Shown here in pieces: positions 1 to 64,000 of a stretch of 64,000 nt of DNA. Source of the DNA: Liolophura sinensis (lineage: Eukaryota > Mollusca > Polyplacophora > Chitonida > Chitonidae); NCBI RefSeq assembly GCF_032854445.1, contig NC_088300.1, positions 70,284,984 through 70,348,983 on the forward strand, given 5' to 3'. Position numbers and translations under genes: made by a program. Below the pieces are notes generated by a model that did no database searches, was not told the origin of the DNA, and was given only the letters and a program-made list of their open reading frames with translations. Numbering within the stretch: the stretch's first letter is position 1; each line of letters starts with the position of its first letter.

Positions 1-524
1 CATGATGGGTCCATTGGCTGACAATTGACAAGACATAACGTGAGTTGTGGTCATATATCACGGAAAGCTATACCCCATATGCAGGTCTATGCCGAGCCGA
101 ACTGTTGATACACGTACTGGCTTTGTCAATATCACATAATCCACGTGCCGTCAAGGGGAAACTGTGACAGCCTTGGCTTTGCACAGAACGTGGTGTCTAC
201 GGAGCAGTGAGGGTTAGAGCCAGGTGAGCTAGCTATACTGAGAGCGTGCCAGAGAATCCATGTCGCGGCCTTAATAACTTCTGGCATAAGACTGTCACCA
301 AATAACAGGAGTATAAGCGTATAGCCCATGAACGTAAACAGAAGACAGTGACCCGGGTTTTGACATTATTGTTCTTAATTACCTAGAGTGGTCAGTCATT
401 GTCTGCCTGATGTTTGTTTACATTTGCTGACCTTCTTCTGTTGTGTACTGTATACATAGACTTGATATCAGGAATGACGACGTGAAGGACAGGTACGGAA
501 TATCCGCACTCCACTGTAGAAGAG
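1..524 (+). other. upstream sequence / putative 5' UTR and promoter area
   Basis: No exon, repeat or convincing core promoter seen. A TCAGTC initiator-like hexamer lies near 391, 130 bases before the candidate start, but such short matches are common. The AT content is similar to the following intron, with no CpG-rich island. Confidence 0.25.
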
Positions 525-552
525 ATGGCTTCTGGAGGCTTCTGGGTGGCAG
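525..552 (+). CDS. ABLIM: abLIM candidate first coding exon (short isoform)
   Basis: ATG at 525 in the context agagATGG encodes MASGGFWVA plus one base, followed by the donor GTGAGC at 553. The single leftover G completes a Gly codon with the GG that opens the exon at 26191, so the phases agree. An in-frame TGA at 483-485 argues that this is a genuine start, with 5' UTR upstream. The peptide carries no recognisable domain. It would be an alternative promoter for a LIM-less product, comparable to the short forms known for mammalian abLIM1. A random 28-nt open stretch next to a GT is possible, so the confidence is moderate. Confidence 0.5.
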
Positions 553-3500
553 GTGAGCACTTCATTCCGTCTATGTATATAATATCTTGTAGTATTTTCA
601 GTTTACTATATGCATGTTTAATGTTGTGTAACTACACTATATTTATATACAGTTGTAGTACACCTTTAGCCGCTTAGCTGGACTCCACATAGTTTCGCCA
701 TATACACATGTTTACGCATAGCCTAAAATCGTTTAGTATTTACTCTTGTACATGTACTATTCTGGTCATTTCCTGTGCTCTAATACAAATCTGTGGTCAT
801 AATCTTCCAGCACAAGAAGTTAAAGAAGCGAAAGCAATGCTTTTAGTCTTTTTTAAACATTGATGGTCAAACTTGAATGGCTTCTAAATCTGAGGAAATA
901 CAGTTTCTTGCGTAGCCATCGTTGCTTTTCCTAGCCACGAATGACCTAATCCATAACCTTGTGTACATATAATGTGTTCGGTGACACGCTAACTGCGGGA
1001 GATGATGCACCAATATGTCTTCTGTACATGACATAGTTGTCCTCGTATCAAACCTCACCACTATGTAACAGTCTCTATATACACTATATTTGTCCACGTA
1101 CAAAACACCAACAATGATTTCAGTATATATAATAATACGTTTCCATGTATATAAAATACGTTTCCATGTATATAAAATACCACCAATATAAAGTTCTCTG
1201 AATACAACTTATGTGTGCATGTATCTAAAACAACACCAGTATGAAGGGTGCATCAATATGTCTGAAGTATAACATTCTCTGTATATAAAATACGTGTCAA
1301 TGTATATAAAATACCACCAATATAAAGTTCTCTGAATACAACGTACATACCGATGTATCTAAAGCAACGCCAGTAACATGGGGGCATCAATATGTCTGAA
1401 GTATAACATTCTCTGTATATAAAATACGTGTCCACGTACGTAAAGTATGTGTCCATGTATATAAAATACGTGTCGTGTATAAGATACGTGTTCATGTATA
1501 TAAAATACCACCAATATAACGTTCCCTGAATGTAACTAATGTGCCCATGCATGTGTCAAACAACATTAATTAATATATGTCTTCAGTATACAGCTTTCTT
1601 TGTACGCCATAGTTGTCCACGAGTAAAAGGCGTCAAGTCATAATCATTCATTCAACGTATAAAAAACAAAATCAATATGTCTTCAGTATGTAAAATTCTC
1701 TGCATATATCATATTTGTCCATGTACCAAACAACAGTAATTAGCATATGTCTTCAGTACATCTTTCTCTATACACCACATTTCTCTACGTATCTAAAACA
1801 ACGCCAAAGTGTTTCATGTATTCTCAGTATGTACACAGTGTGTGTTAATGTATCAAAGAACGCTAACATAAATGTCTTCAGAACAGTATCCTGCATACGC
1901 CAGATTTGTACTTATGAATGATGTATAAGCTGCATAAGGATTCGCTGGAGGCACTTTATATAATAACCCGTTGTCGCTTGAAAACTGTAGGAATTCTCAG
2001 CGATCAGACAATGTTTAGCGAACGTGAACGGAAACGGTGCTCGGTATTAACAAATGTGTTTTTCTTCCTGTGTTTATGTATAACAAACCCTTCCATGTTA
2101 CGTAACTATAGAGGAAAAAAAATAAATAAAAATGAAATAGAATGGAGCATCAGTTGTTAGAACGTATCAAAGTATAAATTTTAAACGCTTTCAAAATCAC
2201 GTGCATCAGGTCTCAGGTGATTAGTTCCACTACTTCGGCTAGTCAGAGGGTTTAGATAGCTTTAGATTACAAAGCTGGTGAAGGGCGTTAAGTTCCACAT
2301 TTGAACATGCTGACGACTGCAGATCGTTTCAATAAGAATGATTGCTTCCCCTTCCATGAGTAAACACACTTGCATGACCTTTATTCAGACATATCAATGG
2401 CACCAAGTGTTTGCTGACACATATATATGACAAACACTGTATAATGTGAACATCCACACTTCTTCGCCAAAGCGCCTATACGTATAGACACACACATGTG
2501 TATATACGTATATTCGGATGGGTAGACGCCATTACAAATTTAACGCCCCCCACCTCTCCTCTACATGACAATTATCCCTGTATATACCATATTATAGAGG
2601 CTTTGAGTAGCATAGAGGACGTTGCGTCTTCGAATCCACCTCTCGCTGACTATTCTTCAGCTTTGTCTGTATAGTTCTATCACGCCTTGTCTCGATTTGA
2701 CAATGTGCACTGTATGATTACCTCCAACCTCAAATATATCCTCCAACGGATAAGTCAAATATTTTAAAATACGACGTAAAGCACCAACCGGGATAAATAA
2801 ATACCAGTACTCATGCTATATTGGTATATTTGTATACGTCTACTTCAATGGCCACGCGTATATACAATACACAGAGGCTGATATTTATATAGGGGAGCCT
2901 ATTACACGATTTTCCTGTCCTAATCTGTAATAAGTAGCTCGCCTTTCCGTCGGTAATCTTGCAGGAAGGTCACACGGAAATCCCATCTGGTAATCCACCT
3001 CATCTGCTAATCCGTCTGGTCTCAGCCTGCAGGGTTACGTTTTTTACCTGTACATATAATACAGTTTGAAATTACCGAAAATAGTTACCAGTGCAATGAT
3101 GAAATTACACGTGTACAAATGCCAATTGGAAGACGCGATCATTTTCACAGTAATTGAAACGTTAAATATGCTGGGCGTTTCAGCGCAATAAGGGGACACA
3201 ACTCTATTGGCACCATGTATATATTATGAACAGCCTCCATTATGACTTACGCTCCTCTCCCAGTGGTTATTACAATTCTTCCAGAACATTCTTCTCTGGA
3301 AGAATTATGTAGACAATAATTGCTACGAGAGGAAAGTATCGCCGACTTTAATTGCCCAGTTAGAGATAACCTCCTTTACTACCTATCCCATGTATATGTT
3401 ATATATAATGTATTTGTTTGATTATTGGCCAACGCCGCGCTTAGGAATTTTTCACTTATACAATGGCAGTCATTTTTAAGGGTCGAGGAAACCGGAGTAA

Positions 3501-6500
3501 ACCACCGACCCCTCTTGGGCGAAGGTTAGACTGCACTTACGGCCACACGAGCGACGTCGACAGCTTATTGTCACATAGGTCCCAGAAACAGTGAGAACGG
3601 GGAACCCTCCGAATTTCCTGTACAACACCGGTTTTGAACCCATACCTCGTGTCTTTTAACCATTCGTTCGGGACCCGCTCATAATTATAATACATATTTG
3701 AAGAAGACATCGAACATCCCTGAGCCATATACTATGTGGCCTATGGTGTTTGGTTCAGTTATAAGGAGCAACCTTTCCATCTTTCCCCGATAACACGTTG
3801 AAGCCAATGTGAAATAAATAGCAAGAGTAAGTAGAAATACAGTAGTTTACATGATATATGTAGTTCTGCTAAAGGAAAAGAACTCTAAAAATCGAAGTAG
3901 GCATCACTACATAGACCATTTCAAACTATGCAAAAATATACTTTCATTTATGTTTGGACTTTTTTGTGACAAGAGTTAAAGGTGTTCAAACATTTGAATT
4001 CTAAGGTGGGCTTTACGGACCATATTACCAACAGATAGGAACTCTGACGTCACATGAAATTTTCCCAACTCTGATCACGATACTGAATGTTGGAGTGACT
4101 AAGTTTTACCTATGAATAAAAGATTTCTGAAATAATGTTCCCAAAAATTCCTCACTTTTGGTGAACATGAGGAAAAAATGGTGATATGATGTCAGAGTTC
4201 CTAGATACCGTCAGCATAGCTCATAAAGTCCACCACAGTATTCAAATATTTCAGTGTCTATCAACACTCTCTATGAAATCTGAAAATAAATGGAAAATAT
4301 GGCTACTGTAAAGAGCTACGGAGTGGATGGCAAAAACCTTTGTCAACTTACTGACAAACTTTCCCACGTGTGATGTTGAGGTATGTACACGTCCCATATT
4401 GGTGGAAGACAAGTGGCGAACATTAAACTGCGGGAACTGCTATGCACGAGTGTCTTCGACGGCTTATTATTCTGTTGCCAAAACCTAACGAATAGCAAAA
4501 GCGAGGGTCGCAGGTAATGAAGACTCTTAATTAATGTTGGTGCTGTGCATTCAGTCGGTACCCCTTGTATGAAGTCGTACAATGTATAAGCTAATATCGG
4601 CATTAAGTCTTATTTTTCACATACCATTCTAACGAAACCATTATATACATGATCATCGCTTACCAGCTAATTTTCAGCTATATACTGAATAAAACTTTTA
4701 CTTTGATAAAAGCATTCGCACCGTTTGACAATTATTTTCAGGGAATACGACTAAAAATTAAGACTTGGTTTGAAGTTAACTCAGGATAAAACTTGTTGAA
4801 CATGTAGGCACGTGCCCTGGTTATCGCGCACACATACTAAATAGCATTAATTATTAGGTTGTAACCCATGCCTACGGCATCTAGTTTGGCATCAACATCG
4901 AGCGCAGTTAATTCAGACAAGCTGGTATTTAACTCCCCATCTTGAGTTTGCCATCCATAAATTTTAACAACCATCTGGGCACGGGCAAACATGACTTTCA
5001 GTCTTGAGTTACGTGGACAACACATAACTCTACTAATAGTCTGGATTACCCTCATTAAATGCCACTTGGTCAGGATAGCGTGTGGCGGCTAACCACTCTT
5101 TGCCATCTGGACAGAATAGCATTTATATGCACCATCATGGCTGTTTGACGTAGCACCACTGGAAAGTATCCCTCTCCCTATATATAGGATCATACTATAT
5201 GACGCCTATTCTTGATTCAGCCGTGCATGACTTTTATATCATCGGGAGTCTACAGCTGGTTCGTTTGCCTATAAAGCCTATTGTTTTTCCGTTCCGATCA
5301 GTAAAGAAACGCGGTCACAGGTTCGAATCCAACTCTTGCCTGATTGACTGCTGTTTTAAGTCAGAATACTTGTCAGGTACACCTGGTGAAGGGTGGTGAT
5401 TTACTATATATGGGCACCCCGGTTCCCTCCAACCAGAAACACTAACCGTCCTCGCAGTAAAGGTGTAAAGTTATAGAGTAGGCCTACGACTAACACCAAT
5501 CATGCTAATAAAAAGTAAACGATATAGGCCTACCGTGAGTAGAGAAGTCACTTTAAGTTAAAAAAGACATGCAGAAGAGGTTTTCATTTACTCCCAGAAA
5601 TATTTTGCACAACACACAATTCTCAGCATTGTTTACCGTCTGCGACGATAATACGAGCTCACATGCACGTAGGCCTATATATACTTGTTGTCAACACAAA
5701 ACCTACATGGGTACCTGAAATACGGGGAATAGCTTGGCTTGCCGCAAGCCATTCCAAACAACCATTCCAAACAGTCATTGCAGAATCGCACGACTGCACC
5801 TTATGATGAGATAAATAGACATGCAAGCATACATACACCACAATCAATACTTACAGAACAGTATAGTTATTGTCAAGGGTGAGGTTTACCTGTTTACATA
5901 CAATACCTTGCAAAGTTGTGAAAAACAGTTTTAGTTGATCCGTTGTTGTTTCCTTCCACCATAAAGCTGGTCGCACTCGTGTAAGTGAAATATTCTTAAG
6001 TACGGCGTAAAACACGAAGCAAATAAATAAGTAAATGGAATAATGAAAAACGAATGTCTTGCTAACTTCTATATTGCCAGCGTGTAATTTGAGATTCGAA
6101 TAACGAATGTGAAGCTAGCACGATATTCGAATAAAGAATGTGGTGGTAGCACGATATTCAATATTCGAATAACGAATGTGATGTTAGAATGATATTCAAT
6201 ATTTGAACAACGAATGTGGTGCTGGCACGATGTTCGAGATTTAAATAAAGAAAAACGAATCTGGTGCTAACTTTTGTCCGCTATGTGTTATTTACAGAAG
6301 CTTAGGGAATCTCAGGAAATATTTAATTCAAATTTTCTAGTACACGAATTTCCACAACAACCAATATTTATAATTGTGCATTTTCTCCTTTCAGAACTTT
6401 TAAATGTGGCGGCTCACTTAGGTAAGTCTGTTCAGATATTAACATCTGATTATATTACCTTTACTATGAGTTTGTGTGCACGGGGGTGCATGTGGGTTGG

Positions 6501-9500
6501 ATTTCGTTCTGTAGCATTTTTCGAATTTCATTTATAGAATTATGTGAAATATTTATTTTTATACAGTACATATTAGTGATCAATCCATGCCAGAATCAAC
6601 ATATATAATATACTGTGGAGTTATATACAGGCATGCAGTTAACGAATTGGGTCCGTGGTTGGAATCTCATTATGTATACTCTCGAATACATTCAAGCCTA
6701 CTTAAGTACGGCAAACTGAGATTAAATATAGACATAAAATAAACATAGATTTATTTATGTCATGGTTGTTAGCGATCGACATACTAAACAAGCTTGCAAT
6801 GTACGAGTTCGGCCAGTTTTATGGGTGGAAAGAACTGGAGCGCTCGGAGAAAACAACTAACTTTTGGCGAGCTACTGCATGAGTAACTCTCCCACGGGTT
6901 GCAGACATCATATTGTTGGAAGGCTATGCCGATATATAGTGAACTTGCAAGATGCAAGATCACACACGAGAATTAAAAAATTGCCCACTAAATACCACCA
7001 AATTAAAAATCTTGCTGAATGAGAATTGCAGCATGGCATTCTGGAAAATTCCCAATCAGGTGGAGAACTCAACTGAATCCACGCGTTGCTCCATGATATC
7101 CCGACCAAATGAATATATAATATATCACAATGTAGAATGAAATTGTTTAACCTGAATGGGAAAAGTTTATTTGGAGAGATTTTAACTAAAACTGCATATA
7201 TAGGCCTATAAGTAGCCTAATGAATGCTATCGACAGCGTCTAATTCATGAGGCTATAACCTATAGGCTATATTGTGTACGCAGAAAGGAAGCAAAGTATA
7301 TTATCATAAGCCTGTATTTTCCTGTTATATGTTACCGAGACAGGGCGAAACGATGTGTCAATAAGCAGTATGCAGTGGTCAGATAAATGCGGAAAACTGA
7401 TTCGAGTGCGGTTGGTGTCTGGTTTCCCGCGCGCGACTTCTGTATCCTTGCGATATACTCCGGGTCGGAAGGGTGGTATAAGTGTGCAAATGTCCCACCA
7501 AGATGAGTCGCTAGATTCTTACTATATAATCCAGTAAACTGTCGAACTCCTCAACAGAAGTAATTTTGTGGAAAATGGACGAAATAGCTGGAAACTTGCA
7601 CTTGATCTGTAGCTCCTCGTGCAAGCAATGTATTAAGCCTCATTCCAGAATAACTATTCGTTTTTCCAAAACAGGACAAAAATGGTCATCATGACTTTTC
7701 ACCGAGAATCGACGAAACTCCCACTGTAGAGGTTATCAGGGTGAAACCGTGTCCACAGTTTTATTTCGATACTCTACCGCTATAGGGTACCAGTTAACAG
7801 TGGAACAACACGCGTATTAGTATCAGACATAGGCCTACCATATACGTAGGGCCTACATACAACACCTGGTCCATATGCATGAGTACGTCTGCTGTACACT
7901 ATCAAGGAGCGATTAGGTCTACATGTGTAATTTTTTTCGATGCAGGTGGAATAAGAATGTCTAAGTGAATTATTTATACGTGTATATACTTTTATAGGTA
8001 CTTTTATAACCTCTATACAGTTCCCAGGCGCTGAACATTTTCACTTTGTAAACGTTAGCTGCATGTGCGTACATGTAAAGTTTCCCATCTGTGTTCCATC
8101 AAGTAAATCAAGTATTGCCTGGTGGACACATGTAAATTGCCTGTGATGGATTGCCAGTGGCTGTTTTGTAAGGCTTCTTGGTATTGTCATTATGTTGAAA
8201 CTGAATTTTCTTAGTTCTGATTTTCTATCATTCAGTCAATGTAGCGTATATTTGTAACCATATACCCTGCTTTAAATCTATGTTGCATGGGAATGCAATA
8301 AATGAATTGGAGAAAAATTTCGACGTTTGAAGAATGTTCTTATTTTGTGAGGCCTTTACTAAAGTCTATTTTGAGATGACTGTGGCAAAATGTAGGTCGG
8401 AACTAGTGTACCTATGTCCTACCAAGAGTAGACCGCACAGGTGTTCAACTTGGATGAAGGCCCAGTCGTGTGGAGCCTCGTGCTCTGCGGTTAGTCACTC
8501 TCCGCACTGGGCAGTTGGCGTCTATGTTGATGAGGTCATACCAAAACGGAAGTTAACCTGACAGACATGGTGCCGTCGTCGCCAAGTGTTAGCTGACGGA
8601 ATATAGTCTCATCAAATAAGGGAATATCTGGGGAAGATAGCCGGCGAAATGGGTATGTAAATCCACCTTTTTTCCTGTCAAAACCATGGCGATCAGCTGC
8701 GATTAATGTATGCGCGCAGGCAGCAGATAAAAGCAAAATGCCGGCAAAAGCTTAAGATCCATAAATTTTACGGTGGCTGCTTTTCGAGGGGCTTATCTTC
8801 AGCTAAAATAGCTTACCTAGGTCTGGGATCACACTCATGATTATTTGGCCCGGTTTTGCTGGGGTTTGTTTACTTGTCGCTTTTGAATCGGCACTGATTC
8901 TGTTACTGTTTGCACGAGGTAATAAGCATGAGCGACTGTGTTGGTTTAGCGATTTGATTCATACGTGTAACTGTACATAGTATCTAGCACAGCGTGCGTA
9001 ACTTGCTCCAAGGTGAACTAGCCAAAATGGCGGCATCTGTACCAATGCTGCTTCCGTGGATAACTCTCAAAATGAAGACAGATAGTGTTTTATTTGAACA
9101 GCCGATGACAGTCCTATTTAACAAGCCTATATCAGAAATGCATATTTGTGAAGATTTGTGTTGTTACTACATAGGCCTATATGTTTCATATGCATTCTTG
9201 AATTTTTATACAGAGGTAGACATACCTGTATTATTGTGTGCAATGATTAGTGGTTTGCACTTAAAAAAAAAGCATTGGGAGCTATAAAGAATTGGGTGTT
9301 GCCTGTGATTGTCATTAGCCTGTTTTTTTGTTTTTTTTTGATGGTTACTGAAAAACAGATTCTTCAAAGAGTTGATGTCACTATACCACATTGCAGCACC
9401 CTATGCACTCCAAAAGCATGTTTATGATGCCAACCCCTCAGCTTCCCATCTTATTTAAGGACACTTATCGTAAATAACCTCTTTAGTAGTAAATTCATTA

Positions 9501-12500
9501 TTATAATGTGAGCCAGCATTTGTGGAAGCCCTTATAAGTTTGCATATTAGATTTAATCACTTTGTTTGTAAACACATCATCTACTGGTCATGCATGTTTC
9601 GGGGTGATAATTCAACGGACTATGCATTCATGATCCATGTTGGAGTAAGGAAGCCATTTCCTAAACATGTCCTTAAAAGATATCTGTGCAGGAATCGAGT
9701 TATCCAGCCCTCATAACAACACAATTCGTATTTGCCCGAACACACATTCATATGCAAATGCATACATATCAATGGGACGTGTGATGTTATCAGTTTGATG
9801 GCTGCTTATAAATATAGTTCCTTATGACATGTTCTGAAATTATCTGCCTCACTGGAAATCTAATAATTCTAATTAGTCCAGGAAAAAATGTGGTACAGTA
9901 GTAAACCCTGCTTATCCCGAGTTAAAAAAAAGTTCATATTTCCCTTAACAAGAGGTTGAACTCCTGGAATTTCCATTGTTTTTGTGTTGCTTGATTGATG
10001 GAATGCGCTAGTGACAAAAGAATGCATATATTTTGACCTCAATTTTTAAGACCCAAGCAAACAGTAGTTTTTAGCCAGGTATATTTTGTGGCGTGTATAT
10101 ACCCTTACACTCAAAGTGGTATATAGCCCAGGAGATGTTTTGTTCTAGTTAGGATGGATGACCCAGTTTACAGGAATGTGTAACAAGCAGGATACCCACA
10201 TATATACCTGTAAGAACATCAGCCCAGACAAAGATCTGTTTGTTTCATTGTCACAATGTGCATGGTGTCGGAAATTGCTTAAGTAGTGTTACAATCATGT
10301 CAAACACTCAAATGTGGTCCCACCACACCAAGATATAAGAATAAGTGTGTTTTCTGAGTGCTTTGTATATCACGTTATTACCTACATGTACGTAATCAAA
10401 ATCACTCGTTTTTGTGTATTCTGATCCAACAACAGTATACTTGTGATAAACATATGAAAAGAATTGCAAACTGTGAAAGTAACAGCATTTTATGAAAATA
10501 GCTTATACAATAAAGATGCTTGTTTTTAAAAGCTATGATCACTATTTGGCACAGTTAGGATGTCAAACAAAAATTCTCATTACCATTACATACCAGTACA
10601 TAAGTCTTTAAATAATGTATGGGCTTTGTGTACATGTAGATTTGTGTAGGACATATATGGTGTTTAAAGCTGTAGAACCACTGTGTATATTTGGATAAGT
10701 GTCAGAGGCTAAATTATACCTTTACCATGAAGTCCTGCTCAACTACAAGCGTATGTCCTGTAGATGTACAAATAGCGCAATGCACCAATACTATAACAAA
10801 CTCAACTTAGACATTTGTGGCAAAGGTGTATGTAACAGCATGGTAAGAAAATGAGAGCAAATTTGTTCAGGGAGACAGCTTATGTATTATTTATAATATA
10901 TGTCTTGGATACGCATGACAGCATAGTTTGAAATGTTAAGTTGACCTGAGGTTTTCAGATGAGAAGATATACAAAACATTGTAGTGCGTATGATTGGACT
11001 GCATATATCTTGCGCTAATAACCTGTGTTCCTTTGTATGAATCTTCAGCAATATTCAGCAATAATTTTCTGAAATGTTATCTCAGTATTTGAATAAGTAG
11101 TAATCTGTTTGTTGAAGACAAGCTGATTCAAAGTTCATATAGTATGAGCATGCATGAAAAGAAATTGTGCTGTCACATATGTAAGGGCGTACTTTCAGAT
11201 ATTTAGATTTAGCTGACAGGGTAAATTCAGATTACATATATACGATACGAGAAGAACCGATATACTTTACCTGGATACATTTACATGTATTCATATCATA
11301 CTGTACATATCATATATATATATACATGCATATTGTACATGTGGAGGCCTCCGTGGCTCATTTGGTTGGCGCGCTGGCACAGCATAATGACCCAGGAGTC
11401 TCTCACCAAGGCGGTCGCTGTGAGTTCAAGTCCAGTTCTTGCTGGCTTCCTCTCTGGCCGTACGTGGGAAGGTCTGCAAGTAACCTGTGGATGGTCATGG
11501 GTTTCCCCTGGGCTCTGCCCGGTTTTCACCCACCATAATGCTGGCCGCCGTCATATAAGTGAAATATTCTTGAGTACAGCGTAAAACACCAATCAAATAA
11601 ATAAATAAATAAGTATTGTACATGTGTAACCAAAAGTTGCATATGTTCACAACAACCTAACGTGTAAATATAAGTAAAGAACATAAATGTGGCTTGAGTA
11701 TGACAGAGAGATTTTAACACACATGTGGATACTTGTCTTGGTTTTGTTTTCTCAAGTCTCATGGCTGTGTTATGGAATTACTTCACTGACCTCAAACCTA
11801 TGTGGTATCAGGGGTACCCTAATTTCTTGTCTGCTGTCTTATAACTCCATGCTTTTCTCACCACAACATATTCTACTTGTATCACTTTTAGCAGACACAA
11901 ATTCCTCACTGTTAAATTCCTTCACAAAGACCACAGTGTAGAAAAACTCCAACTGTACAGCAGCTGAGTCACTCTGACTTTTCTGGACAACTGTGTTCAG
12001 GTGAAAAGTTAGTTTAGATTTGCATACTCACCTTGGTCATCATCATCAAAAAGTAATTTTTTATGACATCTATTTGCCTTGTGAAAAGACACTTTTTGGG
12101 GGCGCTATATTTTAGGTCATTTACTGTGTATTGTGGTAACTCAAGGATGGATGTGGTTATATGAATGCAGATCTGTATGATTATGGTCATTGAGCATTCC
12201 TGTCTAGTTCATGTTCAAGCATCAGTACTGTAGCATCCCTATATAATAAACAACTAAGATACGGTACATGTACGTACAACATTATAGGAACTTATTATAC
12301 TAACTTTTACTGTCCAAAGAATGTGCACTAAATAAAAGCAAATTCTGTAAATGCAGGTTACTGTGTTACAAGTATTAAAATGCATGTATACTCGCAGGAT
12401 TTGTTGTTTTTCCCAGTTTCACTGTAATGTAGGAAAACTGTTACTGCAAATTCTCCAGTTTTGTGGTCAGACTTTGAATTAGTAACACCACAGTGCTACT

Positions 12501-15500
12501 TGTACATTTTAGAAATATATTAACTAAGGTACATTGCATACATTAATCTGTGTACATGTCGAATCATAACCAGTGAGTGTACATTCTTTGTGGGTGTAGT
12601 TTTGGCTAACATGTAACGGCTGCAGTCAGCTTTGGAGAGCACATATTGGTGCATGTACACTGTGCTGTATACAGTAGAGCGATGTGCAGCATGTTCTCAG
12701 AGTCACACTGTTGTGCATGCATAAGGATATAATTGTGTATTTGGGGTTGAAATGCACCTACAGTATACACATATGTACATAACAATCTGTAACATTGTGA
12801 CAGGTCCCCTATTGCCCTGGAAGTGTTGACTGTGCTAAACAAGTGGCCCTGGTTTGTACCACCCTGCATACCGCTGAAGAATGGAGACAGTAGTTGTTGA
12901 GTCATCTGCTTGTCCTTAGCCCCAGAATGAGGTCAAAGATTTGGGTGTGCCCCAGATTCCGAAGCTGTGGGCTGAGGACACCATGCCTTAGCTAAACTCA
13001 TTCAATATTCCTCAGCACAGTTACATGTAACTGTACTAATGTTATGTACAGAAGGTCTTTATGTGCCACCTTATGTACAAGTATACATATGTATGGTTGA
13101 CTTGAGTGGGCTTGTACATGACAATTACGACAATCCAAAACCCAGACAGGCATGTTTTAGATGGTTTTTTTTACATGTGTGACATGCCCATTGCATATAC
13201 ACATGAAGTCTAATTCTTCAACCTTCAGCCACCTGTGCAGCCAACATTTCTAAACATTCTGAGAGAACTATGGAGAGTTTATAAAGAATTTGTGTAGCTT
13301 TATGAAGCTTGCATCTTTAATAACGTCAACAAATCATTTCAGCATCATTTTCACAATAATTGTATGCACAAATTCCACTGAAAATATGCTTTAAAGATCA
13401 AAAAGGATGATGATTGACCAGGTTATATATTTATAAAACCCGTCTACATTTCTACATTGCTCTGTATATTTTGATGTCAGAGGCATCACATGATTTATAA
13501 TTATCGAGCCCAAGGAATATACATGTACATGTAAATTGAATGTAAAAGTGTAAAATGTAAGAGAAGACAGTTTAATGAAACTAAAGAACGACTGCTACAG
13601 TAGTGTGGACTGAATGGAAATATGTTAAGGGATAATCTCTTATGGTGTATGTTTACGGCCTTTATTCCTGTCACCTGCATTGTATGAGGAGAACAATTGT
13701 TATGTAGTGTGGGTTAAGCTAATGGAGTGACCCTTCCCTCCCAGACATCTGGTCTTTATTAGCAGTCAGGTACTGCAGGGTCTCAGGAATTCCACAACTC
13801 ACAGTGCATTTCTATGTATAATTATCTCAACGAGCAGTGCTACAGTTACTACATGTAATTCCCTGCTGTGATCCAGTTTGAGGCGGGAGATGTGCCAGTA
13901 ATTGATTTCCATGCATTACAGCATTCATATTCCTTTAATATTAACATGCCAGTGGTACAGCAAATGATGAAACCATCATCATAATTGACATGTACATGTA
14001 CATTTTGCAGAATGCACTTTGTTGTAGGATTGCAAGGTTCCATGCACAATGTTTTTTTTCATCACTGTATTTAAATGGCGACAGAATGGAGGTAGTGTTA
14101 TTCCCAACAAATGCTGCCATGTGTACCAGCTGAACTGGGGTTGTGTTTTTTTATGAAAATCTTGAAATTTGATGTAAACTGTGTTGAAATACCACATGCA
14201 CATGTATTTCTGAAATGTGTCAGGTACTTCTTATACCACCCATGTTTATTTTTGTGATACATGAGCACCTGACCAGAAAGTGAATACTACTGATAACATC
14301 AGAGTATTTCATGGTGTTGACTGATGTGGATACCTGTGCCTTATACAGCTATGTAACTTTGTGATTTATATGTGAGACAGGTAACTGATCCAGGTGACAT
14401 ACTTCCCTTATTGTCCTTCACTTATTGTCTAGTACAGTTCACTTGTCAGTATAGCCTTGTTAGTGGCATTATCTCTTGAGAGTTTAATGAAATGTAATAG
14501 CCTTTGGAGCATAAGTATATTGTCAACATTCTTCCCTGTTAACTGTAGACAGGTCAGACCTACATGTAGTAGTGTGAGAGAACTGACTGGCACATGTACC
14601 ATGTTGTCTTCACACATGCATGTACATCGTACAGGTGTTTTCAGAAGGGATGACATGGCCCTTTTCTGTATTGGGTGTTATCTAAACCCTAACAGAAAAA
14701 AAATAATGCTTAAGATTCAAACTGAAGATGTGCTCTTAATCCTGAATTATAAATACATGCATTGTGCAGATGCTTTGTGTTAATGGAGATTACATTAAAC
14801 ATTAAAACCTTGTAATAGATGTACATGTCAGTGTAAAACTGATGACCATTATGTATGGTAAATGATCTAAAATTTCACTCAAAAAAGTACACTTTTAAAG
14901 GCAAATTAATGTCCTGATATATTACTTTTGATGGTGAGGCTTATAGTTTCCAGTGGAATATCATCTATTCATACCTTCCAAACGAACATATTATTGAGGG
15001 CAGCGTAAAACACTAATCAAATTAATAAATTAATAATTCAAACAAACATCAAAATGCCTTTCTAAGACCATAAGAACTCTGAGAATTAGGCAAACTGAGC
15101 AACTTAGTAATGGGCGAAACTTTGGGCTATTTACCTTACGTGTACATACAAAATGAAACATTCTTGAGTAGGATGTTTAAAACTAATCAAATAATAAACA
15201 AATGTACTTTGTACAACTGTATGTATAACATTGTAAGGATCTTTGTTAAACCTAAGCTGTAACTTTGTACAACTAACATGCGGTTAAAGTGGTGAGCGGT
15301 GGTTATGAGGCTGGTTGTCTAGGGTACTTAAACATACAGCTGGCTTACATGCTGCACCAGTTACAGTTAAAGTGCTGTCAGGGGTGTTTATGTCAGTTGG
15401 TCTAGGCTCACAACATTACTCACTGCAGGCAAAGCGACTTGAAATCTGTGTGCCACATTACCCCCACATACAATTTCATGACACTGCTCTGTTTATCTGC

Positions 15501-18500
15501 AGAATAATCTAATTTTGCTGAGTGGGAGGTGCTGTTGTGTGAAATAAAAGGACATAGAGCCCAGGCAAGAGTGGGGTTTTTTTTCTTCTTCTTTTTCATG
15601 TTTTATCTTTTGATACTGTTGCACTGTGTGGAATTATGGCCGTTGGATTTAGCTAGGCAATTCATTTGCAATACAGAATCAACATACTGGCAACACATTC
15701 ACTGGCATGGTCAACGTTAACAGGTTTTACATTTGAATGAGTTAAATGTTAGCTAAATACAGCCCAGTGTAAGCTGTACATGTAGCTTTAAAAGGCTTTG
15801 ATATGTATTACTCTGATTGGTGTTCAGCAAGGTTAGGAGCAGTTATTACCTGACTGATCAGGTGGTCAGGGTTACAGTATGGGTGGAGAACAGGCAACAG
15901 GAAATGAGGGGAATTTAACTCACCTCTGTCCATGGTGTGTAATTGCATGAAAATCAAGAAGTTCATGTCTAGCATTGTGACATGATTCATTTGATCTAGC
16001 ATTTTGATATGAATTATTTGATGGTGCCAGTAAGCATGGTTAGAGCAGTGTTATGTAAAGAGGCTATAATGTACATGTACATACATGATACTGGCTTGCA
16101 GTGTTGTGATCTATTTGATACCCAGTTTGGTTCCCTCGGGATATGGATTTAATTGTGTAACATCACATTTTCCAGGACTGAAACCAGAAATTAGGAAAAT
16201 CTGACGCCTGAAACACCTTTATTTTGAGCCCTCATACATGTACATGTAACGATATGTAGACCGAGCTTCCATAGAAACCCTTGATAGGTGTACATGTATA
16301 CTCTGCATGTAAATGTACAGTAATCCATCAGGTCTCAGAGTGGCATAGGAAGTTAGTAATTGACCATCAAAGAGATCAACTCTGCCGTGGAAAGGATGGA
16401 GACATAAAAGGATGGAGTTTGTTCCTAGGTTCCAGATTCCATAGATTGGTGCTGTGCTGGATTGGTACTGTGCTGGAAATACATTGTAAACCCTGGCCTT
16501 TCCATGCATGCATGCACATGCACATTGTACTTTAGCGTTATACCTGCACATTCCCTGTGAAAATTCCTGCAGAAATTCCAATGTATCCACATAATTAACA
16601 TGTCTTACTAATGATGTATGACTGTGGGTCTGGTGTCAGAATGTACATGACTTGATTTATTTATTTGATTGGTGTTTTACTCTGAACTCAAGAAATATTT
16701 ACATGTAACTTATTTAACGGCGGCCAGCATTATGGTGGCAGGAAACTGGGCAGAGCTCGGGGGATACCCACGACCATACGCAGGTTGCTGACAGACGTTC
16801 CCAGAGTCATTTGTGGCTGCCAAAGAGGAAGCCAGCATGAGCTGGACTTGAACTCACAGCGACAGTATTGGTGAGAGACTCCTGGGTCATTATGCTGCAC
16901 TAGCACGCTAACCAACTGAGCCATGGAGGCCCTGAATGTACATGTACATGTGTATAATGTTTTGGTTAAGACATTCCAAGCATCATACAGCTACATTCAC
17001 TGATGTGTTAACTTTCATTTTACATGTTTATGTGAAGAATCATCTGGATGCATGCAAGGAAATATAATTGCATAACAGATGTTTAGCAATTTCTTTGATT
17101 TATAAGTTTATTTATTTATACAGACTACCCCCCTCAGCCACGGAGGCCCGGCGTGCAATATTATGTAAGGTGTATTGGACTTTTAACATCCCTTTTATGT
17201 CACATATATTATCAAGATAAGTTCATAGAAAGGTGAATGTCAGTAAAACCTCAGGCTAAATGTGGACATATACTAAGTAAGTATATATGTTGCTGATGTA
17301 TGTGATACACTGTATGATTGCAGGGGAACCAGGGAAATGTCAACATAAAGCAGACTGATAGAGTCATTTGTGGCTGCTATAATTTGATACATCCCTGTGT
17401 GATTAGGCTAGGGTGACAAGTGGCAATTGGTATAACAGGCTGTCATTTGGCTGTAATAAGGCCTCCCACTACTGAGGTCAACTGCATATGTCTAGTGCCA
17501 CTAGTGATGGACAATTACTATCGTAAATTATCTAAGTAACGCTCCATGTTCATGGACATATCAGCTTATTGCTTTTGAGCTGGCACACAAGTGCAGTAAA
17601 TCACTTACAGTGAGCATCATGGATTTTTTTAAAACTAATAATCCAAAAGTTGGTGAAAAGTTATATTATATAAAATTAATATTTAAAATTTATTAAGATT
17701 TATATAAAATTTCATCATACAGTTTACCAACCAATCAGCCTTCTGTACTACAGTATGTATGACAGGGCAATACAGATAAGTTTTATCTGTTGTGACACTG
17801 AGCAGGTTTATTTTCTATTTTCAGGTTTATTCCTTTTATAATGATTGATGGGATATTTAGTAAAGAGTGTAACAGTAATGAAAATTTTGCTGAAATTCAC
17901 TGTATGTTTCTACTTTAGTTTATGTGCTGTACTTTGTGGGTTTACTCCAGGCTCTGCCCGGCTTCCTCCCACCACAATGCTTGCCGTCATAGTATAAGTG
18001 AAATATTTGTACAGCATGAAATGCCAGTCAAATTGAAGAATTTTTTTCCATATTGGTTTATCGGGTTTATACAGACTTGATAGCGTTACCCTACAAGGAA
18101 ACCTAGGCCATGTGTGTCACATGTTGTACTCTAGTTAAATTAGAGGTGTCAAGCAATCAGTTGATGAACACATATTGCGGGCTGGCAGAAGAGAATAATG
18201 TGAATATTGGCTTGAGACCAACTTGTTTTTGACAGTCCGTGAGGACGTTTATTTGATGCATTCAAGTTTTCTCCTGAATGTATAACAGATGAATTGACAA
18301 TTTCATTCATCATTAATGAATCTTGCACTGTACATGTACGAAAAAATTTATGATGTGACTGCTATTTTCTATTGTACGCCATTCAGTCTTCTTACAAATG
18401 ATTACTCATTGAGATCTGGGAGAGAATTTAGATTGAACTCTGATTGTGTAGGCCAGAGCGTGATGCAAAGGTTCGAAGTGTCTTGGATAGTTTAGACTAA

Positions 18501-21500
18501 AGTCTATGGAAAGGGTGTGGATTGATGTCTTTTGTGGGTTTAGATTGAAGTCTTGTGATGGTTTAGATTGAAGGCTGTAGAGTTAAATGTGTTAGTGGGA
18601 GTAGATTGTTTCCACATGGTTTATGTTAAGATCTGATTCAGGAAGACAGCTGCATTAAGTCCTATATATAATTCAGGGTTTGAATTGAAGTCTTGTTAGC
18701 ACAGTACAATGTTCGTTGTACAAATAATGTTTGATGTGGGAAAAATAATGGGTCCTGAAAATGGTTTCTGTGGTAAACTAGCCAGACATAATTGTATTCA
18801 GTTTGGAACAATGTCATGATGCTTCTGTCTGTGGAGGCATGTTTAAAAGAGTAATCCTTAGCCTCACTGAACAAACTGATATAAATTAATTTGGAATGGC
18901 ATTTCTGTGTTAGAGGGGCGACCTACATGGGCGTCACAGGAGACCAACTGGCTGATGATTGGGTTAGTGCTCCAATTCCTAAGCTATGACCTAGTCTTGC
19001 CAGGTCAATTGCTGCCCTAACAGGATTCTCCTGAATTATAGATGTTTGGTTTGTGGTGATAGCCCTCTGAGGGGTCAGCAGCAGGCCTGGTGTAATGAAG
19101 GGTCATTCGGCCATGAATCTGCTCTGGTCAGATTTGATGGTGTCATTTAGGGACTGTGAATGGGACCATGGTCTGGATTTGTCCTCACTATAGACCATTG
19201 TCCAGTGCAGCCACTTGTTAACTAGTCAGTAGATCAGAATCAGATTACAGTGCGTCTTGTTTATAATACTGTGAGGATCAAGTGCCTCAGATCGGGACAT
19301 CCTCCCCTAGAATAGTATACACTAATTCCTCAACCTTTTCACATATGAAAGAGCTTCAATTTTTGCACATTTTTAATTTGATTTTGGAGACAAAATTACC
19401 ATTTTGGAATAGCCCTTTTCAGGGCTTCACAAAAACTATAATCTTATCAGTCAAGAATATGCTTGAATAAACACCTTGGAAACATGCGAAATGTTGTCCT
19501 TACAGTGCACATTGTGGTACATGTTCATGTTTTCTTGACTGTAGGTACATGTACAAATGTTTTTGATGCGCTGTGTTAACAAAAACAAATCTTCACATAT
19601 ACGTGTACATGCACTGTACATTTCTTTATACATTTTATTTGATGGCTGTCCGGGGCAGTGCATGTCTCTTGTCAAGTTTCCTGGCAGCAGTGGCTACTGC
19701 TCTGATAAGGGACACTTCGTACATAAACACCTATGTTTCAACCTGTACAATTTGCTTGAAGGCGTGTCCGTATTTTTGCTGTTTCTGTGTGAAAATCACA
19801 TATGGCAGGAGCGAGTGTGAAATAAATCAATGGTCCATGTCGAATTGACCTGAGACTGCCAACAGAGGCTTTCAGCTCATAAGTCATATAAGGAGTGTCC
19901 AAATGTGATCATGTTATAGCAGCTAAATACATTTCCTAGTGGCATTCTAACGTTGTTAAGATGGCCTTGCTAACACTGAACAACAGGCTACATGTAGCAA
20001 TACATGTAAATTTCACAGTGTAAATCACATCCTGTTCACATTCTAAAATCTTCTCCACTCCATATCCTTTACATGGATCACCAGCCTTCTATCTTTCTCT
20101 TAATTTATTTGAAAACTAACACTTGAATTTTGTTGTTTTGGATTTAGGCCACATTTATTCTATTTTTGTATGTACCCTTGTTCCTCAACCTTTTCACATA
20201 TGAGAGAGCAACTATCAGGGCAGTTTATGCACATTTTTCATTTGATTTTGAAGACAAAACTGCATTTTTGGATTACTAATTTTCGGGGCTTGACAAAAAG
20301 TATAATTTTATCCGTCAACACACAATAATACCATCATAATATGCTTGAATAAACACTTTGCGAACGTGCGAACAGGTTGAAAAATTGCAGTATTCATTCA
20401 GATGAAACATGTAGTACATGTATGTGTCCATCTACAAGTAGGTTCCTGTGTGTTAGACATTAACACCACATTAGCATCCATTTCTGTCAAAGGTTTCTAG
20501 AAATTCCTGATTGACCACCTTATTCTTAGAGAGATTATTGGTTTATATGTATATAATTAAGTACATACATTGTTGATTCAAATAGGGAGTTTAGACTCTT
20601 GCACTGCTTTTACATTTATGTGATTGTGTTGGTTACACACAGGCAAATTACATGCGTGTAGAGAGGGGAACCACTTTATATGTGTACATGTATACATGTA
20701 CATGTATATGTCATCTAAGATGGTGTCAGTTGTGATGTGCCAGCCCACATTAAACTAAATGAAATGCTGTTAGCTTAGGGTAGGGTTTATGAAGCTTGTT
20801 ATCTCAGCTTCCCTGATAACTGCCAGCTGGGGGGAAGCCTGTGGGCCAACAGGACTATGTCAGCTATTGCTCTGTCCTGCTGGTGGTGGGGTTAGGGAAA
20901 GGCTCTCTAACTGGTATGTCTGGTATGTGACTGATAGGGTTAGAGAGGCTGGGTCATCAGATGGAGGTGACCTGGTCAGTCTGGACAAGCTACAGATTAG
21001 CTGTAATCTGATACTTGCATGAGCAACTGACAGAGGGAGGAAATGAAATAGTGCTGCTTGTGTAGTTAGTGTCAGATTAGTGGACACTTACAGTTGTACT
21101 CCTGAGCAAGTAGCTGTACCTACACAAACATCAGTGATGCTTGTTTATATATTTACTTAATTTATGGTCATATTTGTTCAGTTCTTTAAAAAGATGTGCA
21201 AAAAATGTCATTATCAGTAGCATCATTGCGAATGTTTATTTATTTGATTAGATTTTTGTTCTGCTCTTCAAGAATTTTTTATATAGTCATACATATATGT
21301 ATGACTATGGTTAGTTATATAGCCTCATATGATGAGGGAAACGAGAATGTCTAGGGTAAACCAATACTGTTTGGCCTGTAAATGTACCTGACAAACCTCC
21401 TGAGCCAGAGTATGAGCTCCTCATTGGCCAGGCCCTGATAAACTGTGTGAAGGAAAAGTGTGCAAGGATGCAAACAGTAGCATAGCCTGGACAGATGAAC

Positions 21501-24500
21501 CACTTTTGTGTCAGATTATAGCAGAAATTTAGTGGCAAAAAGCATTTTCAGACAATTCTGTCACTTTATGTGTTGTTATATTTTGCACTCTGTTACTTAT
21601 TATGACCTATGTACATGTACACTACAGTTATGTATTGTTTTCATTTGAAAATGAATTAATGAGAATTTGTGACGGATTGCCGCATTTTTACTGTGATCCT
21701 CGTGAACGGATTTCCATCATTAGTTTTACTACATACTACATAGAACGGTTGTGATTATCAGCACGCTGTCAGCCACAGAGCCAATATACAGAACCAGATT
21801 TTCCCAGGTACAGTGTATCTATGCATGAGCTTACAGAGAAACTTTGTCATCAAAATTTATTTGTACAACTATGTTCAGATACGATATATAATGCATGTAC
21901 ATTGTACATATATGTAGATACTATCTGTTAATATACCACATGTGATCAGCCTGCATAGTTGTATGTCCTGTTAGCTGGACACAGATTATACATTTGTGAC
22001 GTATAGATTGTTCTTTGTGGAGCTGTTTTTTAAAAGTACACATCATGTACACATCATCAAAATAGAAGAATCTTAATCACAAATGAAGACGGTTTGACAC
22101 ATGCAGACAAGACAAGATGCCAGGTAGGTAGTTGATTCGTCATGCCTTGAGGCAGGTATTAACCACATGTATGTACTGATGTGGTAGCACAATGGGGGTG
22201 AGGGTGGGGTAGGGGTAGGGGTGTTTGCGCTTGGTTGCCGTTGTACGTATAGATATAAATGATACATCTGCCATACTCAGAGCATCCTCCATGTGCACTT
22301 CTGTATACACATATAAATGTGCTGCATGGCGTCCTTGACCTACCAGCTGTATGTGTAGATTTGGGAATACCTTTCACGTGCACGGCCTGTTGTTAAATGT
22401 AACATGTATATGCACTCCTCCACATGTTTTGCTTACTGTGGATATGTTTATAAAAGAATAGTAGACAGAAGGAGGGAAAAATGTGCTGCATCCACAGCTG
22501 TAAAACATATTAAATTTACCCCAGATCCTGCTGTAGAGATGGTGCAGTGCTGCTGAGTACTTACAGTAGATATTCAGGTATGTGCACAGTGGTAACTGTC
22601 AGCACCTGATTCCTGCTACCTGGAGTCAGGTGGTTAAGTATTTGACCGTTGAGGCTGTTCTTGTTTTCCAGCTGCATGTAATCACAGGTCCAAGCTGAAG
22701 AATACATTAGTGTGTTTTACAAAGCAACAATCATCCCAAAAAGTTAAAAGCAACATCATAGACATTATAGAAAAGTGGTAGAGGTACAGGTAGTATTTTA
22801 GGAGTGACAATAGACCTGAAACCAGTTGAATGTCTGCTGAGCATGTAATATCAGGGAATAGAATAATGTGTCCTCAGAAGGGCAGGGTGTGGAACCACCG
22901 GTGAAGGGCACCTCATTGTTGAATATTTTATTTCTCATACATTTTTAAGGGTCTCGGTTCCTACGGTTGACCTCCACCCCACGTGCACACCACGACACGT
23001 ACCTAGCCCGAAAATTCAGTCTAAGGATGGCTTGTATTTACTGATATATGGGGAGAACTCTGCTATCCCGGATCAAATGTGCATCTGATCATCACATTGT
23101 ATCATATCTACCCCAGGCCATCATTAAAAAGTGGTAGCCAACCATGTTTTTTGAAGTCTGTTCGGTCAGTCAGCATTTTCTTAAATTTGAGGAAATTTAC
23201 GAACTTTAAACGTAAACAACTGAAGTTTAAAGGCATCCATTGCTTTTGCCACTGTGGTGAAGGGATGCCAATTTGCTTTTGCCACACAGAAATTACATTT
23301 GCCAGAACTAATGTGGCGAATGGCTAGCCAAAGCCTAGCAACTAAGTAGATTATCCGAGTCTTATAATTTATTTAGGCTGTTTCATTTTTTTTTGGACTC
23401 AAAGGGCACCTTGAGGGAACGGCAGCATGCGGTAATCCGACGCTGAGAAGGGCTGGATTAGGCCCTGAATATCAGAGTGAACAAATGACAGCATGTAACG
23501 TGGTAATTTGGCAGTACAGAAGGGACAAAACTGATCACATTTTGAGAGTGCAAATAAATGAAGTACCCTCAAACTTTGTAATATTGTGTGAACCTGCCAT
23601 GAATTGGTCCTTCGATGCATACAGCGATATTTTATATGTACACATGTAAAAAAGCCTAGCAATAGAACCCGCACAGTACTAACTACATGCACATGGTCCA
23701 TGAAGGTTTCGCACAATAGTGCAGTGGTAACCTTGTAACCTTGTTAGCTGATGAGACGGACGTGAAAACTTGTACATTTAAGGTTAGATCCAGTAGTTTG
23801 TGCCTCCTTCCTTATTGAAAAAAGAAAAAAATTGATGTCCCTGGGACCAGGACATCTTTGTCATGGATGCTGTTAGGCCGTACATTTGTGCAAATCTGCA
23901 AATGTACATGTACCAGGAGCATTATCATGGAGCATTATCATCAGAGTAGAGATACATGTACAGTATACATGTATGCCCAGGTGAGGAATATGAGGAAGGG
24001 TTGGGGCGAGGATGTGGTTTGTGCAGAAGGTTGTTTAGCATAATATGTAATGTTGTACGTGTGTGTTTTGTCCTAATGACACCCTCATTACCAGTATAAA
24101 ATGAACCACACAGAGACAAGAATGTGCATGTACACTGTCCTACATGTACATACTGCCAGCATGTGGAGAGGTTGTGTCATTGGGTTTATTGCCTGCTGGC
24201 AGGAATCTATTTGCTCCCAGCGTTTAGTCTGTATGGCTGAACAGACTTTCAGTTTGAGGCAGAGAAACCATTGTTATATTTAGGGTTACTCTATTAAGTT
24301 AGCAGTGACCAGTGATAAGCAGAACTATGCCCAATCACTCTGAGGCAAATGAGGCTCCATTGGAGTGGTCCAACTGGTTCTCTCTACAGTAAATGTCATT
24401 ATTACATTTGTTGTAGCAGATCCTATGAGATGTTCTATGCTGTTAAATTGTTCTTTTACTTGCTTTGATTCTCAAATTCAAACAACATTTTATGGGCAAT

Positions 24501-27500
24501 ATTTGACATTCTTAACTTGTGTGCGCTGTAAAACATTAATCATATGCACATGGTTGAACGGATAAGTAAAAACTAAGCATCACAAGGATACATTGCACAT
24601 GTACATCATGTATGAATGCCTATATACACTTTACAGTATCTGTGATGTGTTCAGTTCATATTGGAAGATATACATGTACATGATAGGCAGTGGAAATATT
24701 ACATCACCCAGGTATGGTAATAAGTGATTAGTTACACATGGTGGCAGTATTCAGTTTTCTAAACGATTTAAAATTTTGCTTCCAATAAAACGCATTTTTA
24801 GAGACAGATAGATGTAAATGTTAAAACTTACTCTCATAACTAGATGACATGTACCTAAAATTCCTAAAATTGAGAAAAATAGGCAACTTAGTCATCCATG
24901 AAATTTTAGGCTGTTTACAGTATTCCCTTTATTACTGGTACATGTAGGTTACTGGTAGGTTAATTTGACCTTAAGGGCTAGTCTCCTGGCAGCGCTCAGC
25001 CTGTGTGTGGACTAATCCATTTTCCAGACAGTGTTATAACAGGCAGATGTTACATCACACACTTCTTCAGACAGGCTACACCTGATGTTACCCAATACTT
25101 GGATCATTCATGCACAGGCTGTTGTTCAGATCCTATTCAGAGGATAAAACCTCCTCTGTGATTATCAGCTGACCAGGTTATGAATTTGGCTATGGTTTCA
25201 TGCAAATTTTGGGGATTGGAACACCAGCCCGGCGCAATGACCCACAAACCTCTCACGAATGCAGTCACTTTGAGTTCGAGTCCCACTTGTGCCAATTTCC
25301 TCTCCGGCCGTGCATGGGAAGGTTCTGCAGCAACTTGTGTATGGTCATGGGTTTCCCCAGAGCTCTGCCCGGTTTCCTCCCACCATAATGCTGCCTGCTG
25401 TCCTATAAGTGAAATATTCTTGAGCATGGTGAAAACACCAGTCAGATAAATATATAAATTATCAGACTTTGTAGCATCTCTTCTCTGTTTTATCCTGGGT
25501 GACATGCATATACATATAGTATGTGTAGAATAAATAATCATGGGTTAGATATAGCTGTAAATGTGAACATTTGTTAAATTAGATGGGTATTAATGTTAGT
25601 TTGATGGTATTCAAGACTGTTAACATCAGGGAATTTGTAATTTTACTTACACCTACATGTACCTGCCTTACTTCATCAGACACAGTTTAGAAAATATTAT
25701 CTAACATAGAGGTTAATGCAAAAGTCATACATGCAATTCCAAATTGAGATTTGTTGACATTTACAGTTTAGATATGATGCACAGACTATTCTGTTTAACG
25801 TGTAAAATGTCCAGTTATCATCATCAGATGATAATATCAGACTGTCGGCCAATATTGTTCATTTCCCTAAACGTTCCCATGTTACATTGTATTTTTCACG
25901 CCAATTGCTCACCATGCCTGCAGGCAGGTGAAACGCCCGGATGTATACGGTCTAAAATGCTTCATGTACGTTAAGTAAGCACAGTTATTAAGGTTTTTCA
26001 TGCACTGCCTTGTTTTGAGTATTGTTTTGAGGAGAAGTATTGTCAAAATTTCCTCTTACATGTGTGTCCACAAAAATGTAAATTGTAGTCTTTGTCCATT
26101 TGACATAGTTCCTTTGATTTTGCCATTAGCAGTTCAGGATGACACTTACATTGAAGTTCACATTACATGAATCCTCTTCTCTTTTTATAGGGGCAAAACA
26201 AGGAAAACACCGCCGGGAAGATGGCACCGATAACCCTTCAGAAGAAACGTCCCCAAAACGCCCGCCTCCTAAGCACTCCTCAAAAGGTCGGTCCAAGAAA
26301 ACAAAGCAGTCGCCAACAAGGGAATCCCCCACAAAACAGCCTCCTGTCCAGGTGGAAGTCCAGGAAAAAATGGACCAACCAAAACCCGTGCCGAAGGTGG
26401 AAGTCACACCCACCAAGAAAACCAGCACTCCTTCTCAGAAGAAGGAAACTACCTTTGACGTGACAAAGGAGTTGACAATTGACACCAGTTTTGATAATAA
26501 GGAGAACAATAAAAATATATCTAGTCAAGTTACGCCAATTAAACAAACAAAGACGGCACAATTTGAACCTGTGACACCGCTACAGAATGCAACCAATCAC
26601 ATCCCTGGACCACAGGCAACGTCCACCCCTGCCCCCAATGGCATGGTCAATGGGCCATCAGTTAGCCCTCCTCTCAGTAAGTATGATTATTGCCCTTATT
26701 TTTGTCTACTATCCACTCTTGTCCAACAAGGCTGTTTCTTGTGCAGTTTCATACATGTACATGTAGAACTTTGCTAAATATTGACTTCCCATAACTTCAA
26801 CAGTTTGTCAGGGTGATATGAATATTTCCACAAAGATGTGTGGAGCTGTTTTAATTTTTAGGCATTCATTTAATTTCAGGAAAATTGATTTGGAACTATA
26901 TCTATTGTACTTTTTAATACCGTATCTATTGTACCTTTTAATACCCTTTCCTCCACAAAATTGGTATAATCATATGCATGTATACATACATCCATATGTG
27001 TCTACTTGGATGTGTTACTTCCATAGGCATGAAACCCAGAGTCTGCACAATATACAAGTCTATATATATTGAAAATCCAGAGGAATCCCCTTGACTTGTT
27101 GTACATGAACATGAATGCCTAACAGAATATGGACTGTGGAATTTACAACCCAGTTCAGCCAGGAAACTGGACCACAGGGCCCTTCCTGAAAGTTCCCCAA
27201 TGTTTCAGTGATCACAACACATGTACATATGGACGCCAGGCTTCTAACCTCGATTCTGTTGAATAGCAAACACACAACTGCATACATATGTATTTGTGAG
27301 TATTTACACAAACTGCTTTTACAGCCATCTTCATACATTTCACTGCACTATTCAGTGATGTCCATGGATATGCAATGGCCAAGATTACAAAGAGGGTGTC
27401 TTTCTCATTTGATGCGAGTGGGTAAACCTGAAGATTTTATGTTTGAGTTTAATGATATGATGTGCATTGTGTGGACAAATGATACTGGTACCATGTGGTG

Positions 27501-30500
27501 ACAGTTAACTCTGCACTCAGACTGGTGTTGTTTTTATTTATGTTAATTCCGGATTTGCAGTTATCTTGTTGTCTTAAATTTCTAGAATATTGTCAACTAT
27601 AATTCTATCATCCTTTGGTCTTCCCTTGATTGGTTGTGATACGGAACCAGTGCATCATTGCAGGAATATAGATTATACTGTGCAAAAACAAATTAATGGA
27701 ATGAAATCTGCCTACTGGATGTGATATGCTGATGGCAGTGGATACATTTGTTTTGTTAAATCCTTTCCCATATGTACTTTGTTTCATTGTTGAAACATTT
27801 GTTTCCACAAGTTGATATGTAAACATGTATCTCTTGGTGTATGTCTTTAGGTCCTGGCTCTACCACAGACCAGAGTCAAGGCGAAAGTGACGATGAAGGA
27901 TTGTCACCAACAGAAGAACAGGTAGGTCAAGGTCATTTGGAAAGGCTCAAGATTTTATGGGCAAAGCCTGTAGAAATATAATGGTCACTGTCATCAAGTT
28001 TGAATCAAATGTTCGTCTTGCCAGCTTGGTGTGTGGTTGTTAAAGATCCCCAGTTTAAGGGTCACACTCTATACTAATCCCACTCTTCAGGCATTGGGTA
28101 ATGGGTTGTTTTTGTCCCTGCTGAGGATTTTTGCCTTCCCAGGCTTAGTTTGGTTTAAATGTCTGTAAATGGTGTGGTTTTGGTAGCAGTGGTGTGGTAA
28201 CATGTAGATATTCTGCTTTTCTAGACAGTGCTTCTTGTTTTATGTTAGTCAAGCTGATAGATAGATACTGTAGTAATGTGCCTGCAGAGACTTTGCTAAA
28301 TTTAGTTCCACAAATTGGGATACTGTAAGTAAATTTCAAAAAAGAAAAACATGAACCTGCTAGAGTAAAACTCATTTAAAGTATTTAACTTTTCTCATAA
28401 AATTTAGCTAACCGCAGCACATGGATCTGAGGTTAGGGTAGTGTTTATATGTTTAACAGTTTAAAAACACACCCAAAAAAAAACAATCCACCAGCATCTT
28501 AGAAATTTAAAAAATATAGGTACAGGTATGACTGGCTCCATTTAGCTTGTGAGTGTTAATTAAAAGTCAATATTAGTGTTGACAGAGGGCAGGCCTGATG
28601 AAAATGTCAGTAATAGGCAGGTACCAGACACTGTCTGACTCTAAGGTGAGGCCTGGTCAACCACAACAGCAACTCTGTAAATAAACGATTAAGAACATGT
28701 AGACTTGAGCAGCAGAGCTTCACTATGCATCCAGACAGGAAATACATTAGTTGTCCAAACCTAATCATAAATTTGGATTGTGTAACTTTCTCCAAAAAAC
28801 ATTTTCTCTATTTATGTGAGGCTGGTGTGTGGGGAGATGTGATTGGGTTTTACATTTAAGTACCCCCAGAATTCTTGCCAAGTAAAGAAAGAAAGTCACT
28901 AAAGGCGCTAAAATCATTTTAATATCTGCCCCTCTTCCTTTCAGGTTCATTATTTGGGCAAGTGGCTAATTTATAGTACATTATGTTGATATCCTGGTTC
29001 TTGAGAAATTTCTTGAATAAATATGATATTTTGAAAAATGTTTTTTAAGTTAATCAAGTTTCATTCTTGTGCAAAAACAATTCCATCATTGCTTTCATTG
29101 CCATTATTGTTGTAACATGGTTTTGGTGCTGTCTTTGAGTAATGCTTTATTGTGTGTGACTTGATTGCTAATTTCTTTTCTTTTCTCCACCTGCTTTGGT
29201 GTTGTTGCACTTTTCAGTTTCGTAGCCTGAGTCCCTCACTCTCATTGTTGTCGCGGTCCACCACCAGTAGTATGGGCAGATTCATGTTGGTATGTGTCCA
29301 GTATATGCAATAACCGCCACAGCCCTCGCAATTCATCTCAGCAATTAGTAGTAGGGAGTGTCTGGACGGAAAAAAAAATCAGTTTCTTCTCTTCAAGATT
29401 TCCAGATTATCATTTGATTGTTATTCGACTGTGTTTTGTGGTTCAGTTCTTTATCAGCATGAAAGACATTTGTCCCTTGACAAGAGTATAGACATTGCTA
29501 CAGTATTTTGTAGGATCTTATTTATATTTTAGACAAAAGCCAGATGAAATAAACATGCCAAACAAATGGTAATCAGACCTAGGAATATCCAACCTTTGCA
29601 AGTCCATCAGAAAAGATTTTAAATGTCAGAATTTTTTTTTTCATTTATTTTGTAAGAGTTTACGTGGAAGAGATTTGCGAGGGCTGTATCATCTTGTAAC
29701 GATTTATCCTAACTGGGTTAGGGTCAATCACTCTTCATTCACTATTCGCTTTCAAATATTCTTACATTACAAGATACATTTATTGTGTATGTATTTTTGC
29801 TTTGCTTATAGCTTGTATATGAAATGTGGTTTGTCTCATTTTCAGATTTGACAAATTCAGAAGTTATAAAATTGTTTTTCATACCTTTTATTGTCTTTTG
29901 ACTCGTGTTGATTTTTTAAGATGTGATAAGTGTTTGATGTACAGTGTAATGAAAATCCTGGCAGGTGATATGGCTACCTGATGTGCATTTTTTATGACCA
30001 ATGTGGTGTTCTCAGCTGTGATGCATGCGAATTTTTAAAAAACACACCCTATAATCAAAATCAAGAAGTACACTATCCTCAACAACAATAACATGTTCTC
30101 GAAAAGAGCTGCTTATCACAACGCCAAACAGCGGCTGAAAATATTATTGAACACGTGTATTTCATTGTTAAAAATGGATGTGAGAAGACACGTACATTTA
30201 TGAAGACATGTTGCACGTAATTTATCAAGTGAAGAAATTTGCCAACTTTGATCGTGACAGATACGTGTACATGTATATGTAGCCCTGGGGCTTCAGCTGA
30301 CTGTGACAGTGTACTGAATTGATCGCAGCATGTAGTTCTCCCATAAATCAGTAGGAGAAATTCTGGGTGCCCATAGTCAGCAGTGCTCATGATGTGTCTG
30401 TTCCCCTGACTCATGCCTGAGTCTCTACTACGTGCTCATCTCTCTGTTCTCTTGGTATACAGGCCTCAGGAGATTACATGCAACATTCCCCTTTATCTTC

Positions 30501-33500
30501 TACATCTGTAGAAGCCTTTTGAATGATCAGTTCTTTGTGGGGTACTGTTCTACTATATATTCTCTATTTTCAAAGCTTTAAACACGAGTTTTGAGCTTTG
30601 AAAGTTGCTTTTGGAAGCTTTTTAAACTTTTTTTTTAAATTTTGAAAATAAATTTTAAGCTTTAAAAATAAATCAAAAAGCTTTAAAAATTCAGAGTAAA
30701 TAGCACAATAGAGTCACATAATTCTGCTCTATGCATTGTTTTATTGTGGTGGACAAGTTTTAGGATGGACTGTAGTTTATGACATCTAACACGGCAGAGC
30801 ATCACAGCAGGTTTATTGTTATGTTTGCATATGAATACACTTTCAAGACTAGAAACAATTGTCTTCAGCTTCTTAAATGCAATAATAATAACGTATAATG
30901 ATATGTTTATTTTATCCAAGTTAAAATTTATATCTTTACAATGAAACCGTTCCTCCCCAATACTTTCACAAAACATTTTATAGTACCTGTGTATAAAACA
31001 AATGACGTGTACTTCAGTGTCGCATCAAAATAAAGAATAAATATATTAACACAACACTAAAAACAATACCTCATGTATTCTTTAAATTTTAAAGCTTGAC
31101 CTATTTACATAAGAAAAAAATGTGGAAAGAAGGACTAAGGCCAAGTAAGTGCCGTCCCTGTCATATTCACAACCTACATGTGAAAACAGGGTAGTGGGAC
31201 TGAAAATAATACTGCCATGTGAACTCACTGTCTTGTTTTGTTTCATTCATATGGTAATCCAATGTATGTTCTCTGATTTTCTTCCTGTTGTTAAAATAAA
31301 TCCTTTTCTGTTTTGTGGTATTCTGAATGGATTATCTGTGAGCAAAATTTTATTATAAGCTTCAGGGCTTTATTCTTGTTTTTTAACTGTGCTGTTTTGC
31401 TATATGTTGTCCACACGTACGTATACTCTATGAAATGTATTTGGTAGTTACACATGTACTGTATGATACATGTGTATTTTGAAGTGCACTATTACATCTA
31501 TATATCTAGTATTTTTACATGTGATATACATGCAGTTAATAAGGGTGTCAACATTCTTTATGTGGCATGTTTCATATCTTTTTTGTTTATAATCGAATCA
31601 TAACTGTTCCACAACCCACTAATATATTGATGAAGGCACATTCATTAACTCACTGCCAGGTGACCTAATGCTGTTCCGCCAGGAATGTGAATAACGCTGT
31701 ATAATATAATTCAAAGATGTTTGGCTTCAAGAAGTGTTGGTGCATCCCGGTTATTAGATCATAACTTACTTGTGTTGTGACACCGTAATTCCTCAACCTT
31801 TTCTCATATGAAAAATCAACTTGTGCAATTTATGCACATTTTTGATTTGATTTTTGGAGACACAACTACATTATTTGGATTGGCCAGTTTCAGGGCTTCA
31901 CAATAAGTATAAATTTTTTCAGTCAGCTCAAAATAATGCCTTCACAATATGCTGAATAAACACCTTGCAAATGTGCTATAAGGTTGAAGAATTACAGTAT
32001 ATACATGTAGGTTTGAGTGCATCTACCTGTAATCTACAAGACATCAGCCATGATGGAGCATTGGTGCTATGTAAACCTTCTACAAGTACATCTACTTGTG
32101 TATACATGTATGTTCTTGGACTCGCCTTCTGTTTTCCTGGCTAGTGTACAAAACCAGCTTTGAGCTAGATGGCTGTGTTGATGATCTGATGGCTATACAT
32201 GTATTTGGTCTGGTTTGTAGTGTTCTCTAGGAGGTTTCCCAGGGATGTGTTTTCCCTGGTATAATAACAACAAACAGCAGGTTTGTACTGCGCGATTATC
32301 AAATACTGCACAATGTGTCTGTCTGCACACTCCACACCAGTCCACAGTCTGCTTTAAACTAAAGTCCATGCAGGTCACTTGGTCTGCCATGAGTTATCTA
32401 CCTCATGTATACTGTGTTTTTCTCGTGTGTAGCGTGACCAAAATTGTAGTATTCAAACTCCTGTACATTGTTAACTAGTAAATCACCATTTCAAATCACC
32501 TTTGAATAATCAGTGAGAAAATGTCACATGTACAGCCGAATACACATTTCAAGAATGTAACCAGTGATGAAAAAAAACAAGAAGAGCATCATCCCCACGA
32601 ACAAAACGAACAACGATCGTGTCGTCCTATAAAGCTGTAGGTTTGCTTGTTCCAGCTAAGAGTTAAGGTACATGGAGGTTGTTTAAGGAAGCATTGTAGC
32701 CAGTCAGGTGATCATGCCCACAGAAATCAGTCCCTTTTCTCTTTATGTCCCTTTGAGGACAGGTACAGAAAGTACACTGACCATATTTCATACCTCTTCA
32801 TTATGCAAGATTGCAGGGGAAAATGAGCTCAATGAAGGCCACTAATACTGATGATTCTGCACATTGATGTACACCTCCCCTCCCCCCCGTCCCCCCCTCA
32901 GCTGACTACTATTAGGACTGAGCTGTATTCACAGTGTAGTATAACGAAAGGAAATCTAATATCAAAGCCACTCTCTCGATTTCCATAATTTCTTTCATCT
33001 TCATCAACAGATGTCACTGTTATTGTAACATCAGTATCATCTCAGTCTTCTACAAATGGCTTGGCTTTGACTGGATCAATAGTTTATCATCAGCTACAAG
33101 ATGAGTCAATAGTTGTATTAAAGGTTGTGGTCAACCAGACAACATGTTTTTAAGCTTAACAGAATTGGAAAGTGTAATCATGTTAACTCATAGCCAAGAT
33201 TTCATTTCCATCTCATTCTCAGACTACTTGTATAATAGATTTCATGTGTCTGTTTTGCTCTTGTCCTATGATAGTGTGCACATCCTATAAGCTCAGTAGA
33301 TAGATGCTTCCCGCTCTGTGTCCATGGCCGTTCACCACAGCTAAAGCCAATTGAACATGCATGTATTTAACCCTATCACATTGTCCATGTACCTGTAAAT
33401 CATGTATCAGTTATTCCATACAGGTATAATACCACCTTTACCTAAGCAAACAGTCATATTACTACGCCCTAATTTATTAATATAGTAACAGTCGTGATTT

Positions 33501-36500
33501 TCACATTTTACTGCTGTTGCCATTTTGATTTAATACTATAATGGAACCATATAAAAGGATAGATTTGTTTAGAGTAATTTTTTTTCAGACAATGTTCTTC
33601 TTTTCATTTCATTGAATATTATAAACATTTGTGTGACATGCACATGTGCTGGGCAATTACGTGAACTTATATCAACCACCACTAGCTCTTTTTAATGACC
33701 ACTTGTGTGTCAATGCAGAGATGTGGCTAGAAGATTTTCGATTTTAATCAGACTGTGGACTTGAATCAGACTGTAGACTGTGTGTTGCAAAAACTTCCTG
33801 ATGCCTTGAATACAGTGCTTTAAGTGAATTTTGTAAATGAACATAGTTTCTTTTCAGTTTTATTTATGATTTCCTTTTAGTAACGAGTAAACCTGGTTGC
33901 CTCACAGCAGCTGATTTTGTTTTCTGACTGCATCTTTCTGGGTTCATGTATTTATTTATTATTTCTTAATTGCTTATGTCGGCTTTGTGTGGAAAGGATT
34001 TGTGTTCTTAAATCTGGTTGCTATTTCCTCAAAGTTTTTATAAGTGTCATTCACTTCTCTGAAAATGCTTTCAGTCTTTTCACGGTGTGCATATAAATGG
34101 CTTCTGTCCTAATGTTTAATTGGGAAATAAGCTGCATTTTTATTTTTTAAGCTGCAATTTTTTTTTTTTTTTGAACAGAATGGTGTGGTGCATTGACTTG
34201 TTTTGTTCTTGTCCTGTGCACTTTTTTTGAGGTGTTATGATATCATCATCACATTGTTTTTGCTGAACATGTGTACCTAATTACTCATCCCTCTTGTACA
34301 TCCTGTATCTGTTTATCACCACTGATATGGTTATTAGCTTTTTGTTATCGGCTTTTGTTATCAGATATTACAACCTGTCATGTAACATATTAAGAATAAA
34401 TATATGTGTAGCCTTAACATGTACTAGCTATTTAATGTTAAACCTTTGAATTCTATTTTGTGTCTTTTTCTACTAAATGTAGATGTATCTCTCTTCACTG
34501 ATATGGCACAGTGGCAGTGTTCTTGTTATTTATGTACACATCTAGGTATACATGTACAACAGTCATTACTATCATTTTCTATCTGACGGGTACACCTTTA
34601 TGGCCCTCCCTCCATGCTTCTTTGAATGTTTCACTTTTCGTCTGGTAAAACATACACATCCTAAAATTAACTTATTTTGATATTTTTTAAGGTTTTTGCT
34701 ATCACAGTCGAAATAATTATCCTTTTTTGTAATTGTTGACATTATATATCCATGTATGATTATGATGATGAATTTTGTCTCTGATCTAAATTAATTGTTT
34801 AGCACTGTTTTTTTTTTTTGTTCTGTGGAAGTTTTAACTGAGTAGTGTATGTTTTTTTTTTGTATTTAACAGTAATTTGTAAAGAAACGTTCTCAGGACT
34901 TTAAGCATATTAAGGTTACTTTATGACCTGTATAATTTCTCCTCGCATTGCTTTAGCAGGACTCTGGGTCTATGTCAAGGAGGAATGAGGTGAACTTCGG
35001 AAAATTTTACAACACAAGTTATCTAAAGGAGAGTACTACGGGTTACCTGAAGCGACCAGCCTCAAATCCCACCCAGGCTCAGCGATCCCCCAACTTCGCT
35101 AGACCAGGTCAGTTTTACTAATTGCTTGCTACCATGATATGTTTTTTTTTTTTTTTTTTTTCCTTTTCTCTTTTTTACTCATACAAGCATCATCAGAATC
35201 CATCTGTTGTGAGATAGTCTGGGTTTCACATCCATCATGTCTTGGCACTTGTGTTGGATGTAGGCATACACATATGTCCATGATACAGTTATTGACTCTT
35301 GTCTCTCAAGGATTCCTGGCCTGTAGTATTCGCTTGCTCTACATTTGAACTAAGGCTCATTTGTAGTTAATATCATGTAAGGGATGATGCCATGCCAGGC
35401 CAGCAGTGGGTAAAGCCTTCAACCAGAAAGCACCCCTAAGGGCAGGAGGCTTTGATCTCCCTTCCTTAGGGGCTGTTTTGTCTCCCCTGTCCCCCATTTC
35501 ATCTCCTTTCATTAGTTGGCACTCTGCCTTTCTATGTGTAGATGATTATGAGGCCAGTAATATTCTGTTGACCTGTGTAATTGGATTCCCACAGAGTAGC
35601 AGGGGAAGATGTGCTATGCAGATGTAACTTCATGTTATCTGGCAAGCTCCAAACACAAAAATACATCTATAGGGTAGCTGTAATAAAAAATAATGATGTT
35701 TTAATACATTACAGTGTGAAAGTATTAACAGTGTTATGTTGCTTTCTATGGTGAACACAGCTTGTGTTTCTGTAAGTCTAGTTATATGCAAATGTGCAAG
35801 TACAATGCATCATAATGCATGGCTTATCATTTTGTATTTGTGGATTATGAAGGAATATGAAACTGCTTTTCTTATGAAGTATTTAAAATTTGATTGTTCA
35901 CGTTTCTTAATATATAGGCCTATATATACATGTAGTTCAAGGAAACTTTTGGAATCAGGATTGAAAAATAGTTAACACATGTTGGATGAAAAAAGCTGTT
36001 CCTCAGATTCATGTCAGTTTTTGTTTCTGTATTATCATAATTAATGAAGTATATTTCCCTTCAGAAAATTTCACATATTCCATGGAGCCACCAACATGGA
36101 TGAAGCATAAGAAAGGTATATACAGGATAAACGCCTGAAGTTTTTTTGATTTGTTTTATACAAGTCACATGATTACAAAGAATGTTAAATTCATGTTGAC
36201 TCAATATTTCAACATTTTATATTGCCAGCATCTGAAGATGACTAAGGTTGAAAAACACATAAGCATGACCCTTGTCTCTCCAACATAAATAAATTATTAG
36301 GTAGTTAAATGTCAAAATGTAAATGTTAAACAGTCTTGTTGTGCTTTATTAGTAATTTGCTGAGGAACACCAGCAATTGTACATTAATTTAAAGGTATTG
36401 TAAATCTCCATTGCCTTTGTGTACAGGAGTTATCTCCCTTGATTTCCATCTTAAACTTGAATTTCTGTTTTTTTTTTACAGGGATGAGTGCATTAGGTAG

Positions 36501-39500
36501 GTATCAACCTACCTGTCACCAGACTCGAAAACCTGTTTTAATGATTACATTATATAAGTCAAAATATTAATAAGTGGAAGACTATAAAAGCTAGCTTTGT
36601 TCATCCAAGCTGGGACATAACAGTTAGGCAAAAGTTTGGCAAGAAGTTTTACTAGTTAATTTAATGTCTTTGTAATTTGCCTCCTGCAATTTGCTTATAA
36701 TTTGGAGCACCGCTCTCAATGTTAAAACTGGCCTCGATGGCACAGCTGGTAGAGTGTCCGTGTCGGGAGCAGTAGATTCAGGGTCAATCCTGGGTTGGGT
36801 CACACCTAAGACCTTTAAAAAAGAGGAATTTGTAACTTCCTCGCTTGACGTTCACCATAAAGGAGATAGTGCAACAACTTGTTGACCTGTATCAGTATAA
36901 TGGCTCGGATGGGGTGGCTTACTTGCCTTCGGTAAGTCGTCTCAGAGAAGCAGCACCAAAAGAGTCGTCATATGACTGAAAAATTGTTAAATCCCAAGCA
37001 CTCACTCACTCACTCAATGTTCAAGGGGTTTTGGTGACAAAAAGTAATGACTGGTATTCATGGGTCTGTTTTTGTCATGTCACCTTTGTTGAGATTACCT
37101 GTACTTCAGCAGTGTGGTGTGCATATAGGTATGTCACATGAGAAAATCCATCAGTAACTTGTCCAGGGCCTTTGTGTACTCTGGGTGCCCCTCCACCCAT
37201 AATACTTACTGCAGTTGCACCGGAGAAAAATATTTGAGTTTGGCATTAAACAGCAATACGAAGTTCATGAGTTTAATTTGGAGCTAATTTACACAGTATT
37301 ATGCTCCTTTGATATTCTTATTCTGTTTATTTCTTAGCTCTGTATTACCACTGTATTCATGAAAGATACCTATCAATATGAGGGGTTGTTGCTCCATTAC
37401 ATAATCCAGTGTTCTGTCTCTTAGTTAGTTTTGGTGGAGGCAAAATACTGTGTTAGTTTTGGTGACTTTTATCAGTTTGTGGAGGCATTACACAGCATAT
37501 GCTGTTGTGTTTTAGCATCCGGGCAGGGTAAGAAGGTGGTGAAGGTACCTGCCACCTCTCCTGTTGACCTGAAGAACGAAGAGCCTGTAAAGATGAGCAT
37601 GTACCCGTCAGCCAGACCTCCACAGCCGAAAGAGATTGCCAAGATAGATAGGGAGGACTGGCCCGGACCCCCCTCACCTGCTGCTCTCCTACCTGAAATA
37701 TGTATGTATACACTGGGTTTCTTAGGACTTTTTTGATCTCATTTCATTTGAAATATTGGGTAAGTCAGAAAAGAAATGAATATCTTAAACTTGAACTTAT
37801 GCACTCGCATTTCCTGTACTAGTATGAAAAGTATTTATAGGTAATCACATTTTTCTCTTCTTTTTGTTTTCATCTGTCCTGGCAGAAGAGATGTGTTATT
37901 TGTGTATGTTTTGTGTGTGCAGTACGGGAGCGTAAGAAGAGTCGTGGCTTGGCAGATGATGACGACGAGGAAGAGATGCTGCCGAAGGAGAACCCTCAGG
38001 TGAAGCGGGAGATTGAGGAGCTATCTAAACTAGACGCCAAGTCCTCCATAGCCCAGGCCATCCTCAAGAGCCTTGAGGATAGGAAGGTGGTTGTTCCCTC
38101 CCCACTCGATCCATGGAAGGCCTCACGTGTCCCCAGTGCCAGCTATGAGCCCCGCTACAGGACCCGCTATCAATCTCCTATGTTTGCCTGTAAGAGCCCT
38201 CTTTAATTGGACCCTTTTAATATGACACCAGATGTTGTGATACCCAAGTATAAACAACATAGACTAATTCTTAGACTAATATGAAAGTGAAATTTAACAT
38301 GATGTTTATGTGTATGTATTATTTTAATATGAAGGTAAAACTTTATTATGGGATCTCAGGTCTTCACAGAGACTATAACTGTGTAAATCTTTATACGATG
38401 TTTGGTATGTTTCAGCTCCATCACGATTCCTGGACAGGCCACGTCCCCGCTCTTGGGATGATAGTGATCTCCGTGGTTACAGGTCTTTATCTGCCTCTAG
38501 GTTCCCTAATTATCCAGGTAAGACTGCTCAATATATTACCATGTTTTCTATCAACTTAACATTTATGCCAGCAATTGCAAGGGAAGAAACTCATATTTGG
38601 CAGTACAGTAAGGTTAATTTTACAGAATAGATATTCAAACAGTTATGGGATCATTATACCCAAAGGTGATGCCTTCTTTCGTTTAACTGACTGCCCCTTT
38701 TTTTTCTTTTCCATGTAAAAGATTTAAGTTTATGATAGTATTCTGATGTATTAATGAGTATATAAATTATTCCACAGCTCCTAAACCAGGTTATGGAGGC
38801 TGGACCCCCAAGTCTGTTACATTACCATTACAGGGTGCTTATGGGGGACATTTGGACTATGTGAGTGACATGTCGAATTATCTCCCCTTAATGCTACAAT
38901 ACTATAGGTGTAGAAATCATAAAACCTAAATATTGGTTGAAGGCCAGCAAATGACATGGATTTGATAGGAAAATCAGTAAACTTATATTTTTCAACACTT
39001 TTCTAAAGAAAAAGTGAGCCAAGAGTTGTGAAATGAAGAGAGTAAAATGGAAAAGAAATAAAATTAACATAGAAAAGTGTAAGCAATCGTAAAATTTTCA
39101 CTTGAACAGTTCACTATCAAACTTCACTGCGCAGTATTTTTAAAGCTGATGTTATTCATGACATGTTTACCTTTTCTCCCTTGCAGAGGTTTTTCGAATT
39201 TGATGACAGCGATCAGCCAGATGAGAAGAGAAGATCAACACGTATGTGACAGTACCTCATCTCTTTTGCCCAGTAACCTGAAGATTTTCAAATTCACTGA
39301 TTTATTACACACTTTTAGACTGATGTTAATATTGATGTCTCTGAGTAGAAAAAATTTGTTCTACCCTTTAGACAAAATTGGTCTGTAGATAAATCTGGTA
39401 ATACTGTGTCGTCTTCCACTGTTCTGTTATTCTAATACTCATTTGTACCTTTTCCTTTAGATGCTTCTTCTTCATCAATGAGCACTGAGGGTGGGTCTAA

Positions 39501-41675
39501 GGTAAGGACAGATGTTAATATTTTATAATGAACAATGGATCCTGCCTTGCAATAAACACATATCTGATTATACTGAGTAAACTTAAAGCAGATCATTTGG
39601 ATAAAATATTATATAGAATTGGTAGATAGACTGCGCAAAATCTAACATATAGAGAGTTGCTCCTATGGATTCCACTTTGTTGTAATAGTGTTTCTGTTAG
39701 AAAAATAGAAAACGTTTTTACATGAACACACTTAATATACCCAAATTAAGAGGTTCAAGTTATGCAGGTTATTTGAATAAAATTAAATTGATACTGTGAT
39801 GAGAAAACTGTAGATTGTATTAAAACAATGCCAAAGAAAAAATGACTATTAACAACATACAAGTATAGAAGCCATTGTTTTGAATCTCAGCTACACATTT
39901 TTTCTGTTTGTTTTTTCAGAAACCCCCTAGCATATTTGAGGGCACTGGACCAGGAGTATCTCTACTGAAGATTCAGAGGAGCACCTGGCACACAGAAACT
40001 GAACCTCCTGTACGTTTGCTGACTTATCATACTGTATTTCTCTTATCATGCTACAATACATTCATCAAGTTACTTTACACTTACTTACCACGTTCACTTT
40101 CACTGACTCATCACACTGTATTACTTTTATCATGCTACAGTACATTCATCAACTTACTTACAGTGCTCACTTTCACTGACTCATCACACTGTATTACTTT
40201 TATCATGCTACAGTACATTCATCAACTTACTTACAGTGTTCACTTTCACTGACTCATCACACTGTATTACTTTTATCATGCTGCAGTACATTCATCAACT
40301 TACTTACAGTGCTCACTTTCACTGACTCATCACACTGTATTACTTTTATCATGCTACAGTACATTCATCAACTTACTTACAGTGTTCGCTTTCACTGACT
40401 CATCACAGTGTATTACTTTTATCATGCTACAGTACATTCATCAACTTACTTACAGTGCTCACTTTCACTGACTTATCACACTGTATTACTTTTATCATGC
40501 TACAGTACATTCATCAACTTACTTACAGTGCTCACTTTCACTGACTTATCACAATGTATTACTTTTATCATGCTACAGTACATTCATCAACTTACTTACA
40601 GTGCTCACTTTCACTGACTCATCACACTGTATTACTTTTATCATGCTACAGTACATTCATCAACTTACTTACAGTGTTCACTTTCACTGACTCATCACAC
40701 TGTATTACTTTTATCATGCTATAATACATTATCCTTTCTTTATATTCAGCTATGTGCATTATTCTTAACTAGTCCAGGATAATACTGGGAAGCCAAATGT
40801 AATGTCTGTTTATTTTGGTTTAAATAGGACATAACTCAAAGCCAATGTCTCTGTCTTGAATATAAAACTTTGTCAATCTGATGGGAATCATGATCTGAAA
40901 CCTAAGACATACATGAGCAACAACGTGTGCAACAACGTGTGCAACAACGTGTGCAACAACGTGTGCAACAACGTGTGCAACAACTTTTTGATTTACTTTC
41001 TGTTTCAGGTTTACACTTACGAGAAATTGAAGATAACAAATTTTGATCTGCCAAGGGATGTTGATATAAATAGATTAGAGGTGAGTTCAGAGGTTGAATT
41101 CCATATTTCTGTGCTTATAAAATTAATTGTTTTGTTGATTTACACCATTAAATCAACAATATTTGCTTAGTGTGCTAACAAGACTTCACAAAGCAAAGCC
41201 TCATATGACAAGGTAAGGAAAAAACTGCAGTAAAATTCATGAATACAGTGTAGATGTATTAAAAAAAAAAATTTTAGGTATTCAAGTGGGTTTGGTTTAC
41301 AAAATGGTTTTGGAAACTTTTCTGATAACATTATCGAATAATATTGATCCATTTTTGACCAGGCAGTATAATGAATTATTGCTACTGACCATTAGCCGTT
41401 ACCCTCTTCACGTGCATTTCAGCTTCTTCAGATGGCAGGTTGCTTTACCACTGGTGTATGTAAAGTGACCTACAATTTAAAACACCAATGAAGTAAATTA
41501 TATTTATTCAATTCAGCAGTGTTTTCTTGGCATTAACTTTGTTTATGTGCCTTATTTGCAGATACATCTTTCTAAGGAGGAATTTGAAGACATTTTCAAA
41601 ATGAGTAGAGAGGAGTTTTACAAAATGGCCGAGTGGAAAAGAAATGATATAAAAAGGCGTAATAATCTTTACTGA
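525..41675 (+). CDS. ABLIM: abLIM/dematin-family actin-binding protein (UNC-115-like), spliced, LIM-less form with C-terminal villin headpiece
   Basis: Spliced coding region. Proposed exons: 525-552, 26191-26676, 27851-27921, 29218-29289, optional 30463-30507, 34960-35107 (or from 34957), 36065-36115, 36482-36496, 37516-37701, 37923-38189, 38416-38517, 38778-38860, 39187-39241, 39461-39501, 39920-40009, 41009-41080, optional 41171-41212, 41562-41675. Every junction has AG/GT borders and matching phase. The product is 655 residues with both cassettes, 626 without. The identity rests on the C-terminal headpiece (LPRDVD..RLE, then HLSKEEF, EWKR, final LY) and on linker motifs typical of abLIM/dematin: SYLKE, DREDWPGPP, PLDPWKASR and RYRTRYQSP. 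Such proteins bundle or anchor F-actin and act downstream of Rac in axon guidance and cell shape. No LIM zinc finger (CxxC..HxxC) exon was recognised; a LIM-containing form could splice into the exon at 26191 from outside the window. Exons were assembled by eye, and further small exons in the long introns cannot be excluded. Confidence 0.85.
1085..1760. repeat. degenerate tandem repeat, higher-order unit about 134 bp
   Basis: Short blocks such as ATGTATATAAAATACGTGTCC, CACCAATATAAAGTTCTCTG and CATCAATATGTCTGAAGTAT recur in the same order. CACCAATATAAAG starts at 1181 and again at 1315, giving a 134-bp spacing; a third, shorter version begins near 1509. Later blocks (to about 1760) retain only ATATGTCTTCAGTA and similar pieces, so the array decays rightwards. 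It is not coding: the open frame on the opposite strand simply reads the repeat. Confidence 0.6.
2590..2812 (+). repeat. degenerate tRNA-derived SINE
   Basis: A B-box-like TTCGAATCC near 2632 is followed by a body and by a tail reading AAATATTTTAAAATACGACGTAAAGCACCAACC and AATAAATA. The tail is a mutated version of the SINE tail at 11.6 kb. The head is degenerate and no target-site duplication was found. Confidence 0.45.
3478..3690 (-). repeat. SINE-like element, minus orientation
   Basis: Read on the minus strand, a tRNA-like head containing GGGTTCAAAACC (B-box-like, near 3630-3640) precedes a body with GGTGGTTTACTCCGGTTTCCTC, a string that resembles the SINE body at 5.4 kb. The 63-codon minus frame in this interval is therefore repeat sequence, not a gene. 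Confidence 0.45.
3985..4258. mobile_element. fold-back / MITE-like inverted repeat
   Basis: Two arms of about 95 bases are imperfect reverse complements. The left arm contains CAAACATTTGAATTCTAAGG, GGGCTTTACGGACC and GGAACTCTGACGTCAC; the right arm contains GATGTCAGAGTTCC, CATAAAGTCCACC and GTATTCAAATATTTCAG in the mirrored order. A loop of roughly 80 bases separates them. There is no coding capacity. Length and structure fit a non-autonomous DNA transposon or fold-back element; no target duplication was established. Confidence 0.65.
5251..5480 (+). repeat. tRNA-derived SINE, second body type
   Basis: Contains a perfect B box, GGTTCGAATCC, at 5320-5330. It continues with GGTGAAGGGTGGTGATTTAC and GGCACCCCGGTTCCCTCCAACC, a body shared in reverse with the 3.5 kb element. 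The A box is not clear and the ends are approximate. Confidence 0.5.
5951..6035 (+). repeat. SINE 3' fragment
   Basis: Only the 3' end of the common SINE remains: CACCATAAAGCTGG, then GTAAGTGAAATATTCTTAAG and TACGGCGTAAAACAC, ending in AAATAAATAA. It looks like a 5'-truncated insertion. Confidence 0.65.
6045..6272. repeat. short irregular tandem repeat (ATTCGAATAACGAATGTG)
   Basis: Four to five imperfect copies of a unit reading ATTCGAATAACGAATGTG, then GTGCTAGCACGATATTC, spaced about 40-55 bases apart. Each unit contains the small palindrome ATTCGAAT. Confidence 0.6.
11344..11613 (+). mobile_element. full-length tRNA-derived SINE with target-site duplication
   Basis: A 270-bp element flanked by the perfect 13-bp direct repeat TATTGTACATGTG (11331-11343 and 11614-11626). 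The tRNA-like head carries an A box (TGGCTCATTTGG, about 11354) and a B box (GAGTTCAAGTC, about 11422). The body has GGCTTCCTCTCTGGCC and CCACCATAATGCTGG, and the tail GTGAAATATTCTTGAGTAC then AAATAAATAAAT. This is the best-preserved copy in the window and a reference for the others. Open frames of up to 99 codons across it are not genes. Confidence 0.9.
14970..15040 (+). repeat. SINE tail fragment
   Basis: ATTATTGAGGGCAGCGTAAAACACTAATCAAATTAATAAATTAATAA matches the 3' end of the 11.3 kb SINE. A second, more decayed tail (ATTCTTGAGTAGGATGTTTAAAACTAATC) follows at about 15155-15200. Confidence 0.5.
16650..16933 (-). mobile_element. full-length tRNA-derived SINE, minus orientation
   Basis: The same family as the copy at 11.3 kb, reversed. 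The tail (TTTATTTATTTGATTGGTGT) is at the low end and the tRNA-like head (CTGAGCCATGGAGGCC) at the high end. It is flanked by the 11-bp direct repeat GAATGTACATG (16639-16649 and 16934-16944). The B box in reverse reads CTTGAACTCAC. Confidence 0.88.
17936..18040 (+). repeat. SINE 3' fragment
   Basis: GGCTCTGCCCGGCTTCCTCC, CACCACAATGCTTGCCGTC and TATAAGTGAAATATTTGTAC correspond to the last 100 bases of the common SINE. The head is absent. Confidence 0.65.
19322..19507. mobile_element. MITE-like element, copy 1
   Basis: Starts TAATTCCTCAACCTTTTCAC and shares with the copies at 20.2 and 31.8 kb the internal strings TTTGCACATTTTTAATTTG, TTCAGGGCTTCACAA and GCTTGAATAAACACCTTG. The right end is decayed (AAATGTTGTCCTTACAGT). 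Confidence 0.65.
20176..20392. mobile_element. MITE-like element, copy 2
   Basis: Begins TTGTTCCTCAACCTTTTCAC and ends CAGGTTGAAAAATTGCAGT, an imperfect terminal inversion of the start. The inside matches copies 1 and 3. It lies 670 bases from copy 1 in the same orientation. Confidence 0.7.
22194..22222 (+). other. G-quadruplex motif
   Basis: Five runs of three to five G separated by one to three bases (GGGGGTGAGGGTGGGG, then TAGGGGTAGGGG). It fits the G3+N1-7 consensus on the + strand, which is the sense strand of the abLIM intron. Confidence 0.7.
25205..25462 (+). repeat. tRNA-derived SINE, diverged head
   Basis: B box GAGTTCGAGTCC at about 25272, body CTCTCCGGCCGTGCATGGGA, GGTTTCCTCCCACCATAATG and tail GTGAAATATTCTTGAGCATG. 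The first 40 bases no longer match the family head. It lies about 0.7 kb upstream of the abLIM exon at 26191. Confidence 0.75.
26191..26676 (+). CDS. ABLIM: abLIM exon: basic, Pro/Ser/Thr-rich linker
   Basis: Acceptor CTTTTTATAG, donor A|GTAAGT at 26677, phase 1 at both ends. It encodes about 162 residues beginning GAKQGKHRRED: Lys/Arg-rich with many SP and TP sites, then an Asn/Thr-rich stretch. This low-complexity composition is what lies between the LIM repeats and the dematin-homology part in abLIM proteins. No fold is visible. Frames on the opposite strand here are shadows. Confidence 0.85.
26677..27850 (+). other. abLIM intron
   Basis: No exon, repeat or RNA gene seen. It contains one duplicated pentadecamer-scale repeat (TATCTATTGTACTTTTTAAT / TATCTATTGTACCTTTTAAT near 26900-26940). 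Confidence 0.5.
27851..27921 (+). CDS. ABLIM: abLIM exon (acidic, Ser-rich)
   Basis: Acceptor GTCTTTAG, donor GTAGGT at 27922; phase 1 to 0. It encodes SPGSTTDQSQGESDDEG then LSPTEEQ. The join to the previous exon restores Ser (A+GT). Confidence 0.85.
27922..29217 (+). other. abLIM intron
   Basis: No exon or repeat recognised; the minus-strand frames here have no domain. Confidence 0.45.
29218..29289 (+). CDS. ABLIM: abLIM exon (Ser-rich, 24 residues)
   Basis: Acceptor TTGCACTTTTCAG and donor GTATGT; 72 nt, phase 0 at both ends, encoding FRSLSPSLSLLSRSTT then SSMGRFML. Being symmetrical, it can be skipped without a frameshift. Confidence 0.75.
30463..30507 (+). CDS. candidate 45-nt abLIM cassette exon
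   Basis: A strong pyrimidine tract (TCATCTCTCTGTTCTCTTGG) precedes TATACAG, followed by 45 nt encoding ASGDYMQHSPLSSTS, then a weak GTAGAA donor. It is phase 0 at both ends, so it fits between the exons at 29218 and 34960 with or without inclusion. Without the donor the frame stops four codons later. Unproven. Confidence 0.45.
31784..31999. mobile_element. MITE-like element, copy 3 (best ends)
   Basis: Starts ACCGTAATTCCTCAACCTT and ends AAGGTTGAAGAATTACAGT; these are terminal inverted repeats matching at 17 of 19 positions. It is 216 bp with no coding capacity. The interior matches the copies at 19.3 and 20.2 kb (TTTATGCACATTTTTGATTTG, TTTCAGGGCTTCACAA). Confidence 0.75.
32873..32899 (-). 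other. C-rich tract / minus-strand G-quadruplex motif
   Basis: ACCTCCCCTCCCCCCCGTCC continues into a seven-base C run. On the minus strand this gives G7, G7 and G4 runs, able to form a quadruplex on the template strand of the abLIM gene. Confidence 0.6.
34960..35107 (+). CDS. ABLIM: abLIM exon with SYLKE motif; tandem NAGNAG acceptor
   Basis: Donor G|GTCAGT. The acceptor reads CTTTAGCAG, so splicing may occur at 34957 (adds Gln) or 34960. The peptide runs DSGSMSRRNEVNFGKFY, then NTSYLKESTTGYLKR and PNFARP. SYLKE followed by a second LKR is characteristic of the abLIM anchoring region (Pfam AbLIM_anchor would be the family to test). Phase 0 to 1. Confidence 0.9.
35108..36064 (+). other. abLIM intron
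   Basis: A pure T run of about 20 bases at 35141-35161, then AT-rich sequence. No exon or element recognised. Confidence 0.45.
36065..36115 (+). CDS. ABLIM: abLIM exon (17 residues)
   Basis: Acceptor TTTCCCTTCAG, donor G|GTATAT; phase 1 to 1, encoding ENFTYSMEPPTWMKHKK. Symmetrical, hence skippable in frame. Confidence 0.85.
36482..36496 (+). CDS. ABLIM: 15-nt abLIM microexon
   Basis: A T9 tract and ACAG precede GGATGAGTGCATTAG, followed by GTAGGTAGGT. Phase 1 at both ends; it adds G-MSAL, and its last G joins the next exon to make Ala. The strong flanking sites and exact phase make it credible despite its size. Confidence 0.7.
36724..37012 (+). mobile_element. tRNA-derived SINE with (ACTC)n tail
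   Basis: A second SINE family. A box TGGCACAGCTGG (36738-36749), B box GGGTCAATCCT (36781-36791), a body of about 200 bases, and the tail CACTCACTCACTCACTCA. It is flanked by the 9-bp direct repeat CTCAATGTT (36715-36723 and 37013-37021). The 64-codon frame over its head is not a gene. Confidence 0.82.
37190..37258 (+). repeat. possible SINE tail remnant
   Basis: CACCCATAATACTTACTGC and AAAAATATTTGAGTTTGGCATTAAACAGCAA loosely resemble the common SINE 3' end (CACCATAATG...GAAATATT...GTAAAACACCAA). Confidence 0.35.
37516..37701 (+). CDS. ABLIM: abLIM exon with DREDWPGPP motif
   Basis: Acceptor GTGTTTTAG, donor T|GTATGT; phase 1 to 1. It begins ASGQGKKVVKVPATSP and ends with KIDREDWPGPPSPAALLPEI, a signature of abLIM/dematin linkers. 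It is Pro-rich and likely unstructured. Confidence 0.9.
37923..38189 (+). CDS. ABLIM: abLIM exon: acidic/coiled segment and PLDPWKASR motif
   Basis: Acceptor TGTGTGTGCAG, donor T|GTAAGA; phase 1 to 1. It encodes RERKKSRGLADDDDEEE, a helical EIEELSKLDAKSSIAQAILK stretch, then PLDPWKASRVPSASYEP and RYRTRYQSP. The last two are strong abLIM family markers. The join to the next exon gives FASPSR, also typical. Confidence 0.92.
38416..38517 (+). CDS. ABLIM: abLIM exon (Arg/Ser-rich)
   Basis: Acceptor GTATGTTTCAG, donor G|GTAAGA; phase 1 to 1. Encodes SPSRFLDRPRPRSWDDSD then LRGYRSLSASRFPNYP. Confidence 0.88.
38778..38860 (+). CDS. ABLIM: abLIM exon (Gly/Tyr/Pro-rich)
   Basis: Acceptor TATTCCACAG, donor GTGAGT; phase 1 to 0. 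Encodes APKPGYGGWTPKSVTLPL then QGAYGGHLDY. Confidence 0.85.
39187..39241 (+). CDS. ABLIM: abLIM exon (acidic then basic)
   Basis: Acceptor TCTCCCTTGCAG, donor C|GTATGT; phase 0 to 1. Encodes RFFEFDDSDQPDEKRRST. Confidence 0.82.
39461..39501 (+). CDS. ABLIM: abLIM small exon (Ser-rich, 41 nt)
   Basis: Acceptor CCTTTTCCTTTAG, donor AAG|GTAAGG; phase 1 to 0. Encodes the second part of His, then ASSSSMSTEGGSK. Confidence 0.82.
39920..40009 (+). CDS. ABLIM: abLIM exon preceding the headpiece
   Basis: Acceptor GTTTTTTCAG, donor CCT|GTACGT; phase 0 to 0. Encodes KPPSIFEGTGPGVSLLKIQ then RSTWHTETEPP. The continuing open frame beyond 40009 is the 73-bp repeat, not coding. Confidence 0.85.
40018..40730. 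repeat. 73-bp minisatellite in abLIM intron
   Basis: The unit CACTGACTCATCACACTGTA...CAGTGCTCACTTT starts at 40101, 40174, 40247, 40320, 40393, 40466, 40539, 40612 and 40685 (last one partial), an exact 73-bp period. A more diverged copy with a 10-bp insertion starts at 40018, only nine bases inside the intron donor. Copies differ at few positions. Each unit contains CTTACTTACAG and CATGCTACAG, which look like splice acceptors. Confidence 0.95.
40917..40984. repeat. 12-bp tandem repeat (GCAACAACGTGT)
   Basis: Five perfect copies plus GCAACAAC, ending 24 bases before the acceptor of the first headpiece exon, so it fills the branch-point region. Confidence 0.95.
41009..41080 (+). CDS. ABLIM: abLIM villin headpiece, N-terminal subdomain
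   Basis: Acceptor CTTTCTGTTTCAG, donor GTGAGT; 72 nt, phase 0 to 0. Encodes VYTYEKLKITNFDLP then RDVDINRLE. The Y..L pattern and LPxDVDxxRLE are the headpiece N-terminal subdomain. It must join the exon at 41562, directly or through the 42-nt cassette. Confidence 0.95.
41171..41212 (+). CDS. ABLIM: 42-nt cassette exon inside the headpiece
   Basis: Acceptor ATTTGCTTAG, strong donor AAG|GTAAGG; phase 0 to 0. Encodes CANKTSQSKASYDK. Inclusion puts 14 residues between RLE and IHLS, at the hinge between the two headpiece subdomains. Skipping restores the canonical domain, so this is probably alternative. Dematin has a comparable 22-residue headpiece insert in its 52-kDa form. Confidence 0.65.
41562..41675 (+). 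CDS. ABLIM: abLIM last coding exon: headpiece C-terminal subdomain and stop
   Basis: Acceptor GTGCCTTATTTGCAG; 37 codons and TGA at 41673-41675. The three core phenylalanines (EEF, DIF, EEF), the cap Trp (EWKR) and basic residues near the end are all present. The family normally ends LF; here LY. This 35-residue subdomain is the main F-actin contact in villin-type headpieces. Confidence 0.97.
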   Translation: MHLSKEEFEDIFKMSREEFYKMAEWKRNDIKRRNNLY

Positions 41676-44600
41676 GGACAGTTTTCTACGTATACCAGAA
41701 ATAAATCGGGGCTAAAGTCAAGAACATATCCAGTCATTTTGTCAGTTGGAGCAAGAGAGCTAAGAAGTACTCGTCCAACAACTGATACACGTTATATGTG
41801 CTGATATTGGTGACAATTTTGAGAGCTGACTGCATGTGTAGATACTGGCTACTTTAGGCTAAAAACCTGCGTTACAAGTCCTCTGTATACACACCAGATA
41901 CTGTACATGACAGGTAATCTACAATCCTGGTCACCAGTCAGATGTATCCTGTCAGCTGTGAGAGATACTTCTACGTGTATCATGGAAGTGCTCCACTACT
42001 TGGCTTTTTTCGTCAGTGCGATTCATGTTAATCACACCTTTTTAAACTGTGGTGAAACAAATAGTGAAATATCATAAGGATATAGTTGCCCGTAGTTTTG
42101 CCATAGTTAATATGTTGTATACGTGGATCACTGTGTTCATTGAAGCCTGTAGACCTATATTACTGCTGGTATGTAAATGTTGGCGTGAGACAAGGCTGTT
42201 TTCTGAGCCATCCACTGTTTTGGTATTATGTATATGTCTAAAGTAGAAATGGAAATGGGCTGTTCAAGATGCTATGAAGTTTGTGGTAGATGGGGATGGC
42301 GTCTGTGGACTTACGATGTTTAGATTATCTCATCTTTGTAAACAAATGTTGACAAGTGGATTAAATTTGGTGCAAACATGTACATAGCTTTTATTGTGAG
42401 AAAGTGATTAAGTAGGAAATAGACCACAGTCACTAGGCATTGTCTTGTTCCTCTCATATTTATTTTTATCACAATGTGCAGGAACACTTTATTTATGTTT
42501 TGCCTAGTGCCTTGCTTTCAGAATTATTCTTCCACTTAAATATGCAAATTAAATTCAAAATGGCATTCAATATTGATTGTACCTATTTTCTTGCACACGG
42601 TGTTTTTGTGAGTACTACTTTTAAAGAGTAACTAAAGGGTTATGGTTATATTAATAAGAACAAAGCCATGGAAATCATGATTCTTTTCCATTAGTGGACT
42701 GAGAGGAATTGCCTGCACACTATAATTTCGTTTTGTTTTCTTCTTTTTTTGTGAGCTATGAAAGTTACCTCATAATGCTTGTAAACAAAAAGCATTATTA
42801 TTTATATGATCATTGTTTTTCTTTTCACATAGTATCACTTTTAACTGTACAGTGTATGTAGTGATTTGCTTTTAGATATAAAATACTGGTTGTAAGATAC
42901 AGTGCAATTGGTAAAGCCATGTCCAGTATGTTTTGTACTCTTTTTTTTTTTTAGAATTATGGACTCATTGTTTGTGATTTGCTTTGGGTTTTTTTTCTCT
43001 GTTTTAAGCTAATTTATTATTTTTTTAAGATGGGAAGAATCTGGACGTGTTAAACATGAATTCAATTTAAGGGCAATCTTTCAAGAGTATTGAGCACTCT
43101 TGCATATTATTTTTGTTATGCTGTCATTTATACCTTTGCATTAGTGAAAGAAATCAACCATTTCAAGAGCATTTTCATGGTAATGACTCTACCCCAGTGA
43201 AGTGCCACTGAAAATGCGCAGAGATTATGTGGAAACATTGTAGAAGTTCGCCAAGGTCTAATGTTAACGGAGAAATACCTGTTGACCAGAAATACAGCTG
43301 GATGATAAATTACCTTAAATAAATGTACATGTATATGTGAATACACAATAATATTGTATGGCATAATATTGGAGCCAGATAATGTGAGGATAGATGTGAA
43401 GGTAGATACAGGTTATTATACATATCGGGTATGATATAAAAGTTTTGTTTCATTAGTTAATCTTGTTGATGATGTTGTTTTGTAAATCCTTAATCGTAAG
43501 TTGTTTGTTTTTTTTTTCTGAATGTGTTCCAGCATGGGTAGAGACTTATGCTGCTGGGTTTTAGTTTGGGGAGTAAGTGCATGCTTCATTGTAACATGAT
43601 AGTTTATAGCTCTGGCTGCTTACGACTTGCTGTAGATCACTCCAAAGCATTACATCTTAAGATGGGCATTTTTTCACCATGGAGACTGTACATGGAATTC
43701 TTAGGCTGCATGTAAAAGCGTATCTTAAAAATTATTCATGTGTGTCGAAAAAAAAATAACTCACTTTCACATGCATATATAGGGAAAATGTGCATTTCTT
43801 GAATTTTACTTTCTACAACTGATGACTGAATAATGTGTGGGATGTGCAACATTTTTGAGATCATGAAATATTATTTGAACAGAAATGTATTCTGTTTCGT
43901 TTGGACCAACATCAAACACGAGGCAGCTTTGGCTGGTTATAAGTCATGTGGAGAATATATTTCATTTGTTTTGTATTCCCATGTTTGCAAGTTTCTAGCA
44001 GCTTGGTATAAAACACTGTCGTGTGTATATTAATACTGGAGGAATTGTCTTCACCTGCATGTGGATGAAGAAAACAGTGGGAACTGGAAACGGTTTACTC
44101 CAGGAGTTGGCATGAGACATTTTCTCTTGTTTTAATTTTAATAATTGGATGCTTAAAACATGCTTATTTTAATGCAGACAGTTGTGAAAAAATCAGCTGT
44201 TTTCTTTTTCACTTGTACCTTGGCAGTCATTGTTGGCTGATATTGGCCAGTTCACAAAGTTCTTATTTTGGGTTGGATTGGAATGCAGCCCTATAGTGTT
44301 ATACAGAATATGTTTACAGTAAGTTATATTGTGTTCTCTTTGTTATTTTGATGACAGTTGCATTACGCATTTACATTTTCCATCACTGACATTTTTGGTT
44401 CGTCAAGGGCATTATGTAGATTTCATGATTTACTCTTCAGCTGTGTATGATATTGTCAGTTCTGGTGATCAGGGCATCAAGATTTGGTAGCAGGCTCTTA
44501 ACTGAAATACCTGTATGACATCTACATACATATACAGCCTGGATGAATGATTTCATAGTTCTTTGTCAATAGTCAGGAAAAAGGAAAAGTTTAAAACTTC

Positions 44601-45575
44601 AGATTTATCAGACTTTTTCAATCAGATCTGCTCCATGTTTTGATTTTATGACGACAAAAACAATATTATGGAGCAAGATAAACTTGTTAAATACAGTTTG
44701 TATAACAGAAATTGTGGTTGATGGAAATCAGATTCCAGGACTGAATGCAATGCCTTGTTTATTGCTTTTTTTTATTTGTTTTGTTTTTTTTTAATTTTTC
44801 ATTTAATATTTTTTTAATTTGTTTTTTTTTTTCTTCATGAATATTTTTCTTTGCAGTGCTTAGCGCTAGTAGGGCAAGCTTTTTGTAATTATCCGATACA
44901 ACAAACTGAGCATATTGAAATACGCATCTTCGCCATGTGACATGTCATAATTCCCCTTGACCTATATATCTTGAAGGTGATTGGTGCTGGAATCCATGGT
45001 TTCAAGTATACGTGATATGTTGTTGTTGTATGTGTAGGTGTTTTTCGTACTCCTCTGTCTTGGATCACCATTGTTTTGCACACCTCCTAATTCACCTTGT
45101 AATAGAGGTCTGCCCGACACAAGCTATATCATGTCACACTACCAGAGCGCTGCGTTCGTCCAGCTCTATTGTGGCTTTTCTCAATCAGTAATAAAATATC
45201 TTGATACTGTTTGAATCTTGCAACATTTGTTCCGTGTTAACATTTCATCGAAGTCTGCATTTACTTGAATGTTTGATAGTTCACGTGATACATGGGTTCA
45301 GTGTCATTCTTACATAGGGAATTATCGAGGTTTGCTGCTTAAATTGGTCTCAAGGGCCTTGGTGACGAGAAGGGTGGGTAATCAGTCTCCTTTGAGCGCA
45401 TGTGTCGCTCTCTACCTTTTACTTTACGTTACTGCCACCACCATCACACAAGCTTGACCTTTGAAGCCTGTGAGACGCACGCGCGTGTAGGCTTGTTTAG
45501 CTGCAGCCTTATCATGTGTGTCCTTCCGCGGAACTATTTAATCAGCATTGAACAATAAAATTGTTTCAGGTTTTG
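41676..45575 (+). other. abLIM 3' UTR, long and U-rich
   Basis: About 3.9 kb without any plausible exon. Candidate polyadenylation signals AATAAA lie at 43318, 45190 and 45554; the last is followed by a GT-rich stretch (TTTCAGGTTTTGGTTTG) suited to cleavage. T runs near 42940-43030 and 44765-44830 are dense. The end is inferred, not seen. Confidence 0.5.
45554..45559 (+). terminator. candidate poly(A) signal of abLIM
   Basis: AATAAA with a GT-rich downstream element within 40 bases; the alternative at 45190 is equally canonical. Confidence 0.4.
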
Positions 45576-46200
45576 GTTTGAATCATGTTGTATGTGCTGT
45601 AGATAAAGGGAATGCATGTAGGGACAACCACGTCTCAAGGAGTGGTGGTCATGCTTGGTTGATTTTGGACATGTAGAGAAAAGTGCAACCTGGATGTGGT
45701 GGTATGGCGTGTACTATACAAAAGTTTGGGGATATATATTTCTGAGGTTGAAGTTGACAAATTTGCTACATAAATATTAAACCAAATCAAAGCGCTCTTG
45801 TAACCTCAAGACCATTCAGTTAACAGCCGTTCAAATAATTTGACGAACTGCTAATTAACCAAATAGGAGAAAAGCCTGTCATACATGTGGCTGTGTTAGG
45901 TGGCTGATGAAAAAGTGTAAATGATATGGGGTGCAAATCTGAGTAATTCAGAAAGAAATGCCATTCATTGTAAAGCAATGCTTGGTCAAAGTGAAATACG
46001 CTTTGTACATGTAACACTTGACTAGCTTTGACAAGACTTTTTTGTCCATTAAATAGCTTATACAAGTAATATATTCTTAAACTGCAGTCCATAATCCAAC
46101 AGCATGTAGCATAAATCACACTTTTGCGGTACGATACAGCTTTGATCAAGTGGCAATATTGCCCCAGCCACCCCTGGCAGTACAGTTCCAGCCATTTATG

Positions 46201-46309
46201 TTCCCCTGGGATCTGCCCGGTTTCATCCAACCGTAATGCTGGCTATCGACATACAGTGAAATATTCTTCAGTAAGGCGTAAAACACCAATGAAATAAATA
46301 AATCAAATT
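46201..46309 (+). mobile_element. 5'-truncated SINE with target-site duplication
   Basis: Starts in mid-body (TTCCCCTGGGATCTGCCCGG) and ends CGTAAAACACCAATG plus AAATAAATAAATC. It is flanked by the 12-bp direct repeat CAGCCATTTATG (46189-46200 and 46310-46321). Truncation at the 5' end fits LINE-driven insertion. Confidence 0.85.
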
Positions 46310-46376
46310 CAGCCATTTATGAAAATACAGCTCTGCCAAGAGACAATCATATAGTTTCAGCAATTTCCAGGCAAGG

Positions 46377-46590
46377 GGACCTCCGTGGCAGAGTAGCTTG
46401 CATTCTGGCTCTGCACAGAGACGTGGGAGACTCCCACCAAAGTGGTCCTTGTGAGTTCAAGTCCAGCTCATGCTGGCTTCCTCTCTGGTCGTATGTGGAA
46501 AAGTCTGCAAGTAACCTGCAGTCCTGCACATGTCCATGGTTTCCTCCCACCATAATTCATAACGCAGTCACATAAGTCAAATACATTGTA
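46377..46590 (+). repeat. tRNA-derived SINE
   Basis: Head GGACCTCCGTGGCAGAGTAG, B box GAGTTCAAGTCC near 46452, body GGCTTCCTCTCTGGTCGTAT and CCACCATAAT. The tail is decayed (GTCAAATACATTG). Confidence 0.75.
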
Positions 46591-46875
46591 CAGTGGAACT
46601 GAAGGTTGAAATGTGCACTGAACTCTTACACGCCATCTGAAAATGTGCTGCAGTAGATATAAAAAGCTTGAGCCACAAACTCCGCAGCGTAAAAGAAGAT
46701 TGCATCGGGTACAAAAAGTTCCTTAATGTACAATGAAGGGTGGGTATATATAATGGCACTTAGTTTGCAGCATGTGATGTCACCCAAGACACCACAGAGG
46801 AGGATTTCTGTCTTCAGAATTCAAACTCCTTTTTAATCATGAAGCACCAGAATATAACAATCTATTTATAAACCA

Positions 46876-46881
46876 TTTATT
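46876..46881 (-). terminator. candidate poly(A) signal of DOCK gene
   Basis: AATAAA on the minus strand, followed within about 40 bases by TCTGGTGCTT. Other signals exist closer to the stop codon (for example near 48803 and 50662), so the 3' end is uncertain. Confidence 0.3.
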
Positions 46882-47696
46882 GAGACTCAATCTTGAATAG
46901 AAACAAATTTATAGAAAAGATGTACATATGTATAAAAAGGAGAAACATGATTTTAAACACAAATGTTACAAATATGAATATCTGCAACTTATGATGCTAA
47001 ACCAAAAACCTGGTGATATATAAAGGAAGCACCTCTGTCTAGAAATTGATGCATGGTATTGAAGTATGAAAGAACACATATGGCAAGAGAACAGGTGACC
47101 TTTGACACACACATATACACCAACAACAACAACGAAGAAACAGGCAGAAAACATACACTGTGGGCAGATCTTACAGACTGTTAGTGCCAGTATTACTGAA
47201 TATTACTGATTTACCTAAAACAGCCTACACAAGTTTGAACACACACTCACAGGTGGTACTTATCTTGTAACAAGACTGCCTGGAGAAGCTTCAAGAAATT
47301 CAACTTTACATAACTAAATGTTGAAACAAGTTGATTTATATTAATGTATAGGCAATCCATCAAGAAATCACCGAAATCAGAACTTAAGTCAAAGAAGAGT
47401 GACTTCAAGCAGGGCATAGTACCAGATTGTTTAGTATGTAGTACATGGTTCATACCACAAAACAAAATTCATGGTTATTTTCATAAAACTGTATACACTC
47501 ACAAGTAAATATATAATAGTATCGATGTGGCAACAAATGAAAAACAAAAGGAAAGTATCGATATATCAAAATGTTTATAATGAAATAATCATTTGATGGA
47601 TATGGTAGATAGCAGCTGCATGATCAATAAAGTTGGGTACAAGAAGAGCTCAATGTCATACCAACTGAACCAAGGAGAATCACGTCCCAGAACATT

Positions 47697-47900
47697 TGAT
47701 TATTTATCTATTTATTTGATCGGTGTTTTATGCCATACTCATGAACATTTCACTTATACGACGGCAACCAGCATTATGCTGGGAGAAAACTGGTGGAAAC
47801 CGACAACCAGTCCAAGAAACAAGCACATACAGGTCTCCTATTGGTTGTAAGAGAGTCAATCCAGAAGAACGGAATAAAAAAACCCACACGACGGCTTCAG
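47697..47900 (-). repeat. SINE, minus orientation
   Basis: On the + strand: TATCTATTTATTTGATCGGTG, CATTTCACTTATACGACGGC, CAGCATTATGCTGGGAGAAA. This is the reverse of the common SINE 3' half; the head end is decayed. Confidence 0.7.
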
Positions 47901-50089
47901 GAGTTCTGACTTAAAGCTCTTCCCTTAAAGACAAGGACCACACTTAAATGAAGTATATATCGGATGGAAGACCATTAAAAAGTGTCCAGGGAAATAGTTG
48001 GATTTACTTTTTTTAGAATTTTTCTAACCTAGTAAAATTATATTAAAAGATCAGGTTCTATGGTGGTGTGTTGTGGCCAAAAAGGTATCAAGGTAGCCAA
48101 ACCTTATGTGACATAACCCACCCCAATGTGGTCAGAAAAGGTCACCACAGAATACATGTAACATATTCAAATGCATTTTACTGGGTTAAACGAATTGTAA
48201 AAAAAATAAATCCCGCTATTTTCCTGGACAGTTTTAATGCTGTTTCCCTGATACATATTTGATTTCAGTGTTTTCTTTGCCTTTAAGGACTAAATCCACA
48301 TTGACATTTGTAATACTGGTTACCTTGATGAGAACAGTCACAGTCTGAATGCTACAAGTCACATAAAACTGGGCGTGTCAAAGTTATTTCCAAACATACA
48401 TGTACTAAGTGTACACCAGATAATAACCAAAGTCACAGCACACAGCAAAGTACACCTCTCTTGGATGTGAAAACCTCTACCAAAACAAATACAACAAAGT
48501 TGCCACAGCAGTCTTCATTTAATAAATTTTGACTTCTTTTCTTATAATTAACAATCCTGTGTTTTTGACTTGGGGAGAATACTTTCACTGCAAAAATGTT
48601 TTTGCTGAATAGAAATGCAACACACCAGGTATGATTTGGCACTGTGCAAAGTATAAACAACATGTGGGAAGGAACCTGCGATGGACAGTCCTGCACAATT
48701 AACAAGTGATCTGAGTAAGTTACACATACAGAGCTTTTCTTTTCTCAGCTGTGTTTGAGGAGGTTACATAGAGTACATAAACGCAGACTCTACAACTTAG
48801 CAGTTTATTTTTCTAATCTGCTCATTCCACCTCTCATTTAACTGAAATTAACACAACATAAAAGTTCTTCTTTTTGCCATTTCCCCGCTGCACTGTGCTC
48901 GATGTAAGCACCAAACTGAAATCGTTGTTTTTATGGGCACGGTAGTTACACTATAAATACAAAAAAACCTTCCATTCACTCCTTTTACTACTTGTAGGAA
49001 TCATGGTTATTGAGGTACAATGATTTATCTATGACCATCTCTAAGATTTTGTGCCACCTATTTTATTACAGGTCCAATTCTACATTCAATATAATGATGT
49101 GCGACAGATTTTAATTGCAAATATGTTTATGAATGTTCTACCTATATGTGAACATAAACTGCCGGTGCATGTGGCATGTTACATGGTAACGCCATTCAAA
49201 GTGTATAACACTATGCTAATTGCAAACATTCTATCCAAATGGTTAAAAACATTTGATTCACATTTTTAAATTTCCTTAAGAAGCTTTTGATACACGTAAG
49301 CACATTTTGACACACAGTTAACATGAACAAACAGTTATTTAAAACTATGCTATATTACAACCTGTAACAAACTCAGCGTTCTTAACCACATATATATCTT
49401 TTACAACAGGGTATGAAGTTGAAAATACCATTGCAGATAAAAATTTTACTTTACATGTACATAAATGTTGGAGCTTGTGGATTATGGAAATACAAATAAA
49501 AGAAGACTACTCTTCAGAGATTTCTTACGAATCACTGAAAACAGATTTTGTCATGGTTTAACCTAGCCACAGGGTTTTGAAAACATTCAAGAAAAAAATA
49601 CATAAAAAGGTAATAAAGGATTTCAGGAACGACCCATTATTATCAGTGTCATAACATTCTACACAAATTATATACATTACAAAGTCAAAAAAAAAGCATC
49701 AGTAAAAAAATGAATTACATTTAATAACAAAGCAAAGAAATCATATAACAAAAAGAAAAAAAAAATTTACAATTGTACAGGTAACTAGCCATACTTCAAC
49801 CAAAATTGCATAATCAAAAGACCAGCTCTTTAAATGTTACACAATTCAAGCCTACATTATGAGCATCTTTGATGAATTGTATATGAAATATAATAACATT
49901 AATATGCGATATTATGTTACTGAAGTCATCATAAAATGATAAATAGCATCTCTTAAAAATAACAGCAATGTTTGTAGGTATCTAAATATAACAATTTTAG
50001 CACACTACAATTACATACATGTACAGCTGTGCAAAAGCTGAAGTGGCAGAGGCCAGCCTGGTGGAAATCTTACATCATGATCTGTCTAG

Positions 50090-50663
50090 TGTCACACAGC
50101 TTTACACCACCTACCAGCCAGGTGGCACACAGCTTTACACCACCAGCCAGCCAGGTGGCACACAGCTCTACACCACCAGCCAGTCAGGTGGCACACAGCT
50201 TTACACCACCAGCCAGTCAGGTGGCACACAACTTTACACCACCAGCCAGTCAGGTGTCACACAGCTTTACACCACCAGCCAGCCAAGTGTCACACAGCTT
50301 TACACCACCAGCCAGCCAGGTGTCACACAGCTTTACCCCACCAGCCAACCAGTGTCACACAGCTCTACACCACCAGCCAGTCAGGTGTCACACAGCTCTA
50401 CACCACCAGCCAGCCAGGTGTCACACAGCTTTACCCCACCAGCCAGTCAGGTGTCACACAGCTTTGCACCACCAGCCAGTCAGGTGTCACACAGCTTTTA
50501 CACCACCAGCCGGTCAGGTGTCACACAGCTTTACACCACCAGCCAGCCAGGTGTCATACAATTTTGTAACACCAGCTAACCAGGTGTCACACAACTTTAC
50601 AACACCAGCAAGCCAGGTGCCACACAACTTTACAACACTAGCCAGCCAGGTGTCACACAACTT
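50090..50663. repeat. 33-bp minisatellite, about 17 copies
   Basis: The unit TGTCACACAGCTTTACACCACCAGCCAGCCAGG recurs every 33 bases (50090, 50123, 50156 and so on), with a few one-base indels. Because the unit is a multiple of three and lacks stops, two + strand frames stay open for 186 and 218 codons (SHSFTPPASQV and TQLYTTSQPGV repeats). It sits antisense to the DOCK transcript, downstream of its stop codon, so a structural or regulatory role would be in RNA, if any. Confidence 0.95.
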
Positions 50664-52453
50664 TATTACAAATTTTCATGAATAAAATCTCAATTCAAAA
50701 CCTGTTCTTTCTCCATGTAATCCTCTCCTTTAACTCCATTTAATACATGCAACAGTGATTATATCTATGTCAGAGCAATGTGATCCAATTACCAAAAAAA
50801 AACAGGTAGTCCATACATCCTGCCCTTTTTCTATAAAAAACTGATGTGTTTACACTTCCCTTAGATGACCAAGGCTTTTATAGATAAAGCCCTATTTATA
50901 TGCATCATATTTAATTTAAGAATTAGATGCCGGCAAAATGCCTGATACATGTATATTCCACTGGAACACAGTAGCCTATTAACCACACTACAACAGGTAA
51001 AACTCTAAATAACTCCATAGCCATAGCATTACTATACACATGTATAAAAACTCGTGTTCACAAGGGTCAGGAACACAAGTGACATTTACCACAAAGAATA
51101 AGATAACAGTCATCTTAGCACAACTATTAAATACAGTTCTATTAGTTAAGGCTGAATAGAATCTCCTCTTTAAAAAGACAAATTTAATAGGCTTTACTGG
51201 ATAGAGCTGTTTTTTACTCAGATTAAGAAACTTGTTCTGTTCAAGTCATCCTTCCATACTCAGACTGCACAGAATTCAATCTTTCAGTTGGATAGGATTC
51301 ATTGATAGATTCTATAATAGTAACTCAAAATGACTTCAACTTTCTTAGACTTTACAAAAATTGTATTACAAAACTTATTCCAACCGAATTTCTCAGATCC
51401 TAGTTCACTCATATCAGAAGGTAAAATATCCTTGGACTGAATTCAAAGGCAATGAAACAGAGCACACTGCCTATCTTCATCATTAGGAAATTGCCGATAT
51501 ACTTCACACAGGCTAAAAACATTTATACAAAGAATTCTATTCAGCACTGAAAATTTCACACAGACAAATAAGATTTAACTATGTACGTAGTGAGGGTGAA
51601 GTTAAGACCAGTCTCGGTACTCTTGTGTCCTGTTTATGACTCAACAAGCACTGGCTTTGCATCATTTTTAATAATTTTGACATAAAAACAGATGATATAA
51701 AATTAAACTTATTTAATTCTTCTCTTTAATAACATATTGTGTAGACAATAGCACAACCCAGTAGGTAGTTTTCACTAATTTTGGCAAGGCCAGATCAATT
51801 TTTGAGCATTACAAGTGCTTAGTGGTTTCCACCTCATTAAAAAGAAAATGACTTAAATTCCAAAAATAGTTTTGTTCTAAATATAAAGCACTGAAGAGGA
51901 GTATTATATGTCTTCACCAACAAGAAATCTTTTTGTCTTACAACCTTTAGAACAACCAATATGTGACTTTCTGTGATGCACAGGAGAGGCCATTTAACAT
52001 TGATCTGAACAAGTCAGCCATCTTGAAACTTTCTCTGCAACCACAACATTCATCTGTCACAACTTTTTTCAAGTGATTTTAGGATCAAGAAATGAAATGC
52101 ATTCCTTAATTTTATGACTTGATATTCACTTGTCTTTGATACCCAAGAAAGGTATTAAAACAAGTTCCTGGGTAAAAATTCTGCTTCTGCGGAGTTACTA
52201 GTAAATGGTGAGTGTAATACAAACGTGCCTGTAACAATCTGCTGCTCTCTGTGCCATCATTTTACAACCATCACGCCACAATTCACAAAGAGTCATGTGT
52301 CCACTGTACAACTGAAGCGGGACTACAGCACGCTACAGAAGGCACTGACGGCTCACAACAACAACAACAGCATAAGCAGCATTGACGACGACACAGGCAA
52401 AGTTTTCATGACGTGGGAGTGTATGAGATGAGGTTTTCTGACTACCTCGTTGA

Positions 52454-52528
52454 CTAGTGGATGGTTTTCTGTGGGAGAGCGGGAGGTCCGTTCTCTTCCT
52501 CCTCCTGAACAGGCAGCGGTGGAGGAGC
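52454..52528 (-). CDS. DOCK1: DOCK last coding exon: proline-rich C-terminus
   Basis: Acceptor TTTTGTTTTCTCAG; 24 codons and TAG (52456-52454). APPPLPVQEEEENGPPALP then QKTIH. PALPQK is a second PxLPxK motif. The acidic run between two proline motifs is notable. Confidence 0.88.
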   Translation of the reverse strand, partial: APPPLPVQEEEENGPPALPQKTIH

Positions 52529-55500
52529 CTGAGAAAACAAAAACAACAGCGATTAAATGAAGTCAAAAGTCAGAAACACTACACACCCAGAGCTACCTAA
52601 ATATTAAATATCACTGAATTTGAATCTGAAAACTTTAGTTCAACTTTAGTACACCCTATTCATTTCCACCTTCCAGTCACAACAGGGAACAGTATAATGA
52701 AAGTGGAGAAAGCTTCACTAAAAACCTGGATAAACCTAGTCATCTAAGTGTTTGACACTCTGAAAAACGTAATATACAATATTTTTATTTAAGGATAGTA
52801 ATTACCTGAGGACATTTCAAATGTCTAATGGAAAATCATGATTGTGAACAAGAAAAAATGAGAACAGCCCAGAATAACATTCCACTGCTTAAAGCATGCG
52901 TAGGCCTATTATTTGACCTAAAATCTGGAGATTAAAAAATAAAACCTCAGAAAGCAACATTACTTTTCTGCGACACAAAATTTCTAATAACTAAACCCTG
53001 CAGCGCAGGGCCAATCTCTTAAAACAAGGTCCACACCTGCTGATGAAGACAAGAGAAAAAATGTTATTTCAAAGACTATACCTTTTTGTGACATTTTCCT
53101 CCTTTTTTGATACATTATTATTGGGAACACAGAAAGCATCACAGCAAAACAATTTTGCATTATTTACAAGTTTGAGAGCTAGATATACAAAGAACTGGAA
53201 CATCTCCATGACAGCACAGAAATAGTTAATTAATATCCAGATTATCAATTTAGTTAAACTAAAGATGTCAGAACAGTCAGCCTCCACCACCTTGGAAAAG
53301 AAAATGATACATGAGAAAAAATACAATATTTCTGCTTGTTCTATTTTTGTATGTTTCTGTGGCTTCTCCAGTTACAACACAATAGTGAACATCATCCCCA
53401 GTGTAAAAAAATTCAGTCTGTAAGTTTGCTCTTCTGGGCCAGTTTCACAAAACAGTGAACAACATTTTTTATGGCACATTCGTTGTACAATATTTTGTAT
53501 GCCACTATTACCGTACAATTGTCCTATACGTGCGATTATTGTACATGGAGGACGCAGGCGTGAAACTGCGCCGGTAGTTGATCCATGAGAAATTATTTAA
53601 ACAAACACATTTTTGTCGTGAACATTAGTCAACCTTGCTGTTAGTAAATTTCCTCAAGTAAGGCCTGTATGGTATATGACTAATGTTAGTGACAAAGACG
53701 ATCTGAAAAAAAGTTATGTAGTTTTCATTCAGGACAGGTCAGTGTCACAAATTATTCTGTTAAATGTTAAAAAAAAAACATCAGATGCACACATTCAATT
53801 TTAGTACTTATAGGGAACCAGTTATAATGATGTTAGTGAAAATGACCATGTCTTCATTATAAAGGTGGTGGCAGACATTGAACGTGTGGAGTAATACAAT
53901 GTTTCTAAACGATGTAATTCACCTTAACAGTAAAGTACAAATGGGAGACGTGTTTTGTATGTGTGAGACAGAATGAGTAATGACTGTTTTCTGACCAACA
54001 CACAAATCATCAGTTCACAAGACTAAAATCAACATGATCTTTTCTCCGTGTATTTTACACCTGTCAACTCTTTTAACATAACCTTAATGCATTTCATTTG
54101 TTTCCTGTAAATAATGAAGTTTATTATCTGCTAACTTCTCCTTTACATCGACACACATGATCTGATCCCGGGTCTGAACAGTGGAATGGAGGGAGTGTGA
54201 ATATTCCTGTTTGTGTCGAAAACTTTGCGCACAAGTTGTTAATGAGATACGAGATAGGAGAAAGAAGACAGCCAAACACACAGACAAACTGAATCAAAAG
54301 TAAAATGATGTGTACTAACGTGAAGGAGTGGGTTAAAAAAATCAAATACTGATGCTTTTAGAAATGACAGAGCCATGCAGGGTGTATCACACAGATGTCA
54401 ATAACTAACCACACTACTATACCATGACAATATAAAAGCTGGGGGGGAGGGAGGAGAGATGGTACAAGTGATGAGAGCTGCGGGGCAAACCAATGTGGCA
54501 CAAAAATAACGTGGGCTCTTCAGGTCATAATAACAGCCAGTGATGCAGCTATGTACAGAACTGAAACAAAGCTACTGAACACGAGCTGAAAGTGAGCGGA
54601 TTCCCGGAGGATATCTTACCTTAGTGAGACTTTTTACGCATTATGGTCTGCAAGATGGGGCAGCACATTTAACATTTTCATAACATGTGAGTTAGTAAAC
54701 ATTTTTTGGTGATGTCTCCATACATGGTTGAGCAGTATCTCAGCTAGCAACATGGACTGAGGCACTTTCCAGCTTTAGGAAAGGAGATAATTCATTCTTG
54801 TGAAAAAGGCCATCTCTGAACTTTCAATAGATTACAACATCAGTTCTTGACTGGCTTATCATCCATTTCCCACAAAACCTAAATACCAAACCTGTGAATA
54901 AGGTAAACATGTGGAGGAAATGGGGGTACGTTTCAACTCGTACCTATTCATCAGGCCAGGAGGTGACTGGTCATAAACTCAATTCTCCTCTTCCAAGCAT
55001 TAGCCACAATATTTTATTGAAGATTCAAGTTTCTGCATTCTTGAGGAACTTGAGGATAACTTTTAAAAAAAGATTATCCACAGTGAGAAGAGCTAAAGAA
55101 TTTTTGTTGAGCCTGATTTTCCACAATTTATCACCTTAACACAATTGTAATCAGACAAATGGAGGTGATAATCAGAGGTGAGTGTACTTCAATGCACCAT
55201 CTTTGCACAATGAGTTGGGTCGTCCATAACCCCTGGCTGACACACTACAGCGTACCTTCATGCCAGTGCCGAGTCCCGGGGCCTATCACTGCCCATATGA
55301 GCGTTCAAAAGCAGGCTGATGTGCTCACACACCTTCATACTCATAAATGAACACAACTTGCTGATGATGCCTAGAGAGCATGAATACTGAATACATCCTC
55401 TTCATGTTGGTAGCAGCAATAAATAAATTCCATGCAAGCACAACTGCATCACTTCATACTAAAACTCCATTGAGACAACACTTTGATGGAGTGACATATT

Positions 55501-58500
55501 TGATGTAGATTTGTGAATGAATGTAACAACCGATATCCTAAGGATAGTTTATTCCTTTTCATCGGATACACCTTCTGATCATCAGCAGGAAATCACAGTG
55601 TACACTTCAGCAGAAGTTTCTAATAGTCCAATGTACTTCTATACAGCCTAAAGGTTAGCCTCTCACCAATGTGATCCCTGCTCATGCTGGCCTCCACTCC
55701 TGTTGTACGTTGGATGGAGCGAGGAAGGAGCAAGGATGGTCGGGTTCTACCCAGTTTAATTCCAACATAATACCCGCATATGATCACATGTGAAATATTC
55801 TTGAGTAACATGCAAAACACCAATCAAATAAACAAATAAAATGAATACTTTTATGCTACTTTAAATAGAGCCGATATTATCCAGAAAATGCCATATGTAC
55901 CAAGCCTAACTCAATAAAACTGATAATGAATCCACGAAACTGACACTGGCATACATTTTCTGCACATGCTCACTGTGATTTCCTGTCTAGCTCAAGCAGA
56001 AGGCTATTGCTTCATAGGGAGTAGACGATCTTCTATAAGGACAAATGTAGACAATCAAGCAATGATACAATCAGATAATGACAAACTGGTAAAGACTAGG
56101 GAATAAGTCTAAGGTCATTAGGTGCATCTAGGACAGTATGTAAACGAAGGAGATGAAGGGCACTATGCTATGCTTGTTACCAAGGAATGTCAATCTAGAA
56201 AATAAACCCTAAGTCTATAAACTGGGTGACAACAAGGGTAATGACTACCTTTTCTACATCAACAAATGTTGTCTTAAACTATTAAACTCGATATGGACTG
56301 TCTCATCATATCAGATAAACAAATAAAAGTAAAAGAAAGATGCAATGAGAAGAATGGCTTCAAATCTGTATCAAGTGGTTCAGCACTGTCATCTGGGATA
56401 GAGACAGTGAGTTCATCATGTACCCTAAAGTGTGCATACTCACATGTAATTACTTTTTTAAAAGTGCAAGTCAGCGAAAATACAGCCATAACACAGTATG
56501 TCTTGGGAATGAAGAGATTGTAACAGGAAGCGCACATATTTTTGCAGTTCTCCTGCAAGTTCAGGTGTTTACAACAAATAATGAAGATTCAGCTTACCTT
56601 GTCTTTCTTCTGGTTGGGGCGGAGAGGTGAAATTCGTTGTGGTATAGGGGGAATCTCAGAAGATACATTTGTGTAGTCTGCATATGAGGCTTTTTCTGGC
56701 AGAGGGGGCGGTTCCTCAACAATCTCTGTCTCCTCAAAGTCGGATACTACAGGTAAAGAGGTATCTGATATAATTCGTACACAGGTGAACTGTTTGATAC
56801 TGCATGTACAAGTGAATGTTAGTGCACTAGACACTACAGGTAAAGAGGTGTCTGATATAACTGGTACACATGTAAACTGTTTGGTACTGCATGTATAAGT
56901 GAATGTTAGTACACTAGACACTACAGGTAAAGAGGTGTCTGATGTAACTGGTACACAGGTAAACTGTTTGATACTGCAAGTACAGGTGAATGTTAGTACA
57001 CTAGACACTACAGGAAAGAGGTATCTGACATAACTGGTGCACAGATAAACTGTTTGATACTGCATTATGTACAGGTGCATGTTAAAACACCGGACACTAC
57101 AGGTAAAGAGGTAAACCATCTGATATTAACAGTAATGATCTCTAATAACCTCTGATTTCTGATTATCTGTGACTGATAACATAAGACACAGGAGAACACT
57201 AACACTACTTCGTAAATGTCACTTCGTGTTCCTCAACAACATTACACAACATCAACATTGTAGCTTTTACTGTTTTGGACAAAGGGATGGTTTCAAAATT
57301 GTAAGACATGTACTTTGAATCCTTGTAATTTACGCATCTAATTTACTAAGACTGAGCAATACCTGCTCCGAGCACATGTGAGTAAGCCTACTTTACCTGT
57401 GGTTGTGGAGGCGTTGGATGCACTCGAGGCCAGGCTGGTGGAGCTACTGTTCATGTTGTTGAGGAGAGAAAGCGGCTGATCCCGGAAGTGGGCACTCCCC
57501 CTACTCCCACGCTTGTCGTTTTCCGGTCGTGGGGGTCTCTTGGGGGTCAGCTGTATACACACACCAGACAACAAAACAAGGTAAGCAACACACAAGCCAC
57601 ACATCCATAATACTCACAGCACCCAAAATTAACAGTGCAAATAAAAACTCAGACTGGAGAAAAATCACAGCCTTGCAGGCCAACCAAGGGACAAAATTAC
57701 ATGTATAGTTTATAGTGAACATATGGAGCATCTATGTTACTTATACGAAGCTTAGTTTTCACCTAACTGGAATTAAGGTATTATTTCAAGGGTTGTACTA
57801 CATATTTCAACTTTCATATAACTGAAACAAATGTTTTAATAAAAAAAATTGTATTTCCTTAAAAACCAGTTCAGTGGTTAACAAACAAAATTTGAATTGT
57901 CTTAAATTCTTCACATAGTTTGTCCAGATACATACTACATGTACATGTACCACACCATCATGTTACCAGACCACACCCTTTGTCTGCCAGATATGAACAC
58001 CCCTATGTTCCCTATGCACAGTGTGCATTACTCACAAACCTGTCTAGGCCACAAAGTGCTGTTATGAGGAGTGTAGCAGCTCTAAAAACTACAGGATAAA
58101 TACACAGCATAGCTATACTGGTTATATTTGCCTGGTTATTGATGTGTGATGGGATAATTACTGATGGCTTATATATGAAGAATGAGCTAAGTCACACAAA
58201 TATGGATGTATGGATGTATACTTGTATACAAGTATATATACTTGTATATATCTATACATATACATTTGCTACATAATGATGTCTACTGCTTTAGCTAAGC
58301 ATGGTATATATGATGAAGTACATGTGGGTGATCTGTCTTGCTCAGCTTATTAGTCCACATCTATAAGAATTCCATTCAGGATTCCTACAATTTCAAATCT
58401 GTTGGCCTTTTCCAGTCTTATAATTTACATTTTTCAGAAGACTTTGTCAGAAGAATTTTCAACAGCCCATACAAGCTCAAAACATTGTAAATTGACATTG

Positions 58501-61500
58501 TTACATTTCACTTATTGACAGCGACCAGTATTAGTAATTTCAGTACATGTACATATATATGTAAAGAGACTCATGTTGGTTATTTAACCTGTTTATAGAA
58601 GTATAGAAAACTTCAGCATGTGTGCCAAGAAGGTTTGGCTTTTCCAGGCTGTTGTACAAAGACCCCTGAACTTACAGGCTTTTCAATGCCTGGAAAAGTT
58701 ACTATCAAATTTTGGGCTGATTTCAAGGCCCTGTACAAACTCTGTGTACTGGTAACACTTAGCGTTAACTGTGTGACAAAGACACAAAGCGCGTGACATA
58801 ATGATATGTGAGGAGACGCAGTGGGAGAGGCAGCCAATGTGAATAATGATGGGAGACACACGATGAGGCGAGGTGTTGAATGTGTACACGAAACTCAGCC
58901 AGAAAACTTACAAGCTTTTCCACACGTATATCAAATCCATAAATAAATACCACCCAAGAAGTTCATACAACCACAAACAAACACAATGTGAACTGAGACA
59001 AATGTGGGACAAGTGCTAGTCTGGAGATTTGGGTATTATAGATACCAACTTAATCAAATCTTGGACAAAGTTGTTTTCACCTCAGTGACAGCTTTCTTGG
59101 TGGCCACACAACCTCATATCTATCACTTTTAATTGAACACTCTTTAGAGTTGTATCAACCTCATTCAAAAAAAAAAAAAATTGTGAGGATGATGGGATGT
59201 TACTTTCTTGATAGTGTAAGTTCTCAAAAATACATGTATCCAAAGTTACAGGGCTTGAAGGAGACTGTCATGATTTTTCAGCCTAATACACACAGGTGAG
59301 TTAGGACAAAAGCCTCTTAATCAGTAAATAGTGTAAACTGATAAAAGCTATACACCATATTTTACTAACCTTGTCACAATCAAGTTGTAATACAGTTTAT
59401 TAATTTTTTATCAATTCACAGAAAGTTAGAAAGAGCAGCTAGCAGATCCCCCTGAAAAACCAGCATGTAATGTTGCACGAAAGATTCAAAGAATTATATC
59501 TTCCAAATTTAGATTTTTAAAACATGTGATATTTGGCTGTATTTGGAAGCCTTATTTCATGCTCTTACCATCAAAGCACTGTGTTACAGAATTGTTACAG
59601 TCTTGATTAGTTGCGAGGTACAGAATGCGGCCAATGGTGGCCAGTTTAACATCACAAACACCTGGTCCCAATTTGTCTCAGTTCGTCAGTACCAAAACGG
59701 TAGCGGCAGAAGCTGCACCTGAGCTAGGGAAGAGTGTTAAGGTTAATACATGCCTGTTGACTCAGCTCTATGGGCTGTTCAGTTAGTGCGCCTGAACCCC
59801 GTAAGCTGTCAGATACATGCGAGGCACGTCGGATGATATTGCCAACCTTTGTCGGGATGAGCGAGCCTTTGGCTGGGGACCGTTGAGGATCTGGTTTCAC
59901 CCACACGGACTGGACACGCCCGGATGAAGGCGGAGTCTTGTTCAGCATGGAGATGTTCCTGGAAGACCACAGTACAGGACAATCACCACCCAGAACCCCA
60001 GCGTGTACAATTACATGAACCTGGACTCACCACTCCCAACCACAATAATACAGGAATACCGAATGAATAATGAATAATAAATCAACACCTGAACACAAAA
60101 GCAGAAACAGCTAAAAACCATAATTTTATAGATTTTTTTTCTTTTTTCTGAAAACAGAATTGTTTCCATTTTTCTTTCAGGTCATCAATGGCACAATTTA
60201 TGAATTGGTAAGCAGTAAACTGAAGAAAAAAACTTTTAATTAATTTCCTTTGTTTTAATATTTATCTTTTTTTGTCTAAAAAACAATTTTTGTTTAAAAA
60301 CTTTTTTATATTTGTCAACCTTTCGTTTCGTACCAGTGAAGTTTTACAAAGGATATTTCAGTTAGCACTGTTATTGTCAGTTTAACTGACAGAATTGGCT
60401 AGGAGTTACTTTTATTTGATTTCTGTGTAGGAGAAAAATTCATATAACCACTGGCTAAACTATGAGAGGGAAGACAAAAAGTTTTAACTAATAACCTCAC
60501 AAATTTCACCCAAACCAGGAAGTACGAGTGTCACAATATGACAAGATGAGGAAGATGTGAACATAAAAAATGCATGGTGTGAAATAAAACCACACGTTGT
60601 ACACTACCACACACAATTACTGATATGACATCACCAACTCTCATTAATGGCAATACATGGATGTCTCAACAACAACAACAGGGAGGTGAATTGTTATTTG
60701 GGGTTAAGAATGTCCCCTGCCTGGAGCAAACTTGTTCCGAAAAATCCATCTCATCATTTCAAGGAGCATGCAAAACCTTAGACACAGTTGTCCCCCTTGT
60801 ACACTTTCTTCCCAAAGGTATCCCACCCAGTACAGTGGTGAAGATAACCAAATAAATAAAAACAGAAGCCTGAGGATTTCATGCTAATATCATATCTAAA
60901 ATGTTGATCATAATTCTGCAAGTATTCTCATGAAATCCAAGGCTTCAATGTCTGTGAAAGATGAAAACTAAAGTCACTCAAGAAACACACAGTGTCAGAG
61001 AAACTGGTTACCTTCTAACAAACACTTTCTGCTTTCTCCTTTGTAGGCAAAAGTGTGAAATGACACATTCGTCAGATTTTCATTTCACCCTTATACACTT
61101 CATATGGCCCATATACACAAGAAACAAATACTGCACTGGTACAATTCCATTTAAAAGTAGAAAACATTCATGTGGAAACTTTCCAGTTATGAAAACCAAG
61201 CAAATTCATGGAAGTTAAAGGCTCTTTTCAAATTCATTGGGAAAAGTACCAAAGGCTAACATATGCCTTTTTTTTCAGCTCTTAACGGTTCAGCATAGAA
61301 AGCTGGTACTGTACCAATAATATAATATGTTACAAAAGAAAGAGGACTGGTCTCACATTAAAACATGTAATAACTTGGAATGACCTTTCTCTACTCAATA
61401 CACTGACCACTTAACAGCCTTTCAATATATAGCTCACATTCAGGGAGGCTTTCTAGGATAAGAGAATGGTGACTTTTCAATACAGAGGCTTTAATATGAT

Positions 61501-63695
61501 TAGTGTTTGTAACCCTTCCTAATGGAGGCACAATGGAAACTTACTCTGGTGTTCCTGGTACACTTTGAACCCCGATATCAGAGTGCCGCGTTACCGTTCC
61601 GGTGATGTAAGTGGATGATGGCATAGATTGATTTCTTTTCAAGGATACATTGCCTGATTCATTGACTTTAGATATCTGTAACAAACACACAAGGTATATA
61701 TGTCACTACATTCGTCCATTTCATAGGATCTGAAAATCACCATACCACGTACAGATATTGAAAACAGAACTTTCACTTTTTACAGAGTACGGTTCAGAAA
61801 ATCACACATATACCTAAAGAGGTCAAGCCACAGCCCACTTCAAACCCGATTCGTGTTTGAAGTGGCATCGTGAGTTTAGGCACCCTAATGATGGACCGAA
61901 AGAAAAAAAATACACGTAGAAAGGTTTAATAACATAACTACAAATGTATAAAGCCTGAGCTAGACCCAAAAACTTCAAATATTTAACTGTCACATAGAAA
62001 AACAACAACCTATGACGGTCGTTTGATGTGACACCAATCAGTTTGATCTCCATGAAGGCATTGTACTATCACAACTTATTAGGTTCTGTGTGAATCTGTG
62101 CGTAGAACAGAACACTTCAAACAATAAAAATAAAGGTCTATGTGTGGTCAACGTGCCTATAAATCCGATCTCCAGTACAGTGTGCCGTGACCAGAGTGAA
62201 GAACACACATTTTTCTGACCTTGAGTGAACCCTAGAGTAAACATGCCTCGACAGCAGTTGACGCGTAAAAGTCACAACAAAAATACATCTACTTACCAAT
62301 CTGTCCGGACACCAAGGAGAACAAAAGTAAGACACAAAAAATAACAAACTTTTTTAGCCTGTAGCGCTAAACAGGCCAAACAAAGCAAAACACCTGAAAA
62401 TAACACTTCAGCGATGGTGAATCCAGGGAAAACGTACACTCTGTACTTGCTTGGTGTTGATCAGAATACTAACACAGAATCGGATCTTACAAACACTTAT
62501 GAAACAGAGGATAATGACAACTGACTTGAATCAGAATGCAGTGAACAGCAGGAATCCAGAGAAGGGAGTGAAAGTGATTCAGAGATTGAACTAGAAAACA
62601 GGCATCAGCGAAGGACAAAAACATGGGACGAGCAGATTCATTTCCATGCACATGTAACAGTAAAATGTTTTCATTTTTGTTTATTATGACACATTTATTA
62701 CACAACTTTTGATATAATATACACGAATTAATCAAAATGTGGGCAAACAAGGTCTGAAGCAAAATCCCAGATGGAATAGATAAAAATGTCAGTTCCATTG
62801 TCAATGTATTATATGTACTCTAAACTGCTTAAAACCACTGAAAATGCATTTCACATCATGTAGAAAATGTGGCAGCCATTTTCGTTTTTCACCTCGCTCC
62901 GTTACCATGGGTGCCCGAACTTTTGAGCTAGATCAGCCCCTGCAACCAAACACATCATGGATCACTTACATGGATCCCATAGTGCTTCAACATTACTCCA
63001 CCAGAAAACCACACACAAAACCCACTTTGCACACATCATGGATCACTTACATGGATCCCATAGTCTTTTTCCAGGATCTTGCAGAGCTCTCTAAAGCGGG
63101 ACTCCATGTGATTATGGAATGGTCTTAGACTCTCTGGAGCCTTCCTCCTGTGAAGTTTCAACCCCTCCTGCACCAGTTTAATCTGAAGAAAAAGAAAAGT
63201 GGCACAGATATTTTAATTATATTAACAGCTCTCAACTTTAAAACAGCAGTGGCATTGACATCATGGTACTGAAAAATGTAACACATACTCAATAAAGAGA
63301 AGCTTGAACACTGTATCTGATGGAGCACAATGACTGTTTGTAAGAATAAAATCAACGCATATCTACATGGAGAGAAGAAATTTAAAAAGTACTAGAAAAG
63401 TAATAACTAGAAGATAATTAAAGTAAAGTAAACAGTGGAAAATACATGCAGGTTTGGCATAACCAAATATTTCAATATAGACAAGAGACAGCTAAGTATT
63501 TTGAAGACAGAATTAACCACCTATGACAGAGAAAATATTGATTATTAATACGTACATAAACAGACTGATGAAAAAAAAAAGAATAGATGAGAACCAGAAT
63601 TTAACCTGTTGCAGTGTTGTGCTTTTCAATTTCATCACCAGCTCAAAGTCTTTCTCTGTGGCATTTCTTTTGAGGTAGTCTTCTGTATAAAACAC
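52454..63695 (-). CDS. DOCK1: DOCK-A subfamily Rac GEF (DOCK1/2/5, Mbc, CED-5 type), C-terminal seven exons
   Basis: Partial gene; the 5' part continues past 64000. Exons in transcript order: 63695-63606, 63182-63051, 61675-61545, 59958-59754, 57550-57397, 56746-56598, 52528-52454. All phases agree, giving 311 codons and a stop. Identity: FYTEDYLKR, then EGLKLHRRKAPESLRPFH and FRELCKILEKDYG, match the end of DHR-2 in DOCK1; LKRNQSMPSST, ISPLRP and PPPLPEKASYADYTN match its tail. DOCK180 proteins, with ELMO, load GTP on Rac at the membrane to drive lamellipodia, engulfment and myoblast fusion. Two PxLPxK motifs (PPLPEK, PALPQK) fit the Crk SH3 consensus. DOCK1, 2 and 5 cannot be separated here; the symbol marks the closest match by memory. 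Confidence 0.92.
52529..56597 (-). other. DOCK intron (4.1 kb)
   Basis: Contains a SINE at 55.7 kb; a G-rich run near 54440; otherwise nothing recognised. Open frames here have no domain. Confidence 0.45.
55655..55838 (+). repeat. 5'-truncated SINE
   Basis: CTCATGCTGGCCTCCACTCC, then GTGAAATATTCTTGAGTAAC, CAAAACACCAATC and AAATAAACAAATAAA match the common SINE from mid-body to tail, antisense to the DOCK gene. Confidence 0.7.
56598..56746 (-). CDS. DOCK1: DOCK exon: PPPLPEK motif (Crk SH3 type)
   Basis: Acceptor CTCTTTACCTGTAG, donor AAG|GTAAGC; phase 1 to 0. VSDFEETEIVEEPPPLPEK, ASYADYTN, then IPPIPQRISPLRP. The acceptor belongs to an 87-bp repeat, so upstream copies could be used instead. 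Confidence 0.92.
56747..57119 (-). repeat. 87-bp minisatellite carrying splice acceptors
   Basis: The plus-strand start ACTACAGG occurs at 56746, 56833, 56920, 57007 and 57096 (spacings 87, 87, 87, 89). On the minus strand each unit ends CTCTTTACCTGTAG or CTCTTTCCTGTAG, the same acceptor as the exon at 56746. The minus frame is open through the units and continuous with that exon. Confidence 0.93.
57397..57550 (-). CDS. DOCK1: DOCK exon: TPKRPPRP proline motif and Ser-rich stretch
   Basis: Acceptor GTGTGTATACAG, donor G|GTAAAG; phase 0 to 1. LTPKRPPRPENDKRGS carries a basic proline motif; the rest is Ser/Asn-rich (MNSSSTSLASSASNAS). The other frames stop quickly, which fixes the phase. Confidence 0.9.
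57551..59753 (-). other. DOCK intron with GC donor (2.2 kb)
   Basis: No exon recognised. It holds a 20-bp perfect palindrome at about 58217-58236 and TACATGTA clusters near 57937 and 58544. Confidence 0.45.
59754..59958 (-). CDS. DOCK1: DOCK exon: linker, GC-type donor
   Basis: Acceptor TGGTCTTCCAG; phase 2 to 0. Encodes NISMLNKTPPSSGRVQS, then VWVKPDPQRSPAKGS and ELSQQ. Phase 0 of the next exon requires splicing at CAG|GCATGT, a GC donor; the GT two bases on would break the frame. Unspliced reading stops nine codons later. Confidence 0.82.
59959..61544 (-). other. DOCK intron
   Basis: AT-rich with T runs at 60130-60310; no exon or element recognised. Confidence 0.45.
61545..61675 (-). CDS. 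DOCK1: DOCK exon: Ser/Thr-rich linker
   Basis: Acceptor GTTTGTTACAG, donor GA|GTAAGT; phase 0 to 2. ISKVNESGNVSLKRNQSM then PSSTYITGTVTRHSD; LKRNQSMPSST resembles the basic FTMPSS segment of DOCK1. Confidence 0.88.
61676..63050 (-). other. DOCK intron
   Basis: Includes the duplicated donor segment (62951-62983). The minus frames at 61823-62347 and 62487-62804 show no domain. Confidence 0.45.
62951..62983 (-). repeat. 33-bp duplicate of exon end and donor
   Basis: Identical to 63032-63064, which holds the last 14 coding bases and the GTAAGT donor of the DOCK exon at 63051-63182. The flanks are not similar. Confidence 0.9.
63051..63182 (-). CDS. DOCK1: DOCK exon: end of DHR-2
   Basis: Acceptor CTTTTTCTTCAG, donor CAT|GTAAGT; 132 nt, phase 0 to 0. 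IKLVQEGLKLHRRKAPE, SLRPFHNHMESRFRELC and KILEKDYGIH follow the DOCK1 pattern GxxxHxxxxxEALRPFHxxMExxFxxL. The last 14 bases and the donor are duplicated 81 bp further into the intron. Confidence 0.95.
63183..63605 (-). other. DOCK intron (423 bp)
   Basis: Ordinary AT-rich intron with a pyrimidine-rich acceptor; nothing else seen. Confidence 0.5.
63606..63695 (-). CDS. DOCK1: DOCK exon: DHR-2 C-terminal helix
   Basis: Acceptor TTCTTTTGCAG; 90 nt, phase 0 to 0, encoding VFYTEDYLKRNATEKD then FELVMKLKSTTLQQ. The donor GTTAAA departs from consensus at +3, yet the frame and family match support it. Confidence 0.92.
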
Positions 63696-63929
63696 CTGCA
63701 AAAGAAAATAAAATGTCACATTTAGTAGGTCTATTTGATTCACTTGTCTCTTTTTTTCCCTTTTCTTAATTTGAGTGCACAAAAAAAAAAAAAAATTCTG
63801 AAGCTTATTCATTTCAATTTCATTGACACTGGAGTCAACAACTTTTCAAGGTCAACCATTTCAACAGCATATCTTATATCTGAAGATATCCCACTGACAC
63901 TGGGGGCCACCGCCATTCTCAGTTTACCG

Positions 63930-64000
63930 TCAGACTTTTCCACATATGGCCGGAGAGGAAGCCAACATGAGCTGGAACTGACCTTACTGCAACCGCACTG
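63930..64000 (-). repeat. SINE, minus orientation, cut by window end
   Basis: GCCGGAGAGGAAGCCAACAT and GAGCTGGAACTGACCTTAC are the reverse of the SINE segment from B box to GGCTTCCTCTCCGGCC. Confidence 0.65.

What the first reader, a model, noticed from the sequence alone, without database searches (positions are those of the whole stretch)
41171..41212. 42-nt cassette exon placed between the two subdomains of the villin headpiece
Canonical headpiece sequence is restored when 41080 joins 41562 directly (RLE then IHLSKEEF). Between them is a phase 0-0 stretch with AG and a strong GTAAGG donor, encoding CANKTSQSKASYDK. Inclusion would separate the N-terminal subdomain from the actin-binding helical subdomain, so splicing could act as an actin-affinity switch. 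Mammalian dematin is known to have a headpiece insertion of 22 residues in one subunit; this may be an independent or ancestral counterpart in an invertebrate abLIM.
Basis: partly seen in the sequence, partly recalled or inferred. Interest (0 to 1): 0.75.

Follow-up and report, generated by a model that had tools for sequence, protein, structure and literature searches.

The report
Possible optional exon splitting villin headpiece
An animal actin-binding gene carries, inside the intron that cuts its actin-binding end domain in two, a short exon-like stretch that would add 14 residues in frame if used; its exit splice site is strong and its entry splice site weak, and no RNA or related genome was available to show that it is used.

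Summary
Skipping it gives the canonical headpiece (59.5 bits to abLIM2 2l3x against 43.8 with the insert). The gene is abLIM/dematin-type; no LIM domain was found in the window or 100 kb upstream.

Exon evidence is mixed. For: a strong donor AAG|GTAAGG and exon-like low T (0 of 357 windows of the same intron as low). Against: the lowest acceptor score of ten, a 90-nt upstream intron, and six other open phase-0 pairs in the same intron with higher summed scores. Some traits resemble published eMIC-dependent neural exons, others do not.

The dematin parallel fails: the 405-residue dematin chain has no insert at this junction.

I commit to a genuine, default-skipped cassette exon at 0.42; chance pseudoexon 0.41; latent or alternative donor 0.12. 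RNA-seq junctions or related genomes would decide; neither was reachable.

The parts
41009..41080 (+). exon with the N-terminal headpiece subdomain, VYTYEKLKITNFDLPRDVDINRLE, phase 0 at both ends
   Evidence: acceptor 10.6, donor GAG|gtgagt 11.8; aligns to abLIM2 and dematin headpieces
41081..41170 (+). putative upstream intron of the inclusion form, 90 nt; no AG between those at 41091 and 41169; in-frame TAG at 41168-41170
   Evidence: the eight introns of the skip form are 219-999 nt
41164..41166 (+). UGC close to the weak acceptor
   Evidence: UGC near the 3' splice site is reported as enriched at eMIC exons (PMC8797185, passages)
41171..41212 (+). candidate 42-nt cassette exon, CANKTSQSKASYDK, phase 0-0
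   Evidence: open frame, donor 11.7 and acceptor -1.7, T 0.19; the whole intron matches only itself in the genome search
41183..41212 (+). alternative 30-nt version from the next AG (acceptor 0.9), also open and phase 0-0
41213..41561 (+). putative downstream intron of the inclusion form, 349 nt; holds AGs that score higher than the one at 41171 (for example 41363 and 41423, both 7.7)
41562..41675 (+). last coding exon, C-terminal headpiece subdomain and stop, IHLSKEEF...RRNNLY
   Evidence: Pfam VHP PF02209; acceptor 9.4
37527..40009 (+). seven upstream exons of the same gene tail (37527-37701, 37923-38189, 38416-38517, 38778-38860, 39187-39241, 39461-39501, 39920-40009); boundaries are the best-scoring sites near frame-guided guesses, not transcript-based
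   Evidence: scores; joined frame open; matches dematin 8iah_5 residues 168-259 and 301-405

Best explanation
The default transcript joins 41080 to 41562 and makes a normal villin-type headpiece on an abLIM/dematin-type protein. The 42-nt segment is an optional cassette exon, skipped by default because its acceptor is weak and included only where a splicing activator compensates, in the manner of short neural exons that depend on the eMIC domain of Srrm-type factors. Inclusion adds a polar 14-residue loop directly after RLE, between the labile N-terminal subdomain and the self-folding C-terminal helices that touch actin. It would loosen or detach the N-terminal subdomain and so lower or retune actin binding while leaving the actin-contact helix intact. 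Shown: coordinates, frame, splice-site scores, composition, canonical nature of the skip form. Inferred: that the exon is used, where, and its effect on actin.
For: Open phase 0-0 segment with a donor identical to the gene's own donor at 39501 (11.7). T-poor like the exons: 0 of 357 windows of its own intron, 135 of 2739 of all introns, 330 of 630 exon windows. Peptide without F, I, L, M, V or W: 10 of 1326 open intron windows against 9 of 319 coding 14-mers. The pattern AG-free zone of at least 70 nt, UGC within 20 nt, donor of at least 11 and open exon of up to 60 nt occurs once in 328 kb of strand sequence, here; looser settings give 0.0015-0.078 per 481 nt. Very weak 3' splice site, UGC near it, long AG exclusion zone and strong upstream 5' splice site are published traits of eMIC exons (PMC8797185, passages). 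The insert falls exactly at the subdomain boundary. In plant villin-4 a three-residue change makes the N-terminal subdomain signals vanish at 25 C (restored at 5 C) while the C-terminal ones stay (PMC8553144, passages). Named actin contacts lie in the C-terminal helix (PMC12674126, section 8).
Against: Lowest acceptor score of the ten scored; the nine others were picked as best near my guesses, which favours them. Six other open phase-0 pairs of the same intron score higher in sum. The upstream intron of 90 nt would be less than half the shortest other intron of this tail (219 nt). Codon usage is undecided: 95 of 1326 open intron windows score as high and only 11 of 211 held-out exon windows as low. 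eMIC traits not met: no UCUC or CUCU in the 90 nt before it (read), no long pyrimidine tract (8 of 16), and the only CUAAY of the intron lies inside the segment; fly eMIC exons have weak donors. The pattern settings were chosen after seeing the case. No transcript or relative was available.
Confidence: 0.42

Rival explanations
1. Chance pseudoexon: a fortuitous strong donor-like 9-mer beside an ordinary AG and a short open stretch; the whole 481 nt is one constitutive intron and the segment has no role.
For: Open pairs of equal summed score number 0.69-0.95 per 481 nt, and six others in this very intron score higher; acceptor weak; the skip form is what solved headpieces look like; 48% of the 42-nt intron windows of this tail are open in a given frame.
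Against: A donor of 11.6 or more is found only 0.005-0.06 times per 481 nt, and the low T content matches exons, not this intron.
Confidence: 0.41
2. Alternative or latent 5' splice site of the preceding exon: splicing from 41212 to 41562 extends exon 41009-41080 by 132 nt, which hold an in-frame TAG at 41168-41170, so the protein would end RLE plus 29 residues and lack the actin-contact helices; or the site is latent and normally suppressed.
For: The two donors 132 nt apart score alike (11.8 and 11.7), and the weak acceptor is not needed. Precedent: human dematin (EPB49) has a latent donor in intron 12, 284 nt past the authentic one, with three in-frame stops, activated in MCF-7 cells and glial tumours (PMC8996931, passages).
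Against: It does not explain why the T-poor stretch lies within 41171-41212, and it makes a truncated protein.
Confidence: 0.12
3. A shorter 30-nt cassette from the AG at 41181-41182 (TSQSKASYDK).
For: Its acceptor scores higher (0.9 against -1.7) and it is also open and phase 0-0.
Against: It lies 12 nt past another AG and has no AG-free zone of its own; scanning usually takes the first AG (recalled).
Confidence: 0.05

Closest known systems
abLIM / dematin family villin headpiece (abLIM2 2l3x, dematin 1qzp and 8iah_5)
   Same: C-terminal headpiece with RLE-xHLS junction; dematin-homologous region upstream
   Different: 16 of the 17 solved sequences listed cover the junction, and their aligned spans differ from the skip form by 0 or 3 residues, leaving no room for an insert of this size; no LIM found in reach
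Dematin 52-kDa subunit, 22-residue insertion (recalled)
   Same: Alternative in-frame extra peptide near a headpiece of the same family
   Different: In the 405-residue chain the headpiece aligns at residues 342-405 without a gap at RLE-RHLS, so its insert is not between the subdomains; recalled location is just before the headpiece
eMIC-dependent (Srrm234/SRRM4) neural exons
   Same: Short in-frame exon, weak acceptor, UGC near it, long AG exclusion zone, strong upstream donor (PMC8797185, passages)
   Different: 42 nt is longer than a strict microexon (27 nt, recalled); no UCUC tract and no CUAAY branch point upstream; no expression evidence
Latent 5' splice site in human dematin EPB49 intron 12
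   Same: Strong intronic donor after an in-frame stop, upstream of headpiece sequence (PMC8996931, passages)
   Different: 284 nt past the authentic site against 132 here; homology of the introns not tested

Membership tests
abLIM/dematin gene family | C-terminal villin headpiece, nearest to abLIM/dematin headpieces | tested here: met
   Pfam VHP 56.5 bits, cut-off 27; best solved matches abLIM2 2.1e-15 and dematin 3.5e-13
abLIM/dematin gene family | dematin-homologous region before the headpiece | tested here: met
   33.3-bit match of residues 21-112 of the joined tail to dematin 168-259
abLIM/dematin gene family | Pfam AbLIM_anchor PF16182 | tested here: inconclusive
   22.1 bits, below the 29-bit cut-off, and not listed at E up to 1 for the inclusion form; the exon-wise genome search found none, but its control rang nowhere either
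abLIM proper | four N-terminal LIM domains | tested here: inconclusive
   none in the window plus 100 kb upstream by a half-motif regex or a profile from 12 LIM loci of this genome (best E 0.21); none of 53 genome matches nearby; exons split by introns or lying further upstream can be missed
cassette exon | in-frame, open, bounded by AG and GT | tested here: met
cassette exon | transcripts with and without it | not testable with these tools
   no RNA data
cassette exon | conservation in relatives | not testable with these tools
   by their descriptions the collections hold no related animals; scans gave one chance match of 23 residues in a viral contig and none in prokaryote contigs
counterpart of the dematin 22-residue insertion | same position in the protein | tested here: not met
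   405-residue dematin is ungapped at the junction
eMIC-dependent exon | weak acceptor, UGC near it, long AG exclusion zone, strong upstream donor | tested here: met
   judged after seeing the case
eMIC-dependent exon | UCUC-rich pyrimidine tract and strong CUAAY branch point | tested here: not met
   no UCUC or CUCU in 41081-41170 (read); only CUAAY of the intron is at 41175, inside the segment
eMIC-dependent exon | inclusion depends on the eMIC factor in neurons | not testable with these tools
   no expression data

The most novel reading that the evidence does not exclude
A neuron-restricted short exon inserts a polar loop exactly between the two subdomains of an abLIM-type headpiece, uncoupling the labile N-terminal subdomain from the actin-contact helix and so setting actin affinity by splicing, at a position where the solved dematin chain has no insert.
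Probability: 0.18. Interest if true: 0.6.

Novelty: new variant of a known kind. Interest (0 to 1): 0.35.

Why it matters
Headpieces are a much-used folding model and a widespread actin-binding end domain. A natural insert at the boundary of the two subdomains would be a ready-made test of how far the labile N-terminal half is needed for actin binding, and would show splicing acting inside an otherwise uninterrupted fold of about 60 residues. If it is a pseudoexon, it matters only as a caution against calling exons from a strong donor.

Tried and rejected
Dematin counterpart: rejected on the alignment of the 405-residue chain. Repeat-derived exon: the 481-nt intron matches only itself in the genome (that search skips simple repeats and very common words). 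Similar cassette beside other headpieces of the genome: one search lists five VHP exons, four were cut out, one of them the window's own; of the three others two (L001, L004) appear to begin at the same phase-0 point and L003 appears to run through it. The upstream exons of L001 and L004 were not recognised within 1500 nt, so no insert could be compared; the C8 copy was not fetched. LIM domains: none found within reach (searches covered three forward frames of 27000-41999 and one frame of 14000-26999). Relatives: one 23-residue chance match in an IMG/VR contig; prokaryote contigs gave none.

Literature on a headpiece insert in abLIM or in invertebrates: ten searches, listings only: (20 of 27 shown; 2 of 2; 12 of 12; 15 of 60; 20 of 1546; 10 of 38; 12 of 12; 3 of 3; 10 of 1640), 49 (7 of 8). 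I saw none on this among those shown; the library lacks most subscription papers. Passages were read in PMC8553144, PMC2885315, PMC12674126 (section 8 whole), PMC3427480, PMC12084633, PMC8797185, PMC6056535, PMC3305314 and PMC8996931. The Azim 1995 dematin isoform paper was seen only as a reference; the position of its insert is recalled.

Full report
What is there. The window is C6:70284984-70348983 of a 609-Mb genome. On the + strand I traced a gene tail of nine exons from 37527 to 41675; joined, they stay open to a stop and read GKKVVKVP...RRNNLY. Their boundaries are the best-scoring sites near frame-guided guesses, not transcript-based. The last two encode the two halves of a villin-type headpiece: 41009-41080 the N-terminal subdomain, ending DINRLE, and 41562-41675 the C-terminal one, starting IHLSKEEF. 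Between them 41171-41212 is bounded by AG and GTAAGG, is 42 nt, open and phase 0-0, and reads CANKTSQSKASYDK.

What the gene is. The joined tail matches dematin over two stretches (33.3 and 48.4 bits) and abLIM2 over the headpiece. Pfam gives VHP above its cut-off and AbLIM_anchor below it, the latter only for the skip form, so that match is fragile. No LIM domain was found in the window or in 100 kb upstream with a half-motif regex or with a profile from 12 LIM loci of the same genome (best E 0.21), and none of the 53 LIM matches of the genome search lies nearby; LIM exons split by introns or further upstream could be missed. I therefore call it abLIM/dematin-type. Mammalian abLIM1 is made in forms with and without LIM domains (PMC2885315 and PMC6056535, passages).

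The skip form is canonical. Against solved structures the skip form scores 59.5 bits to abLIM2, 52.6 to dematin 1qzp and 47.7 to the 405-residue dematin; the inclusion form scores 43.8, 38.3 and 29.8, and its alignment to abLIM2 opens a gap of the 14 residues after RLE. Two of three other headpiece exons cut from this genome appear to start at the same phase-0 point (L001 NFLSDTEF, L004 IHLTEEDF), while L003 appears to read through it.

Is the segment an exon? Splice sites were scored with a consensus matrix recalled from memory. The donor scores 11.7, equal to the gene's own donor at 39501 and close to 11.8 at 41080; the acceptor scores -1.7, below the nine others (3.2-12.8). By pyrimidine count the difference is smaller: 8 of 16 against 9-15, three of the nine having 9. 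Chance pairs of equal summed score are common (0.69-0.95 per 481 nt; 0.21 of 2000 simulated introns), and in this very intron six other open phase-0 pairs score higher, among them 41183-41212 and 41423-41464; pairs with both scores as high are rarer (0.01-0.07 per 481 nt; 0.0055 of simulations). Donors of 11.6 or more occur 0.005-0.06 times per 481 nt; 11 of at least 11.3 lie on the + strand of the window, four of them in this gene tail, this one included. The segment is T-poor like exons: 0 of 357 windows in its intron and 135 of 2739 in all eight introns are as low, against 330 of 630 in exons; the windows overlap, so they are not independent. Codon usage does not decide: 95 of 1326 open intron windows score as high, 11 of 211 held-out exon windows as low. 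The upstream intron would be 90 nt where the eight introns of the skip form are 219-999 nt.

A regulatory reading. Fly eMIC-dependent neural exons have very weak acceptors, long AG exclusion zones, UGC near the acceptor, UCUC-rich pyrimidine tracts, strong CUAAY branch points, strong upstream donors and short surrounding introns; unlike mammalian ones they also have weak donors (PMC8797185, passages). Here there is no AG between those at 41091 and 41169, a UGC at 41164-41166 and an upstream donor of 11.8. That pattern with an open exon of up to 60 nt and a donor of 11 or more occurs once in 328 kb of strand sequence, this one; looser settings give 0.0015-0.078 per 481 nt. The settings were chosen after seeing the case. 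Not met: there is no UCUC or CUCU in the 90 nt before the segment (read), and the only CUAAY of the intron lies inside the segment.

Likely effect. In actin-bound villin and dematin the contacts named are a Trp, a Lys and the C-terminal Phe of the last helix (PMC12674126, section 8); here the Trp and Lys are kept and the last residue is Tyr. The insert leaves that helix intact. The N-terminal subdomain is marginal: in plant villin-4 a three-residue change at its start removes its signals at 25 C, with recovery at 5 C, while those of the C-terminal one stay (PMC8553144, passages). A 14-residue polar insert at the junction should therefore loosen the N-terminal subdomain and change actin binding by degree. 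In human abLIM1 the headpiece alone did not bind F-actin detectably, unlike that of dematin, and the protein without it did not associate with F-actin either (PMC6056535, passages), so any switch acts on a joint site. This paragraph is inference; no structure of either form was predicted.

The dematin parallel. The 405-residue dematin chain aligns through RLE-RHLS without a gap, its headpiece matching at residues 342-405. Its 22-residue insertion, which I recall as lying just before the headpiece, is at another position.

The donor alone. If 41212 is used from exon 41009 without the weak acceptor, the frame meets TAG at 41168-41170 and the product lacks the actin-contact helix. Human dematin has a comparable latent donor in intron 12 that is used in tumour cells (PMC8996931, passages).

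Verdict. The cassette reading is barely ahead of a chance pseudoexon (0.42 against 0.41) and is not shown. No RNA and no related animal genome could be searched here.

Noticed in passing
about 40030-40730: Tandem array with a period of 73 nt inside the intron 40010-41008, seen in the sequence and as similar ORFs starting every 73 nt.
   Followed up: no
about 40920-40985: Short array of a 12-nt unit (caacaacgtgtg, about five copies) close upstream of exon 41009-41080.
   Followed up: no
41423-41464: A second exon-like piece in the same intron, also 42 nt, open and phase 0-0, with a better acceptor (7.7) but a poor donor (3.4); its summed score is higher than that of the candidate.
   Followed up: partly
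L003 (C4:1570728-1570817, minus strand): Another headpiece gene whose N-terminal subdomain exon appears to run past the RLE-xxLS point (KLETYLREEEF), so its intron lies elsewhere.
   Followed up: partly
49978-50685: Overlapping ORFs of repeated TQLYTTSQPG / HSFTPPASQV units, a tandem repeat.
   Followed up: no
26130-26777: 215-residue open stretch rich in K, P and T (SPTRESPTKQPPVQV...) that looks like a coding exon of this or a neighbouring gene.
   Followed up: no
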